NCBI GenBank assembly: GCA_905160935.1
Contig: CAJHZI010000416.1
Location: forward strand, 1,706,501 to 1,770,500
Direction of reading: 5' to 3'
Origin: Enchytraeus crypticus
Lineage: Eukaryota > Annelida > Clitellata > Enchytraeida > Enchytraeidae
DNA: 64,000 nt
Shown here: one piece after another, positions 1 to 64,000 of the stretch
Layout of the letters: each line of letters starts with the position of its first letter
How positions within the stretch are numbered: the stretch's first letter is position 1
Position numbers and translations under genes: made by a program
The notes under the pieces: model-generated
What the model saw: only the letters and a program-made list of their open reading frames with translations
Databases searched by the model: none
Told to the model about the DNA's origin: nothing

Positions 1-63
1 TCACTACACATTGATGGAATTATTAGCAGGAATTAGTGGCCTTTATGCAAAAACAAGATATAA

Positions 64-70
<7 letters not shown>

Positions 71-104
<34 letters not shown>
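71..104. repeat. (GA)n microsatellite
   Basis: An uninterrupted GA dinucleotide tract. In this genome such tracts often mark the 3' tail of LINE or family-D copies, but no recognisable element body lies beside this one. Confidence 0.9.
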
Positions 105-106
<2 letters not shown>

Positions 107-620
107 TATGTTTATTTCAATTCACTCAAAATATATAGTGACATACACAAACAAGGCCGTCAAAGAGGTCGCAAGTAACCTATCTAGTTCTAGTTGACCA
201 TCCCTCAGTCATGTAAATTGAAAAATAACTAGGCCAAAAAGAATAAACATGCAATATAAGTAAAAGAAAAATTAGTTAATATAAAGCTCAATTTATAAGT
301 GAAAATAAAGAAATAATGCCAATTAATGGCTTAATTTAAACAATTGCTGACGCTCTACATTTTACTCAAATGGGTCTTATTTGTCTTAGAATAAGAGGTT
401 GCTCTCATCTACTCGTGTTGCTTAAGAAACATGAATTATTTTAGGTGGCACAGGGTTGGAAAATATTTAATCTCTTCCCCATGTTGTGCTCGGATGTGGT
501 TGAACCACTTCAGAATAGGGCAACCGCAAACAATCTGCTGCGTGTACGAAAGAGGCTACTAAAGGCAGGAGCTGAGGGTGGCAAGAGGGGACCCACCTCA
601 CCATGAAATATTTTCTCCCA

Positions 621-855
621 GGATTAAATGATAATAAATCCATTTAACTGAGGAAGGCACCGGGAAACCACCTCAGAAGCCATACATTTTTCCAAGCTAT
701 AGGCTACATAAGCTATAGATAAAGCATAGATTTTATCAAGGGATTAACTTGTTGATCTAACGAGTGTTCTTATGAAGCGAAAAATCAGACTTTTAGTATG
801 AATATGTACCTTGAACCTGTCACTTGGCGGTGCACTGAAGAGGAGAGAGCAAACA
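621..855 (+). mobile_element. Family-D SINE-like repeat, near full length
   Basis: This block matches, over roughly 235 bp, the reverse complement of 61490-61712 and more loosely 48865-49080 and 48150-48335. Shared landmarks in order are GGATTAAATG, a GAGGAAGGCA..GGGAAACCACCTCAGAAGCC segment, GATTAACTTGTTGATCTAA and a 3' end reading ACCTTGAACCTGTCACTTGG followed by CGGTGCACTGAAGAG and a GA-rich tail. The 3' terminus resembles the RTE-like LINE terminus in this window. No tRNA head is evident, so SINE status is an inference from size, dispersal and the shared 3' end. Confidence 0.75.
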
Positions 856-3327
856 AGTTATGAGAGTGATTTTTAGTATATTGTATTACTATGTGTATGA
901 TATATCTTTATGATACTGCGTGCGTTATATAAGATCCTCTGTGACACTATATCCGGCGAACGACCCACAAGTACTGAATCGTAAAATAGTTTATTCGATC
1001 AGATCCATACTGGTGTCACAAGAAAATCAGAAGGAAACATTTCTACGCTAGATCCCTTCCAATGTTCCACACGACAGACTGTGGGAATGACTTAGACATT
1101 AGATTGAAGTGATTATGGATGACCAAGTGATCGAGTATTGCATTGATACGACAAGAAGTCAAATATCCAAGTTAGGTTATCACGTAAAGTTTATCAAATA
1201 ATGTACAATAATTCAATCATAATTTGAAAGCAGTCTTTCGATAGTATTACCCGAGTTAAATCCTCACAACTGAAACTAAATTAAATATTCAAGTGTATCG
1301 TTGAAGAAGTCAATGCAAAATCGACTCCAATTACTTCAAAAGAACTAATGATGCGTTATAAGGAAATAACCTTTGAGATGGAACCAACTTATTGGTCTAT
1401 TGTATGTTCGCTAGTGATGGTGTTACCATTCCCCGAGTAGAAATGCCTATATTGGACCTGCTATTTGGCATAAGACTTAGTAAGATAGAGAATGTCAAGG
1501 AACTCCTGGGAGAGTGAATTGGGAGGGGGTGGGACTTGGGAGGTCCAGATGAGCGGATTACCGGGATAAAGTTGAACAGATGCCCGGACATGATCGTCTT
1601 GAATCAATGGACGGCTGGATCATTTCTCAAACCATCCCTGCGATCAATGGCGGCTCAATCCTAGTGGTGGTGGAGAGATGGAAGAAGAAAAGAAGAAATA
1701 TCTAAATTAATAAACAACTGTTACTAAGATGTTGCAGTAGATTATTGCAGTCGTTTATATTTAGTTTTATATATAGTTTTATATTTAGTTGAAGATCTCA
1801 AGAAGTTCAAAGATTTATCAATCTGATACCTGATTAGGGTGCACGTTCTATTCTAATTAAGTTTGCTTTTAGGTAAATTCTATAGAAATAGCAATAGATA
1901 TGTATGCGTCAGAAAGGTTAAAACAATTAAATGAAATATTTACTGATCTTTGATCGATAAAATAAATTTGGTATTTGAAATAAATGTTTCGAATGTTTGG
2001 TTCAATTTACAACTAAACTGCCCGAGACTAAAAAAAAACTAAGCTTAACATTAAAGGAGAGTAAAATGGATGCGAGAGAGAAATCGAGAATGAGTAATCT
2101 GGATATTATTCCGGGATTAAGAGCGAAAACGATCAGAATTAAGGCAATGATTACTTGGGTGTGAGTGCAAGAATACAATCAGCGGCGTACCCATGCAGGT
2201 TATTGACGATATAGCTTGATGTAAAAAAGAGTGATATCAATCAGGAATGGGACTGTAGAAGTAGTGAGGGGAAAGAAAGAAAGCTCGAGATGACTCGAAG
2301 GTCTCCAATACAATCTCTATTTGACAAATTCGTGGCAGTATGAACAGCACAATAGAAATCAAAGAAACATGAGTCAGCATAAATAGAATAAAGAAAATAA
2401 AGGTGTATAATTAGAAATACAAACCGGTACTCCCACTAAAATACCATTACTTTTAGAATAGGGTAATAACGCTTTAAAATTCTGCCAAAATTTCTATAGG
2501 ATACAGGCCAATGAACCTTGACTCTCAAATGGATATTTTCTTTTAATAAATGCAAAATCCAAATAATCAGTATTATGAACCTCTGAATTCTCAGTTAAGC
2601 TATTATATATTACTAATTTATTCAAAAAAACTAAATCTATGACAATTGTATATAATATCAAAAGACCAGAAACCACAATGCATTATACAATAAATTATTA
2701 TGTCAAGTCACTGACCGACAAGTTAAGCAAGATTATATCACACGCGTGCATATCGCAATTGCAAAGTTGATGGTTAATAAAACAACCATATTTATAACGT
2801 TCTCATTTGCCCAATATCTCATCTGCTAAAAGTGCAGATAACATAGGTTAAAATGCACCACTCTGTTTAGCTCCAGATATTGAGGGCACATAATGAGAAA
2901 TTGAGCCAAATGAAGTTATTGTTGTGCTGTTCTTGTCAAACCATTTTTTCTGATAAATTAATAATATTTGAATTTACATTTTCCCCTTGCAACAAATGCA
3001 GAATGCCTTACACATCACATTTAACAAACCTCCTTAAGTAAATTAAGATAGTCATATCATACATAGTAAGAATCTCATGCTATAACGTTATTTAGTATTT
3101 ACAAATCTAGAGTGAAAGAATTCCTCAGTAGAATACAGTTCAAATCACACCCAATAATTACAAGGTTGTAATGTAATTAATTTTATTAACTAAATCCAAG
3201 CTTATTTAAGCATCTAATAAGCAAGCTTATTTAGTGTAGCTTCTAGATTTTCACTATCCAGTGTTGTTCTACAACATGGAAGATAAACATTAACAAGAGG
3301 TTATCAAGAGGTAATGCCATATATCTA

Positions 3328-3393
3328 TTATGAGTATCTTACCGACGTCGCCGCTGGCTGGAGCCAGTGGCGACGTCGGTAAGATACTCATAA
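3328..3393. repeat. Perfect fold-back made of SINE-A heads
   Basis: Two arms of about 30 bases are nearly exact inverted copies around a tiny centre near 3360. Each arm contains the SINE-A 5' head motif CGACGTCGGTAAGATACTC. The same head-to-head arrangement recurs at 8103-8152. No SINE body (B box or tail) follows, so only the 5' ends are present. Confidence 0.85.
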
Positions 3394-5305
3394 AAAATAT
3401 TGATACATACAGTAGATTGATACAGTAGTACCAAATACCCGTGTAGATCTCTAAAGTTGATATGTTTTATACTTCAGCTAGAGATGGATAATTTTTTCAA
3501 ATTATATGTACAATTAAAAATGGTTGAATTGAATGCATGAGGATGAGGATGAACTTCTACCGCAGAAGCCCTTTTATTAAATATATCACACTCGTTCTTT
3601 TGTAGAAGAATAATACTTCTACAGATTGCACAGCACAGATACCGTCATTGTCTTTAGTGAAAGGAGGATTTTTAACTTAAATAAATTCTAATAGACAATG
3701 AATTTAATAGACTATTGAATTCAAATATTTTTTATTATATAGTCACATCGTTATTATATAGTAACATCGTTAGTATCGGTCTGTGTCAAATCAAATCCCA
3801 AGATATATGTATAACAAGCATACACTGATATCATAGCTTCTTTTAAGAAACTTTTACTAGGTGGTGGCAAAAATAGCAATTTCTCCGTCAGCATAAAATT
3901 GCTACTAGTTTTTAATTTTTTTTTAAAATTTGTTCCCTAAGAAAAAACTGACGAGTTCTTTTAGGGGTACAACCGTTTCTTGAGTCAATCTTTAGGCGTC
4001 TGGACCACATCACTGGGGGAAGGGGGTAAAATCGCGTTTACTGGGGGAAAACCCTCCCCCAAGTTAACATGCAATGAATGGTTACATTAAAGTTTGCATA
4101 CAATTAAAGCCTGTTGAGCCATTGGGTCATCTACATGTATAGTGACCTACAGCCCACGATGTACATTAGAAATAAAACATAAAGTGAAAAAATAATTTTA
4201 AATTTTTGCAATAAAAAGATTTGTTCCAATTCAATAATTTGTTTTTTCTTACAGCAGACAAACAATTTTTGCCTTTAACTTGTTAATATTTAAAATAGTG
4301 ACAGTGCTTTGAAGTAAGAATTTACATTACGTACCAAAGTGATTGCGTCATTATATCAACAACATTCTTAATTTCGTCACGCTATGTTACATTTTTGATG
4401 ACTTTGTTACAAATTGGTAAATATGAGTAGGCGTGGTTTGAGTTGAGGAATAATACAATTATTATTATTTGTGATAAGTGATTGACAAGCTGCAGATAAC
4501 GTCGTCAAGTTGACAACATTCTATTTACACTGCTCTATGTAGCCAACTACGTTTATTAGAGGCTCCAGGAATGAGTGATAGATAGGCACTTACAGTATAG
4601 GCCTAATGAAGTTTAGTGCGGCATCGGCTTTGTTATCTAAATAAGTGCTTCACCATTGCTAAATCATTTTAATTACTTCTACTATTGGGCGGCATATTAA
4701 AGATCTGAATCAGTCACATTATAGAAATATACATTTTATAGATTTGAATATTATCTAAAAGCGTCACGAAATTAAATGATATATTCTAAAAAGTATTTCA
4801 GAAATCTAAAGAATTAAATGTATTTTACCACTTTAATATCTACAGGATTGTTATTAATAGGACAATAAATCACTGTGATGCAAAATTTACAATAACCAGT
4901 GTTGTAGTGCATTAATCATTCATTAAAGAGATTAATCAATAGGGTTATACATAAACTGTTAAAATCACAAATGTTAAAGAAAAGTGAAAGGAACAGCAGT
5001 CTATTCGATCTGCCAGAAGCCAAACCATAAGCTCCTGTATAATAACTTGACCTCGTTTTTGATCAAGTACTCAAAGCTCACTGGGCTAATACTATAGGTC
5101 ATTTAATGCAATATCTGATTTAGTCGAATCTTGCCAGCAGATGTAGGATTTGATTCATCTGTATATTACACTAGATTACTATTAAATACTAGACTACTAA
5201 TAAACACTAGTAAACACTACACTACTATAAAACTGTAGACTACTCGTAAACACTAAACTGTTAGTATAATTATTTGTCAGTGTTGATAGTTAATGACACA
5301 CACAC

Positions 5306-5306
5306 A

Positions 5307-5339
<33 letters not shown>

Positions 5340-5490
5340 CCTTATTGTTCTGCCTACTGGCAGGTTCATGATATATAACGCCTTCACTCTTCTCTGTCTT
5401 CCGTTTTCCTATTCGTGGTCATATAGGAGCGGATCTTTAAATCATCTAACATTCCTAATTTCGGTGTCTTTGTTTCTCTTTACTCACCAG
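5306..5490 (-). mobile_element. RTE-like LINE 3' end with (CT/GA)n tail
   Basis: Read on the minus strand, this is the terminal part of the LINE seen best at 59795-60215: a decayed frame ending in the RYI.PW.C region, then CTGCCAGTAGGCAG and a long GA tract (5306-5341 as CT on the plus strand). It is a short 5'-truncated relic. The (CT)n microsatellite lies where the element's tail should be. Confidence 0.75.
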
Positions 5491-6049
5491 TGAAACTATC
5501 AGTTTTAATAAACCTGCAGGCTGATATAGACTCTATAAGCTACAAATGTTAAGAGCCCTATTTTCAATACTTTGGCTAGACTAAATAAATTCTTTAGTTT
5601 GAAAATCTTATAATTTTCATTACTTTGCGAGAATGAAGCTCTCGGCGGTTGATATTTACCGATATCTCAATGAATGAACTTAAATAATAAAAAGTCAAGA
5701 TATTAAACCGGTCAATGGTTTGCTTGCTTAATTAGGCTTAAGTTTATTAATAAAGTTAAGTGCCGGCGGTCAATCTAACAAGCATCTCGTTGACTATTCT
5801 TTGTGGAGCAAATGACGAAGCGAGATGATATCCCGACCCATTGAAAGTGTCGACGTCATAGATAAAACCTCAATTCTCTGCGCATTTAGCCCACATTATG
5901 TTTGCACATCGTCACCTTGACAGTATAGATAATTTCTCTGATTATCCTACATTCATTGTTAATCCAGTCCATATATAAGCGATGTTCAGAATCACTTAAA
6001 TCAGTGAAATAGAAATCCGTTGTCAAATGAATATAGATGATTTAGGTAA

Positions 6050-6128
6050 GCATGTTTAGATTAGGAAAGCAGAAGACAGAGAAGAGTGGAGACGTTATAT
6101 ACCATGGATCAGCCAGTAGGCAGTACAC

Positions 6129-6171
<43 letters not shown>

Positions 6172-6172
6172 G
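6050..6172 (+). mobile_element. RTE-like LINE 3' end with (GA)n tail
   Basis: The last ~70 bases before the GA tract correspond to the conserved C-terminal [14 protein letters not shown]-like region, followed by the GCCAGTAGGCAGTACACTAA terminus and a GA tract to about 6172. The copy is extremely 5'-truncated, as target-primed reverse transcription often yields. Confidence 0.75.
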
Positions 6173-7285
6173 TTTAGATTAGTGTGCGTTGATCATTAGT
6201 TATTAGAATTTAAAATGAAATTTAAATACGCGCAGTTTCACAAAAATTTTCATGAGTGAACAAAGTTGTTTTAGGTTATTTTTAAGACAAGAGAACACAT
6301 GCGACGTGGACTAAAGAAAAATGGTTCAATATCACTCGATGTCTTATTTGTGAATTGAGCAGTAAAGATGTGAATATATGAGCTCTGTTTACTCTTACTT
6401 CTAAATTTCGTTGTATAGTTGTGCATAGGACCATAGCATGTATGTGCTCATATAAGTATTGGTATGAATGAATGCAATTATTAAAAAGTACTAAAGCAGT
6501 AAATAACGATGAGACAAATAGCCAAACATTCAGGAGAAATAATAACGATATTGACTGGTAACTGGTCGAGCAGAAATGTTTCTTATTAGAAATATAACTT
6601 ACAAAAACCGCAGATAAACCAGAGAAGATCATTTTATACAGGGCGTTGATAAATGTATACAGAAATATCAAATGAGATGGATTGGACAACAGATATAATA
6701 GAATGGTCTGTTAAATCAGGCAGTAGAATGAAACATGGTTATATTAAAGAGAAGGAAGACTGAGATAAGAATTTTCAAAATCATTCATGTCTAGATATTA
6801 AATGAAATTTCAAAAAGGCAGGAAAGATAGTCAATGAGTTACAGAGTTAAACTTTCTAAAATTTGAGGATAATTGTACATGTAATTATTGACAAAGGTGC
6901 AGTAATATAAAAACGTATAGATTAACGCCTAAATTTTCTAAATTGAAAAAAGTAAAAATGTATTTACAAGCCCTTTTCACTTTTAGATATAAATTCCTTA
7001 CAATTAAGAACCTTCTTATAATTGTTAGCATAATTTGCAATACTATGAAAATGTTAACAATAAGTCTTAAACTGCATATACCTTTAACGTTGTTGTTATT
7101 TATTCTTAACACAGAGCACTTAATTTCCAGATTCATTAGCAAATGTAAACAGTGAGATCGTAATCTACATCAGCGATTTTTATTATTTGTCTTTAACCGG
7201 ATGAACTAACGATTAGACGTCCAGCTTAGACCCGGCTACGTCGCTTGGTACTGATTTTATTGTCTAGGAACTCATAAAGTTCATA

Positions 7286-7520
7286 ATGCACTCGGCTAGC
7301 GTGGGATACTTAGCTGCCTGCTTGCTGCTCGTGGGCAGCGGCTGCCTTGCGCCCTGCTCATCAGGGACCCCGGTGTCGATGAAGAATTCTCGACTGCTTC
7401 CACGCAGCGCCCTGGAAAAATCAGCGGATGATGAGTCCAGAGAAGAAAATCATATTGACAGAGATGATAACAGATTCAACAAGCAATTAAATCTCGATCA
7501 TCCGACGAAAGATGAAAAAG
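7286..7520 (+). CDS. Prohormone-like gene, exon 1 (signal peptide)
   Basis: The ATG opens a signal peptide with a hydrophobic core (SVGYLAACLLLVGSGCLA). After likely cleavage near residues 22-27 comes a charged spacer rich in D, E, K and R. The donor AAAAG|GTAATG at 7521 interrupts a Gly codon after its first base. The exon is visibly richer in G+C than its flanks. Confidence 0.7.
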
Positions 7521-10500
7521 GTAATGATCGTTTAGAAATTATTAAGAATAATTGAATGTTTTAACTTTGATTCTCAGACAGTATGGACGTTTGGATAATG
7601 CAGTAATGTGTTAATAAAGCAAAGAAATGCGCAGTTTAGTTCTTTTTCTAAATTGTGGATATATTTTGTAGGAAATGAAATTGTATAACTCATTGATATA
7701 TGAACGGAAGCGCAAATGTCTCCTATTTTTCCATTCGCTTTGTACACTTTTGAAGCAACTTCTGCAGCCTAGGCGCTCATCAACCGAATGCCCTTTGGTT
7801 TGGATCTTAGTGTTTTTGTCGCCTTCTACGACAAGTGCAGTCACCGGTTAGTCCATTCGTCAAACAGCCCAGACACAACACGGGGGAATAATAATAAGCA
7901 TAATAATAGTAATATTAATAATAATAATCAAACCCCGGGTTCTTTACACCGGGGTAAAAAAATAATACTAATAATAACAATAATAATAATAATAACAATA
8001 AAAGCTCAAGCTAAAGTTAACGTCAATTTCCTCACTCGAAAGCGATGTCAGTGACGGGCGAGCCCAGGATTTGAACCCGCACCATCTGATCCGTGGTCGA
8101 GTGTCTTACCGACTTCGCCACTGGCTCCAGCAAGTGGCGAAGTCGGTAAGACTTGCGAGACTTGTTTTCTGTGAAAGATTTTGAGCTTGTTGAAAATATT
8201 CAGTTTCCTTCCTGCGCCTTCGAATCCCTTGTAATGTATTCGTAAAGATATCGAATGACCAATATTCTTCTCGTTCATAATATTTATGGATCTATATCAA
8301 ATCCTACAGCCAGTTTAATTTTCTATTATCAGTGCAAAATAGTCATAAATATAACGTTCTTTATCTCATCCATTGATGATGTCGGGAGTTTAAAGTGAAA
8401 CCTCAAAGCATTCGCAAAACACACTAAACAAGTGCTCAAAGGTCCTAGGGCTCAGTGGCTCAACGCTTCAATGACTCTAGGGCTCAATTCTCTAGGGCTC
8501 ATTGGCTGTAGAGCTCATTGGCTCTTGGGCTCAAATGCTCTAGGGCTCAGTGACTATATGGCTCATAGGTTTTAGGGCTCAATGGCCCAAAGGCTCAATG
8601 GCTGTAGGGCTCATTGACTCAACGGTTCTAGCGTCAAAAAATGCTACACTCAGCAATGATAAAGTTTGATAAAGGTCTGGGAGACCTGCAAATGTGTACC
8701 AAATATCTATCCTAAAGTTGAGAAACCATAACTTCTCTACCAGCTTTGGTTGTACTGGTTTGGGCATCAGTGATGTCTAAGATGCCTCAGATATCACCTT
8801 TTAATACTGAAATGAACGCAAAACGCTACTTAATTTCGCTACGCTACACTAATTGTCTTTTCTGCATTTAGAGCAGCGCTAAAGATTTGTAATATTAAGC
8901 AATCAAGAGTTTAAATGTCTTGATTTAAGGAAATTGCAGCATTTTATGGGTGACCACAGGTTCAATTGAAATAATCAACCGATGAGTTTGAAAATCAGAC
9001 AAAGTAAATATGTCACTACTATTTGAATACGCGCTATTTAAAATAACACTATTTGTAAAAGCAAAGAGGTAAGAGTTGTGAGAGATAGAGCCCATAGTAA
9101 TCATCACGTGCAGCCTGTTGAGTGACTAGTGTTCAGGATTGTTGAAGCAGCTGATGCGATGATACCACAGGCAGAATGCTACTAGGGTTGAGAACTATAT
9201 GGGCTAGAATTAAATCTTGAACTAGTTCAACCTGATAAATCATATCACAATGTAAGCCAATGTATACATGTAGATATGTAGATAGAGTGTTTGATTTATG
9301 CGGTGGAGCGATTAGTTCATGCGTCTTTCTAACTATAATTTATTGTTGGTCATTATTAAGTGAATATAATAATAGCAATTATTATTATTATTATAAACCG
9401 GCGATAAGGGAGAGGCCTCTTTTCGTCGGCAAAGGCTTTCTATGACCTTGCAAAGATTTAACGCATTTTGCTTCAGCAATTCTTTTAAACCACTTGATGA
9501 CCTCGAGTAGCCGGGCGGCGATTCAGCACGTATGGCTCGAATCGTTTTTATCAAACCTCGGGTTCTTTACACCCGGGGTAATAAAAAATAAAAATAAAAT
9601 AACAACAGAGAATGTGCCGGACACATTCTCAGCAAGCTATCTCAGCTATTAATGCGCTGCTGCTGGCTCAGCTGCTGAAGCCGCTGCCAATAGGAAGTCA
9701 CTTAAATATGCCGCAGTCTCTAGCAGCTACATCTTCCTGCCAATTGCTTTTGAGACATTGGGCCCCATCAACTCTGCCGTGTCTGACTTCATAAACGAAT
9801 TAGGCAGGATAAACAGTGCTATTTCAGGCGACCAACGCGAAAAAGCCTTTCTATGGCAGCGCCTGTCCATTGCAATCCAGCGATTTAATGCTGTATGCGT
9901 TCGTGGTATAATTGCGAATGAGGTCTCCCAGAGTATAGAGGAATTATTTTAAACATTTCCTCTTAATCTTTCTTTTAGTTAAATAAAGTCCTTCTTTTAT
10001 ATCATTTTAGACCAGGGCTCTACACAGCTCAGGGCAATAAATAAATTAAAAAATAATAATACTAATAATTAGAGATGGGAATCGAACCGAACCCGAACCG
10101 AACAGAACCCTAAAATCTAGAATTTTGACCGAACCGAACCGAACTCGGACCCAGACTCTGACTGAACCTGAACCGAACCCGAACCCAGACTCTGGCCGAA
10201 CCCGAACCGAATCCGAACTTCGTCCAAACCGAACTGAACCAAACTCTTGTAGTTTCCTTTCTTCTTCACCAGCCTGACATTAAATAAAGATAGTAAGAAC
10301 AACACAAATATATATACAGACTGGGGCAAAAAAATAATCCCCTAGCGAAATCTCAATAACTTTAAGAAAACTCAAAATTTCTCTACAAAATTTACGGAGC
10401 TTCTAGGGGAGGAATTTCTGCGTATATCTAGCAAATTTGATGAAATCTATTGAGCAGGAAAAATATTACAGCTTTTCTACGAAAAAAGTGCAAAATCAGT

Positions 10501-11070
10501 TTTAACAAGGCTTTTTTACCAAAAGTCTTAATAACTTGAACAAAACTCAAAATAGTTTCACAAAATTTTCAGAGCCTCCAGAGGCGGAATTTCTACATAT
10601 ATCCTGCAAATTTGGTGAAAATATATTCAGAAGTAACAAAAATACAGCGTTTCTTCGAAAAAACATTTAAAATCAATTTTAACAAGGCTTTTTTAAACAA
10701 AAGTACCGGACATTTTCTTCAAAATTTAGGAATAATTTTAACATAAGAACAAATTTTAGGCATCTTATATTTGAGTAGCTTGCAATGTAGTGCAGGTTTA
10801 ACTCCACCACTTAAGTAAACGGCCTTTTTCATGGTCGTTATTTTCTTTAAAAGGAACGACTGACATTTCAAAACGTTTTGCTAAAATTGATTTTAGCACT
10901 TTTCTCGTGGAAATGCTGTAATTTCGTAACTAATGAAAATATTTTCATCACATTTGCAGGATATACGCAGAAATTCCTCCCCTAGAAGCTCCGAAAATTT
11001 CGTAGAGATATTTTGAGTTTTCTTAAAGTAATTGAGATTTCGCTAGGGGATTATTTTTTGCCCGAGTCTG

Positions 11071-11124
<54 letters not shown>

Positions 11125-12374
11125 TTTTTGCATTTACATGTCTTACAGTATCTAACAGCATATATTCAGGTAAGGCTGGTTCCGACACAAATTTTAAAAT
11201 GGTAGCGGTACAAAGGAATGGTAGCGGGACGCGAGACGGGCCTACAGAGGATAATGGATAGTCTGAAAGATACGGTATTGAAATATGGAATGAAGATTAA
11301 CATCAGAGAGACAAAAGTGATGAGAGTATTCCTTAAAAATCTGAAAATGCTTAAGTCAATCTAGGTGGATTTGTTCTCGTTAAATTCAAATTATGAATTC
11401 TTTCTAATTTTAGTGTGCTACCTTAGTATTTTTGCAGCCAGATTTAAAAATAATTATATATGACATTCTATATGTGTTAAGACTATCTGGAGTAAATAAT
11501 TTTGCATCATAGCAATGCAATAATTTTATAAATATTTTCGTAACTTCGTAATTGATCTGAGAGTTTCAAATTTGAAACCCTAAGGTAAATTATGAAGCTT
11601 ATTATTGGTCAGCTGATAGCAAACGGTGAATATTATGATCATTTTTCTATGGAAGTACACGTGTTTACCAAATCATCTTTTTTGACATTTTTATATTGCT
11701 AAATTGCACTTTGTCTCTGAAATATTAGATCAAATTTTAGACAGGACATTTCCACTTAATTATAAAAGTACCTAATATATAGGTCTACAGTGACAAAAAA
11801 AATTAAAAATTGATGAAGCATTCTATTTGCTCGTTATTATCAAGGAGAATATTTCAGATACAATAATAAAGCTAAATATCTATATTATGAACATTTGTTG
11901 GTTAACTTACAATATTCTAGGAAATGTACAGGAATAAATACCACGCCTCTCCTTTTTTTTTTTTTTTATTTTTGCCCAGGTGAAATGTGGCAGCTATTAT
12001 GACGTAATGAATTTTTAAGCAAATTTACCATAAACCATTTTAAACATGTTTGTCATAACCATGATTATTATTAGTAAAGTTAAACTATTACAACTTTATC
12101 CAAACCAAACCATTTCGAACTCGAATCGAATTCTTGCGAGTTGGAAAGCAAGCCGAACCCGAACCGAATCCGAACCCTTGTTAGAACCGAACCCGAACGG
12201 AACTTTCATTTTCAACGAACCGAACCGAACTCTCAAATTGTCAACTGCTAACCGAACCCGAACCGAACTTTCATTTTCAACGAACCGAACCGAACCCGAA
12301 CTCTGGAAATTCATAAAATTCCCATCTCTACTATTAATAACAACAATTATAATACTAGCAATAATAATAATAAT

Positions 12375-12432
<58 letters not shown>

Positions 12433-14097
12433 TCAGGCTTATTGTTACTTTGCAAAGATCTAATGCAGTCTGCTTCAGCAATTCTTTTAAGCAGCTAGTA
12501 GACCTCGAGTAGCCGGGCGGCGACTCATCATTTAGTGATAGAATCGTTTTATCGAACCCCGGGTTCTTTACAACCAGGGTAAAAAATAAGCACACAATAA
12601 TATTTTAGTGAATACTTTTAAATTCATAGGTGAATATTTTACAGGAAAATTATCAAAAGTTTTTATTTCATTCTATTCTTTATAATTAAAACGTATTTTT
12701 TCAGGTGAGTACAGACTAAGCTTTGGCGAAGAAGCGGCACTTGAAGTTAATGATGAATTCTACAATTGGTTGAAGGAGATCATTGCCTCGTATGAGACGT
12801 ATCGTCAAAGTCATCAGTCGGCTCAGAAACCGTTGACATTCGTCGAGTGGTATCAGCGTAAAAGGCTGGGTGGGCATTTCTTTCAACTCTTCCCCATCAT
12901 TCCTTTATTTATTGCCATGCAGCTTATCCTATTTATGAATTTTTGTTCATTTCAAAGTAGACCATTGAGAAATAAGTGATAGCAACGTAAACTAAATTAT
13001 CCCGTCCCGTCTATTATCACATTGGTATAGTCTATTAAGCAGAGGTTGAATCATTTTCATGGAATAAATTGCAAAAACTTCTCTGATGATATGGAGTGTG
13101 GAACTGGATGATGTCTACAGTATACTGTATATAAAATTGAGATGGTTTATATTCAAATTACAGTAATTCATAGAATAAAAGCAGTAACCTATATTGTATA
13201 TTAGAATTCAATATCAATGATATTAATTATCAATAATAGTAGAATTAAGCAATGTCTTTAAATTAGGCCTAAATTAAATGTAAGTTAATTTAACTGACAG
13301 AAAATTTTAAAGTTGAGTTTAATGTTAATCTTACAAAAATATTAATTATCATTTAAAATATTAATTATCGTTTAAAAGTGGTTATCGGATACTATGGAAT
13401 TGTTGGATTCACATTTGGATTCGTTTTACTAATTATCCAGCCATATTGCTTAAAATTATACTGTATGTTCAGTGTAATTAATGTTTATTACTTTAAAATA
13501 AAATAGCACTCAATTATAAATACATTAAATTATCTATAAAATCAATGATTGATTTATTAACTCACTGATTGATCTACTGACTTACTGATTGACCTATTCT
13601 CTCCATGATTGATCTAATGATTATTTATCTTTTGACTGAATGATCGATCTATTGACCCACTCATTGATATATTGATTAACTGATTGATTTATTCACTCAA
13701 TGTTCGATCTATTGACTCTTTTGACTCTTTTGACATTTGATCTATTGACTCCATGGTTGAAATATTATCTCTGTGATTGATCTATTGACTCACTGATTGA
13801 TCTACTGACTCACTGATTGATCTACTGACTCACTGATTGATCTACTGACCCACTGATTGATCTACTGACCCACTGATTCATCTACTGACCCACTGATTAA
13901 TCAATTGACTCACTGGTTGATCTATTGACTCACTGATTGATGCATGGTATCCAGAGAGTCGAGGAACTGTAGTAAGAAGAAGTCTGGACTATGACTATGA
14001 CAACACTCTCAGTAGTGTTCTACCTCCGTGGAGTGAGATCTGCAGGTTGCTCGGCAGAAGTGATTGCAGAAGATTCGTACGTCGCAGATCCAACTAA
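7286..14097 (+). CDS. Secreted prohormone-like protein, family unknown (proposed exons 7286-7520, 12705-12869, 13955-14097)
   Basis: I do not recognise this gene. The three-exon model gives about 180 aa. Residues 1-~26 are a clear signal peptide (hydrophobic LAACLLLVG core). An acidic, Lys/Arg-rich spacer follows, then an amphipathic stretch with FYNWLKEIIASYE and FVEWYQ, a basic RKR site, an RR site, and a C-terminal segment containing DYDYD, PPWSEICRLLGRSDCRRFV and a final RRRSN. Two cysteines (about 163 and 171) could close a 9-residue loop. The exon 1 to exon 2 phase (1) matches exactly, with good GT and AG sites. The exon 2 to 3 join is weaker: GTGGGC at 12870 or GTAAAA at 12858 both keep frame; without it, exon 2 runs on to a stop at 12977-12979. 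AATAAA signals at 14358 and 14383 support an end here. No C-terminal Gly for amidation is present. Function as a neuropeptide or peptide hormone is an inference from layout only. Confidence 0.5.
7755..8000 (+). mobile_element. Family-E repeat fragment with (AAT)n tail
   Basis: The segment with GCCTAGGCGCTCA, ATGCCCTTTGG, GTCGCCTTCTACGACA and ACACAACACGGGG repeats at 19860-19995, 32680-32820 and partly 34160-34215. It ends in an AAT-rich tract. Near 7933-7965 the tail of the family-F repeat (CCCCGGGTTCTTTACACC) has also been inserted or joined. Confidence 0.7.
8002..8152 (-). mobile_element. SINE-A, full length, with inverted 5' head
   Basis: On the minus strand: a head GTGGCGAAGTCGGTAAGAC (A-box-like), a B-box GGGTTCAAATCC at about 8075, then GTCACTGACATCGCTTTCGA, GTGAGGAAATTGACGTTAAC and a short tail. 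This is the usual tRNA-derived SINE order. The head is duplicated as an inverted copy (arms 8103-8122 and 8133-8152, loop of 10), the same structure as at 3328-3393. Confidence 0.8.
8440..8625. repeat. Degenerate ~16-18 bp tandem repeat (CTAGGGCTCAATGGCT)
   Basis: About ten imperfect copies of a CTAGGGCTCA-TGGCT unit, some with spacers. It lies in intron 1 of the prohormone-like gene. No coding or regulatory meaning is visible. Confidence 0.7.
9440..9592 (+). repeat. Family-F dispersed repeat
   Basis: This copy matches 12435-12592 closely: CTTTGCAAAGAT, GCTTCAGCAATTCTTTTAA, GACCTCGAGTAGCCGGGCGG, then a GC hairpin around CGGGTTCTTTACACCCGGGG and an A/T-rich end. Two good copies plus a tail at 7933-7965 show it is dispersed. 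Class unknown; a SINE or MITE are both possible. Confidence 0.75.
9614..9952 (+). pseudogene. LINE reverse transcriptase C-terminal relic
   Basis: One frame reads VPDTFSASYLSY, a stop, then AAAGSAAEAAANRKSLKYA, YIFLPIAFETLGPINSAVSD, FINELGRINSAISGDQREKA, FLWQRLSIAIQRFNAVCV. The order KY, IP.A.ETLG, F...LG, ...GD.RE..FL.QR.S.A.QR.N is typical of a C-terminal region found in invertebrate retroelement polyproteins; that attribution is from memory of the pattern. One in-frame stop and 5' truncation mark it as dead. An AT-rich tail follows to about 10060. Confidence 0.65.
10317..11070. mobile_element. Tc1/mariner-like MITE with ~190-bp inverted termini, nested in hAT-like element
   Basis: The left end CAGACTGGGGCAAAAAAATA matches the reverse complement of the right end, CAGACTCGGGCAAAAAATAA, and the match continues inwards for well over 120 bases with few differences. 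TA dinucleotides flank both ends, the target duplication of Tc1/mariner elements. Within the left half a second diverged copy of the arm (about 10505-10700) lies in tandem. No transposase is present, so it is non-autonomous. Confidence 0.8.
11060..11122. repeat. (TA)n microsatellite
   Basis: A TA tract starts at the right TA target site of the mariner-like element; target duplication and slippage may both have contributed. It includes the last bases of the element terminus. Confidence 0.8.
11165..11340 (+). pseudogene. RTE-like reverse transcriptase fragment
   Basis: One frame reads LQRIMDSLKDTVLKYGMKIN followed by IRETKVMRVF. This matches the pattern ...G.KIN..KTKVM.... found just after the catalytic core of many non-LTR reverse transcriptases, and is similar to antisense 17470-17720. 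It is short, has no flanking intact domain and lies within the hAT-like element. Confidence 0.6.
12355..12432. repeat. (AAT)n microsatellite
   Basis: An ATA/AAT trinucleotide tract between the hAT-like element and the second family-F copy. Long Ile/Leu homopolymer frames across it are artefacts. Confidence 0.9.
12435..12592 (+). repeat. Family-F dispersed repeat, second copy
   Basis: Close match to 9440-9592 including GACCTCGAGTAGCCGGGCGG and the CCCCGGGTTCTTTACAACC end. It ends about 110 bases before exon 2 of the prohormone-like gene. Confidence 0.75.
12705..12869 (+). CDS. Prohormone-like gene, exon 2
   Basis: The acceptor TTTTTTCAG at 12696-12704 supplies the two bases that complete the Gly codon begun in exon 1. 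The exon encodes EYRLSFGEEAALEVNDEF, then a helix-like NWLKEIIASYETYRQSH, then TFVEWYQRKRL. The end is uncertain: GTGGGC after 12869 gives a phase-1 donor and keeps the RKR site; GTAAAA after 12857 also works; if neither is used, translation ends at 12979 with a hydrophobic, probably spurious tail. Confidence 0.65.
13540..13948. repeat. ~20-bp minisatellite (TGATTGATCTACTGACTCAC) abutting a splice acceptor
   Basis: About twenty copies; the 3' half is nearly perfect and the 5' half degenerate. The array contains no AG on the plus strand across its regular part and is full of CTGAC-like branch-point words. It ends a few bases before the proposed acceptor at 13954. Confidence 0.85.
13955..14097 (+). 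CDS. Prohormone-like gene, candidate exon 3 (Cys-loop peptide)
   Basis: After GGTATCCAG at 13954 the frame reads SRGTVV, RR, SLDYDYDNTLSSVLPPWSE, then ICRLLGRSDCRRFV, RRR, SN and stop. The base composition is coding-like beside AT-rich flanks, and poly(A) signals follow within 300 bases. A different frame (13991-14302) is longer but shows no recognisable features. Transcript evidence is needed for the join to exon 2. Confidence 0.45.
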
Positions 14098-14357
14098 CGG
14101 TCTGGATCATATACATTGTCAACTGAGAGTCAGTATCATCTACATATTCAACGAAGAATCAATTACCCTGTCAACGAAGAAGAAGCAAAGCAATGATCAT
14201 ATTTTCTGGACGAGAATGAAAATAGATGTGATGGCCCATTATTCTGTTGATACATTTCGAATCAACTATAAATATATGAATGTAATTTTCGTCATAGTGT
14301 AATAATTTCTTGCCAAAATGTAGCTGTCAATTGGAATTACGTGGGATATACCTTATA

Positions 14358-14388
14358 AATAAAGGTAAAGTTAGTAGAGCAGAATAAA
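14358..14388 (+). terminator. Two AATAAA polyadenylation signals
   Basis: AATAAA occurs at 14358-14363 and 14383-14388, about 260-290 bases after the proposed stop of the prohormone-like gene. The spacing is normal for a short 3' UTR. In an AT-rich genome the hexamer alone is weak evidence. Confidence 0.4.
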
Positions 14389-14539
14389 TAAAATATTAAT
14401 TAAATAGAAATACATTCTAGATGAATAATCCACTTGAGATAATTCTGACTAACAATTGGAAGCGAAGTTGGACCCTAATTATTCCATTAATTGACTACTT
14501 GATAAAAAGAATGTCGACATTTTCACACGCTTGAACTTA

Positions 14540-14615
14540 GCAAGAGACGTCTCTGACATTACCTTAAGGCGAGGAACCTGAAGTTAAATTGTCATTGATA
14601 GATAGATTTATTGAT
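14540..14615 (+). mobile_element. SINE-C tail fragment
   Basis: GACGTCTCTGACATTACCTT, AAGGCGAGGAACCTG and TTAAATTGTCATTGATAGA align with the tail at 21285-21365 and, reversed, 21675-21740. The tRNA head is missing. Confidence 0.65.
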
Positions 14616-16079
14616 AGAAATTTATTTCAGTGCCTTTTTATCCGATGAAATGTAATGGAATTCATTGAAATTGGACTAATGTAGAAATTTCACTGGAACT
14701 TTTTGCAGCTTTTCTTAGTAATTTGATTTTCGGTATAAAACTATACTAACAAGTTTAATCATAGTTAAAGTTCCGAGTTATACATAGATCTATACTGTGT
14801 ATAGTCGGTATACATCTTGGATTATTTATTTATTTATTTATTTATTTAAGCAATTTGCGTATTTATTTGATATTGATAGCAGAATGAACTATTTTATTTA
14901 TATGATACTAGAATGAAGTTGCATGATTTAATTTTAAAGAAAGAAATTAATTGAAATAAAAAGCAAAATTAAATAATTGATTTGATTCTTAAATTTTAAA
15001 TGAATCTTATGGGTATATTTAATATAATACAATTCAAAGACTCTACAATTTTTTATGATAGATGCACTATTCTTTGGATTATTTAATTGTAAAATCTCCA
15101 ATAGTTCCGCCACGTGATAAATTATGGTGCCTGTTCATAAAGGCTGTGTCCCATGCTCACTTCCCATCCAGTCACACTGCAGTAGAATTCCACGTAAAAG
15201 TGAGACGATTCATTGTCAAGATTGATCGATATAGCCAATAGGAAATAAGTAAATAGCCACTAAAAGTTGAAGGTCGGACGCAGTTTGTAGATAAACAAAT
15301 TCTGCTTTTACATTATGGAGCCTAGCAGTTTGAAAAGTGCAAAATAATCGTTTTCAAGCGGTTTCTTTTTATTAGAAGATAGGAAATAGTAAAATTCTTT
15401 GCAGTAGTATATAATCATCAGCTTCTACTGGGTAACTGCAAATATGAAAGGTTTAAAATATAAATGTCAATTTAAGGAACATTTGATAATTTTTATTGTG
15501 TTGATCATTATATTCAACTCATTGTTTTGAAACAAACGAATATCAGCTGCAGCGTCGTCACGTGAACGGTGGCTTAATGACTTTTACGCAAAATTAAGTC
15601 AGTCATGACATAATGACTTTTACGTAGAATTAAGTCAGTGACTGACATACGACTCATATTCCGTCTCAAAAAAATATGCTGATTCTAAATTTCTTGGGAA
15701 AATTAATGTCGTAGTCGACATGTATTTATTCATTTATTTTCAAACAATACGACTCTGAATGAAGTGTGAGCTAATGATGAAACATAACGAGAAGATTTGA
15801 TCTGCATTTTACTTTTTGAACAAAACGAAATAAATAATATTTTAATCCATTAGTAATTTATAATCCTACAGTTTGAGAAAGTTTACCCTCACAGGCCTTT
15901 GGTGAAACCTTTCGTTTTAACAAACTGTTGCAGAATGCGTCAAGTATTGAGTCGTTTTATTAACAGTCATTATCGTTCTCCTTGGTGCTAGTTCAAAACA
16001 CTTCCTGACAAGAATTACTACATACACATACACGCGCACGCACACATACAGAAACAATAGTGACGTACATGATCAAGAG

Positions 16080-16103
16080 TAATATATATATATATATACA
16101 TAC

Positions 16104-16156
<53 letters not shown>

Positions 16157-16206
16157 GGTCTATATATATATATAATGTATATATATATACATGTATATAT
16201 ACAATG

Positions 16207-16262
<56 letters not shown>
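16080..16262. repeat. (TA)n / TATACA microsatellite
   Basis: Long TA tract with scattered CATA interruptions. Tyr/Ile-rich frames on both strands (about 80 codons) are low-complexity artefacts. Confidence 0.9.
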
Positions 16263-16264
<2 letters not shown>

Positions 16265-16272
16265 TGCAATTA

Positions 16273-16600
16273 CTAATGCTAACTATTAATTATTAATTAA
16301 CCATCAATTTATTCATCATGCTAATTATTAATTAACCATCAATTTATTCATCATGCTAATTATTAATTAACCATCAATTTATTCATCATGCTAATTATTA
16401 ATTAACCATCAATTTATTCATCATGCTAATTATTAATTAACCATCAATTTATTCATCATGCTAATTATTAATTAACCATCAATTTATTCATCATGCTAAT
16501 TATTAATTAACCATCAATTTATTCATCATGCTAATTATTAATTAACCATCAATTTATTCATCTTGCTAATTATTATTTAACCATCAATTTTTCATACAGA
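16273..16600. repeat. 35-bp minisatellite, about nine copies
   Basis: The unit contains CTAATTATTAATTAACCATC followed by AATTTATTCATCATG. Seven or eight copies are essentially identical; the first and last are degenerate, as expected of an array homogenised from the centre. There are no unique spacers, so it is not a CRISPR-like structure. Confidence 0.95.
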
Positions 16601-17469
16601 TATTGCAAATCTATAAATGAGTTCGATACAGAATTAGCTGCATGGCTTAATAGTAATATGAAAACATAGAATTATACATGTAGATATTTTGCTAATATCG
16701 TAATGGCAAATCCTATGAGTGCAACGTATGACTAATTTCTATGATGTAATAGGCCTACTAAAAATGAGAAAGTTGTAATGCTGAAAGCTCTTTGTAAATA
16801 CGCAACTAATAAACCCCTATAGCCGGGCTGATATGCTTGTATGACATAACCAAAGCCATTCTATTGGTCAAGAATGTTTAAAGTGCAGTATTCTCAAAAA
16901 GGAATATTTACAGATTTTCCTCTACTATATTCTGATTTAACCTGTATAGCGCAATGAGCTTAGTGGTATAGCATTGTAAAAAACCAGGAAGAAAATTCTC
17001 AGGTCTTATTGCAGTGATGGTAGTCACGATTTATTTTGAAAACTATAATGAACAGTGCACATTCTCTATGTGAGCGATGTTATTGTTGTCTAAAACTTTT
17101 AAATGAGATAATTCTAAATTTAATTAATATATTTATGTTTATAGGGTATGTTCATGTAAGTCAAATTAGTTTGGATTACAGTTACATGTAAGTAGGTCAG
17201 TAAGCATTGCTGGAAAAGTCTGCCAGGTTAGATTCTCTTATTTATTTAGCGTAAAACTAGGCCTAATTCATGAGTCTGCAAATGTACGCAAATAGTTTTA
17301 TATTTATCCATACAGACCTACTGATATTGTAATATTCGCGGTTAAAGTCGATTTTTTAAATGTAAGTAGTGATTTTGATATCAATTACACCGTGGATATT
17401 TAGCATACGTTATCTTCGTGGATTTCTAAAAAAAACTTTGTATTCATAATTCTTTTCTCCTACTGAAGG

Positions 17470-17720
17470 CCTCTTTTGCTTGAACAATTCTACATTTTAT
17501 TTCCGTTTCACATTTCCCATCTTCTCCTATCGTGTGTCATAACTTATAGTACCTCTATGTCTATAATGACTCGTCCTCCTTTTCTAGACACTCGCATCAC
17601 TTTAATTTTCTTTATATTACTTTTCATTCCAACCTTTAATGCACAATTTGCTAGTAGTCATACATTGATCATTGACAAATTTTGCATATTTTATATAGTT
17701 TATCTTCCATTTGTATAGTT
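17470..17720 (-). pseudogene. RTE-like reverse transcriptase fragment, antisense
   Basis: On the minus strand one frame reads CALKVGMKSNIKKIKVMRVS then RKGGRVIIDIE, matching the G.K.N..K.KVM..SR.G pattern of the LINE family seen at 58130-58830. Stops interrupt the upstream part. The plus-strand frame over the same bases is an antisense shadow. Confidence 0.65.
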
Positions 17721-18660
17721 CCTTTTTAATGTTATTATTAACGTTATTTTCTTTTTTAATTGTTTCCATCATCATTGCTTCTGCATAAATGTTAAAATTT
17801 AATAAGAGTGGTCACATGCAACAGCCTTTTAATACTCCCGTCCTATTCTTCCTTCTTTGGATTACTTCTGTTGAACTTTGATAATGGCCTTTTGGGTCAT
17901 ATAAAGTAAGGATTCATAATAAATTTTCTATCCAGTTTTCTTTATTAATTATTAAGGTAAAATAAAGTTGGTTAATTAATTAATTAGAGCTCTGACCAGT
18001 GTCCTTAATTCACAAGGGGCCTATTGCAGGTTAATGCTTGAACACAGTTTTCTTCATTCTTTTTTCTTTTTGTAATTTTGGAATTAACATCCTTAAATTT
18101 TGCCTACTTCTTAGTTGTGCTCAATGGGTTAGCTTCGGCGGAGTAAAAATGAAGGACGATTGCACTATATAATTTAATTATGTTGTAGATGGCACTTCGA
18201 TCTAGGCTAATTAATCGAGTGCTGTCTGCACAGAACGATTCTCTATCACGCTGTGACTCACACAGAACAGTGAAAACATGAAAATTACGTACAACTGGAC
18301 AAAATTATTGCAGTAAACCCTTTTCATTTAGTTCCTCATGCGTAGAATTGCTCCGGATTTAAATGTCACACCATTTAATTAAAAAAAATTTTATCTTTGT
18401 GGCAGATCTTGAGAGGTTTCTAGGGGTAGCTCGAGGGGTCTAGAGCGATACTCTTAATTCCGTGCTCAGTCCTCAGCCTTCAGCCCCTTGTCTCTAGAAA
18501 TATTAAAAGGGTTAGAATCAAGCCCCCACCCCCAATATAGCCCCTCATTAGTCCCCAAAATTTCATGACCTCTATAGACTGTGCTTTTGGGTTTTGTTCT
18601 GCTTCATTGCTCTAGATGTTATCTTTTTTTTATAACACGACAGTAGCACTGCTGTACGGG

Positions 18661-18900
18661 TTAAAAAGTAAACACGCACTACAGTGAAATGATCAACTAT
18701 GGTGATATCTATCACTTTTAATACCACAAGTTTAAGCCCTTAGGCAATTTTGTCCATTTTCCGTATAACCAGTCTAGTATATGTTTGAGATTTTACTAAA
18801 GATCAGCGCGGCTGAGATTTTAACCCATGAGGGTTCAATTCACCTAAGGATCAGTCATTTAAAACTTCATGACGCTACCCCTACGCTATTAGGACATTCT
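18661..18900 (-). mobile_element. SINE-B, full length
   Basis: Reverse complement of the copy at 54140-54382. On the minus strand: A-box-like TAGCGTAGGGGTAGCGTCAT, decayed B box (GGGTTAAAATCTCAGCCGCG), then a unique ~130-base body ending GTGCGTGTTTACTTTTT. The tRNA-like head and T-run end fit a SINE. Confidence 0.8.
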
Positions 18901-19016
18901 AGTGCTTTGAATGAGTCTTAAACAAGCTGTATCTTATCTTGTAATTTGCTTTCTGTCTCAAAACTGTTATGTTACATTATGTTATATTTTTGCTAATGAA
19001 TCCTACGCTCTTCATT

Positions 19017-19064
19017 ACTCATAGTCGCAAGATGGCGAGCCAGCCCGCCATCTTGCGAATGAGT
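19017..19064. repeat. Fold-back hairpin with AAGATGGCG stems
   Basis: Arms TCGCAAGATGGCG (19025-19037) and CGCCATCTTGCGA (19046-19058) are exact inverted copies around an 8-base loop, with a second stem ACTCAT/ATGAGT outside. It stands alone in AT-rich sequence and no element was recognised around it. Confidence 0.85.
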
Positions 19065-19764
19065 CAGTAAATATTGTTATTATACATTTATTTCTTTAAA
19101 ACTTTAATTTAAGTAAAGGTCGTATATTAAATGTATACGATTAATAGAAATACACGTTTTGAGTCATTACTTTGTCTAAAATCATGGAGATTAAAATGTT
19201 TAATTATATATGAGAAATTATAGCAATTAAAATATTATCACATTTAACCTACCATTCTTTGCGTAATAAATTTTTCCATATCAAAACTTCATTTGGCGGT
19301 TTGATATATCACAAGGATAATGTCAGAGACTAAATATTTGGGGGCCGTGTCATATAACTTGACACGGTTATATATTATAAGTAAACTTACGATTTCTAAT
19401 TTTGAAAGAATATTCTAACCCCGGTTTAGTATAGAACCTCTGCTGTGATAAAAAAGATACAAGCAATTCGTGTTTACATTACTAGTTAAAATAGTTATAA
19501 TTATTATGATTAGCTATAACAGTTATAATATTATATAATAAACATTCATTCTTCTCTCCACCCTTTCCACACTCACGGGCTTACGCGCGGGCCCAACCCC
19601 TCCTCAACGTCTTTATGAGGCGATCCCTGTGACCAGCCGGCCACCATACTGTACGAGGGCACCTGAGAGCTTTGTACAGAAGGCTTCACATATTATTGTC
19701 TCACGTGTACGACTGTTTTTTCGATTAGTTTGTTTCATTTAAAAATAAAATAAAATGCATAATA

Positions 19765-20072
19765 ATCATCATCATCATCTTCCCTTAAATCTCACTTTAA
19801 CCAGGGTCGGGATACGAATAGACTTTCTGTTATGCGTTCGTTTAAGTTTTGTGGCAATTAATGGAGCCTAGGCGCTCACCAACAGAATGCCCTTTCTGAC
19901 GTTGGTATGAATCTTAGTGCTTTAGTCGCCTTCTACGACACGTGCATTCAACGGTTGGTCTAATTCTTCAAACGACCCGGACACAACACGGGGAACCCGG
20001 ACACAACACGGGGAAATAATAATAATAATAATTATTATTATTATAATAATAACAAGAACATCAATAATAGTA

Positions 20073-20105
<33 letters not shown>

Positions 20106-20240
20106 ATAGTATATTGTTATTATTCTTCTTCTTATTATTACTAAATAGTATATTGTTATATACTTATTATTACTAAATAGTATATTGTTATTATTATTAT
20201 TCTTATTATTACTATTATATTATTACTAAAAATGTGAAAC
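19765..20240 (+). mobile_element. Family-E repeat, near full length, with AAT-rich tail
   Basis: Starts after (CAT)n with CTTCCCTTAAATCTCACTTT, AACCAGGGTCGGGATACGAA, then GTTTAAGTTTTGTGGC, AGCCTAGGCGCTCACCAAC, GTCGCCTTCTACGACACGTG and ACCCGGACACAACACGGGG (doubled), ending in AAT repeats to about 20240. Other copies: 32575-32820, 34070-34215, 34790-34870. A CAT microsatellite head and AAT tail recur, so they belong to the element. No coding capacity is seen. Confidence 0.75.
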
Positions 20241-20507
20241 AGTTTTAAAATGTTTACAGTTAAACTTATGTAGCGTTAGTTTACGAAGTCTTATAGCTGT
20301 ACAAAAGCGTCACATACCTCTACTTCGTTTGACTGCTGTGCGAATTTATTGGATTATAAGAAGTTCTCCAGAAGAGTTGCTATGAAGTGTATCATAGGAA
20401 GTGTTACGCCGTCCACTTCGATATTTAAATCTGAAATATCCCGTGATCGTCATTTGAATTATGGTTAAATCAGCAGGCCCGAATTAACAAGGGCTGTAGC
20501 CACCGGC

Positions 20508-20575
20508 CCAGCCTCTGAAGCGCCATCACTGACATATCGAGTGAGGAAAGTGACGTTAACCTTAGCTTTTTTAAA
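20508..20575 (+). mobile_element. SINE-A tail fragment
   Basis: CCATCACTGACATATCGAGT, GAGGAAAGTGACGTTAACCT and TAGCTTTTTT match the 3' part of SINE-A. The tRNA-like head has been replaced by unrelated sequence. Confidence 0.75.
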
Positions 20576-20814
20576 GCGGTCTCGCCCTTATCCTTATATT
20601 AGCAAAAAAATTCGATATCCCTTGGTCTTTTCATATTTTTTGGAATTCATCTATTTAATTTTGTAATTTTTTATTTAATGTTTCTGTACAACGCATATTA
20701 TTGCAAAGTTGTTGCTACAGTGGACCTATAGGCATTTAATACTTATAACAAACATTGATATTATCCAACTCCGAGAAATACTCAGCTCTCTGCCCCTTAT
20801 ACCGGCCCTGAAGA

Positions 20815-21045
20815 GCAGCAGTAAAACGAGAAAGATTAAGAGCAGTAAAACCAGAGAGATTAAGAGCAGTAAAACCAGATAGATTAAGAGCAGTAAAACC
20901 AGATAGATTAAGAGCAATAAAACCAGGAAGATTAAGAGCAGTAAAACCAGAGAGATTAAGAGCAGTAAAACAAGGAAGATTAAGAGCAGTCAAACCAGGG
21001 AGATTACGAGCAGTAAAACCAGAGAGATTAAGAGCAGTTCTTTGT
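20815..21045. repeat. 24-bp minisatellite (AGATTAAGAGCAGTAAAACC)
   Basis: Nine to ten imperfect copies. The unit is a multiple of three, so the minus strand stays open and appears to encode an LNLSGFTA octapeptide repeat; no start context, splice sites or flanking coding sequence support a gene. Confidence 0.9.
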
Positions 21046-21284
21046 AACAGCGAGCAGAATCTAGAACCTCTGTTAGAATATCCGGTTTTAACTTGAGAGT
21101 CTTCCACATAGTCACTTTATTTTCCTACACCATGATAAAATTCAAAAAAACGTTGAAAACACATGGAAAGTGGCATGTCTGAGAACTCTCAATATCTCAA
21201 CTCTAGCTTAAATTTTTTGGGAATTCCCATTCTGTAAAGCAGACAACATCAACGATATTCGATTCCTAGCTCAGTCCAATGTGA

Positions 21285-21365
21285 AGTCGACCGCTAAACC
21301 GTTAACGTCCCTGACACTGCCTTATGGCGAGGGACCGGACATTAAATTCTTATTGATTGATAGAT
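21285..21365 (+). mobile_element. SINE-C tail fragment
   Basis: CCTGACACTGCCTTATGGCG, AGGGACCGGACATTAAATTC and TTATTGATTGATAGATTAAT match, inverted, the copy at 21675-21812. It lies about 170 bases upstream of the Dok start codon. Confidence 0.7.
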
Positions 21366-21537
21366 TAATTTAGAATTTGATTTGGAAAACTTATTGCGGT
21401 AGAAGAGCTTCATTGAATCTATAGAGAACCGAAAATGAAGGAAAATCCAATACCGGTTAAATTCATTTGATACTTTGCACCGATAGAAAACGTAAGTATA
21501 AAATTGTCATGTTATTTTGAACAGATAGTTTATCAGA

Positions 21538-21600
21538 ATGGCTGCAACATCTGATGTTCTGAAGCAAGGCTATGTTAAATTACAGAGTAAGAAGCTGGGT
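21538..21600 (+). CDS. Dok exon 1
   Basis: Encodes the first 21 residues, [20 protein letters not shown] plus G, up to a strong GTAAGT donor. KQGYVK and KLG are the start of the PH domain, and this ATG lies at the same place as in Dok4/5/6 proteins. Confidence 0.92.
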
Positions 21601-21894
21601 GTAAGTATTCTAAATCTTCTGTAGCCGGCGTTAACGTTATACTAACAGGCCTATACTTTTCTCTCTCGAAATGTTATCAATCAACCAATCAATAAGAATT
21701 TCACGTCCGGTTCCTCGCCATAAGGCAATTTCAGGGCCGAGGATTCGAATCCCGCACAGACAGATCCGTAGTCGAACTAGTACTGACGTTCCCACTGGCT
21801 CTGTCTGTTAGACTCTGGTTAAGCTTACATTGTATGGATTCATGTCCAAGGCTTACAAGTTTTCCCAAATAGAGCAGAACTGTCATATATACTG

Positions 21895-21935
<41 letters not shown>

Positions 21936-21984
21936 TCGCCTGTATGTATATACAGTAACGTACCTAACGGTATATACACGTAGG

Positions 21985-22039
<55 letters not shown>

Positions 22040-22048
22040 TTATATATG

Positions 22049-22091
<43 letters not shown>

Positions 22092-23092
22092 ATGTATAAT
22101 ATATATATATATTATATAAAGATACATATATATATATATTACCGGTATGGGATTGTGTATTTGGTATAATATATTGGATAATGAATGTGGTTTGAAGATG
22201 ATGATGTTGTAAGATGAATCTCTCGTTCTATGGGTGAACTAGCGTAAAACCTTGTAGAGCCTCTATTGACGTTGATGAATCTGAATGAGTCTTCTGAATA
22301 TGATGCTGACGATGAATGAACATTCTGTTGAATCTATTTTACTATGCTGTCTCTGTGACTATTAGAGTTTTCCTAACTTGATAGTTATCAAACAACGACG
22401 TCGATAAAAATAAGAGTGCGTTTTAATATTAACACAGTAGTTGTACAGTTAGTAATACGTTTAAAATTAAACTATTTAAATTACCCTACAATATTGTTCT
22501 CTCTTTGTTTCTTTATTTCAATTTCTCTCTCTCTCCCTTAGTGCTTAAGCCCGTCGATCGCCCCCTTCTGCAACCCTGATTCTTGATTCCCGTTTTCCCG
22601 GCCACTGATCAATCCTCCCGCTTCGTTCTCTGGCTCCATCCTCTCTCCGTCTCAATATTTCTCATATTCTAAATTTTCTTTCTACGTTTCATCTTTTCTA
22701 TTCTTTTCTAACCACAACTGTGTACGACAACATCCGGACTCCAAATCAACTCAAAGCCAAACGCTTTCTTCTTCTTTGTTTCCACTTTACCTCTAGCATC
22801 AAGTTGCTACGTATCTCCACGTTTCAACTTCTCACCAATCAGAACCTTGCACGTATTTTATTTCTATCATCTCTCCCCAGTTTCATTCCATAGTTCAATT
22901 AGTTTCCAAGGGATTCCCTTATATGGCGTTTTCGCACTCTTCTTCCAAAGGCTTCCCTTCAAAATTCCCGACTCACGGCTTCCCTTTTAATTCTTATACA
23001 CCAGGGATATAATTTTGATATAAATAATTCTAATATTCTTCTCTCTGGAATAGCTGCATAAGCGAGTATACACTGAAGACTAATTTTGCAAG

Positions 23093-23144
<52 letters not shown>

Positions 23145-23400
23145 CACACACACATAAATACAGTATATATGTACGTATATTTATTTAAACATTTATATAG
23201 ACATGTTTATATTATATGTACATATACATATATTTATTTACTCTATTGACAAGTGGACCTAGGCCTTATCCGTAGTCGAACTAGTACTGACATTTCCACT
23301 GGCTCTGTCTGTTAGACTCTGGTTAAGCTTACATTGGATGGATTCGTGTCCAAGGCTTACAAGTTTTCTCAAATAGAGCTGAACTGTCATATATACTGTA

Positions 23401-23438
<38 letters not shown>

Positions 23439-23582
23439 CCTTCGCCTGTATGTATATGCAGTAACGTACTTAACGGTATATACACGTAGGCCTATATATA
23501 TGTATATATATATAATATATAATATATATATATATTATATATGTATAATATATATATATTATAAGATATATATATGTATACA

Positions 23583-23651
<69 letters not shown>

Positions 23652-26600
23652 CATACATACACACATAAATACAGTATATATGTACGCATATTTATTTAAA
23701 CATATATATAGACATGTTTATATTATATGTACATATACGTATATTTATTTACTCTATTGACACGTGGGCCTAGGCCTACATATACGTGTTACTCTATTCT
23801 ACGAAGGTTTGGAAGAAGAGATGGCTGGTACTACGGAAGAAGTCCAGTGCTGGACAAGCTCGTCTCGAGAAGTACAAAGACGAGACGAGGTTCATCGACG
23901 TGGGGATCTCTTTCGCTAACGCCACGGTGCTGGAGCTGTGTAACGTCCTGTCTGTCGCGCGCATGCACGAGGGCGCGCGTAAACACGGCGTCTGCGTCAT
24001 CGGCAACGTCAGCGATTTCCAGTTTTCTGCTGACTCAGGTTTCCTCCTATCTTAATATTTGAACAGGTTTCAGTGGCACAACTTAGAGAAGATTAATTTT
24101 GCTGCACGGATTATTATTTACATTAATTTCTGGTGAATTTATGTATTAGGCAACTTTGGATCTGTACGCTTTGAAAAAATAAATCGGCCTAGCACCAAAT
24201 AGTATGGGATTGATTTAGTACACACAGTCAAATGCATAGACTATATTATTAATTAAATATTGCTACTGGTGGCACTGGTTAGTTAAAGAAAATAGGTTCC
24301 AACAGATGAACTTGCTGCGCACTATATATTATTGGAACTTTTCAAGATCCAAGATGGACGTTAGTAAACCTACAGTCGAGAATCAATGCATTAACACCGA
24401 AACGTTGTAGAGAGCTACAAAAGATGTTTTTGAGCCAGCTAATGTCGGCTATGTTAATTATTTCTCGGTATTGAGACATAAGAATAAGAGAGGAAAAAAA
24501 TTACGCCGTGAAGCATTGATCGGTAGGCCTATGAAATGCTTCTCCGACTTTAAAGTAAATAATTTTAAAGTATATGTAAGGAACTAAAAAGAAAGAAAAA
24601 AATTAATGGGCAATAATGTTTTAAAGATGAATTTCAGATAACGGTTTTCTAATTATTTGTACTCAAAATAATGGAGAAAGTCGCTAAGCTTTAACTCAGC
24701 AAAATCTCTGCAGTGACCAACACTGATATTATGAAATCAGTGTTGTGTAGCGACATCTGTGTTGTGATTTTGTCAGAGGTGGAGGCAGACAAATGGCTGA
24801 CAGAGATTAAAGAAGCGGTGGCTGTATCACATAAAACACAGAGTAAGTAGATGAACTCTACTTCTGCTATATCTTGCTATTGCTCTTTCTCAATACGTAC
24901 ACATTTGTTCACTATGAATTTTAGTTTGTACATATTATCTGTACAGAATGTTTTAAGTGTAAACATTTTTAAATTAAAAATAATAATTTGATAAATTTCT
25001 TTGTAAAATATTAGTTATATAATGCAAGACATGGACAAATCACCTAACAAATGAGCGGAGAGATATGTCATTAACTGATTCTTTACTTGGTAATGTATAC
25101 GTTATTTGTATTACTAGAGTTCATATCGTAATTGTTTTCCTGAGTTTGATTCATCTCAGACTAATCTTTTGACTATTTTTAAAAGGCGACTGCAGCAGAG
25201 CTGAGGAATACATTTGTAGTCATCTCAGGAGAGACAAAACATTTAAGAATGTATTCATGACAGAGACTCAAAATGACTCAAATAATATGAAAAATGATAT
25301 GAAATTATAAAAAATATGTGCTACAAAAATTATAACAATGATATGCTCATATGAAAAATTATATTATTTACTGAGGCCACAAGCAGAATTTGAGCATTAG
25401 TTATAAAATCATTAATGATAATCAAAACTTTTTCATAACCATTTTAGGATTTGCGCTGGAATGGCTAGCCTTTATTTATGATATAAATTGTCACATCAGA
25501 TCAAGGTACAACATCGCGAAAATCTTCCTGACTTTTGTATCACCAGAATATCGATGTCACCTGAGGTAATCAGTTTAACTTGTTTCTCAACGAACCCTAT
25601 GAGGCTTGACTTAATCTGAAACTTTTGTCTTCTTCTTGAATTTTAGAATCGGATGGGAATTACTAAGAAGGAAGTACATGTACGTACTGTTGATACTGTA
25701 TATTTTAATTGTTATTTTTGTATTATTTCTATTGTTGGTACTGTGTATTTTAATTGTTATTTTTGTATTATTTCTATTGTTGGTACTGTGTATTTTAATT
25801 TAGATTCGTTTAAAGTTCACATGATGAGAGACATGAAGCTGAGGTTTCACGGGCAGTGCAACATGGTCGTAACGTCTGATGCCATTAAACTCTTTGACAT
25901 CCAGAACGGCTACGAGATAGTGGCCTGGCCCTTCAACACTCTGCGCAGATACGGTGTTGAGAGAAATCAATTTCAAATAGAAGCTGGAAGGTTTATATTA
26001 TTCTAAGTCATCTTAGTAAGTTCGTGAGATATTTGATAGCGGTATTTAAGGACCTTTGATTGTAAAACTTCACACATAATTCAATGTAGTTTAAAATTTT
26101 ATTTGCCTCTCAACTGTTTTATGTGACTCCATGGAATAAGCGTAAATTGCTGAATATATCTGATATATGTTTTAATGCGTACATAATTTGGTTCCTACGA
26201 TTTATCCTCTCGGAATATGTAAGTCCTCACCAAGGCCTTTATTTCCGTTCATTCGCCTTTTTCTTCTATTGTTGAACACAATGTTACAACTATTCGTTGC
26301 TATTAAATAATGTTGCAAATTTGTTTATAAATTTCGACAAGTTTCGGAATTTACTATACCATCGTTCAGAACTCTCTGTCGCGAAAAGTATATCGCTGTA
26401 CAAGGCCCTAGATACTGGCTATCCCTTCTACCTAATTTACGATCATCTCGTTCCGTTAACTGTTTCAATATTAATCTTCGTCAGTACTTATTAAATAGTT
26501 ATTAATGATTCTGATCTTAAATGTATAATTATGCATACCTACTATCATGAATTTTCTTTATTTCAATTCTTTAATTTCTACTTTATATTTTTGTTTTAAG

Positions 26601-29600
26601 TTCACCATGGTTCACTTTAAATTGTACTCACTTATTGCATTTACTTGTTTGTTTGCATTGCTTGTGAACTGTACAGGGTTGAATGACCCTTTTTGGTGAT
26701 CTAAATAAATAAATAGATAAATAAATAAACATTTGTCATGTAGCTCATGTGGAATATGTGTGATAAATGAATAAAAAAATAAATAAAGGTAGATAAATAT
26801 CTATTTAACTACAAATATTAAGCAAAGTAAAAGTATAATTAATTATAGAGTAAACGTTAATTAACGTTAGAAATATATAGTTAAACTGGGATTCAAGGGA
26901 AGATAATGATTGTGATTGTGATGATGATGATGATGATTATAATGATGATGATGATTATAATGATGATGATGATGATGATGATGATAATGATGATGATGAA
27001 GATGAAGATGATGATGGCGATTCTATTGCCAATAAACGATAACTAATCTATTGTTTATCCGAGTAATAAATTTCAAATGATTTCGGTTTAGTCTTGCCAG
27101 TTAATTCAGAGTTACCTTAGTTACCTACAAATTTGAGCTCATGAATTACGTGCATACTGATCCAAAGATTTACCGCTCTGCTATATATTTTATATATGTA
27201 TAAGATATAAATTATATATGTATAATTAGATATGAATTATATATGTATAGATATATTGTATATGATATGATATATATACATATTATATATATATATAATT
27301 ATATATATATATAATATACTTGTATATAGTATATAATGTATATATATATGCGCCTACTGGCAAGTCCATGGCATATAACGCCTCCACTCTTCTCTGTCTT
27401 CCGCTTTCTTCTTCATGTCCACATGTGAGTGGATCTTTAAATCATCAAACATTCCAAATCTCGGTCTGCCTCAGCTTCTCTTTCCTTCCATTCTGCCATC
27501 TATGATCTCTTTGGTAAACTTTTCCCTTAGAATATGTTCTCTCTTAGTCTTCTTCCTATTTTTAATGCATTTATCAACTGTTTGTCTGTATCAATTCTCT
27601 CCTGAACTTTCTCATTTATAACCTGTTGAGTCCAGCTAATCCTCTCCATTCTTCTCCATATCCACATTTCCAATGCCTCTAGTTTCCTGCCTCTAGTTTC
27701 CTGACATCTTCTTCCTTAAGGTCTATGCTTCACATCCATATAATAGCGTGGTCCAAACCAAGGTTTTATTTAATAAGAACACCAAAAAGGGTCATACAAC
27801 CCTGTACATCCCTATTTTAGAATTGTTGTAGCATTCAGCGAGATCGTTGTAAGCATTTTACTTGTCAATTGCAATGTAATTTAAGTAATTGGTATGAATG
27901 CTGTTGTTGTTTCTTCGACTACTACAGACTGAGTGAGACAGGGGAGGGCTTGTTCAACTTTGACGCGGAAGACCCTGAGGCCATTTACCAGAGAGTCCAC
28001 GAGGCTTCCCAGCAGTGTCTACTGCAGGCGCGGCGTGAAAACAGCCAAAATAGTTCTAGGCAGGTATGTTAGCTACTAGTCAGTAGTTAGTTAAAATTAG
28101 TAGTTAGGTAGTAGATCGTTAGTTATCAGTTGATTGATAGATTAATAAGTTAGATATTTAGTCTTTTTATTAAAAATATTGTAGCTTACAGTAAGTAATT
28201 TGTATTAATTTGAGTGAATCGATGATCCACTGCTATATTTAAAACATTTTTAAGCAATGCCAAAATTTAATTTATATTGAAAAGCGGTGATCGAAATAAT
28301 TACTAATGGAACATAGACCTTATCTGGCTAAAAATTGCATAATTATGTTATATTATTACTTCATTATTACAAAGAAGAAAATGTAATTTACTTTAAACCT
28401 TCATCTTTTAATGCGCCTTAGACACTCTTTATGCATCGCATTGTGCAATGTGATTATGCTTAGAACAATCATGCTCAGAACAATCTAAGCAGTGACGGAT
28501 CGGGATATAATCGACAGTGGAACGGAAGAAGTAACATCCGAGATGATCACATGGGTGGCGGCACTGGAGCAACGAGATCAGGTCGTCGTACCATCAACAA
28601 CAACTACTCACAAGAAGGTAGAGCGTCTTATTGTTTGCTGAAAATTTATTATAATATTTCATCAATTCTCAGCTGCTATGCTGCTAAGCTGCTTTGCTGC
28701 TAGGCTGCTCTGCTGCTAGGCTGTTCTGCTGCTAGGCTGCTCAGCTGCTCAGCTGCTAGGCTGCTCTGCTGCTTTACGAGTGACGACGCTTGATCATGTG
28801 AATAAGATATACAAATACTTGAATGATCCATTATAGTAAGAATCACCGAGTAGCCCGATTTAGCACATTCCAACATCTGATTTAGCACATTCCAACATCT
28901 GATCTAGCACAATCCAACATTTGATCTAGCACAATCCAACATTTGCTTTAGCACATTCCAACATCTGATTTAGCACATTCTTACATTTGATTTAGCACAT
29001 TCCAACATCTGATCTAGCACAATCCAACATTTGATCTAGCACAATCCAACATTTGATTTAGCACATTCCAACATCTGATTTAGCACATTCCAACATCTGA
29101 TTTAGCACATTACAACATCTGATTTAACACTTTCTAACATCTTATTTAGCACATTACAGCATCTGTTTTAGCTCTTTCTAACAACTGATTTAGCACATTC
29201 CAACATCTGATTTAGCACATTACAACATCTGAATTAGCACATTACAACATCTGATTTAACACTTTCTAACATCTTATTTAGCTCTTTCTAACATCTGATG
29301 TACTGTACACACTGCTCATTGTATGCTCAGAGGTAGCATGCGTTAATACTCTATAGTAGCTCTCTATTAAGCTATAGATGCTATGAAATATTCGCCTGTA
29401 TGTTCTCCATATTCTATTGAAGACGAGAGATCGTGTGGTGGTGCGAGGAATGGGGCCCGGAGTAGAGACACGGACGTTAACTACATGTCGTCCAACTCCA
29501 AGAAGACCAACCTGCCGGATGACAAGTTTGGCAGTCTAGGCTCCAGTGTGAGTCCGCAGTATTTCTCGAGGACTCAGTCGATCAGCTCCAGAGCCAGTGA

Positions 29601-30882
29601 TGAATCCGAGGACTGGGAATCTGGATATAAGGACGACATGTCTTCAGAGAAATACCACAGCAGTGGAAAATCCACTCTATCAGATAAATACCACAGTAGT
29701 GGAAAATCCACTCTATCAGCGAAATCGTCTTCCAGCAGCAAGGCAAGCGATAGAGGAGTATCCCGCGAGTTCAATGGTTTCATTGCGTCAGGCTACAGTA
29801 ACAATAGTAGATCCGTTATATCCGATATCCGCAACAGACCACTTCCGGTGCCGGGGCAAAGACCGAATTTAAAAAACGAGGAGAATGACTATGGAGACGT
29901 GTATGGTATGTTTTAATTCTTGATACTTTGAGTATTGAGTCTGTAGCGTCCTGTATAATGAAACAATGAGATCTCAACTCGACAATTCTCTGCACACATG
30001 TCCTTTGAAATTACGTTGCAGTTTATTAGTTGCTTTCAAATCATCTATTTACATATAGATGCAACGTACACATTAGATTTAAAGATATTAAACAAGAAGT
30101 AATTTTTAGATTTTACAATAGGCTAAGATTTCCTTAATTCTAAGAGCGTGGTACGTTTTGGGAAGATCAGTTAAATGGTTAGTTCTTGAAAGTATCTTAT
30201 ATTTTTCAGATTATTTGGTTTCATATACTTAATAAATTTCTGCAATTATAAGTTTCATAACTGATGATGTGATGATTATGATTTTGATTCTGTAAATATG
30301 ATTTTATAATGATTATGATTATGATGATAACGATGATGATGATGATGATGTAATTATAATTTTGCCCTCTTAGAGATGCATGTTCGTATATTGGATCGTG
30401 TGTTGCTGGTCTACCAAAAATGACTGTTTAAAGAATGTAGTCGCACTCCTCCCTAGTTTTCTATTCGCTCATATAAGAGCACTCTATTCCCCAATAATCC
30501 TTTTCATCACACTGATATTGCTGCCTTCAAACTTTAAATATGTCCTTTAGCTTGGTAAGTGATTGGCATCTGACCTCTTTTCGCTTTACTCTCATTAGCG
30601 CTCCTCTAATTTCTCTTAATACCCATGACATACATGTATGGCGATGTGCTAGTGGTCTATGCTGTCACGTGATGTATTCTAACGGTCCATTCTAATAAGT
30701 GACGTATTCTGTCAAATATCTTCATAACCTCCAATCAATGTTCTTTACTACCAGGAATCCTGAATTGTACGGGACCTGGCGGCGTGCATTTTGTTATATT
30801 GTAATTGACTGTTCATTGGATATTTTCAGAAACTCCGTATGCGGACGCTGCTCCTACATGTAGAATGCCAAACAGAAAATAG
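21538..30882 (+). CDS. DOK4/5/6-like: Docking protein, Dok4/5/6-like (PH + IRS-type PTB adaptor)
   Basis: Eight exons: 21538-21600, 23807-24038, 24777-24842, 25804-25990, 27928-28063, 28479-28617, 29423-29905, 30830-30882. All intron phases (0,1,1,2,0,1,1) match, giving 452 aa. Residues ~8-117 are a PH domain ([35 protein letters not shown]). Residues ~121-220 are an IRS-type PTB domain ([55 protein letters not shown]). The C-terminal half is Ser-rich with tyrosine and proline motifs: [10 protein letters not shown], and YGDV and YETP at the end. Dok proteins bind phosphorylated NPxY-type sites on receptor tyrosine kinases at the inner plasma membrane and recruit SH2 proteins. The N terminus is closest to the vertebrate Dok4/5/6 group in my reading; one invertebrate gene may be co-orthologous to all three. 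The C-terminal region is longer than in those human proteins. Confidence 0.93.
21675..21812 (-). mobile_element. SINE-C, with tRNA-like head
   Basis: On the minus strand: head CAGACAGAGCCAGTGGGAAC, GTCAGTACTAGTTCGACTAC, B box GGGATTCGAATCC, then CTGAAATTGCCTTATGGCGA, GGAACCGGACGTGAAATTCT and TATTGATTGGTTGATTG. This is the most complete copy of SINE-C. It sits in Dok intron 1, within the first copy of the duplicated block. Confidence 0.8.
21899..22130. repeat. (CT)n then (TA)n microsatellites, copy 1
   Basis: CT tract at 21899-21931 and interrupted TA tract to about 22130, part of the first duplicated block. Confidence 0.9.
22490..23010. other. Pyrimidine-biased unique block in Dok intron 1
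   Basis: Over roughly 500 bases the plus strand is strongly C+T-rich, with few purine runs and many CTT, TCC and TTTC words. It has no simple repeat period, no long frame and no recognised element. It falls in the part of copy 1 that copy 2 lacks. Confidence 0.6.
23095..23140. repeat. (TA)n microsatellite
   Basis: TA tract at the start of the S block of the first duplicated copy in Dok intron 1. Confidence 0.9.
23400..23665. repeat. (CT)n then (TA)n microsatellites, copy 2
   Basis: CT tract at about 23400-23440 and long TA tract at 23495-23650 ending in CATACATACATACACACA. Tyr/Ile frames on both strands are artefacts. Confidence 0.9.
23807..24038 (+). CDS. Dok exon 2 (PH domain core)
   Basis: Starts directly after ACGAAG; encodes [26 protein letters not shown], and through [17 protein letters not shown]. 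It is strikingly GC-rich beside a TA microsatellite and duplicated intron sequence only ~30 bases upstream. The donor CTCAG|GTTTCC leaves phase 1. Confidence 0.93.
24777..24842 (+). CDS. Dok exon 3 (PH C-terminal helix)
   Basis: A 66-base exon completing E then [21 protein letters not shown]. The tryptophan of ADKWL is the near-invariant Trp of the PH C-terminal helix. Donor is AGA|GTAAGT. Confidence 0.9.
25694..25803. repeat. 45-bp tandem repeat ending at Dok exon 4 acceptor
   Basis: Two full copies begin at 25694 and 25739 (TACTGTRTATTTTAATTGTT then ATTTTTGTATTATTTCTATT). A third, starting at 25784, is cut off by the acceptor: its TATTTTAATT runs into TAG at 25801-25803. Confidence 0.9.
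25804..25990 (+). CDS. Dok exon 4 (PTB domain)
   Basis: Encodes [68 protein letters not shown] and F.FEAGR are hallmarks of IRS/Dok PTB domains. The acceptor TTTTAATTTAG fits the incoming phase; an earlier AG at 25645 would hit a stop. Three partial copies of a 45-bp unit precede the acceptor. Confidence 0.92.
26590..26735 (+). mobile_element. LINE 3' end (Jockey/CR1-like terminus) with (AAATA)n tail
   Basis: ACTGTACAGGGTTGAATGAC, CCTTTTTGGTGATC and an AAATA repeat tail match, inverted, the sequence at 27775-27825 (AACACCAAAAAGGGTCATAC). Both look like the terminus of one non-LTR family. The ORF upstream (26297-26494) shows no motif I can name. Confidence 0.6.
26905..27015. repeat. (ATG)n microsatellite
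   Basis: GATGAT trinucleotide tract with interruptions in Dok intron 4. Confidence 0.9.
27180..27350. repeat. TA-rich low-complexity tract
   Basis: Interrupted TATATA sequence directly before the antisense LINE relic at 27350, at the place where GA tails lie in other copies. Confidence 0.8.
27350..27825 (-). pseudogene. RTE-like LINE 3' relic, antisense in Dok intron 4
   Basis: On the minus strand this carries the end of the LINE seen at 59795-60215: a decayed frame with ...[16 protein letters not shown] and KAEDREEWR-like sequence up to the CTTGCCAGTAGGCGCA terminus. Frameshifts and stops break the frame. Bases 27775-27825 add the inverted terminus of the other LINE family, so one element landed beside or within another. 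Confidence 0.7.
27928..28063 (+). CDS. Dok exon 5 (end of PTB domain)
   Basis: Completes the split Arg of EAGR, then [20 protein letters not shown] and [20 protein letters not shown]. The final PTB helix that closes the peptide groove is IYQRVHEAS. The donor is GGCAG|GTATGT. Confidence 0.92.
28479..28617 (+). CDS. Dok exon 6
   Basis: Encodes a Gly/Asn/Arg-rich linker ([40 protein letters not shown]). Two in-frame acceptors 15 bases apart are possible (after 28463 or after 28478), because AGAACAATC occurs twice; the longer form would add NNHAQ. Which is used cannot be told from the sequence. Confidence 0.8.
28676..28770. repeat. GCTGCTAGGCTGCTCTGCT repeats
   Basis: Short imperfect 9-18 base units in Dok intron 6. 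The Ala/Ser-rich minus-strand frame across it is an artefact. Confidence 0.85.
28850..29300. repeat. 22-bp minisatellite (ACATCTGATTTAGCACATTC)
   Basis: About twenty imperfect copies with variants (AATCCAACATTTGATCTAGC; TTTCTAACATC) arranged in higher-order blocks, in Dok intron 6, ending about 120 bases before exon 7. No unique spacers. Confidence 0.92.
29423..29905 (+). CDS. Dok exon 7 (Ser/Tyr-rich tail)
   Basis: A 160-codon exon. It holds VNYMSS, a doubled [11 protein letters not shown] unit in tandem, a poly-Ser stretch, the proline-rich [10 protein letters not shown] and the closing ENDYGDVY. The upstream ATG at 29383 is an open reading artefact: the incoming phase requires the acceptor TTGAAG at 29422. 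Confidence 0.88.
30830..30882 (+). CDS. Dok exon 8 (C terminus)
   Basis: After TATTTTCAG the exon completes E and adds [16 protein letters not shown] and a stop. The splice creates YETP (a YxxP motif) across the junction, which supports this join over other AGs. Confidence 0.82.
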
Positions 30883-30969
30883 AATGTGCGTCAATGGAAC
30901 TCAAACATAAAATTTGAATATGTAATAGACAATCACAACACAGAATCTTTTGATGATGTGCTGTTTTTT

Positions 30970-31215
30970 TTCTAATTGATTTTTTCTCATCCAACTTCTT
31001 CTTTATTGCATATAAATCTTCATTGATTTGACACTGTCACTCCATTATTTTAATTTAAAATTGTTTTAGACATGTAGTTCGATTGTTAGCAAGGTGATTG
31101 GTAACCAGGTGGTCAACTAGATAGGGTGTTATGCTCCCTCATTGATGGCCTGGTTTTGCATGTATTAAAGTGCCTGATTTTCGTTCTACTTAAATACCTT
31201 TATGTAATTCTAAAT
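30970..31215 (+). repeat. Family-H dispersed repeat in Dok 3' UTR
   Basis: CATCCAACTTCTTCTTTATT, TTGTTAGCAAGGTGATTGG, GGGTGTTATGCTCCCTCATT and GATGGCCTGGTTTTGCA match 56385-56605 in inverted orientation. Two copies establish a repeat; its class is unknown. If the AATAAA at 31249 is used, this copy is transcribed as UTR. Confidence 0.75.
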
Positions 31216-31248
31216 ATGTTGACTGCTGTGCTGTGGGATATGTGAACA

Positions 31249-31254
31249 AATAAA
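31249..31254 (+). terminator. Candidate Dok polyadenylation signal
   Basis: AATAAA about 370 bases after the Dok stop, followed by T-rich sequence. It lies just beyond the family-H repeat that makes up much of the 3' UTR. Confidence 0.45.
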
Positions 31255-31609
31255 CATATTTTTGAATTTAGAAATAAGTTCTTCTACTCAGAAATACCGA
31301 AACAAACTCGTAGTCCAGTTTAGTTTGAAATACAAATTGTAGATCAATTTCTCTAAACCGGACTTGTGATTTGAGGGTATTTTTGGTTCAATTTCACATG
31401 AAAATTAAAAGGCTTCCCAAATGTTTCTTATTTATAATATGGGCAGGAAATAAGAATGTAAGTTGAGTCCTACAATGCCCTCCTTCACGCGTGAAATTCT
31501 AACGCTTAGCTTATCCAAGGACCTTTCGATAATATAGGCTATTATCTAAATGCTATATTATATTATCTGGAAGTCCTTAGCTTATCGTACCATATGCGGC
31601 CGAAATTGC

Positions 31610-32045
31610 TATCTTTCTCTCTCTCTGATTACACTGCCCACTGGCAGGTCCAAAGGATATACTGCCTCCACTCTTTTCTATTTTCCGCTTCCTCTTCTTG
31701 TCCACATATAAGTAAATTTTAAATCATCTTACATTCCTAATCTCGGTCTGCCTCTGCTTCTCTTTCCTTCCCTTCTATATTCAATGACCTTCTTTAGTAG
31801 ACTAACCCCCTTAGAAATAAGTTGGAACATGTCCTATCCAATTCCTCATCCTAATTCTTGATGAATTTATCAATTGTTTATCTGTAGACCCTACCAACTC
31901 TCTCCAAGAGTTCTTCATTTGAAACTTCTTAGGTCCAGCTAATCTTTTCATTCTTCTCAATCTCGTCATATAGAACGCTCCTAGTCTCCTGATGTCTTCC
32001 TTTTTTAAGGTCCATGTTTCATATCCATATGATAGCGTGGTCCTT
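31610..32045 (-). pseudogene. RTE-like LINE 3' relic, antisense
   Basis: The minus strand gives the same terminal region (KRGRGRPRLGM-like, DDLK, KAEDRK) up to GGACCTGCCAGTGGGCAG and a short GA tract (31612-31624 as CT). The sequence is close to 27350-27770 but independently truncated and damaged. It lies between Dok and UBE2M. Confidence 0.7.
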
Positions 32046-32389
32046 ATTATTTTTATTATTATATGATTACATAGGAAATGTTTATATAAATGAAAATTTA
32101 TTATTTATGTTTAAATATTTATTATCTTACCAGTTGTTGAACAGGACGAAAGCAATCATATTTATCAAACATCTGTGTAGTGTATTTAAATAAATGATGC
32201 CTACATATAGGCCTACCTTCAGTTCCCTAAAATATTCAGGTATATAATAGTACGTGTACATGTATATAATTAACCGTAAATGCGTACACTTCATATTATA
32301 GTAGGCATAATTAAATTGTTTTATGGTTAAATTAATATATTCTGCTATTTTTGTTATAAAAATCTGTTGAGTTACTGAATATAATAATA

Positions 32390-32545
32390 ACAACAATTAG
32401 AGTGCTACATCCATCAATGACAACATCGGGAACTATTGAGACAAAATCAAGCCGGCGAGCAAAAAGAAGGTCCAAAAACGGTGCATATTCCAAAATCCAG
32501 AAAATCAGTCTAAAGTAAAGAGAATTAAAGAAAAGGTGGTTTAGG
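32390..32545 (+). repeat. Family-G repeat
   Basis: AACAACAATTAGAGTGCTAC, TATTGAGACAAAATCAAGCC, GGCGAGCAAAAAGAAGGTCC and AAAAACGGTGCATATTCC match 53695-53935 (two tandem copies) and, inverted, 42868-42990. An AAC/AAT microsatellite precedes each copy. Confidence 0.8.
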
Positions 32546-32574
32546 CGCAATATACATGTACAGTATACACATCA

Positions 32575-32820
32575 CCATAATCATCATCATCATCATCATC
32601 ATCTTCCCTTGAATCCCGATTAATTATAGATTAATTATAGGGTTGAGATTAGTAAAATATTTTGTAGCATTATCTAGAGTTTAGGCGCTCACCAATTAAC
32701 CGAATACCATTTCTGACGTAAAGGTTGGTTTGGATTTTAGTGTACTGTCGCCTTTTGCGACACGTGCAGTCTACGCTTGATCTATTCTTCAGCAACCCGA
32801 ACGCAGCATCATAAATACAA
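32575..32820 (+). mobile_element. Family-E repeat
   Basis: (CAT)n head, CTTCCCTTGAATCCCGATTA, then TTAGGCGCTCACCAATTAAC and GTCGCCTTTTGCGACACGTG. It is more diverged than the 19765 copy and lacks the AAT tail. Confidence 0.7.
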
Positions 32821-33544
32821 TACGGTAATACATTAGAAGTATCATATAAAAATAACAAAAAATATTTCTGAGCAGACGTTTTGAAGATTAATTAAAATAC
32901 GTTGCCTATAATTTTGTATATCAGAATAAATATTAAAATAGCCTCGATCGCAATAGATAACAGGATAGAAGGACAGGACTGTTATAGCAGAGTAGCAATG
33001 ACAACACTCGATCGCGATTTTCTTTAATAGGCCTGCATGTACATGTACATGTAGAAGATTATTAAAGTTATGCATTGCTAATTTAAGCCTATATCGGTTT
33101 CACTTAATTAATGTAGTGAATTTTATGCGTAACTGAACAGTGAACACCAAATTGTCAACATTGGAAGTCAACTGTCAATGTATTTGTAGCCCATTTATGC
33201 AAACTGTCGAAATCTCTCTGAAGTGTAAAAATATGTCTAAATTAAACTATATTATTTTACATATCTTGATACTATCAGTAAAAGTGTTGACGATTTCAAT
33301 ATTACGTCATTGTCCAAATTATTAATACTTCCAACAATTAAATTCAACCTATCTTAAATAGGGACTATTAAACGCACATTAACTGAACCAGTATAATTCA
33401 AAATTGTGATATTTGATAAGTAGTGTGGTAACAGTGACGTATTGGTGGTAGTAAACATTAAGGAAGATAGATAATAAACGAATTTAATGAAATAAAATAA
33501 ATTAAATTTTCGTAATCTACTGATTGAAATATCAGCCTAACACA

Positions 33545-33656
33545 ATGATAAAACTCTTCTCATTAAAGCAACAGAAAAAGGATGGCACAGATCAGAGTGG
33601 TCGATCTACTATGGGACAGAAGAAAGCCACCGCGGCTCAGTTGCGAATATCTAAAG
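33545..33656 (+). CDS. UBE2M exon 1 (E1/DCN1-binding tail)
   Basis: Encodes [20 protein letters not shown], then [17 protein letters not shown]. The start is fixed by conservation of the first residues. Donor TAAAG|GTTTGT. Confidence 0.95.
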
Positions 33657-36600
33657 GTTTGTTGTCCTTTATTTAACGATATTCGACCATTAATTATACT
33701 ATATTCAAATAAAATCTGTTTTCCTTAATTTAATTAAGTTTTAGCGTTTCTCCTCAATATTTAAAGAGTTGTTATTAGAGTGGTGTAGTTATGGTTTTGA
33801 GACAGTTTCGTTGTGTAAAAAGTTTGCACTAAACTTCAACTTGGAATTTGCCAGAACTGCTACTGGCACTCACCTTTACTCCATCATAACCACACTATTA
33901 AGTAACTGGTACTTGAAGGAAACTTAAACACTTATATCTGTTTTATAGTAAAGTTAACTATTCAATCTTAATTTATTTTAAAAGTCTTAAATGTTAGGCT
34001 GGATATAATGCTGTGATAGTGTGGATGTCATAAATTAATTCAAGATTCAGTAATATCAGGCATCAGTGCATCATCATCATCTTCCCTTAAGTCCCAGTTT
34101 AACCAGGGTAGGGATATGAATAGACAATGAAGTTTATCCATTCGTTTAAGTTTTGTGGCGATTACTGGAGCCTAGGTGCTCACCAACCAAATGCCCTTTC
34201 TAACGTTGGTACATCAAATGAAGAAAATCATTGCTCAGTTAGTACGTGAATGGGAGAGCACTTTAGAAGGCTGAATGCTGATTTAAGGACTCCAAGATTT
34301 GGAATATCATTAGATTAATAACAGATACGTTAAATATGCTAATATTTGAGATGGCATATATAGCCACTATTATTAAGTTCCAAAGATTAAGTTTACTACC
34401 TCCTGGTTAAACTTTTAAGAGAATATCTGTGATCATACTTTTGTGAGTAAAATCTGAGTTGTATTTATAGCAATATATCATGAAACATTCTCAGTTCCCT
34501 TTTAGACTTCTCTGTGCTGTGTGACAGTGTGAGGAACAAAATAAAGTATATACAGCTTTGTTCTTGATGATGCAGTTTTTATAAGCTATGCTATAAGTTA
34601 AAATTGCAAAGTTTATTTGACATTTTAAATTAAAATTACACAATTTTAACATTGATAACTTAATTTATTTCCTTTTGATTATTTTCAATTTTTCTAGGTA
34701 ATTTTAAATATAGTTAAAGTAATAAAACAAATTAAGTCTTGAATTTTTGAAATCTTAGTAAGTACTCAGCTTATATTACGCCATCAATATTTCATCATCA
34801 TCATCATCATCATGTCTTGAATCCCAGTCTAACTAGGGTTGGGAAAATAATTAGTGTAGCGTTTAACTAGGGTTGGATGGATGCCTTCAATATTTACATA
34901 TTAAAATGTTCAATGATAAATTTGGAGAACAAAATTCAAAGATGTTGTTTGAGGAACTTGTATAAGATGATCTTTCTTTATTACACTCAATGATTTTCAA
35001 TTTTTTGCATTAGATGCGTTAGATTTAATTTGCCGTGTTGTCAATTTCTGTTTTGTTGTATATTATAATGTCAAAGTAATCTGCAAATATTATTGATTAA
35101 TTAGGGATTTACGTAAATTGGATCTATACAATTGGGGCTAATATTCATCAGTCTCCTAAATTCAATCTTTATTCTTATATATACTTTGTTGTAGATATAA
35201 ATGAACTAAGTTTGCCGAAGACATGTCAGATAGAACACGCGGATCCTGATGATTTGTTGAACTTCAAGCTAATTATATGTCCAGATGAGGTAACAATTCT
35301 GTCATTGAAGCTAATTATATACCTAGATGCTATAAATAAATAATTAAAATAAATAATTAATTTAATTTAATGCAATGTTAGTTGTGCTTTCAGATTATGC
35401 AATGATTTATAATTATTTAAAGCTAATCTAAATATCACCTGAGGTAATAGTAAAGTTATAATTTTAACTCAGTCTAGTTTAATTAGAATTTATTGGAATT
35501 ATATGCTCAGAGAGGTACTAATTAAAATCTAATTTATTTCTAAATAATATATAGCCACAGCTAATGATACGCTCCAATAAGTTAATTGCATCTAATGTAT
35601 GTATTGGTTTAATTAAATCTATTTATTGACCAGATGAAATAAAATTAATCTAGGTATTTATATGGCTAGATGGGATAATAATTAAATCTATATATTGATC
35701 TAACATTTGGAAATATTATTTTATATATTACTTTTTGTAAAGTTTTAATATGTACCGTAGATTTATAATGTAGAAGGGTTAATGTTGTGATAGAAAAACA
35801 CATTCTTAATAGACGAGGTGATAAGACGGTTTTATAATATTGCTTCAAAATGTTTGAGACCAGTGATGTATTAATAAGTTTATTGTTGTTTAATACATAT
35901 GGTTTACTAGTGAAGAGTATGTGACTGGGCACTAATGAAATGTTGATTGTTGTTTAGGGATTCTACAAAGGAGGCCAGTTTGTATTCAGTTTTAACGTTG
36001 GGCAGGCATACCCGCATGAGCCGCCGAAAGTTAAATGTGAGACGCTGGTGTATCATCCTAACATTGATCTTCAGGGAAACATTTGTCTTAACATCCTAAG
36101 GTCTGCTAACTATGTATTTTGAATCTTGAAATTTTCTGGCATTAGGATGGATAGGATAAATTGTAGAATTTTTTTAGCTAATTGGCAGTCAAATTATGAG
36201 AGATATTCGGTAAGATATTTCAATAGTATTTGATGTATTAGTGTCATGCCTTATTGATGTACGACTGCATGAGCACATGCTAGACAACCATGTCTTGTTG
36301 ATGTGCGACTGATTGAGCACATGGTAGACAACCTTGTCTTGTTGATGTGCGACTGATTGAGCACATGGTAGCAAACCATGTCTTGTTGATGTGCGACTGA
36401 TTGAGTTCATGGTAGACAACCATGTCTTGTTGATGTGCTACTGATTGAGCACATGGTAGACAACCATGTCTTGTTGATGTGTGACTGATTGAACACATGG
36501 TAGACAACCATGTCTTGTTGATGTGCTACTGATTGAGCACATGGTAGACAACCATGTCTTGTTGATGTGCGACTGATTGAGTTCATGGTAGACAACCATG

Positions 36601-39112
36601 TCTTGTTGATGTGCTACTGATTGAGCACATGGTAGACAACCATGTCTTGTTGATGTGTGACTGATTGAACACATGGTAGACAACCATGTCTTGTTGATGT
36701 GCGACTGATTGAGCATATGGTAGCCAATTATGGCACTGAGTTGTTTGATTTTGCATCTGGATTGAAATCTTGTCTGAGAAGCTATAGTTTATGTCAAGAT
36801 TTTGATAAATAATACTGAATGACATTTTACAATTAGCAGAATGTCCTTGCTGTTGAGATTAGATATAACTCAGGTCTACAACTTTTCGTCATCCTTAAAT
36901 CTTGTATCTGACAGTAGGTTAGCCTAGTGATGTGCTTTACGACTCATCTGTGAGAGCAACATATAAACGACTCACACAGCTCAAAGAACGGACTCTTTTA
37001 AGCTGCTCACTGCTCTCACTGCTCTCAAATGGTCCAGGCACTTGCTACAGTAACTGCACTGAGTAGTGTCTAATGTTCACTGCTCTCAACTGGTTCAGGC
37101 ACTTACTACTGTAACTGCTCTGTGTCTGTGAGGCCTACATGACTTCTAGTAGTTTAGGATACTAACTAAATATCAATTATAACTTTAAATGTAATTTTAT
37201 TTAGCTTATTATTATTAAACTCTTTCTGTAAAGTAGTCTCGAAGACCGACTTTGACCTTGACACTTAACATTCTTAACCCTGACAATTTTCCTGTTAGGT
37301 ACTGGGTTCCACATTCGCATTCAGCGTCTAATTTGGCTTGGAAGTCGGTTGAATCTTGACCTTTTTCTCTAAATTTTTCTAAATTGTGAAAATTTCAATG
37401 TCCTTTATTGTGGGGGTACTCCCACCTTGGCCCGAATTGTAAATCTACGCCTCCTGATGAACCTCCTTTCATATGTAAGCCTTCTGAAAGCCATATCTTC
37501 CACAAATTTTAGGGTTTTTATTCCTAGGGCCCGTAACACGGACTAAGTCAAACCAAAAATAAGCATACCACGATGTACACAAGGTTATATAGTGGGTCAA
37601 ATATGCTGATCTCATGATTCAAATGTCAATAATAGTCGAGATATTTAGGGCTAGGAAAAAACGGATGGCCTTACATGCTGCATATGCTGCTAATACGACA
37701 CAGTCCAGCATGTATCGAACAGAGCAGCATATGCTGCACTGTGTCGCATAACGACACAGTGCACAGTGCTTTCAGAGAACAGCTCTTAGAGAGTACTGAG
37801 CTGTGAGTGAGAGCAGCTCACTTCAAAGAGCAGCACTTAGTGAGCCGAAAGAGCAGTGAGCGGCCAACTCTAGATTAGCCATGTATGTAGATGATGTGAT
37901 TAGGATGTTTAATTTTTCTAAAGAAATTTCTCGATTATTTGCATTGTTTATGTTGTAGAGAGGACTGGAAGCCTGTTCTAACGATAAACTCAATTGTTTA
38001 TGGACTGCAGTACCTCTTCCTGGTAAATCTCTCTTACTCCATGCTGTACTCTGTAGCTCTCACTATGCTCTCTCTTCCTGGTATATCTCTCTTACTATGC
38101 TGTAGTCTGTTGCTCTCACTATGCACTTTCTTCTGTAATTTTACATTGCATCTTTTATGCGTAAGAGATGAGAAACAAAGATATAGAAAAAGGTAATGAA
38201 ATCTATTCGCAGATGCTATTTATCTTCAAGAAAATGGCATCATGTTATGATTTTAAGAGCAGTTTTTTTATTGATACCAGCTTGTGTCCAGATTAGCTTC
38301 TTACTGTAGTATGTCGTCTAACCTGTGACACAGCATAAGTACTCACTTTCCTCAGCTGAATAAGGCTGCACTGGTCCGTGCTGATTCAGGCACATAAATT
38401 ATTGTCAAACTGAAGGAAGCTGTTCTTGTTACGGTTAATTATTACCTTTACAACAGTGTTGCTTTTCTGAACTGTTTGCTCTGTGGGGTCGCTTGAGATA
38501 TTTATATCGCCATTTGTCAATTTGTTGGTCAACAATACTCAGTGTGAAACTATACATACGTCCAGACATCCACTAGGAACTAGCTTCACTGAGAACGAAT
38601 TTTTTTCCAACGTTTCACCCTCATCTTCGCACTTAGTTCTTCAGTATCGAGGCGGTATTCCAGATCTCATGAATAAGTAACTAGACCAATCATCCCACTG
38701 TAGCATCTTGAGCTTAAAGAACTTAGTCATTGATATAAAAGAATACCCTGGTAGAACTTAAGAACCTAGTCATAGATATAAGATTACCCTGGTAGAACTT
38801 AAAGAACCTAGCCATTGATACAATATATTACCCTGTTGGCTAGCTATCAGAGTTCAAGGCTACATGATTCTTTTGACCATTAAGCCTGTTAGTTGTAAAA
38901 CGTATTTTAGTAGGACATTTTGTAGTAAGATATGATATCTAGCTAATATATTAGTACATGTGTTTGGCCAGGAACCCAACCCGGACGATCCTCTGAACAA
39001 AGAGGCGGCAGAGGTTCTGCAGAACAATCGTCGACTGTTTGAGCAGAATGTCAACAAGGCGCTGCGCGGTGGTTACATAGGACAAACGTATTTTGAGCGT
39101 TGTCTCAAGTAG
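33545..39112 (+). CDS. UBE2M: NEDD8-conjugating enzyme E2 M (UBC12)
   Basis: Five exons: 33545-33656, 35195-35289, 35958-36100, 37959-38022, 38972-39112; phases 1,0,2,0 all match, giving 184 aa against 183 in human. The N terminus [12 protein letters not shown] is the conserved tail that docks on the NEDD8 E1 (UBA3) and whose acetylated Met binds DCN1-type ligases. The UBC fold follows: [20 protein letters not shown], the [10 protein letters not shown] loop, HPN (102-104), catalytic Cys about 112 in [18 protein letters not shown], and the C-terminal [20 protein letters not shown]. It accepts NEDD8 from UBA3-NAE1 and passes it to cullins. Identity is clear; only the 5' UTR and promoter are not delimited. 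Intron 3 carries a 44-bp minisatellite and intron 4 starts with a duplicated donor. Confidence 0.97.
34070..34215 (+). mobile_element. Family-E repeat, truncated
   Basis: (CATCAT)n, CTTCCCTTAAGTCCCAGTTT, AACCAGGGTAGGGATATGAA and GCCTAGGTGCTCACCAACCA, ending at CTAACGTTGGTAC without the 3' half. In UBE2M intron 1. Confidence 0.75.
34790..34870 (+). mobile_element. Family-E repeat, 5' end only
   Basis: (CAT)n followed by GTCTTGAATCCCAGTCTAAC and TAGGGTTGGGA. In UBE2M intron 1. Confidence 0.65.
35195..35289 (+). CDS. UBE2M exon 2
   Basis: Encodes D then [20 protein letters not shown] and [11 protein letters not shown], the first helix-to-strand part of the UBC fold. The acceptor is TTTGTTGTAG. 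Confidence 0.95.
35958..36100 (+). CDS. UBE2M exon 3 (catalytic)
   Basis: Encodes [40 protein letters not shown] and NICLNIL. The HPN triad and the Cys in NICLN form the E2 active site. The split Arg codon is completed in exon 4. Confidence 0.96.
36245..36722. repeat. 44-bp minisatellite in UBE2M intron 3, ~11 copies
   Basis: The unit includes CATGTCTTGTTGATGTGCGA followed by CTGATTGAGCACATGGTAGA. Copies differ by a few bases (GAGCAC/GAACAC/GAGTTC). The unit is not a multiple of three, so long antisense frames with [15 protein letters not shown]-type repeats are artefacts. Confidence 0.95.
37736..37762. repeat. Hairpin GCACTGTGTCG / CGACACAGTGC
   Basis: Exact 11-base inverted arms around a 5-base loop in UBE2M intron 3, inside a 200-base stretch rich in GAGCAG/CTGCTC words and partial inverted copies (36950-37090 and 37690-37865). 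Confidence 0.75.
37959..38022 (+). CDS. UBE2M exon 4
   Basis: A 64-base exon encoding the rest of R, then [20 protein letters not shown] and L, immediately after the active site. The true donor CTTCCTG|GTAAAT at 38023 has a near copy CTTCCTG|GTATAT 58 bases downstream. Confidence 0.95.
38014..38125. repeat. Tandem duplication across the UBE2M exon 4 donor
   Basis: CTCTTCCTGGTAAATCTCTC (38014) through GCTCTCACTATG is repeated from 38072 with CTCTTCCTGGTATATCTCTC. The unit spans the last nine exon bases and ~48 intron bases. Confidence 0.92.
38972..39112 (+). CDS. UBE2M exon 5
   Basis: Encodes [40 protein letters not shown] and FERCLK, stop. Almost identical to the vertebrate C terminus. Confidence 0.96.
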
Positions 39113-39348
39113 CAGACACCTGTCAGTCTTAGTATATTGTGCGCCATTCTGTTGTTAATGTTCATGTCACTCATTTATCTGTAAGAAATACGGCATTTCA
39201 GTCGCTGAAGTTTTCAGCCTCTGTCATCAAAACTAATGTAGGATTTAAGTTTTTTTATTGATCTTTCAAATTCAAAGCTGTACAATTATAGATAAATTTA
39301 TCGTTGGCTCTGATGTGTCGTATATTTAATTACTGGTGTGTTTTCGGA

Positions 39349-39354
39349 AATAAA
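39349..39354 (+). terminator. Candidate UBE2M polyadenylation signal
   Basis: AATAAA 237 bases after the UBE2M stop codon, the first such signal downstream. Further AT-rich sequence follows. Confidence 0.5.
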
Positions 39355-40986
39355 AAAGTTCGCAGCATTTACTAAATTCTTAAGGACTTCTCGAATCCTT
39401 ACGCTCAAACAATTAACTTCAGGATGTGAATTTGATACTATGGTACGGCTACTCCAGCTAGATCCTAGTTAACCTGGAAAATGTGCCTCGGAGACTTTTC
39501 ATTGCCTGTCATGTCTTCTGCTTGAGCTAGCCTCTCAGCTGTTGCTAATTTCTTACCTTGTCCCATACATTTGTTTCCTATTAATCATACAATCGTATTT
39601 TTTTAAATTTAACATGCAGCAATTTCATATAGTTTGCTGGAAGACTAGCCCAAGCTCCAGTGACGAATGAAATTGTGTGATTCCTGGCGACGTATACGTG
39701 TATGTCAAGTTTTCATCTCTGAGACAACTGACGATATATTTTAAACGTAAACGCGTTTGTTTATTTTAACATTCAAACATTCAATGCTTGACCTTAATAA
39801 TTCTGTCACTTACTTGTCACCTAAGATTGTAATGTGTGTGTGCTTAATCGGCTTGAGATTTCAGTGTCCGTGAAGGTTAACTTTTATTTACGACCTGGAA
39901 AAAGTTGTAAAATTACAACACCTGAATGCTTCGCAATAATATTTGCGACAATTGAACTATTAAGAATTGATGTGATATGTAGATTATGTTGTAGGAAATC
40001 TGGGGAATACGTTAATAGTCGAGTGTTGAATGTTTGTTGTCAAGTTATGCATTTCTACAAGAGCTTTACATTTTAGGATGTAAGCGGTAGAATGATTTCC
40101 TTTTGTTTTGATCAGTTCTTATATAATAGTATCACGGCATTGAAAAGGATTGTTTGCTTTTTATGAAACTGTGTTTGTGTTAGTGATTCTCTGACGAAAC
40201 ATTAGAATAACGAATTGATTAGACGAAGCCACAAATAATCATATGTTTAAATTTAAAAAAGTTTTCTTTGTTGGATTTTTATGACATTTTCGTTATGCAT
40301 TTTTATGTTATTTCCTCATATTTGTTTTTATGTAATATAATTATTATTATCAATTAAACACATAAGCATTTAGTATAAGAGCATTATAACTTTTAATTAA
40401 CAACCGAATAACATTATCTAAAGTGAATTTAAAATAATACTGATTTAAATACTGACAACAATACAATACTGAAATAACAAATAATAAATTAATGAAGATT
40501 TAACGTCAATTATCTTATCTATAGGCGATGCTAGGCATATGTCAAGTGGAATAAGACGCGTTGAGGATCAATTAAAATCCACTGCAAGCTATGCGTGGAA
40601 GCACTGAGATGTAGTAACCAAAATAATAAAAATCCAACTTTAGACAAATAGCCGCTGACGGCAACTAGCTTAATAAACATACTTAACAATATTATTAAAG
40701 AACAAGTTAAACGCCAACAGCACGCGTAACAGTTCACCCGATTAAACATTAGTATGAACATTACTGAGCAAAAGAGAAGTTCTAAACTCTAGGGAGACTA
40801 ATCAAGAGAAGTTAAAAATGATCAATAGAAGATCAAAATGACCAATAAAAGTTCTAAATGATCAAGAGAAGATCAAAATGATGATCAAGAGCCTGGTACT
40901 AAACATTTGTAATCAAAGAAATTCAGCGACAGTGATTAAAGGCTGCTCTAGTAACGCTCGGCACATAAAGCACCACACACTGGTTT
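39355..40986. other. Intergenic region between convergent UBE2M and DNAAF1
   Basis: About 1.6 kb of AT-rich sequence between the two 3' ends. Apart from simple GATCAA-rich repeats at 40800-40880 I see nothing in it. Frames at 39834-40076 and 40531-40761 carry no recognisable feature. I could not find a convincing minus-strand AATAAA for DNAAF1. Confidence 0.55.
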
Positions 40987-41112
40987 CTATTGATCTCTCC
41001 TGGACTCGTCGTCCTCGATATCATGATGGAGCTCGGCGGAAGTATTGACCACAGAGTCGCTGATGTTGAGAGATCCTTGACTATCAGCTGAAGTGTTCTC
41101 TACTGGAGTATC
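40987..41112 (-). CDS. DNAAF1 exon 13 (C terminus)
   Basis: Acceptor TATGTTCAG; encodes [40 protein letters not shown] and Q, stop. The phase fits and the composition matches exon 12; there is no domain to confirm it. Confidence 0.75.
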   Translation of the reverse strand, partial: DTPVENTSADSQGSLNISDSVVNTSAELHHDIEDDESRRDQ

Positions 41113-44100
41113 CTGAACATACAACAACCACAACACTGACTTCAGATATTCAATCCAATCAAGGCATTTTTAGTTATATGGCGAGACTATGATAGAGAAA
41201 ACAATACTGATAAGTAGCGTGAGATGTCGAGTAGATAGCACGCTTGGCTGATAAACAGGAGGCATCCATTAGCCGGATCGTCTCTGATTTTATCTTTTGC
41301 GGTTAATCTAATTTTTTTTTCCTTTGTAAGCTTTTTAATAATAAGAACAACTAATATTCACCATCAACAGTCATACACTGGCCGAAACCAGAGAATATAA
41401 ATAATAAAACAAATGCAACAGCTCATTGTGGAGTTAATACATTGTAAAAACTAACAACGAATAAAAGTGCAACCAAACAAATCTCAATAGACAATTTGTT
41501 TAAAGCGTTTGATTTAGCAATTTTATATAACAAATGAATTTAAGAGATGTTTCCTCGGCTGAAGTGTTACCTTGGTAAAAGCATCAGTGAGAGATAGTTT
41601 GCCAGACTCCACGTCTCTACAGAGATCTTTGTCATCCAGTATTATAGTGTCGATGTCTAAGACATCACGAGCTGAATGACAACCATCAGCCTCTACTGGC
41701 ACAGCTGAGTCACAGCAGTTAGCGCCAGCCTCTGTGGCTGTCACAGCTGAGCTGCAGCTGCTTGACAGCTGCTCGGTAGCTGAGCTGCAGCTGCTAGAAA
41801 GCTGCTCAGTACCTCCGCTACGATTATCCACAGCTGAGCTGCAGCTGCTTGACAGCTGCTCAGTAGCTGAGCTACTTAACAGCTGCTCAGTAACTCCGCT
41901 ACGATTATCCACAGCTGACTCTTCAGATCTGGGCTGAGAGACTGTACCTATTAGCTGCAAGTCACTGTCACTACGAACAGCCGGTTCCACTTCCTCTGAC
42001 CTCGGCATCTCAGTTATCTCTATGCGGTAGGTTCCCTCAACACCCCTCTCATCATCATCTTCAACTCCGCTCTCATCATCATCATTACACCCGCTCTTCT
42101 CGTCGCATTCTCCTGCATTTAACAAACTTTCAACGTTACCAGCTTGAAGAACAAGAAGAAGGGCTCAGCGTTTTAAACAATTAGTGAATATATAACTCAA
42201 TCTCAAACGTGACAGAAAATAATCAGTTTGGGTTGGTCCAACTTATTTCCATCCCCTTATAGTCTATATTTTTCAAAACCAATCATACGTCTGGTCATTT
42301 GGAACTAATATATGAAATCAAAATAATATAATTATAACCTAAAATATAAACCACCCTGCATATCGAAAGGCGCGATAAATGATCAAAAGCCATATCTTAA
42401 AGTTTTCACATATTTTATTGCGAGAAAAATACAAAGAATATGACCGGGTAAAAAGGTTTCGTTTCAATAGGCTCCAATATAAATATGTTCATTTAAGTTT
42501 TTAATTACATATATATTCAACATACTAAATTAAATGAACTTCATTTCATATCTTGAGAGGTTTGTGCTTAAATATATTTACGTGCAAAAGTCTCCCAAAT
42601 GTATTTAACATACAGTAGTAAAATATCAAATACCATTGGTTTCTGATGCAGTCTGAATTCTGTTATTTTCGTTATTTTCAGGTTCTGCATTCCGTTTGGC
42701 TTCACATCTGCGTTTATGCTCCATCAGCGCTGTTCAACACAAAATCAAAATTATGAAAAATATGAAAACATAATAAAATGTAGGATATCGAATAAACTTA
42801 AATAACAATTACTGGAATATGAACTAGACTAACTAGAGTAACTTTGAATATTCTCTGGTGTAACTGGCTCTTGTAACTTGGTGAATTTTGCTCGCCGGCT
42901 TGATTTTGTCTCAATAGTGCTCGATGTTGTCATTTATGACTGTAGCACTCTAATTGTTGTTATTATTATTGTTGTTATTATTATTAACTTTAAAAACCAC
43001 TATTGTAACCTAGATCGACCTACAGCACAGTTCTCTTTCAGTCGGTCAATATACATGTACATCGTAGAAAGGATGCAAGTTAACAGACGATTCCTGAATA
43101 AATAATCTTCTATTTGACGCCGTGTTCCTCACATCATCATAAACTAGTAGTTTAACGTCCGGATTATATTCTTACGATGACATCAGAGATAGCTGCAAGT
43201 GCAGCGCTACAGCAAGTGGATGTTAGAGAACAAGCATATATCCGTAGATATTATCATTTATATAGCAATTTATAAAAACAAAGAAGTTCCAAGTACATTC
43301 TTAGTGCAAATGCTCTATCAGGTTTAATTATAAATTATACTAGACATCTGAGATCAAATAGATATCAGTAATTATTACTACCAAAATCTACAGTTGCAGG
43401 TGCAGAGCAAAAGCTTCACTTACAGCTAAATTCACATGCACATGCAAGAACAAGCCGATATAAACAATCGAGTAAAAACAGATTTTACTATAATTTATCC
43501 TAAGCAGCAGTTATATCAGTGAAAAAGAAAGTTGCACGTTACCATTAACACTGTCTGTAATCTTCTGCCTCTCTCTCTCATTCCATTTCTCTCTCACTTC
43601 TTTTTCCGCATCACGCCCTCCCACAACCCTACACAATCATCAGAGTTCAACATCAAGCTCTGATGTAACCATACACAATCATCAGAGTTCAACATCAAGC
43701 TCTGATGTAACCCTACACAATCAAGCATCATCAGAGTTCAACATCAAGCTCAAATGTAACATCCGTATCCACTACAAACGCTATATCAACACAGAAGAGT
43801 TACAAGAGAGCAGACAAGTACAGAAGAGTTACACGAGATCAGACAAGTACTGAAGAGTTACATGAGAGCAGACAAGTACAGAAGAGTTACACGAGATCAG
43901 ACAAGTACAGAAGAGTTACATGAGAGCAGACAAGTACAGAAGAGTTACATGAGAGCAGACAAGTACAGAAGAGTTACACGAGATCAGACAAGTACTGAAG
44001 AGTTACATGAGAGCAGACAAGTACAGAAGAGTTACATGAGAGCAGACAAGTACAGAAGAGTTACATGAGATCAGACAAGTACTGAAGAGTTATCGTTCAT

Positions 44101-47100
44101 TTACTCATCAGAACATTCATTTCAGAATGAAACATAGGCCTACCTTTGTTTCGAAGTTAATTACACGTACAAAGAACTGTTACTGTTAAGAAGGTGCTTT
44201 GGCTTAAAATGTAACTTAATTAATTATCCATTTCTGCCGCTTTCCAAATCTGCAATATTACTCCTTTAATATTTGTAGTGTTAGATTGTGACAAAATAAA
44301 GGAACAGATTATAATTATTAACCATAATCGCAATCATACCGGAGAAAATTAGACTGAGTAAGAGTAACATTACAGGTATTTCTTTAGTTGGTCGATTACA
44401 GTTCAGTCTAACATTAAAATGTTTGCCGTTTAATTCAATGGTTCAAGATTCAAATCTATTAGTATAAATAACACTGGATGTTGCCATCGTTTTTTTTTTC
44501 TCAAAAATCAGTTTAATTCCAGGACTTCAGTTCTAGTTTGACTGCAAAGAAAGACGTTATAGTTAAGTATTAGTCATTAGAATAATTTCCACTGCAAAAT
44601 TAAAATACTAATAATTAAACATTCAAGAATGAATAATAATACAAAGTTTATTGAAAGTTATGTAGAGGTTGCGTATGTTTTTGTATTATAAGAGATATTT
44701 TCAGAAACAGTCCAGCTGAGATTCTAACAAATTATCCCCTCCTTATAAGGCAAGTTTGCTACCTTCTTAATATTCACAAATCCTAACATTCCTTAGAAAA
44801 GATTGTATACTTAGCGTTCAGAAGTGTTTGCTAATTAATTTCATGGCGTTTATGAAACTAGTCATACCAAGCTTCCACCATTGCTCGCTCCTTTGGAAAG
44901 ACAGGTCTATCATCGAGATGTTGTAGGTCTTTCTGAAAATGTTTACAATTTCATTTGTAGAGCCAGCGTTAATGTCAACTTCAAATGAAAGATCAAGTTA
45001 TAAGAAGCAGTTAGATAATCCATTATGTGCATTGTAGTTTAAACTTCTATTTTGAAACAAATATTGCACACGGTCGGTAAGATACTTGACCGCGGATCAC
45101 TATATGCGGGGGTTCAAATCCTGGGCTCACCCGTCACTGACATCACTATCACTTTTGAGTGAGGAAACTGACGTTATACTTAGCTTACCAGCTTTACACA
45201 CACAGTTAAACACTGCCACAACTTTACTGACTATTTCACTATCCTTAAGAAAGAGCATTATTATCAGTTATTGTCCCAGTGATGGTTTGGACTGCATGAA
45301 AATATAGAAAGTAAAAACAACAGTCAAATAATGACGTCTCTTCAGCAGATTGAACACTAAAAGCCTCAGAATATTACGTATACTCAATTGCTCTCTCACC
45401 TCCGGGAAACGACACAAATACTACCTGCAACACTACACAGTATTTTAATAGGAAAAGCGCAAAACATATAGAATATTAAATCATAAATTAAAGACAGGCA
45501 TGCAAAATAGACATCACTTAATTAAACAATATAATAAATATTTACTTATATGAGATATCACATCTCAATCTTGCGGATAGTGATGTATATGACTTTGCTA
45601 TTGATTGAGATCATAGCAGGAAGTGGGTTGGAGAGTCTATTCTAGTGGCAATAAAGTGAGCGCAATAAAGATCGATGATGTTTTACTTAAATGTCCATTT
45701 AAATAAGAACCAACTATAGGCAATCATGAACAGTAATAAAAATAAATCAATGCAATCCTATAAAAATCTTCATTACGAAATTAATTTAAAAAATCATAAG
45801 ATTAAAGAAACTAAGCAACAGTCACTTAAGATAACACACTTGGGATCAATAGTACACACAGTACATACATGTATAACAGAAATTTTACATTACATTATTA
45901 TTTAAAATAAAACTTCAGGTAATCATTAATGAACAACTAAGAGCAGTATTACCAACATAAACCAAAGACGCCATTGATGAACACCACGATGAACTTCACA
46001 AATCACCAATAATTCAAGATACCTAATAAATTATAGATCTATATAATTCAAAAGATCTGTAATAAGTGGTCTTTCTGTCAATGCTAATCTTAAAAGTTAT
46101 AATGCTCCTTTTTGGTTTTTCTTAATATATTATTTAGGCGATACAGAAATGCACTATCATTATCTAGAGTGTATCATCATGCGATGCACTCTGGAATATT
46201 TTAGACATATGATATCAAGATCAGGTAGCGCGGGATGCTTCACATTTCACAGATAATCAGTAGTGCCATGCCACACAAATACAAACTAATTACTCACTAT
46301 GTTAGCAATCATGGTCTTGCGATAGTCTGGTATTTTTCTGATGACGGGATTTCCCATCAGGTTCAGGACTCTCTGTTCAATCATACACGTTATATCATCA
46401 CAAGGAATATATTGGTTAAATTGAACGTCTGCTTAGATTGGTTACATTGAACGTCTGCTTAGATTGGTGAGATTGAATGTCTGCTTAGATTGGTGAGACT
46501 GAACGTCTGCTAAGATTTGTGAGTTTGAACGTATGCATTTAATTGTAACTAATTAGCATTAAATTAAATTAATGAACCACATTTCTTATTCTTTTTCATC
46601 CTTATATGTCCTATAATGTTCAGCAATACTGCCGAATCAAAGCATATTTCAACTAAATTTGAATATCCTCTGGTATAACCTAAGAGTCACTATTGTAACC
46701 TAGACCAACCTATAGCACAGTTCTGTTTTCATTCTTAGAAACGATACAAGTTAACCGATGATTCCTGAATAAATAATCTTCTATTTGACGCTGTGTTCTT
46801 CAAATCATCATAAACAAGTGGTTTAACGTCCGGATTATATTCTTACAATGACATCAGAGACAGCTGCAAGTGCAGCACTACAGCAAGTGAATGATAGAAG
46901 ACTATTATTTAGTCTTCTTAAATAATAAAAAATTATGCAGCAAATTAAAAACACAAATAAGAAAATTCTATAAAAAGTGAGTTTAGTAAAATGTCGATGG
47001 AGGGATAAATTTAATCAACAGTTAGTCAGTATATGTGGGTTCAAATCCTGGGCTCGCTCGTCACTGATAACGCTTTCGAGAGATGAAACTGACGTTAACA

Positions 47101-50100
47101 TCGACTTTACAGCTTTACATCTTAAGAGTAATTTCATTTCTCTAGAACATCAATGACCTAAGCAGAAATAAACTTGCTCTGACCGCTGTAACTACTGTAT
47201 CTTATCAGTAATTTCATTTCTCTAGAACATCAATGACCTAAGCAGAAATAAACTTGCTCTGACCGCTGTAACTACTGTATCTTACCAGTAACTTCATTTC
47301 TCTGAGAACCTCGATGATCTGAGGGTCGTCGATACGGTTGTGCGAGAGATCGAGCACGCCGAGGTTGTGACAGAGCGCCAGGTGCTGCAGATCTTCCTTA
47401 GTCTGGACCTTGTTGTGAGACATCAGCAGCGAGTGAAACTTCGGCAGGCAAGCTGCACAGATACATCCATGAAGTAAGCACAACAAAAGTTGACAGTAAA
47501 TTTAAATGAAAAACTACATGAAAGAATCTTTATTTGTATTCATTTAAGGAAGTCATTAATCATCCGTTTCAGAATACCTAAATTTATGTAGTATGGAACA
47601 CTTTAGTACTTATTGACAAAATCAATACAAGAATATCAATCATACCGCTGAATGTAGTAAATATTCAAATTAAAATCGAACAAATATTTCAAATTTAGAG
47701 TCGCCAATTTTAGAATATATTTTAGTACAGCGAAAACAAATACAAGGACTACCCTTGTGCAACTCTAGTAACTTGAACAGCGAGATGTGGATAAGAATAT
47801 TTGCTGATGACTTACAGAGATTTTCAATGACAGTTATGCCGTTGTTGGAGATGTTGAGAGTGTCGAGGTTGGCGCAGTGCTGGAGATTGTCGATACGTCT
47901 GAGGAGGTTCTGCTGCAGATAGAGACAGCGTAGCTCAGCCTGAGCTTCCAGTCCTGAGATCTCGTCAATGCCGTTACATTCCAGCCACAGGCACTTCAGT
48001 CCCGTGTACTCCTCCAGGTTCTCTATCCTAGCAAATCCTGCGCACAACACAACATCTAGGCAGTGTACACCACAGAATATATATAGACCAAACATATACG
48101 CATGCGCCGTAAGATGGTAGGAGACACTTAAGCAGAAAAACCTGGAAGGCAACAGAATACCAGCTCAAAAGCCATATTTTTCAAAACTGAAGGCTTCATT
48201 AAAGTTTGGTAAAGCCTGTGTGGTGGAATCAACTCATTGGTCAGTTGAGTGCTTTTATTGAGCGTGAAAGCAGACTATGAGTATTCCTGGAATATGCACT
48301 TTGGATTGCCAATTGGCAGAATAAAAGAGAAAGTTTATCTACAATATATTAACTGTTCTCGTCAGCTGATCAGAAAGATGCGATCTGTTTCAGAATATTC
48401 TAGTGCAGAACAGTGGCCGTCTAGAGAGTCATAAAAGTACAAAAAGTATTGACTTTGTCTATAAACAACAGGTGCAGAGGAGAATTAAGGGCAAAACTTA
48501 GATGTTGAGCACAGAGGCAAATATTTGAGTGCTCTACTTGTCACAATGGTATCATTCAACCAGTGAGTCTTGCCTTACATTTAGAGTTGCGTAAATGGCT
48601 ATGTTAGACATTTTGTTGCTGACACAACATGTCATTAGTAGTTAGTGTTGTTTCAGGTACATTCAAGAATAAAGTTTATACGCCAAACGTGTAGCATGCA
48701 TGTGCAAATTTGCGAGTAAGCAAAAAGAAGAAGAAAATTCTTCAAAAATTATACTTTCCAAAGCCAAAGTTAAATAAAATTTGGTATAGGCAAAACCTGT
48801 ATTGTGTGTGGAACATTGAAGAATAGACCTACCGTAAACTGCACGTGTCGTAAAAAGCGGCTGAGCAACTAAGAACTGAGGAAAGCAACAAGAAACCACA
48901 TCAGAAACATATTATTTGCAAGCTATAGGCAAAATTAAGGTGTGGATAAGGCTTTTGCAAAGAGATAAACTGATTAAGCGAAGGAGTGCTTCTTACGGAG
49001 AGTGAAAAGCAGCATGAGAGTAGGAATATATACCTTGAACCTGCCACTTAGCAGAACACTGGAGAGAGAGAGAAATAAGCAGAGCCTTTGAGATGGAATT
49101 AAAGTGTTCGTGATGGGTACTTAAGTAAACAACTACAGTAACCCACTACTACATGATGTGTCGGCATCTTCAGGCGTCAGGCACATACCTGCTAGTAATT
49201 TTCAAAATTTATTAAGTTGGCAGACCTTCAAACCAATCAGACCACTTATGCCCCTATAAGCCCTGGCATTAACTTTATTTATCAATAATCAATGTAAAAA
49301 AATTCCACATATTCTCCAGTCAGTACGTTAAACTTCCTTTTAATGTATATTTACTTGCAATTTTCACCATAGAATATATTTTATCCAAAAACTACACTCA
49401 GCTTCAAATATCATCTTTGTGTGTTAAAACTTAAATCAAATAATTTTGCACTGATAACGGAAAAATTTATTTTTCAAGCTATATTGGTGTGACAAGGATA
49501 ACAAAAACTGCTAATGATAAGAAAATTAACATCGTAAATCAAAAACTTTTTACCTTTATAATGCAGATAGAGAACGTCATTGAGATGAGGTGTTCTGTAA
49601 AGCTTCTGTTCCTTGCAGTGTTTCAACAGAAATTCTTTCGTCATTCTACACGTAAAATGAAATAGATTAGCTCTGCAAAGATATCTTACACTCGTTTTTA
49701 AATCAATAATTAATGAAGCCATGTTTAAATTATCTCTGACACTGATATACTTCAAATTCTACATTAAACTTTCAATAACGTTTAAGAGTAAAAAAACTTT
49801 CATAAACTTCATTTAGTATCTGAGATTATAATTTATCTATCTACTCTGTAAGAAAATTGAACAAACCGAGGAAATTTATCCAAGTTCCTGTTACCATTTG
49901 TAGCGATAGATCTATCAGAACAATCAGTACGGTGTTGAGGAGGTATTTCCGTGGAGCCAGTAGTAATTTTCAAACTGCTTTCGCAAGTCATATCCTTTTC
50001 ACTTACCAGAGTATCACCTCGCTCATCTGTAGACATATCTGCAACAGAATTAGTCTGCTGCAATGATTCATGGACTGAAGATTTCTCCTTCGCTTGTCCG

Positions 50101-53071
50101 CTAGCTATAACTCTATCGTCACTCTGAAAACATCACACTACTAGTCCTAAAATACAAGTAAAATTAAACAATCAGTAATAATTATCATACTATTTTCGAT
50201 ATTCTCGTTCCAAGAATGGGAATTGATGCTATCGACTGTGCCGATGCAGAGTTGATTGCGTCTCATGTCAAACTAAGCGTCATCCAGGCAAAACTGTGAT
50301 GTAATGATAAGTACTGTAATCGTTCTGACATATAAATAGTGACCTATCTGCAGTTTCATTTATTATAGTGTTTGACCTTACTTTCTAAATACAAATTCAT
50401 TTACTTCGATTCTAAATAGTTTTTAATTTCTATTTGTTTGCAGAATAATACAAAAGAAATCTCCTTTTGTAAACAAATAATTTATCAGAAAATGATCCAA
50501 TTCAAAAGCACCGTGCACAATTGAAGACATGATCCTAATGCATCAATATTTATACGTTCAAGAATTCTTTTTAATATTTGTAATTTATAAATAAATAGAG
50601 ATCAGACAAAATAAATGAGCTACAAATATAAGTAGAGTCAAACTTAAAGTTATTAACCTGACAATTTAAGCTCTCATCACTCTTTTTCAAGCATCCATTA
50701 GTAGAATTGGGATTAGTATTTGAAGCTTTTACTGCAAGATTAGGGCTTGCTTCAAGCTTAGTTGCTTCAGACGGAGATTCCGAAGCCAAAATAAGATCTT
50801 GTGATGAAGTCACATCTTCTATCTGTATACGGTTGGTCCTTTTCTGACCTACAAGGACAAAATTGTAAACTCATAAAAAACTAACTAAAAAAGAAAGATC
50901 AATCATTGGAGTGCAATATCATCCATGACAAAGTTTAACATCATTTATCCCAGTTTCTAAACCCTGATTAATCTCACTAAGAAATGACAGACTATCCTTA
51001 TGTTTTAAGGCTCATGAAGTATTGACACTAAAAAATCACTAAAATTCTTCTACTCTGGATTTAATTGTATTTCAATCGAGACAGAAAGCAACCACTAGGA
51101 AACATTTTGCACAGGTTAGATTTCTGTCAAAACAGAAAACAAACTTTAAATAGAGTTATTTTGTTTAGTCTAATACTGATATCAGCATTAGAGAATTATT
51201 GACATTATTCAAACTGAAGCACTATGGATTTGATTCAGTATAATTACAGAAACTGGTTGTTTAGTCAGGCAGACCTTACGATATTATAGCACGGATTCAC
51301 AGATAATTTCATGAAAATGACTATAAATTACAAATATTCATTCTCATCTAAGTAAGTAAAATTGGCCAATTTTCCATGATTCACTAATATCTTAGCAATT
51401 TTCATAATTATAGTGCAGCCACAACAATGTTCAAAAAATAACAATTGACTACGAACCCTGAAAAATATCATTCGGAAAATTTGAAAAATATAAATTGTAC
51501 AGGTATTCTCTGCTTTAGGTAAAGATTTATAAAATATAATAATACCCTAGAAGCAGCGTAACAAAGTAATTTATGAACAGTAGTAAATGATTTTTGATTA
51601 CTTCTGAAAGGAATATCATATCACTTTGCAATATAGAAATAATTTAATTCATGCATAACTGCACTCATATAAAGTAGAGTGGTCACTATTTAATCAACAC
51701 TAGATGAAGCATACCAGTAATTTCTTCAACTAAGAGTTTTTTATCTCCACTCCCCATTATCTCATCTGGTAGCCCTAGGACATTAGTCTTAGCTTTATTA
51801 TGAACACCGAACAAACTAGGTAGTTCATCATCATTGGACACATCATTTACGGCATCATCCTTTCTTCCATCATCTCCTACACATGAAAACAAAACAGGAG
51901 TAGGTTGATTCGCAAAATAACGCAATAAGGTAATATATAGTAACATTGAAATATCCTATCAATGCACCTTCAATTACATTGAGAATTCGAAAAAAGAAAT
52001 GAACACAATCATACGCAGTAAGAAACAAAGATTCAAAAGGTTCAAATCCTGGGCTCAACCATCACTGACATTGATTTCGAGTGAGGAAACTGACGTTAAC
52101 ATTAGCTTTTTTAAAGATTCAATAGACAGTGTAATAATTTCAATCACAGAAAAAATTCATAAATAAAGTTTAATAGACTTAATTATACCAAAGATTCTAC
52201 TAGCTTCGTTTACCACAGCCATATTCTAGGAGTTACTATAGGAGAAAGATTGGAATCTAAATACAGTTATGTCAAGTAAATTGCTTCAGAGCAGACAGAA
52301 CATGTTGCAATTCCATACCAAAAGCTTAAAAACTTGAACAATTTTCAAACAAGGCAGTAACTATCCATCACAAATGAAAATATCTAACAACAAAAAGCAA
52401 ATAATTAGCATACTAAGTTGCATATTAATTATGAAAGAGAAGACCACAAGACCACATTATGTAACAGTTAATTAAATATTTATTTATGACTTTCTTCTTT
52501 GCTTATATCGCACTTATTCAATCATCATTTAGACATCACATGACTATTGACTATTTATTTATGGTTTAATATATTATCACATTAAGCTATGTTATATACA
52601 TATATACAGGACATGTGAGTAAAACAAGACAGAAGATAAATAAATAATGAGCTTTTGATATAGTAAGTCAGTGGAATATCATGGCCGAAAGTTTCGTCTG
52701 GTTCTTTTTTTCAATAATTATCATTATTTAAAATAATTATTAAACTAAAGATTATATTCAGCTTTATTTCGAGCTCTCAGAGCACTCAACATTATTGAAA
52801 ATCATAATTTCAGGAGTGCAAATGAATTTTTCATTAATATTTAATAAACTAATACTAAAGTTTAAATAGGTGATCTGAATATCAATAGAAGACTAAATAG
52901 TAAATAAAAACCTGTAATAAAGAGATCTAGAGTTTTCTTTAGAGTTGAACATCCATCAAGTCTATTTGACAGATTTTCTTCTTTGACATCTGCCTTTTCA
53001 GTAGACTCAGGAAGATGATTAACTGAAGCAATTAATTCATTACAATTACCAAGTTCTTCTATTACAGGCAT
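40987..53071 (-). CDS. DNAAF1: Dynein axonemal assembly factor 1 (LRRC50/ODA7)
   Basis: Thirteen exons, in coding order: 52912-53071, 51715-51876, 50658-50848, 49867-50123, 49554-49645, 47816-48037, 47286-47452, 46298-46372, 44868-44932, 43543-43628, 42634-42729, 41571-42112, 40987-41112. Phases match at all joins; 746 aa. Residues 1-257 are an acidic, Ser/Thr-rich N-terminal extension without motifs. Residues 258-~440 form the leucine-rich repeats ([94 protein letters not shown]). An LRR-cap region follows ([17 protein letters not shown]), then a charged helix ([20 protein letters not shown]) and a low-complexity acidic tail. DNAAF1 is a cytoplasmic factor needed to preassemble outer and inner dynein arms before transport into motile cilia. 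The identity rests on the LRR and cap; the long N terminus is less certain. Confidence 0.93.
41571..42112 (-). CDS. DNAAF1 exon 12 (acidic, Ser/Cys repeat tail)
   Basis: A 542-base exon: [19 protein letters not shown], then a [11 protein letters not shown] unit repeated several times with VDNRSG spacers, then [20 protein letters not shown] and [12 protein letters not shown]. The repeats are translated minisatellite and are likely variable between individuals. The antisense frame (41734-41937) is a shadow. Confidence 0.85.
42634..42729 (-). CDS. DNAAF1 exon 11
   Basis: Encodes [20 protein letters not shown] and [11 protein letters not shown]. Acceptor TTGAACAG, donor CAATG|GTATTT. Confidence 0.88.
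42840..43225 (-). repeat. Intronic duplicate (copy 1) carrying a nested family-G insert
   Basis: ACCACTATTGTAACCTAGAT, GATTCCTGAATAAATAATCT, TTTAACGTCCGGATTATATT and GCTGCAAGTGCAGC match 46655-46905 in the same orientation. Bases ~42862-43003 are absent from the other copy and are a family-G repeat with an AAT/AAC tract. Confidence 0.85.
43543..43628 (-). CDS. DNAAF1 exon 10
   Basis: Encodes [20 protein letters not shown] and QKITDSVN, the conserved charged helix. The acceptor TTGTGTAG is repeated twice more upstream within 42-bp tandem units. Confidence 0.9.
43625..43757. repeat. 42-bp tandem repeat over the DNAAF1 exon 10 acceptor
   Basis: Three copies (starting 43625, 43667, 43709) of AACCCTACACAATCATCAGA then GTTCAACATCAAGCTCTGAT. 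On the minus strand each contains the acceptor TTGTGTAG: exact in copies 1 and 3, changed to TTGTGTAT in copy 2. Confidence 0.92.
43797..44092. repeat. 27-bp minisatellite (AGACAAGTACAGAAGAGTTA)
   Basis: About eleven copies alternating GAGAGC and GAGATC variants, in DNAAF1 intron 9. The unit is a multiple of three, so the plus strand stays open as a pseudo-peptide repeat. Confidence 0.93.
44868..44932 (-). CDS. DNAAF1 exon 9 (LRR cap)
   Basis: A 65-base exon encoding [20 protein letters not shown] and A, with the Trp codon split into exon 10. [11 protein letters not shown] is the signature after the LRRs. Confidence 0.93.
45068..45200 (+). mobile_element. SINE-A
   Basis: CGGTCGGTAAGATACTTGAC, B box GGGGTTCAAATCCTGGGCTC, GTCACTGACATCACTATCAC, GAGTGAGGAAACTGACGTTA and AGCTTACCAGCTTTAC. 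Missing only the first bases of the head. It lies antisense in DNAAF1 intron 8. Confidence 0.8.
46298..46372 (-). CDS. DNAAF1 exon 8
   Basis: A 75-base exon encoding [20 protein letters not shown] and MIANI, the final LRR. Acceptor GATTGAACAG, donor ATA|GTGAGT. Confidence 0.93.
46400..46530. repeat. 26-bp tandem repeat (TTGAACGTCTGCTTAGATTG)
   Basis: Five copies just upstream (minus strand) of the DNAAF1 exon 8 acceptor. Unlike the exon 10 case, the unit does not include the splice site. Confidence 0.85.
46655..46905 (-). repeat. Intronic duplicate (copy 2), without insert
   Basis: Second copy of the block at 42840-43225, in DNAAF1 intron 7. At the insertion point it reads TCTGGTATAACCTAAGAGTC, giving the empty site. 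The two copies differ at a few per cent of positions by eye. Confidence 0.85.
47030..47120 (+). mobile_element. SINE-A, 5'-truncated
   Basis: GGGTTCAAATCCTGGGCTCG, TCACTGATAACGCTTTCGAG, GATGAAACTGACGTTAACAT and GACTTTACAGCTTTACA. It ends exactly where the exon-7-derived tandem repeat begins. Confidence 0.75.
47121..47317. repeat. 80-bp tandem repeat derived from the DNAAF1 exon 7 donor region
   Basis: Two 80-base copies (47121-47200, 47201-47280), identical except for about three bases, precede the exon. Their first ~37 bases (AGTAATTTCATTTCTCTAGA..ATCAATGACC) resemble the exon end (AGTAACTTCATTTCTCTGAG..CTCGATGATC, 47287-47317). In both copies the donor GT is mutated. Confidence 0.9.
47286..47452 (-). 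CDS. DNAAF1 exon 7 (LRRs)
   Basis: Encodes [40 protein letters not shown] and [15 protein letters not shown]; donor CTG|GTAAGA. The last ~37 bases of this exon, with the adjoining donor, are echoed twice in degenerate form downstream (47121-47280). Confidence 0.95.
47816..48037 (-). CDS. DNAAF1 exon 6 (LRRs)
   Basis: Encodes [60 protein letters not shown] and [13 protein letters not shown]: three to four LRRs of the SDS22-like type. Donor TCTCT|GTAAGT. Confidence 0.95.
48150..48335 (+). mobile_element. Family-D repeat, diverged
   Basis: GGCAACAGAATACCAGCTCA, AAGCCATATTTTTC, GCGTGAAAGCAGACTATGAG and TTTGGATTGCCAATTGGCAG follow the family-D order. The 3' hairpin is kept as TTGCCAATTGGCAG with a base change. 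Confidence 0.6.
48865..49080 (+). mobile_element. Family-D repeat
   Basis: AACTGAGGAAAGCAACAAGA, AACCACATCAGAAAC, GAGTGCTTCTTACGGAGAGT and ACCTTGAACCTGCCACTTAG, ending in a GAGAGAGAGA tail. In DNAAF1 intron 5, antisense to the gene. Confidence 0.75.
49554..49645 (-). CDS. DNAAF1 exon 5
   Basis: Encodes [20 protein letters not shown] and [10 protein letters not shown], the conserved start of the DNAAF1 LRR domain. Its own ATG could serve as a start in a shorter isoform. Confidence 0.9.
49867..50123 (-). CDS. DNAAF1 exon 4 (donor uncertain)
   Basis: Acceptor GTTTTCAG; encodes [20 protein letters not shown], later [15 protein letters not shown]. Two donors compete: CCTCG|GTTTGT at 49866 keeps frame and gives FPR joined to MTKEF; the stronger-looking AATG|GTAACA at 49894 would run straight into a stop at the start of exon 5. 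Confidence 0.65.
50658..50848 (-). CDS. DNAAF1 exon 3
   Basis: Acceptor CCTTGTAG; encodes [20 protein letters not shown] through [20 protein letters not shown] and SDESLNCQ; donor TCAG|GTTAAT. Ser/Asn-rich, no domain. Confidence 0.7.
51715..51876 (-). CDS. DNAAF1 exon 2
   Basis: Acceptor CATGTGTAG; encodes [40 protein letters not shown] and [11 protein letters not shown]; donor ACTG|GTATGC. The phase fits both neighbours. Confidence 0.7.
52037..52115 (+). mobile_element. SINE-A, head-truncated
   Basis: GGTTCAAATCCTGGGCTCAA, CATCACTGACATTGATTTCG, AGTGAGGAAACTGACGTTAA and CATTAGCTTTTTTAAAG. In DNAAF1 intron 1, antisense. Confidence 0.75.
52912..53071 (-). CDS. DNAAF1 exon 1
   Basis: ATG at 53071 begins [20 protein letters not shown]; the exon ends LDLFIT with a donor ACAG|GTTTTT and phase 1. 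It is acidic and not obviously conserved. A non-coding first exon may lie upstream: GAAACAG precedes the ATG and could be an acceptor. Confidence 0.65.
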
Positions 53072-53689
53072 TCTGTTTCAATTTTACCTATTAATGCGAT
53101 AAAAGATACCAATTATTTACCAAATTCATATAAAAGTATGCAAAATTTGATCGATTAAATTAAGAATTTAATCCGCAACTAAATTGAGAAATCTTATATC
53201 TTCAAAATTAGTTTTAAAATCCATTTCACCCGTTTATTTTCAGTATATAATTAATGCATTTAAGTAGAACAACTGATTTGTCTTCCTAAAGTAGTAAAGG
53301 TTATTTAACTTTATTTAAATGCTAAATTTAGAATTGTATTCAGATTGGAAGGTAAGTTAGATTTAGTCTAACTGTTCATCAAAATCAGAGCTAAAATTTT
53401 AAGAAATCAGTTGATCAATCAAGCGAAGACTATTTAAAATCGCTTAATAAAAATTAAATTCTTTGTTTCTAATATATAGTAGTATTTACTTGAATTTATT
53501 TTATTATATCGGTTGAAATAAAAAAATGTTGGTTACATCCAAACAAATAATTAACAAAGCAGTCGGGCGATATTATACAATATTTAGCATTTGTAACCAT
53601 GGTAATACGCTACTAGTTTCACCGTCGTCAACGACAACCTCAAGCAACAACAACAACAACAATAATATATTAGAATAATAATAGTAACA

Positions 53690-53945
53690 ATAATAACAAC
53701 AATTAGAGTTCTACGGTCATCAATGACATCATCGAGCACTATTGAGACAAAATCAAGCCGGCGAGAAAATGAAGGTCCAAAAACGGTGCAAATTCCAAAA
53801 TCCAGAAATTCAGTCCAAAGTGCTACAGTCATCAATGACAACATCGAGCACTATTAAGACAAAATCAAGCCGGCGAGAAAAAGAAGGTCCAAAAACGGTG
53901 CAAATTCCTAAACCCAGAAAATCAGTCCAAAGTAATTAAGAACTA
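53690..53945 (+). repeat. Family-G repeat, two tandem copies
   Basis: The block TATTGAGACAAAATCAAGCC..GGTGCAAATTCC..AATCAGTCCAAAGT occurs twice in succession (from 53737 and from 53851), preceded by an AAC/AAT tract. An open frame reading SRREKEGPKTVQIPK across both is repeat-derived. Confidence 0.85.
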
Positions 53946-54139
53946 AGAAATCCAAGCACTAAGAAATCCAAGCCGACGTGCAATATACAGTAAGCAAAAA
54001 AGGGTTTTAAAACATTGCAAATCCAATATCAAGTAAATCAGTTCATCTGTTACAAATAAATTACGTTTCTTGAACAAGTAAATCAGTTCAAAGATCCAAA
54101 AGCAAATTAAGAAATTAAAGGAACTTTAAGGAAGACATA

Positions 54140-54382
54140 GAATGTTTTAATAGCGTAGGGGTAACGTCATGAAGTTTTATATGGCAGGATCCTGAGGTGA
54201 ATTGAACCCTCGTGGGTTCGAATCCCAGCCGCGCTGATCTGAGAGTAAAATCTAGGATATTCACTGGACTAGTTATACGGAAAATGGTCTAAATTGCCTA
54301 ACGGTTTAAACATGTGGTATTAAAATGTGATAGATATCAACATAATTGATTATTCACTATAATGCGTGTTTACTTTTTTTGA
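54140..54382 (+). mobile_element. SINE-B, full length
   Basis: A-box region TAGCGTAGGGGTAACGTCAT, perfect B box GTGGGTTCGAATCCCAGCCG, then a body with GTTATACGGAAAATGGTCTA and an end GCGTGTTTACTTTTTTT. The head folds poorly as a tRNA, so this is a SINE rather than a tRNA gene. Confidence 0.82.
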
Positions 54383-54764
54383 AGGTTGAGATATTCGCGT
54401 GCCTTCCGCAGCTACTGTATAAGTTATACTCAAAGATCTTTAAAATAGGTTTTTCTTTATTCTATGCGCCTTCCGTGGTTTGAAACTTAATGCTGGGTAC
54501 CTGAGTGACAGGCACCCAGCATTACTCTTCAAACCACACCTATGCTTGCACGCTGCACATCGACCTTGACCGGTGCGAAACTGGTCCAGCAGAACCCAAC
54601 TACAACAAAGAAGATCGAAGCCAACTGGTGTAGCTGCAGTGTCTGGTGTCAAATGATGATTTTCTACATCTGCCTTTTCCCTTAATTTTCTCCATCTGAT
54701 TAATTTTCGAGTGCGCACTCCTGGGGTTGTTGAAGCGATACCGGTTTCCTAGAAACTAGACGAA

Positions 54765-54774
54765 ATGGAGGATG
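54765..54774 (+). CDS. Possible TMEM30 micro-exon 1 (speculative)
   Basis: ATGGAGGATG before GTTTTC would provide a start and a phase-1 G that completes the Asp codon of the next exon, giving MEDDTNFKQQR. The donor is poor and N-terminal tails of CDC50 proteins are usually 25-45 residues, so another first exon is equally likely. Confidence 0.12.
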
Positions 54775-55149
54775 GTTTTCAATGTCTCCATTTTCTCTGT
54801 TAGGGGATGTGTGTGTTCGATGGCCTCATAGGCGACGGTGTACATTCTAACTTTTCATGTTTTAGTCGTTGTTAGGCCTATATATTAATTGTGAGATAAA
54901 TATTTAATTACTCATATGACGTATAGGCCTACAATATTTTGTTTATTTCCAAAATATCTAACACAACGCTGAAATCTTACACAGTCTTAGAGAAATAAAG
55001 TACATATTCAACACAATGTACATGTATTTGTAGAATTGCATGGTAATGAAGTATGTAGGCTAAAGCTATGTACAACACAATAAATAATTATTGACTCTTC
55101 ATACGCAGCAGAGAACATTTAATTGCTATAGGGCCTATGTGCAGCCTAT

Positions 55150-55370
55150 TAAAAAGTAAAGTAAACACGCCTAACCCTAACCCTAACCGTTAAACCGTTA
55201 AGCAATAAATTTTATTTTAGACCATTTTCCGTGTAACCGGTCCAGTGAAAGTCCGAGATTTTACTCTTCGATTAGCGCGGCTGGGATTCGAACCCACGAG
55301 GGTTCAATTCACCTCAGGATCTGCCATTTAAAACCTCATGACGTTACCCCTACGCTATTAAGACATTCTA
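55150..55370 (-). mobile_element. SINE-B, full length, with telomere-like CCCTAA insert
   Basis: Inverted relative to the copy at 54140: AGATTAGCGCGGCTGGGATT..GAACCCACGAGGGTTC and CTACGCTATTAAGACATTC at its 5' end on the minus strand. Near its 3' end (55170-55190) lies CCTAACCCTAACCCTAACCG in place of the usual sequence. Confidence 0.8.
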
Positions 55371-55689
55371 ATAGATTGTTTGAAGATGTGTAATATTATA
55401 TAGAAGATATTAGAACTAAAAGGAAACTAGAATCAGCTTTCCCGATGATTATAAGAAAATTAAGCAAAAGGTTAAAGTTAAACACATATCATACTGAAGC
55501 GATCTCATCTGCAGAATGATTACGTTAATTGGCAAATTATATCCAATGGAGTAAATTTAGTCAATATAACTTAGCAGTTACAACTATTAAAACAAATAGT
55601 GATAATGGGTGTAACTGCAATCTCAACAAGCTATTGGTCTAGTTAGATATTGTAGGTCGTAACGCTGAATTTATTAGAATTGTGTCTGT

Positions 55690-55965
55690 ACTCAGCGCAT
55701 GTGTCTACATTCAGGGCTTGTGTCTACATTCAGGGCTTGTGTCTACATGCAGGGCATGTGTTTGCATACAGGGCTTGTGTTTACATACAGGGCTTGTGTC
55801 TACATACAGGGCTTGTGTCCACATGCAGGGCTTGTGTCTGCATGCAGGGCTTGTGTCTACATACAGGGCTTGTGTCTGTATACAGGGCTTGTCTCTACAT
55901 GCAGGGCTTGTGTCTACATGCAGGGCTTGTGTCTAGATGCAGGGCTTGTGTCTACATGCAGGGCA
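55690..55965. repeat. 20-bp minisatellite (GGGCTTGTGTCTACATGCAG)
   Basis: About fourteen copies. The 20-base period leaves all three plus-strand frames open with the same Cys/Gly-rich pseudo-peptide, which is an arithmetic effect and not evidence of coding. Confidence 0.95.
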
Positions 55966-56384
55966 CTATTAAGAACTCTCCTTTAGTTTATAACCATGAA
56001 CGCCTATAACTTTTATATTTCCATGTTTTTGATTGGACAGAGTATTTTTGTTAATCTAGAGCGATGAAGAATCCGATAAAGAAACTTAATATTTGCAAAA
56101 TGGGTTGGTACTTTATGAGATTTTATTTGTTTGATTGATACAATTTAGTCTAATATGATTAAGTAAGACAGGGGCAAGACAGTGATGTCGTATTTCACCA
56201 CTACATGTATATTTAATCTCTATTCTGATGCAATTAATGGTTGAGGCGATTGAAGATATTGAGAAGAAATAACTATTGGAGGTAAATTGCTGAAAGATGG
56301 GAGGTTAGTAGATGATTAAGGAGAGAGACATATGTTTAATTTTTTCACATATCACACAGCACAAGAGTCAATATATTTTGAATA

Positions 56385-56605
56385 ACATACAGATACTTAA
56401 GTAAAACGCAAAAGGCAGGCATTCAAATACTTGCAAAATCAGGCCATCAATGAGGAAGCATAACACCCTAGTTAACCACCTGATATCAAACACCTTGTTA
56501 GCAATCGAACTACATGTTTAAAACAATTTTTAATTAAAATGAAAGAGTGCCAGTGTCGAATCAATAAAGATTTAAATACAACTAAGTAGAAGTTGGATGA
56601 AAAAA
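56385..56605 (-). repeat. Family-H dispersed repeat
   Basis: Inverted copy of 30970-31215: AGGCCATCAATGAGGAAGCA, CACCTTGTTAGCAATCGAAC. No further classification possible. Confidence 0.75.
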
Positions 56606-57192
56606 GCAATTTAATTATTGTGACCAATTTTCTAGTATGTACTGTTTATATTTTCTAGAAAAGGAGGGCAGCAATTTAATGTTGCTTAATATGGGTGGAA
56701 TTTGATTCCAGTCCGTACACGCCTCATTTACATACGATTTCTAGAATATAGCATTGGATTTTTAAACAGATAGTTAGATTCAAGCGGTCTAGTTGAATAG
56801 TCATGGTTAGAATGGTTGATATGATACCAAACAAGTTAGCCAATAGTGTAGACTTAGGTAGATTACTGTGAATACATTTATGAATCAGCTTGGTCATACA
56901 GTATTTATGCAATAGATGTACTGGCAAAATATCATAAGAAACAAAGATCTTTAACATTACTATAACGATGTCTTCCTTGCAAGGTTCGCAGAACTCTGTT
57001 ACATGCATTATGTACTAGTGGTTATAAAACATTGCAAGTGTCGTAACTATAAATTTCAATGCCACATCTTGCACGAGAATATGCCATTAGAGATGCAAAT
57101 TCCTGCGACAGGATATTGATATAAATTCTCTTCGTTTAAAGAGAAATCCGCTAGCATTTTTAACATTTTTTATCTCTTTTTGTTGACAATAG

Positions 57193-57329
57193 ACACGAAT
57201 TTCAAGCAGCAGAGACTTCCGGCGTCGAAGCCTGTCTTCACTGGTCGTATCGTCCTGCCGCTGTTGTTTCTGCTAGGCCTGATCCTCATTCCAATAGGAC
57301 TAGTTCTACTCTACGTCTCCACGAAGCTC
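57193..57329 (+). CDS. TMEM30 exon 2 (first membrane helix)
   Basis: Acceptor TTGACAATAG; after a split codon encodes TNFKQQRLPASKPVFTGRIV, LPLLFLLGLILIPIGLVLLY and VSTKL; donor GCTC|GTAAGT. The ATG-initiated frame beginning just upstream reads through the acceptor and is not the start. Confidence 0.93.
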
Positions 57330-59591
57330 GTAAGTGACCTACATTCAGGGGCGTCCACACAATGTTAATAACGACGCAAGTTGCGTCAACAAAATAGAAG
57401 AATTGGGAAAAAGATACAGAGTTGTTAAAAAGTGGGGCAAGTGGAAAAATTTCGCATCACGAGTTAGTCTAGGGGGAAAATATGCGTGCATGTTAATTTC
57501 ACTATAATGTGTTACTATAACATGTGTCGTTTCTTTAGCGGGGTGGGGGGTGAACGCCGATTTCCTCATTCCAGTGGGAATTAATTTCCATGAAGATCAT
57601 AAGTGGTACTCACTCCAGTAGGGGTAGCTCTACTCAACGTCTCCCCAATATCGTTAGCTTTTCACTATTCGTATGAATCTTGGGATATTCTCCTAATTAT
57701 GCTTAAAATGCGTAGTGACATTAAATTTAATTTTCGAAAAAGAATTGTAAAATCCCCACCCCACAGAGAGCAGTGAATAAGGTCTATTGAATAGACCTTA
57801 TTCACTCTTCTCTGTGGGAAGGAGATTTTACATTCGTTTCACAATTTAGCTAGGGTTGAGGTACGAATAGACTCAATTCGTATCTCGACCCTAGCTAAAT
57901 TGTGATAAATAATAATAATAAATAATAAAATAAAGGTTTAACATCCGTTTCTCATCCAGGGATGATGTCAGGGACGTCCCCCACAGATTCAACATTGAAG
58001 ATGATAATGTCGAATTAATTTAAACTGCAGAATATCAAACTAGATGATAGTTGATATATTTTCGTAAATTTAATAACTTTAGTCACATATACATGTATAT
58101 TGACGTGTTATGACTAAAGTTGTGTACTAATAACTATAGTATGAAGATTAAAATCCAAAAGAAAACGTGACAAGAGTGTGTGTCACAGGAAAGAGATGAC
58201 ATCAATATTAGGTCTACAATAAATGGTACGAGATTGAAAGATTTCAGGATTTTCACATATATAGGTCTCACCATAACAGACAACTGGAAATGCGAGACAG
58301 CGATTTGTAGTAGAATTGCTCAAGCAAAACAAGCTTTCATTAATAGAAAAGGACCCATAACAAAAAGTCTAAAGAAAGTCACAAAAAGATAGCGAGAAGT
58401 TTGGCATGAATTACGCTATTATATGAATGTGAAACATGGACATTAAGGAAGATGTCAGAAAACTAGAAACATTTGAAATGTGGATATGGCGAAGAATGGA
58501 AAAGATTAGCTGGACCTAAAACGTTGCAAACGGCGAAGTCTTGAAGAGAGTGTGTACAAGTAGACAGTCAATGAACGCCTTAAGAAATAGGAAGAAGAAT
58601 TGGATAGGAGACATTCTAAGGGTTAAGGGGAGATAGTTTACTGAAGGAGGTCATGGGTGGTAGGATGGAACGAAAGAGAAACAGAGGCAGACCGAGATTA
58701 GGAATATTAGATGATTTAAAAATCCACTCGCATGTGGACATGAAGAGGAAAACGGAAGACAGATATTGAGAAGATTGGAGGCGTTATATACCATGGACCT
58801 GCTAGTATTCAGTGTAGGCCTATTAAGGAAGATATAAAATGAAGGAGGGAACACAATCTTCAATAATAATGAATATTTTTCTCTAACATAATTTTTAGGT
58901 ACAAGACATATCTGTAGATTACACAGATTGTCAATCGGTGAATACGAACAACGCGTTTGACATGACGTGCTCACAAGTCATTCAGAGACAATACAAACTC
59001 TCCTCTACACATCCTCTAGAATGCAAGTGTCGACTCTACTTCTCCATAGACAAACCTTTAGAGGTGCGATGTGTTCAACAATTGGCAGCAACAAAAACAA
59101 ATAGAAGTCACTGACATCGCTTTTGAGTGAGGAAACTGCAGTTAACTTTAGCTTTACTGTCGCTAAATATAGTATCGAGCACTTCGTCTAGTTCACAGCC
59201 AAGCCTAAGAGCAAAAACAACAAAATGGTTCAAATCGGGACAAATCTAATGTTAAGAAATGCAGGCAAAATTAAATTATTTAATGCCTAACTTGTTGGAT
59301 ATGGATTAAAAATTGCCAGTCACTATGGACCTTGGAACATATCTATAAATAACTCTTAGTTTCGTTTATTCTCAGTTTCTTATAGAGAAAAATATTTATA
59401 TAATTATAGTCAAAAGGGCTACAAAACGTTGACTAATAACAGATTAAAGCTTTATGCAACGGAATTTTTCTTGATTCTGATTAAATCGGTAGTTAAACTC
59501 TGATTAGGACTTAATCATCCTCCATGATACGCAGCCTAAATGTTTATATAATTGTTATAGGGCCTTACAACAACAGTTGAATGATATATGG

Positions 59592-59682
<91 letters not shown>

Positions 59683-59697
59683 ATATATATATATATA

Positions 59698-59779
<82 letters not shown>

Positions 59780-61420
59780 TGAGTGAGTGAGTGAGTGAAA
59801 ATCATGGTTTGGACTACGCTATTATATGGCTGTGAAATATGAACCTTAAGGAAAGAAGATATTAGAAACTAGGGGTATTGGAAATGTGGATATGGGGTAG
59901 AATATTGAAAGGATTAGCTGGACTCAAAAGGTTACAAATGAGGAAGTTCTGGAGAGAGTTGGCACAGATAGACAGTTGATAAGAAATTGGAAGAAGAGTT
60001 GGATAGGACAGATTCTAACGGGGGAAAGTCTATCAAAAGAGGTCATTGAAGATAGAATGGAAGGGAAAAGAGGCAGGGCCAGGCCGAGATTAGGTATGTT
60101 AAATGATTTAAAGACCCACTCATATGGAGACATGAAGAGGAAAGCGGAAGACAGAGAAGAGTTGAAGCGTTATATACCATGGACCTGCCAGTAGGCAGTG
60201 CACTAAGAGAGAGTTTTTCAAAGTTGAGGTTTATTATATTTCTGTATCAATTTTTAAAATGTAGAATTTGTATTGAAATGCAATGCCAGCTTGTCTTAAG
60301 TCACCCATATAGATTATAGTGTAACCGCTTGTAAAATTAGAATGTTTCCAATAGATCAGTTCAGTAATTGAAAACATATTTTGTTGCATGTTAAAACTGG
60401 TTTGTTTATGTTGACATCTGATACATATTTACATTTACATTTAGACCCATTACATTTACATTTACATGTAAATGTAATGGGTCTACATTATAACTTCGTT
60501 ATAATGCATACATATCATTATAGTGGGTGTGAGAGTTAAACTATAAGTGTTAAGTTATTCTTTAATTAATATCCGTATAGTAGGTTGTAAAGTAACTTAC
60601 ATTTCTAAAGAAAGCTTGTATTAGAAATTTTATGATGAACTAGTACATTTCAATGGTATTCTATGCAGTGTTTACGTTTTCTTGTCCACTGTTTACATTT
60701 GGTGTCACCGATGTTCTATTTATAGCTATTACCGAAAAGATCTATTAGGCTATGTTTATGCGCACTCGTGATGGTTGATAGATTTCAGCATTCAACAAGC
60801 TGTTTATTCGTTTTACATATACTGTACGTTCACAGCGAATCGTTGACGCTTGTTTTAAAATTTAGACTTATGATATTGCATTCGCTTTTAGTCTCTGCTT
60901 CATCTTATATAGTGTCGTTCAGGCAACTGTAATTTCATCATCCTATGTTTTCTAATAAATTTCTAGCTTTGACTAGCTATCTTTCAAATTCTATTAATCT
61001 TGGCTCTATCCAGTGGCGATATCGGTAAGATATTCGACCGCGGATCTGTATGTGCGGGGTTCAAATCCTGGGCTCGCCCGTCACTGACATCGCTTTCGAG
61101 TGAGGAAACTGACGTCAACACAAGTCTTACCAGCTTTAGCTTTTAATGTTGATAACTTGCTAGGGACGTGTGTACATGTACTACGCGCTGAGCGGCTACC
61201 ATCAGAGTCACCGCAGATACGTCAAGTCCTTGGACTCCTATCAGCTGTCCGGCAGGTCGTGGAGACTCGAGGAGCTCTCGTGGAATTGTGAGCCTTTCAG
61301 AGGCAGAGAAGGTTTAGCCTACGCCCCATGTGGTGCTATAGCCAACAGCCTCTTTAACGGTTAGAAAACTCATGCCATTTAGCTTGTTGTCGTTATTTTG
61401 TTAGAGCAGCAGCCAACAAC

Positions 61421-61492
<72 letters not shown>

Positions 61493-64000
61493 AGTGCACT
61501 TACTGCCAAGTGGCAGATTCAAGGTACATATTCATACTCAAAGTCTGCTTTCTCGCTCCATAAGAGCACTCCTTAGATCAACAAGTTAATCACTTCACAA
61601 AGTCTAAGCCTTATCCATACCTTATGTAGCCTATATAGCTTGAGAAAAGTATGGCTTCTGAGGTGGCTTCCCGTTGCCTTCCTCAGTTAGATGGATTAAT
61701 TACCATTTAATCCAACAATAACTAACAGGTGTAAATAAATCACTATTTTACCACAGCTCTGCAAGTGGTGAATAATGTGATTCATGATTTGGACTGATAT
61801 ACTACTGAGTTGTTAAGATGCGTTATGCTTTCTACATTGTTTATAGTAAATTTCAGTTCAAGATCGCTTAAGCTCAATATAGACATATCTTTTAACTTTT
61901 TGAAAAAAAATACTCAGTATTACTATGAAAAGTATGATATATTTATAGTAATTGTAGTTTTGTTACGAACAATTTTCTAGATACTCTATCAGTAAGTCTG
62001 GACGTAAACGGAAGTGTTGTCCCTGTTGGGGTTAGCAAGGATGAAATAGCTTGGGAAACTGACAAGGCTTACACCTTTTCTAATCCTAAAGGTTTGGATT
62101 CAGTAGCTAAATGGAAGTTAATATTAATTAGACATCCATGTAATAGTGCAGAGTGCTTCAGACACACATGGAGCATGGTAGAAGTACAGCCAACAGCTGC
62201 AGTACTGTAGCCTTACAGCAGTTGACCTAACGCTCACTCTTGAGATACCAAGAAGCAGCTAGAACTGCAGCTATTATCTATTTATGATTTAAGTTAAATT
62301 GACCTATTACATTGCAAGCAAGATAAAGTAGCTGTATTACTTAATGCTGCTTTATTAATACATCAGACACTTTGTGAATAATAGGCCTATATGCAGTACA
62401 TAACCTATAACTTGATTGCTCACTAAAAAACTTTCCTTCATATCGTTTACACACATTTTATTTGTCTAGTTAGGCCTATACATGGCAATGACACACAGTA
62501 TACCGCATACGCTTAGTATTGCGTGCATGCTGAGTTTTCTATGCTTCAACTGTGCTTTTGTTTTCTCTTTATTTTTCTCGAACAATTACTTTTCTAGGTC
62601 ATTGATTTTGCATGCGCACATTGCAGTTAGGCTGAGAAAGGGTTTACTTTTTAATAGTCATCTAACCGAATAATTGTTAACAAGTCTTGAATGTGAAAGA
62701 TCAATTGGCCTGAGACACAGAAATCATCAGCACATCTGGGCAGTCTCATGCCAGCCATATCTACGTCAATGGTATTTTACAAAAATGTACACATATCGGT
62801 AGGTTTAGTTCTCTATTTTCCATGTGTTCACGTTGTTAGAAAGGTGGTGCTTGGCTTACCTCTTATAATGTGCTTGGCTAAATTCTCAATGAACTAAATA
62901 GCGGAATTTTATTGAATTTTTATATGAATCTGATAGTTAAAGTAAAATAGACGAAAGGTATGTACAGATATGACGAAAAGATATATAGACATGATTGCAT
63001 CACAGATTGATCTCATTTCAGATAAGGATGTAATCAACTCTACACTAGCACCGCCTCACTGGCACAAGAGTTTGGTGGAGCTGGACCCACGAGGATACCT
63101 CAACGAGGACCTGATAGTGTGGATGCGCACCGCTGCCTTCCCCAGCTTCAGAAAACTCTACCGTGTCGTCAATCACTCCTCTCATCCCCTCTTCCAGGAA
63201 GGACTGCCCGCTGGAAAATACATACTCGCCGTCCAGTACAGTTCGTATAACGTTTTGTGTGTCCGCGCAACGTCTTTTCACATACTATGATAGTGTATTG
63301 CTCTCTTGTTTGAACGTCGTTGAACCGTTTAGGGTTTGAACCTAACCCTAACCCTTCTGATACCTTCATAAATGAACGCTCTTATCTCGCTGCGTGTTTA
63401 ATGATTTCAAATAACCTATACGTTTATTTATGATCAAACTACATGACAATAGGTGGAATATAAACTAAGTGTCAGCATACATATTGTAACTAATGAAAGT
63501 TATACGAAATTTTGTTGTTGAAAATTTGTGTTCACATTTGGCGAATGAACTGAATCTATGTAAAAAATTAATTGACCCTCATCTTGAGCATTTTTCCCAC
63601 AAATTCTACGTGTATATTTTACAGTAATGAAAACCATTTCAAAGAGATAGGAAATTGGAAATTATCATGGAAAATAATTTCACTAATGTGTCTGATTAAC
63701 TTTCAACTAGTGACCACTACAAAACTCGATCTCGACTAATTTTGGCACTATTGATATCTGCGTTTTTAAAGCGAAGACAAGAAATTATTGCACTGACTGT
63801 TCCTGTGTAGATCAACCGTTTGCACTGACTGTTTTTGTATATATCAACCGGTCGCAGGTTATGTCTATATGACACAGAGATAATATTGAAGAACTGTAAT
63901 CAACACGAATGTGGTTGTCGTTGTAATACAGACTACCCTACTGCTCCATTCGGAGGCAGGAAGAAGTTGGTGCTGAGCACAACAGCGTGGATAGGCGGAG
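57193..64000 (+). CDS. TMEM30A-like: Cell cycle control protein 50 / TMEM30, P4-ATPase beta subunit (partial at both ends)
   Basis: Exons seen: 57193-57329, 58899-59063, 61164-61359, 61981-62091, 63022-63240, 63932-64000; phases 0,0,1,1,1 match. The first coding exon is not resolved and the gene continues past the window, so the second membrane segment is missing. The visible 237 aa show the FKQQRLPA N-terminal signature, first membrane helix (RIVLPLLFLLGLILIPIGLV), exoplasmic cysteines (DYTDC, MTCSQ, ECKCRLYF, NCEPF, APCGAIANS), GRVYMYYALSGYHQSHRRYV, DLIVWMRTAAFPSFRKLYRV, LPAGKYILAVQYN and KKLVLSTTAWIGG. CDC50 proteins bind P4-ATPase flippases and are needed for their exit from the endoplasmic reticulum and for flipping of aminophospholipids. 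NGS and NST sequons are present. Which TMEM30 paralogue it corresponds to cannot be decided. Confidence 0.93.
57747..57904. repeat. Two adjacent perfect fold-backs
   Basis: Hairpin 1 (57747-57831): arms GTAAAATCC..CACAGAG..AGTGAATAAGGTCTATT and their inverted copy, almost no loop. Hairpin 2 (57840-57904): arms CACAATTTAGCTAGGGT..GAGGTACGAAT and inverse, 7-base loop. The second contains the family-E motif (GGGATACGAATAGAC-like) on both arms. Confidence 0.88.
58130..58830 (+). pseudogene. RTE-like LINE relic, reverse transcriptase C-terminal region
   Basis: Frame 58180-58392 reads VSQERDDINIRSTINGTRLK, FRIFTYIGLTITDNWKCETA and ICSRIAQAKQAFINRKGPIT, the YLG..IT...CE.EI..RI..AK.AF pattern of non-LTR reverse transcriptases. 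Later pieces in shifting frames correspond to [21 protein letters not shown] and RKRNRGRPRLGILDDLKIHS. It is broken by frameshifts and stops. It ends 68 bases before TMEM30 exon 3. Confidence 0.75.
58899..59063 (+). CDS. TMEM30 exon 3
   Basis: Encodes VQDISVDYTDCQSVNTNNAF, DMTCSQVIQRQYKLSSTHPL and ECKCRLYFSIDKPLE with four of the conserved exoplasmic Cys. It is wedged between two LINE relics (58130-58830 and 59795-60215) and is followed closely by a SINE-A tail. Confidence 0.92.
59107..59160 (+). mobile_element. SINE-A tail fragment
   Basis: AGTCACTGACATCGCTTTTG, AGTGAGGAAACTGCAGTTAA and CTTTAGCTTTACTG. The head is missing. It begins 44 bases after TMEM30 exon 3. Confidence 0.75.
59594..59790. 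repeat. (TA)n followed by (GA)n and (GAGT)n microsatellites
   Basis: Long TA tract, then GA from 59740 to 59774, then GAGTGAGT, leading directly into the LINE relic. Three simple repeats in series suggest serial insertions of tails or slippage. Confidence 0.92.
59795..60215 (+). pseudogene. RTE-like LINE 3' end, best preserved copy
   Basis: The last ~72 codons are intact: IRNWKKSWIGQILTGESLSK, EVIEDRMEGKRGRARPRLGM, LNDLKTHSYGDMKRKAEDRE and ELKRYIPWTCQ, stop. Then comes GACCTGCCAGTAGGCAGTGC ACTAAGAGAGAG, where CTGCC..GGCAG forms a hairpin. The upstream part has stops. This is the reference copy for the other LINE ends in the window. Confidence 0.8.
60442..60506. repeat. Two adjacent hairpins
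   Basis: Arms TAGACCCATTACATTTACA (60442-60460) and TGTAAATGTAATGGGTCTA (60467-60485) are exact inverses with a 6-base loop. Directly after, CATTATAAC-TTC-GTTATAATG (60486-60506) forms a second one. An ACATTT repeat precedes them. Confidence 0.88.
61002..61148 (+). mobile_element. SINE-A, full length
   Basis: GGCTCTATCCAGTGGCGATA, TCGGTAAGATATTCGACCGC, B box CGGGGTTCAAATCCTGGGCT, CGTCACTGACATCGCTTTCG, AGTGAGGAAACTGACGTCAA and CCAGCTTTAGCTTTTA. It has no inverted 5' copy, unlike 3328 and 8103. It lies directly before TMEM30 exon 4. Confidence 0.85.
61164..61359 (+). CDS. TMEM30 exon 4
   Basis: Acceptor AACTTGCTAG; encodes GRVYMYYALSGYHQSHRRYV, KSLDSYQLSGRSWRLEELSW and NCEPFRGREGLAYAPCGAIA. 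A SINE-A copy ends about 15-20 bases before the acceptor. Confidence 0.94.
61420..61712 (-). mobile_element. Family-D repeat, full length, with (GA)n tail
   Basis: On the minus strand: GGATTAAATGGTAATTAATC, GAGGAAGGCAACGGGAAGCC, ACCTCAGAAGCCATAC, GATTAACTTGTTGATCTAAG, ACCTTGAATCTGCCACTTGG, CAGTAAGTGCACTGAAGAG and a GA tract of about 65 bases (61424-61490 as CT on the plus strand). The best copy of the family. Confidence 0.8.
61981..62091 (+). CDS. TMEM30 exon 5
   Basis: Encodes D, TLSVSLDVNGSVVPVGVSKD and EIAWETDKAYTFSNPK; donor AAAG|GTTTGG in phase 1. Confidence 0.9.
63022..63240 (+). CDS. TMEM30 exon 6
   Basis: Encodes KDVINSTLAPPHWHKSLVEL, DPRGYLNEDLIVWMRTAAFP, SFRKLYRVVNHSSHPLFQEG and LPAGKYILAVQY. 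The donor A|GTTCGT is weak but the phase gives QYNYPTAPF, as in other CDC50 proteins. Confidence 0.93.
63335..63357. repeat. Short telomere-like motif (CTAACCCTAACCC)
   Basis: Two and a half CCTAAC units in TMEM30 intron 6. Too short to imply a former chromosome end. Confidence 0.5.
63932..64000 (+). CDS. TMEM30 exon 7, cut by window end
   Basis: Acceptor TTGTAATACAG; encodes YPTAPFGGRKKLVLSTTAWI and GG, still in frame at the last base. The KN..L..AY region and second membrane helix should follow outside the window. Confidence 0.88.

Follow-up and report, generated by a model that had tools for sequence, protein, structure and literature searches.

A three-exon frame for a putative secreted precursor

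In the window, that is, the whole stretch of 64,000 nucleotides that was analyzed (C323:1706501-1770500), the plus strand carries three open exons that read as a single frame for a putative secreted precursor. The frame, its junctions and its motifs were confirmed in the DNA as described in an earlier sequence-only reading, and both of the junction variants that it offered for the second exon (ending at 12869 or at 12857) leave the frame open. The features are the following.

7286..7520, plus strand: coding part of exon 1, with Met, a signal-peptide-like stretch (about residues 1-22) and a charged spacer (from the DNA read, the splice score and hydropathy)
7521..12704, plus strand: intron 1, phase 1, containing SINE-like, minisatellite and microsatellite repeats
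12705..12869, plus strand: exon 2, a propeptide segment without cysteine, with a predicted beta-hairpin, helix and helix, and a 3' end encoding RKRL
12870..13954, plus strand: intron 2, phase 1, in which a 20-bp tandem array occupies 13542-13941, near the acceptor
13955..14097, plus strand: coding part of exon 3, with TAA as the stop
13981..14079, plus strand: predicted 33-residue peptide with a C-x7-C loop, between RR and RRR (putative processing)
14080..14088, plus strand: RRR site 3' of the predicted peptide
14358..14392, plus strand: AATAAA polyadenylation-like signals at 14358, 14383 and 14387

Exon 1 encodes MHSASVGYLAACLLLVGSGCLAPC... and ends at the donor AAG/GTAATG, with the intron starting at 7521; the acceptor contexts are a T-rich CAG before exon 2 and CCAG before exon 3. 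Splice sites were scored with approximate weight matrices, which place the strong donor at 7521 at the 98.5th percentile among the 3326 plus-strand GTs of the window, the likewise strong one at 12870 at the 97.9th, and the weak alternative at 12858 at the 61st. Among 3861 AGs, the acceptor at 12705 ranks at the 87th percentile and that at 13955 at the 74th, so that the last acceptor is weak; it lies 13 bases downstream of the 20-bp array. The G+C content of exons 1, 2, and 3 is 0.51, 0.45, and 0.47, versus 0.30 to 0.41 in the six flanks measured.

The donor at 12869 yields a precursor of 180 aa and the one at 12857 a precursor of 176 aa. The RKR, RR, and RRR cleavage sites that had been proposed are all present in the 180-aa form (RKR at 130, RR at 141, RR at 172, and RRR at 176), whereas RKR is missing from the 176-aa form, which reads YQQSRGTVVRR there. 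The N-terminus is signal-like, with an 11-residue hydropathy maximum of 2.24, a measure by hydropathy only that does not fix the cleavage point, and there is no second hydrophobic stretch in the precursor. Cysteines are located at 12, 20, and 24, in or just past the signal-like stretch; two more, at 163 and 171, enclose the loop RLLGRSD. The 33-mer has a net charge of -1 and its last 16 residues one of +2, and its predicted C-terminus has no glycine for amidation. The precursor thus displays features of the general neuropeptide and peptide hormone kind: a signal-like N-terminus, basic sites flanking a peptide, and no other domain.

Coding character and a neuropeptide control from the same genome

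Trained on 581 codons from 12 conserved exons of the window, a codon score does not support the model, giving -3.8, -4.8, and +4.7 bits for exons 1, 2, and 3, respectively. Under the same score, another same-strand frame outscores the proposed one in exons 1 and 3 (with 6.8 and 9.3 bits). In agreement with this, synonymous usage per codon is -0.12, -0.10, and +0.13 in the three exons and is positive in 10 of the 12 training exons when these are left out.

As a control from the same genome we used a YMRFamide precursor, an open stretch of 726 codons on contig C653 in which YMRFG occurs 23 times, in 21 cases as KRYMRFGR. The FMRFamide probe of the genome returned 17 matches, among which C653, with a best E of 0.018, was picked for the length of its open frame (727 aa) and not by E-value. 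The highest-ranking hit of the probe (E 3.7e-4) is located elsewhere in the genome and contains stops. With a synonymous score of -0.162 per codon and a G+C content of 0.46, the YMRFamide precursor is close to the exons of the candidate, and since it is equally low, the low codon bias of the candidate is also seen in a neuropeptide gene, as judged from this single control. A base-position model trained on the YMRFamide precursor ranks the proposed frame best of six for all three exons (12.5, 2.9, and 6.1 bits). Equally high scores are reached by 28/250, 140/798, and 113/1187 stop-free segments of matching length, and taken singly, this ranking is not strong evidence.

Occurrence of similar chains in shuffled sequence

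Dinucleotide shuffles of a single strand of the window were scanned for chains of three exons in which the first begins signal-like and the last contains a basic doublet and two cysteines. Strict thresholds were set post hoc at the model's own scores and combined with a filter that removes chains having another hydrophobic stretch, and chains passing them were found in 1 of 600 shuffled strands; with loose thresholds, 59 of 600 shuffled strands contained chains. An earlier count made without the whole-precursor hydrophobicity filter gave 2/60 shuffles. The real plus strand contains six unfiltered chains, four of which passed the later filter. All six end in exon 3, but they start from either of two first exons (beginning at 7286 or 7675) and pass through any of three middle exons; exons 1 and 2 are consequently less certain than exon 3. 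Two chains that share one other terminal exon were found on the real minus strand with loose thresholds.

These results bear on whether the locus is one gene at all, rather than open stretches joined by chance or exons from different genes. Such an assembly would account for the chains seen with loose thresholds, the weak acceptor of the third exon and the unsupportive scores of the conserved-exon codon model. However, the strict post hoc thresholds leave a single shuffled strand, exon G+C is raised over the flanks, and the proposed frame is the best of six in all three exons under the YMRFamide-trained model. We regard a chance assembly as unlikely. The layout of a peptide hormone precursor, as claimed in the sequence-only reading, instead draws support from the frame, the splice phases, the exon G+C, the strict shuffles, and the codon likeness to the YMRFamide precursor.

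Copy number and searches for relatives

The genome was searched as an assembly of 524,188,772 bases in 802 contigs. Queries of 101 aa, 38 aa, and 55 aa recovered this locus and two weak matches, neither of which we accept as a second copy. One (L004; E 0.08, 43%) lies among open frames that were named by eye as Polinton-like and the other (L017; E 4.19, 32%) inside a frame of 2213 aa. As both are taken as chance, one copy is found in the genome. The assembly also includes a mitochondrial contig (C802; 15,205 bases), on one strand of which, read with code 5 and with genes named by eye, we observe cox1, cox2, cox3, nad6, cob, atp6, nad5, nad4L, nad4, an rRNA-sized gap, a Ser tRNA, nad1, nad3, and nad2, which we take to be the common annelid order.

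For the precursor, no Pfam or NCBIfam family matched at E <= 10, and a sequence search of the PDB gave nothing below E 0.9 (best 0.93 and 1.2). No homologue was present in viral or prokaryote contigs, which are not animal collections. The same is true of all the collections searched, which include no set of animal genomes. In addition, ten precursor fragments and two invented loop variants had no occurrence in the open PMC literature.

When modeled with AlphaFold2 from its single sequence, exon 2 gives a small fold of fair confidence, a hairpin followed by helices at 16-35 and 45-52 with a mean pLDDT of 82.5, while the model of exon 3 is poor (mean pLDDT 63.5). A fold search with exon 2 returned no convincing match (PDB best E 8.2, viral models best E 1.9). 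A segment predicted to fold independently could also belong to a secreted protein of another function, for instance a small structural protein or a protease substrate, in which the basic doublets would not be processing sites, and the searched collections hold no relatives that would mark the conserved part of such a protein. Against this, the RR...C-x7-C...RRR arrangement sits at the extreme C-terminus, and the fold of exon 2 has no counterpart among the structures compared. We consider a secreted protein of this kind very unlikely.

Taken together, the locus is probably a genuine gene and a good candidate for a neuropeptide. We think it likely that it is a three-exon annelid gene, found once in the genome, that encodes a secreted prohormone.

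Predicted processing and proposed function

As judged from sequence features, the best reading of the locus is a lineage-restricted annelid prohormone. The predicted signal peptide would direct the precursor to the secretory pathway, where Cys 163 and Cys 171 may form a disulfide loop. Prohormone convertases would then cut after RR (141-142) and at RRR (176-178), and a carboxypeptidase would trim the basic residues. The predicted product is SLDYDYDNTLSSVLPPWSEICRLLGRSDCRRFV, a peptide of 33 residues that would be non-amidated and looped at its C-terminus, and the internal RR past the second cysteine could yield a shorter form. DYDYD is a plausible tyrosine sulfation context by the preference of the sulfating enzyme, and tyrosine sulfation appears possible at the acidic, Tyr-rich start of the peptide, SLDYDYDN. 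Judged from other loop peptides, the receptor would most likely be G-protein coupled.

A charged propart followed by a C-terminal disulfide-loop peptide could likewise represent a host defense peptide precursor, BRICHOS-linked or thanatin-like, and this is the chief rival to the hormone reading. The host is an annelid, and the nicomicin precursors described from a polychaete combine a signal, an acidic proregion, and a 33-residue looped C-terminal peptide (PMC6265681), a layout that they and other BRICHOS-linked antimicrobial peptides share with the candidate. Thanatin, in turn, is described as a defense peptide with a single disulfide that is cut from a proprotein (PMC13001179), and the positive charge of the last 16 residues of the candidate peptide would also fit a defense role. 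However, neither BRICHOS nor any other Pfam model matches the precursor at E 10, and exon 2 lacks cysteine, whereas the nicomicin work reports conserved cysteines in BRICHOS (PMC6265681). We therefore reject membership of the BRICHOS-linked annelid antimicrobial peptides. Furthermore, the nicomicins are called cationic (PMC6265681), whereas the candidate 33-mer is net -1, and the presence of several multibasic sites is a better fit to a hormone. A defense peptide precursor of either kind seems improbable.

With the prohormone as our preferred reading, the locus may more tentatively represent an undescribed annelid, perhaps lophotrochozoan, peptide hormone family, which would comprise a small, folded, Cys-free propeptide and a possibly tyrosine-sulfated 33-residue C-x7-C peptide with its own receptor. 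Lineage-restricted loop peptides are difficult to detect through homology, and orphan receptors are in need of candidates. If confirmed, the peptide would offer a ligand for testing as well as a sequence signature by which other annelids could be searched.

Comparison with known cyclic peptide families

The 33-mer was aligned with a panel of ten cyclic hormones, and the scores were compared with those of 2000 of its own shuffles in which the cysteines were kept fixed. Across the panel, between 380 and 1807 of the 2000 shuffles score as high, so the alignments are no better than expected; the counts are 953/2000 for human MCH, 489/2000 for SST-14, 380/2000 for SST-28, and 1268/2000 for Drosophila ASTC. 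This agrees with the view of the sequence-only reading that any likeness to MCH and to the SST/ASTC group is superficial.

The likeness to MCH consists of one Cys pair in a C-terminal peptide that follows a dibasic site, of the letters CRLLGR (C-(M)LGR in the vertebrate sequence), and of a non-amidated end in Val. The vertebrate MCH loop has 8 residues. Unlike MCH, the candidate has a loop of 7 residues; its first cysteine is followed by R, and S is penultimate to the second. Ambulacrarian MCH peptides are described with a loop two residues longer than that of vertebrates (PMC4772807). In the echinoderm peptides, M or I follows the first cysteine and the residue penultimate to the second is basic (PMC4772807, PMC9793003), and a crinoid MCH-type peptide has cysteines at 11 and 22 (PMC9793003). 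MCH has also been discussed as perhaps exclusive to deuterostomes (PMC5627052). We reject MCH membership on the basis of the loop size, the Cys flanks, and the shuffle-level alignment.

The candidate and the SST/ASTC group have in common a C-terminal peptide that contains two cysteines (PMC8851493). The SS types are reported to have FWK or IWK in the loop, and FxP is described as common to only some of the ASTC types (PMC8851493), while the Aplysia ASTC loop comprises 6 residues (PMC10175484). The loop of the candidate, RLLGRSD, contains neither FWK/IWK nor FxP and differs in size from that of Aplysia ASTC, and with these motifs absent and the alignment at shuffle level, SST/ASTC membership is rejected as well. 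A genome search with the Pfam Somatostatin model yielded a single match, located in a 26-aa open frame (21.9 bits against a curated cut-off of 20.3; E 0.179; 10/18 positions). It reads IRNYFWKTRSSRCHLWTE*, and no partner cysteine precedes it.

Aplysia elevenin, RPRIDCTRFVFAPACRGVSA (PMC10175484), resembles the candidate in having two cysteines and a non-amidated end, and the letters DC(x)RFV are common to both (PMC10175484). In the elevenins of that account, the two cysteines are always separated by 8 residues, P, R, and G are conserved, and R and G come after the second cysteine (PMC10175484). In the candidate, by contrast, DC contains the second cysteine, 7 residues lie between the two, and no RG follows the second. 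An elevenin completed by a further exon is rejected, since a six-frame reading of the window contains no stretch matching the elevenin second half (P.C[KR]G, A.CRG, or CRG[VI]). In the genome, Aplysia elevenin as a query gave no match in a search run without a positive control, and neurophysin gave no match in one where no control responded. In the MCH, SST/ASTC, and elevenin comparisons, together with the empty Pfam and NCBIfam searches at E <= 10, the precursor fits none of the families against which it was compared.

The closest parallel in kind is found within annelids. For Platynereis, several Cys-containing precursors have been reported without relatives found outside the species (PMC3890597), and the candidate is like these in being annelid, putatively lineage restricted, and possibly disulfide bonded (PMC3890597). 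Compared by description alone, it could be kin to one of them. Peptides of the candidate's kind, of a lineage-restricted variety, are thus already known in annelids.

Tandem array and dispersed repeats

Tandem and tRNA-like repeats were recognized in the window as follows:

13542-13941, 20-bp tandem array, about 20 copies
45056-45307, 46974-47156, 51921-52166, and 60973-61146, recurrent tRNA-like short repeat
8035-8142, tRNA-like short repeat in the opposite orientation

The acceptor of exon 3 of the candidate prohormone gene lies 13 bases past the end of the tandem array. The array may be variable in length, with a possible effect on splicing of this gene. The tRNA-like repeat is probably a SINE. 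Elsewhere in the genome, integrase-like and further open frames, named by eye, were found at the weakly matching locus L004 (G000:C500:54232-57342), and they suggest a Polinton/Maverick element.

A peptide-precursor locus and a probable chance match on other contigs

As codon control for the candidate prohormone exons, we used the following precursor, in whose open frame 23 YMRFG units were counted, part of them within duplicated blocks:

L015 (G000:C653:156501-159500), positions 2-2179, YMRFamide (FMRFamide-type) precursor, large single open frame

The Pfam Somatostatin model was matched by a short NYFWKTRSSRC reading (L011, G000:C166:628437-628466; E 0.179, exceeding the curated cut-off), and no partner cysteine was found in its 26-aa open frame. 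This match is probably due to chance; the stretch could conceivably be an exon fragment.

Neighboring genes

Three genes in the window were recognized from domain matches:

23807-24037 and 25806-25991 (+), exons of a DOK/IRS-like gene, PH-domain and PTB matches
46295-48038 (-), LRR gene, LRR_4 (E 5.6e-10)
57201-63242 (+), TMEM30/CDC50-type gene, CDC50 match

The DOK/IRS-like name was assigned by eye; the IRS-type PTB domain was matched at E 2.9e-9, and the PH-domain match is weak. The CDC50 match (E 2.3e-15) falls in an open reading frame at 62946-63290. The LRR gene presumably resembles DNAAF1/LRRC50, and we take the exons at 35970-39109 (+) to resemble the NEDD8-conjugating enzyme UBE2M.
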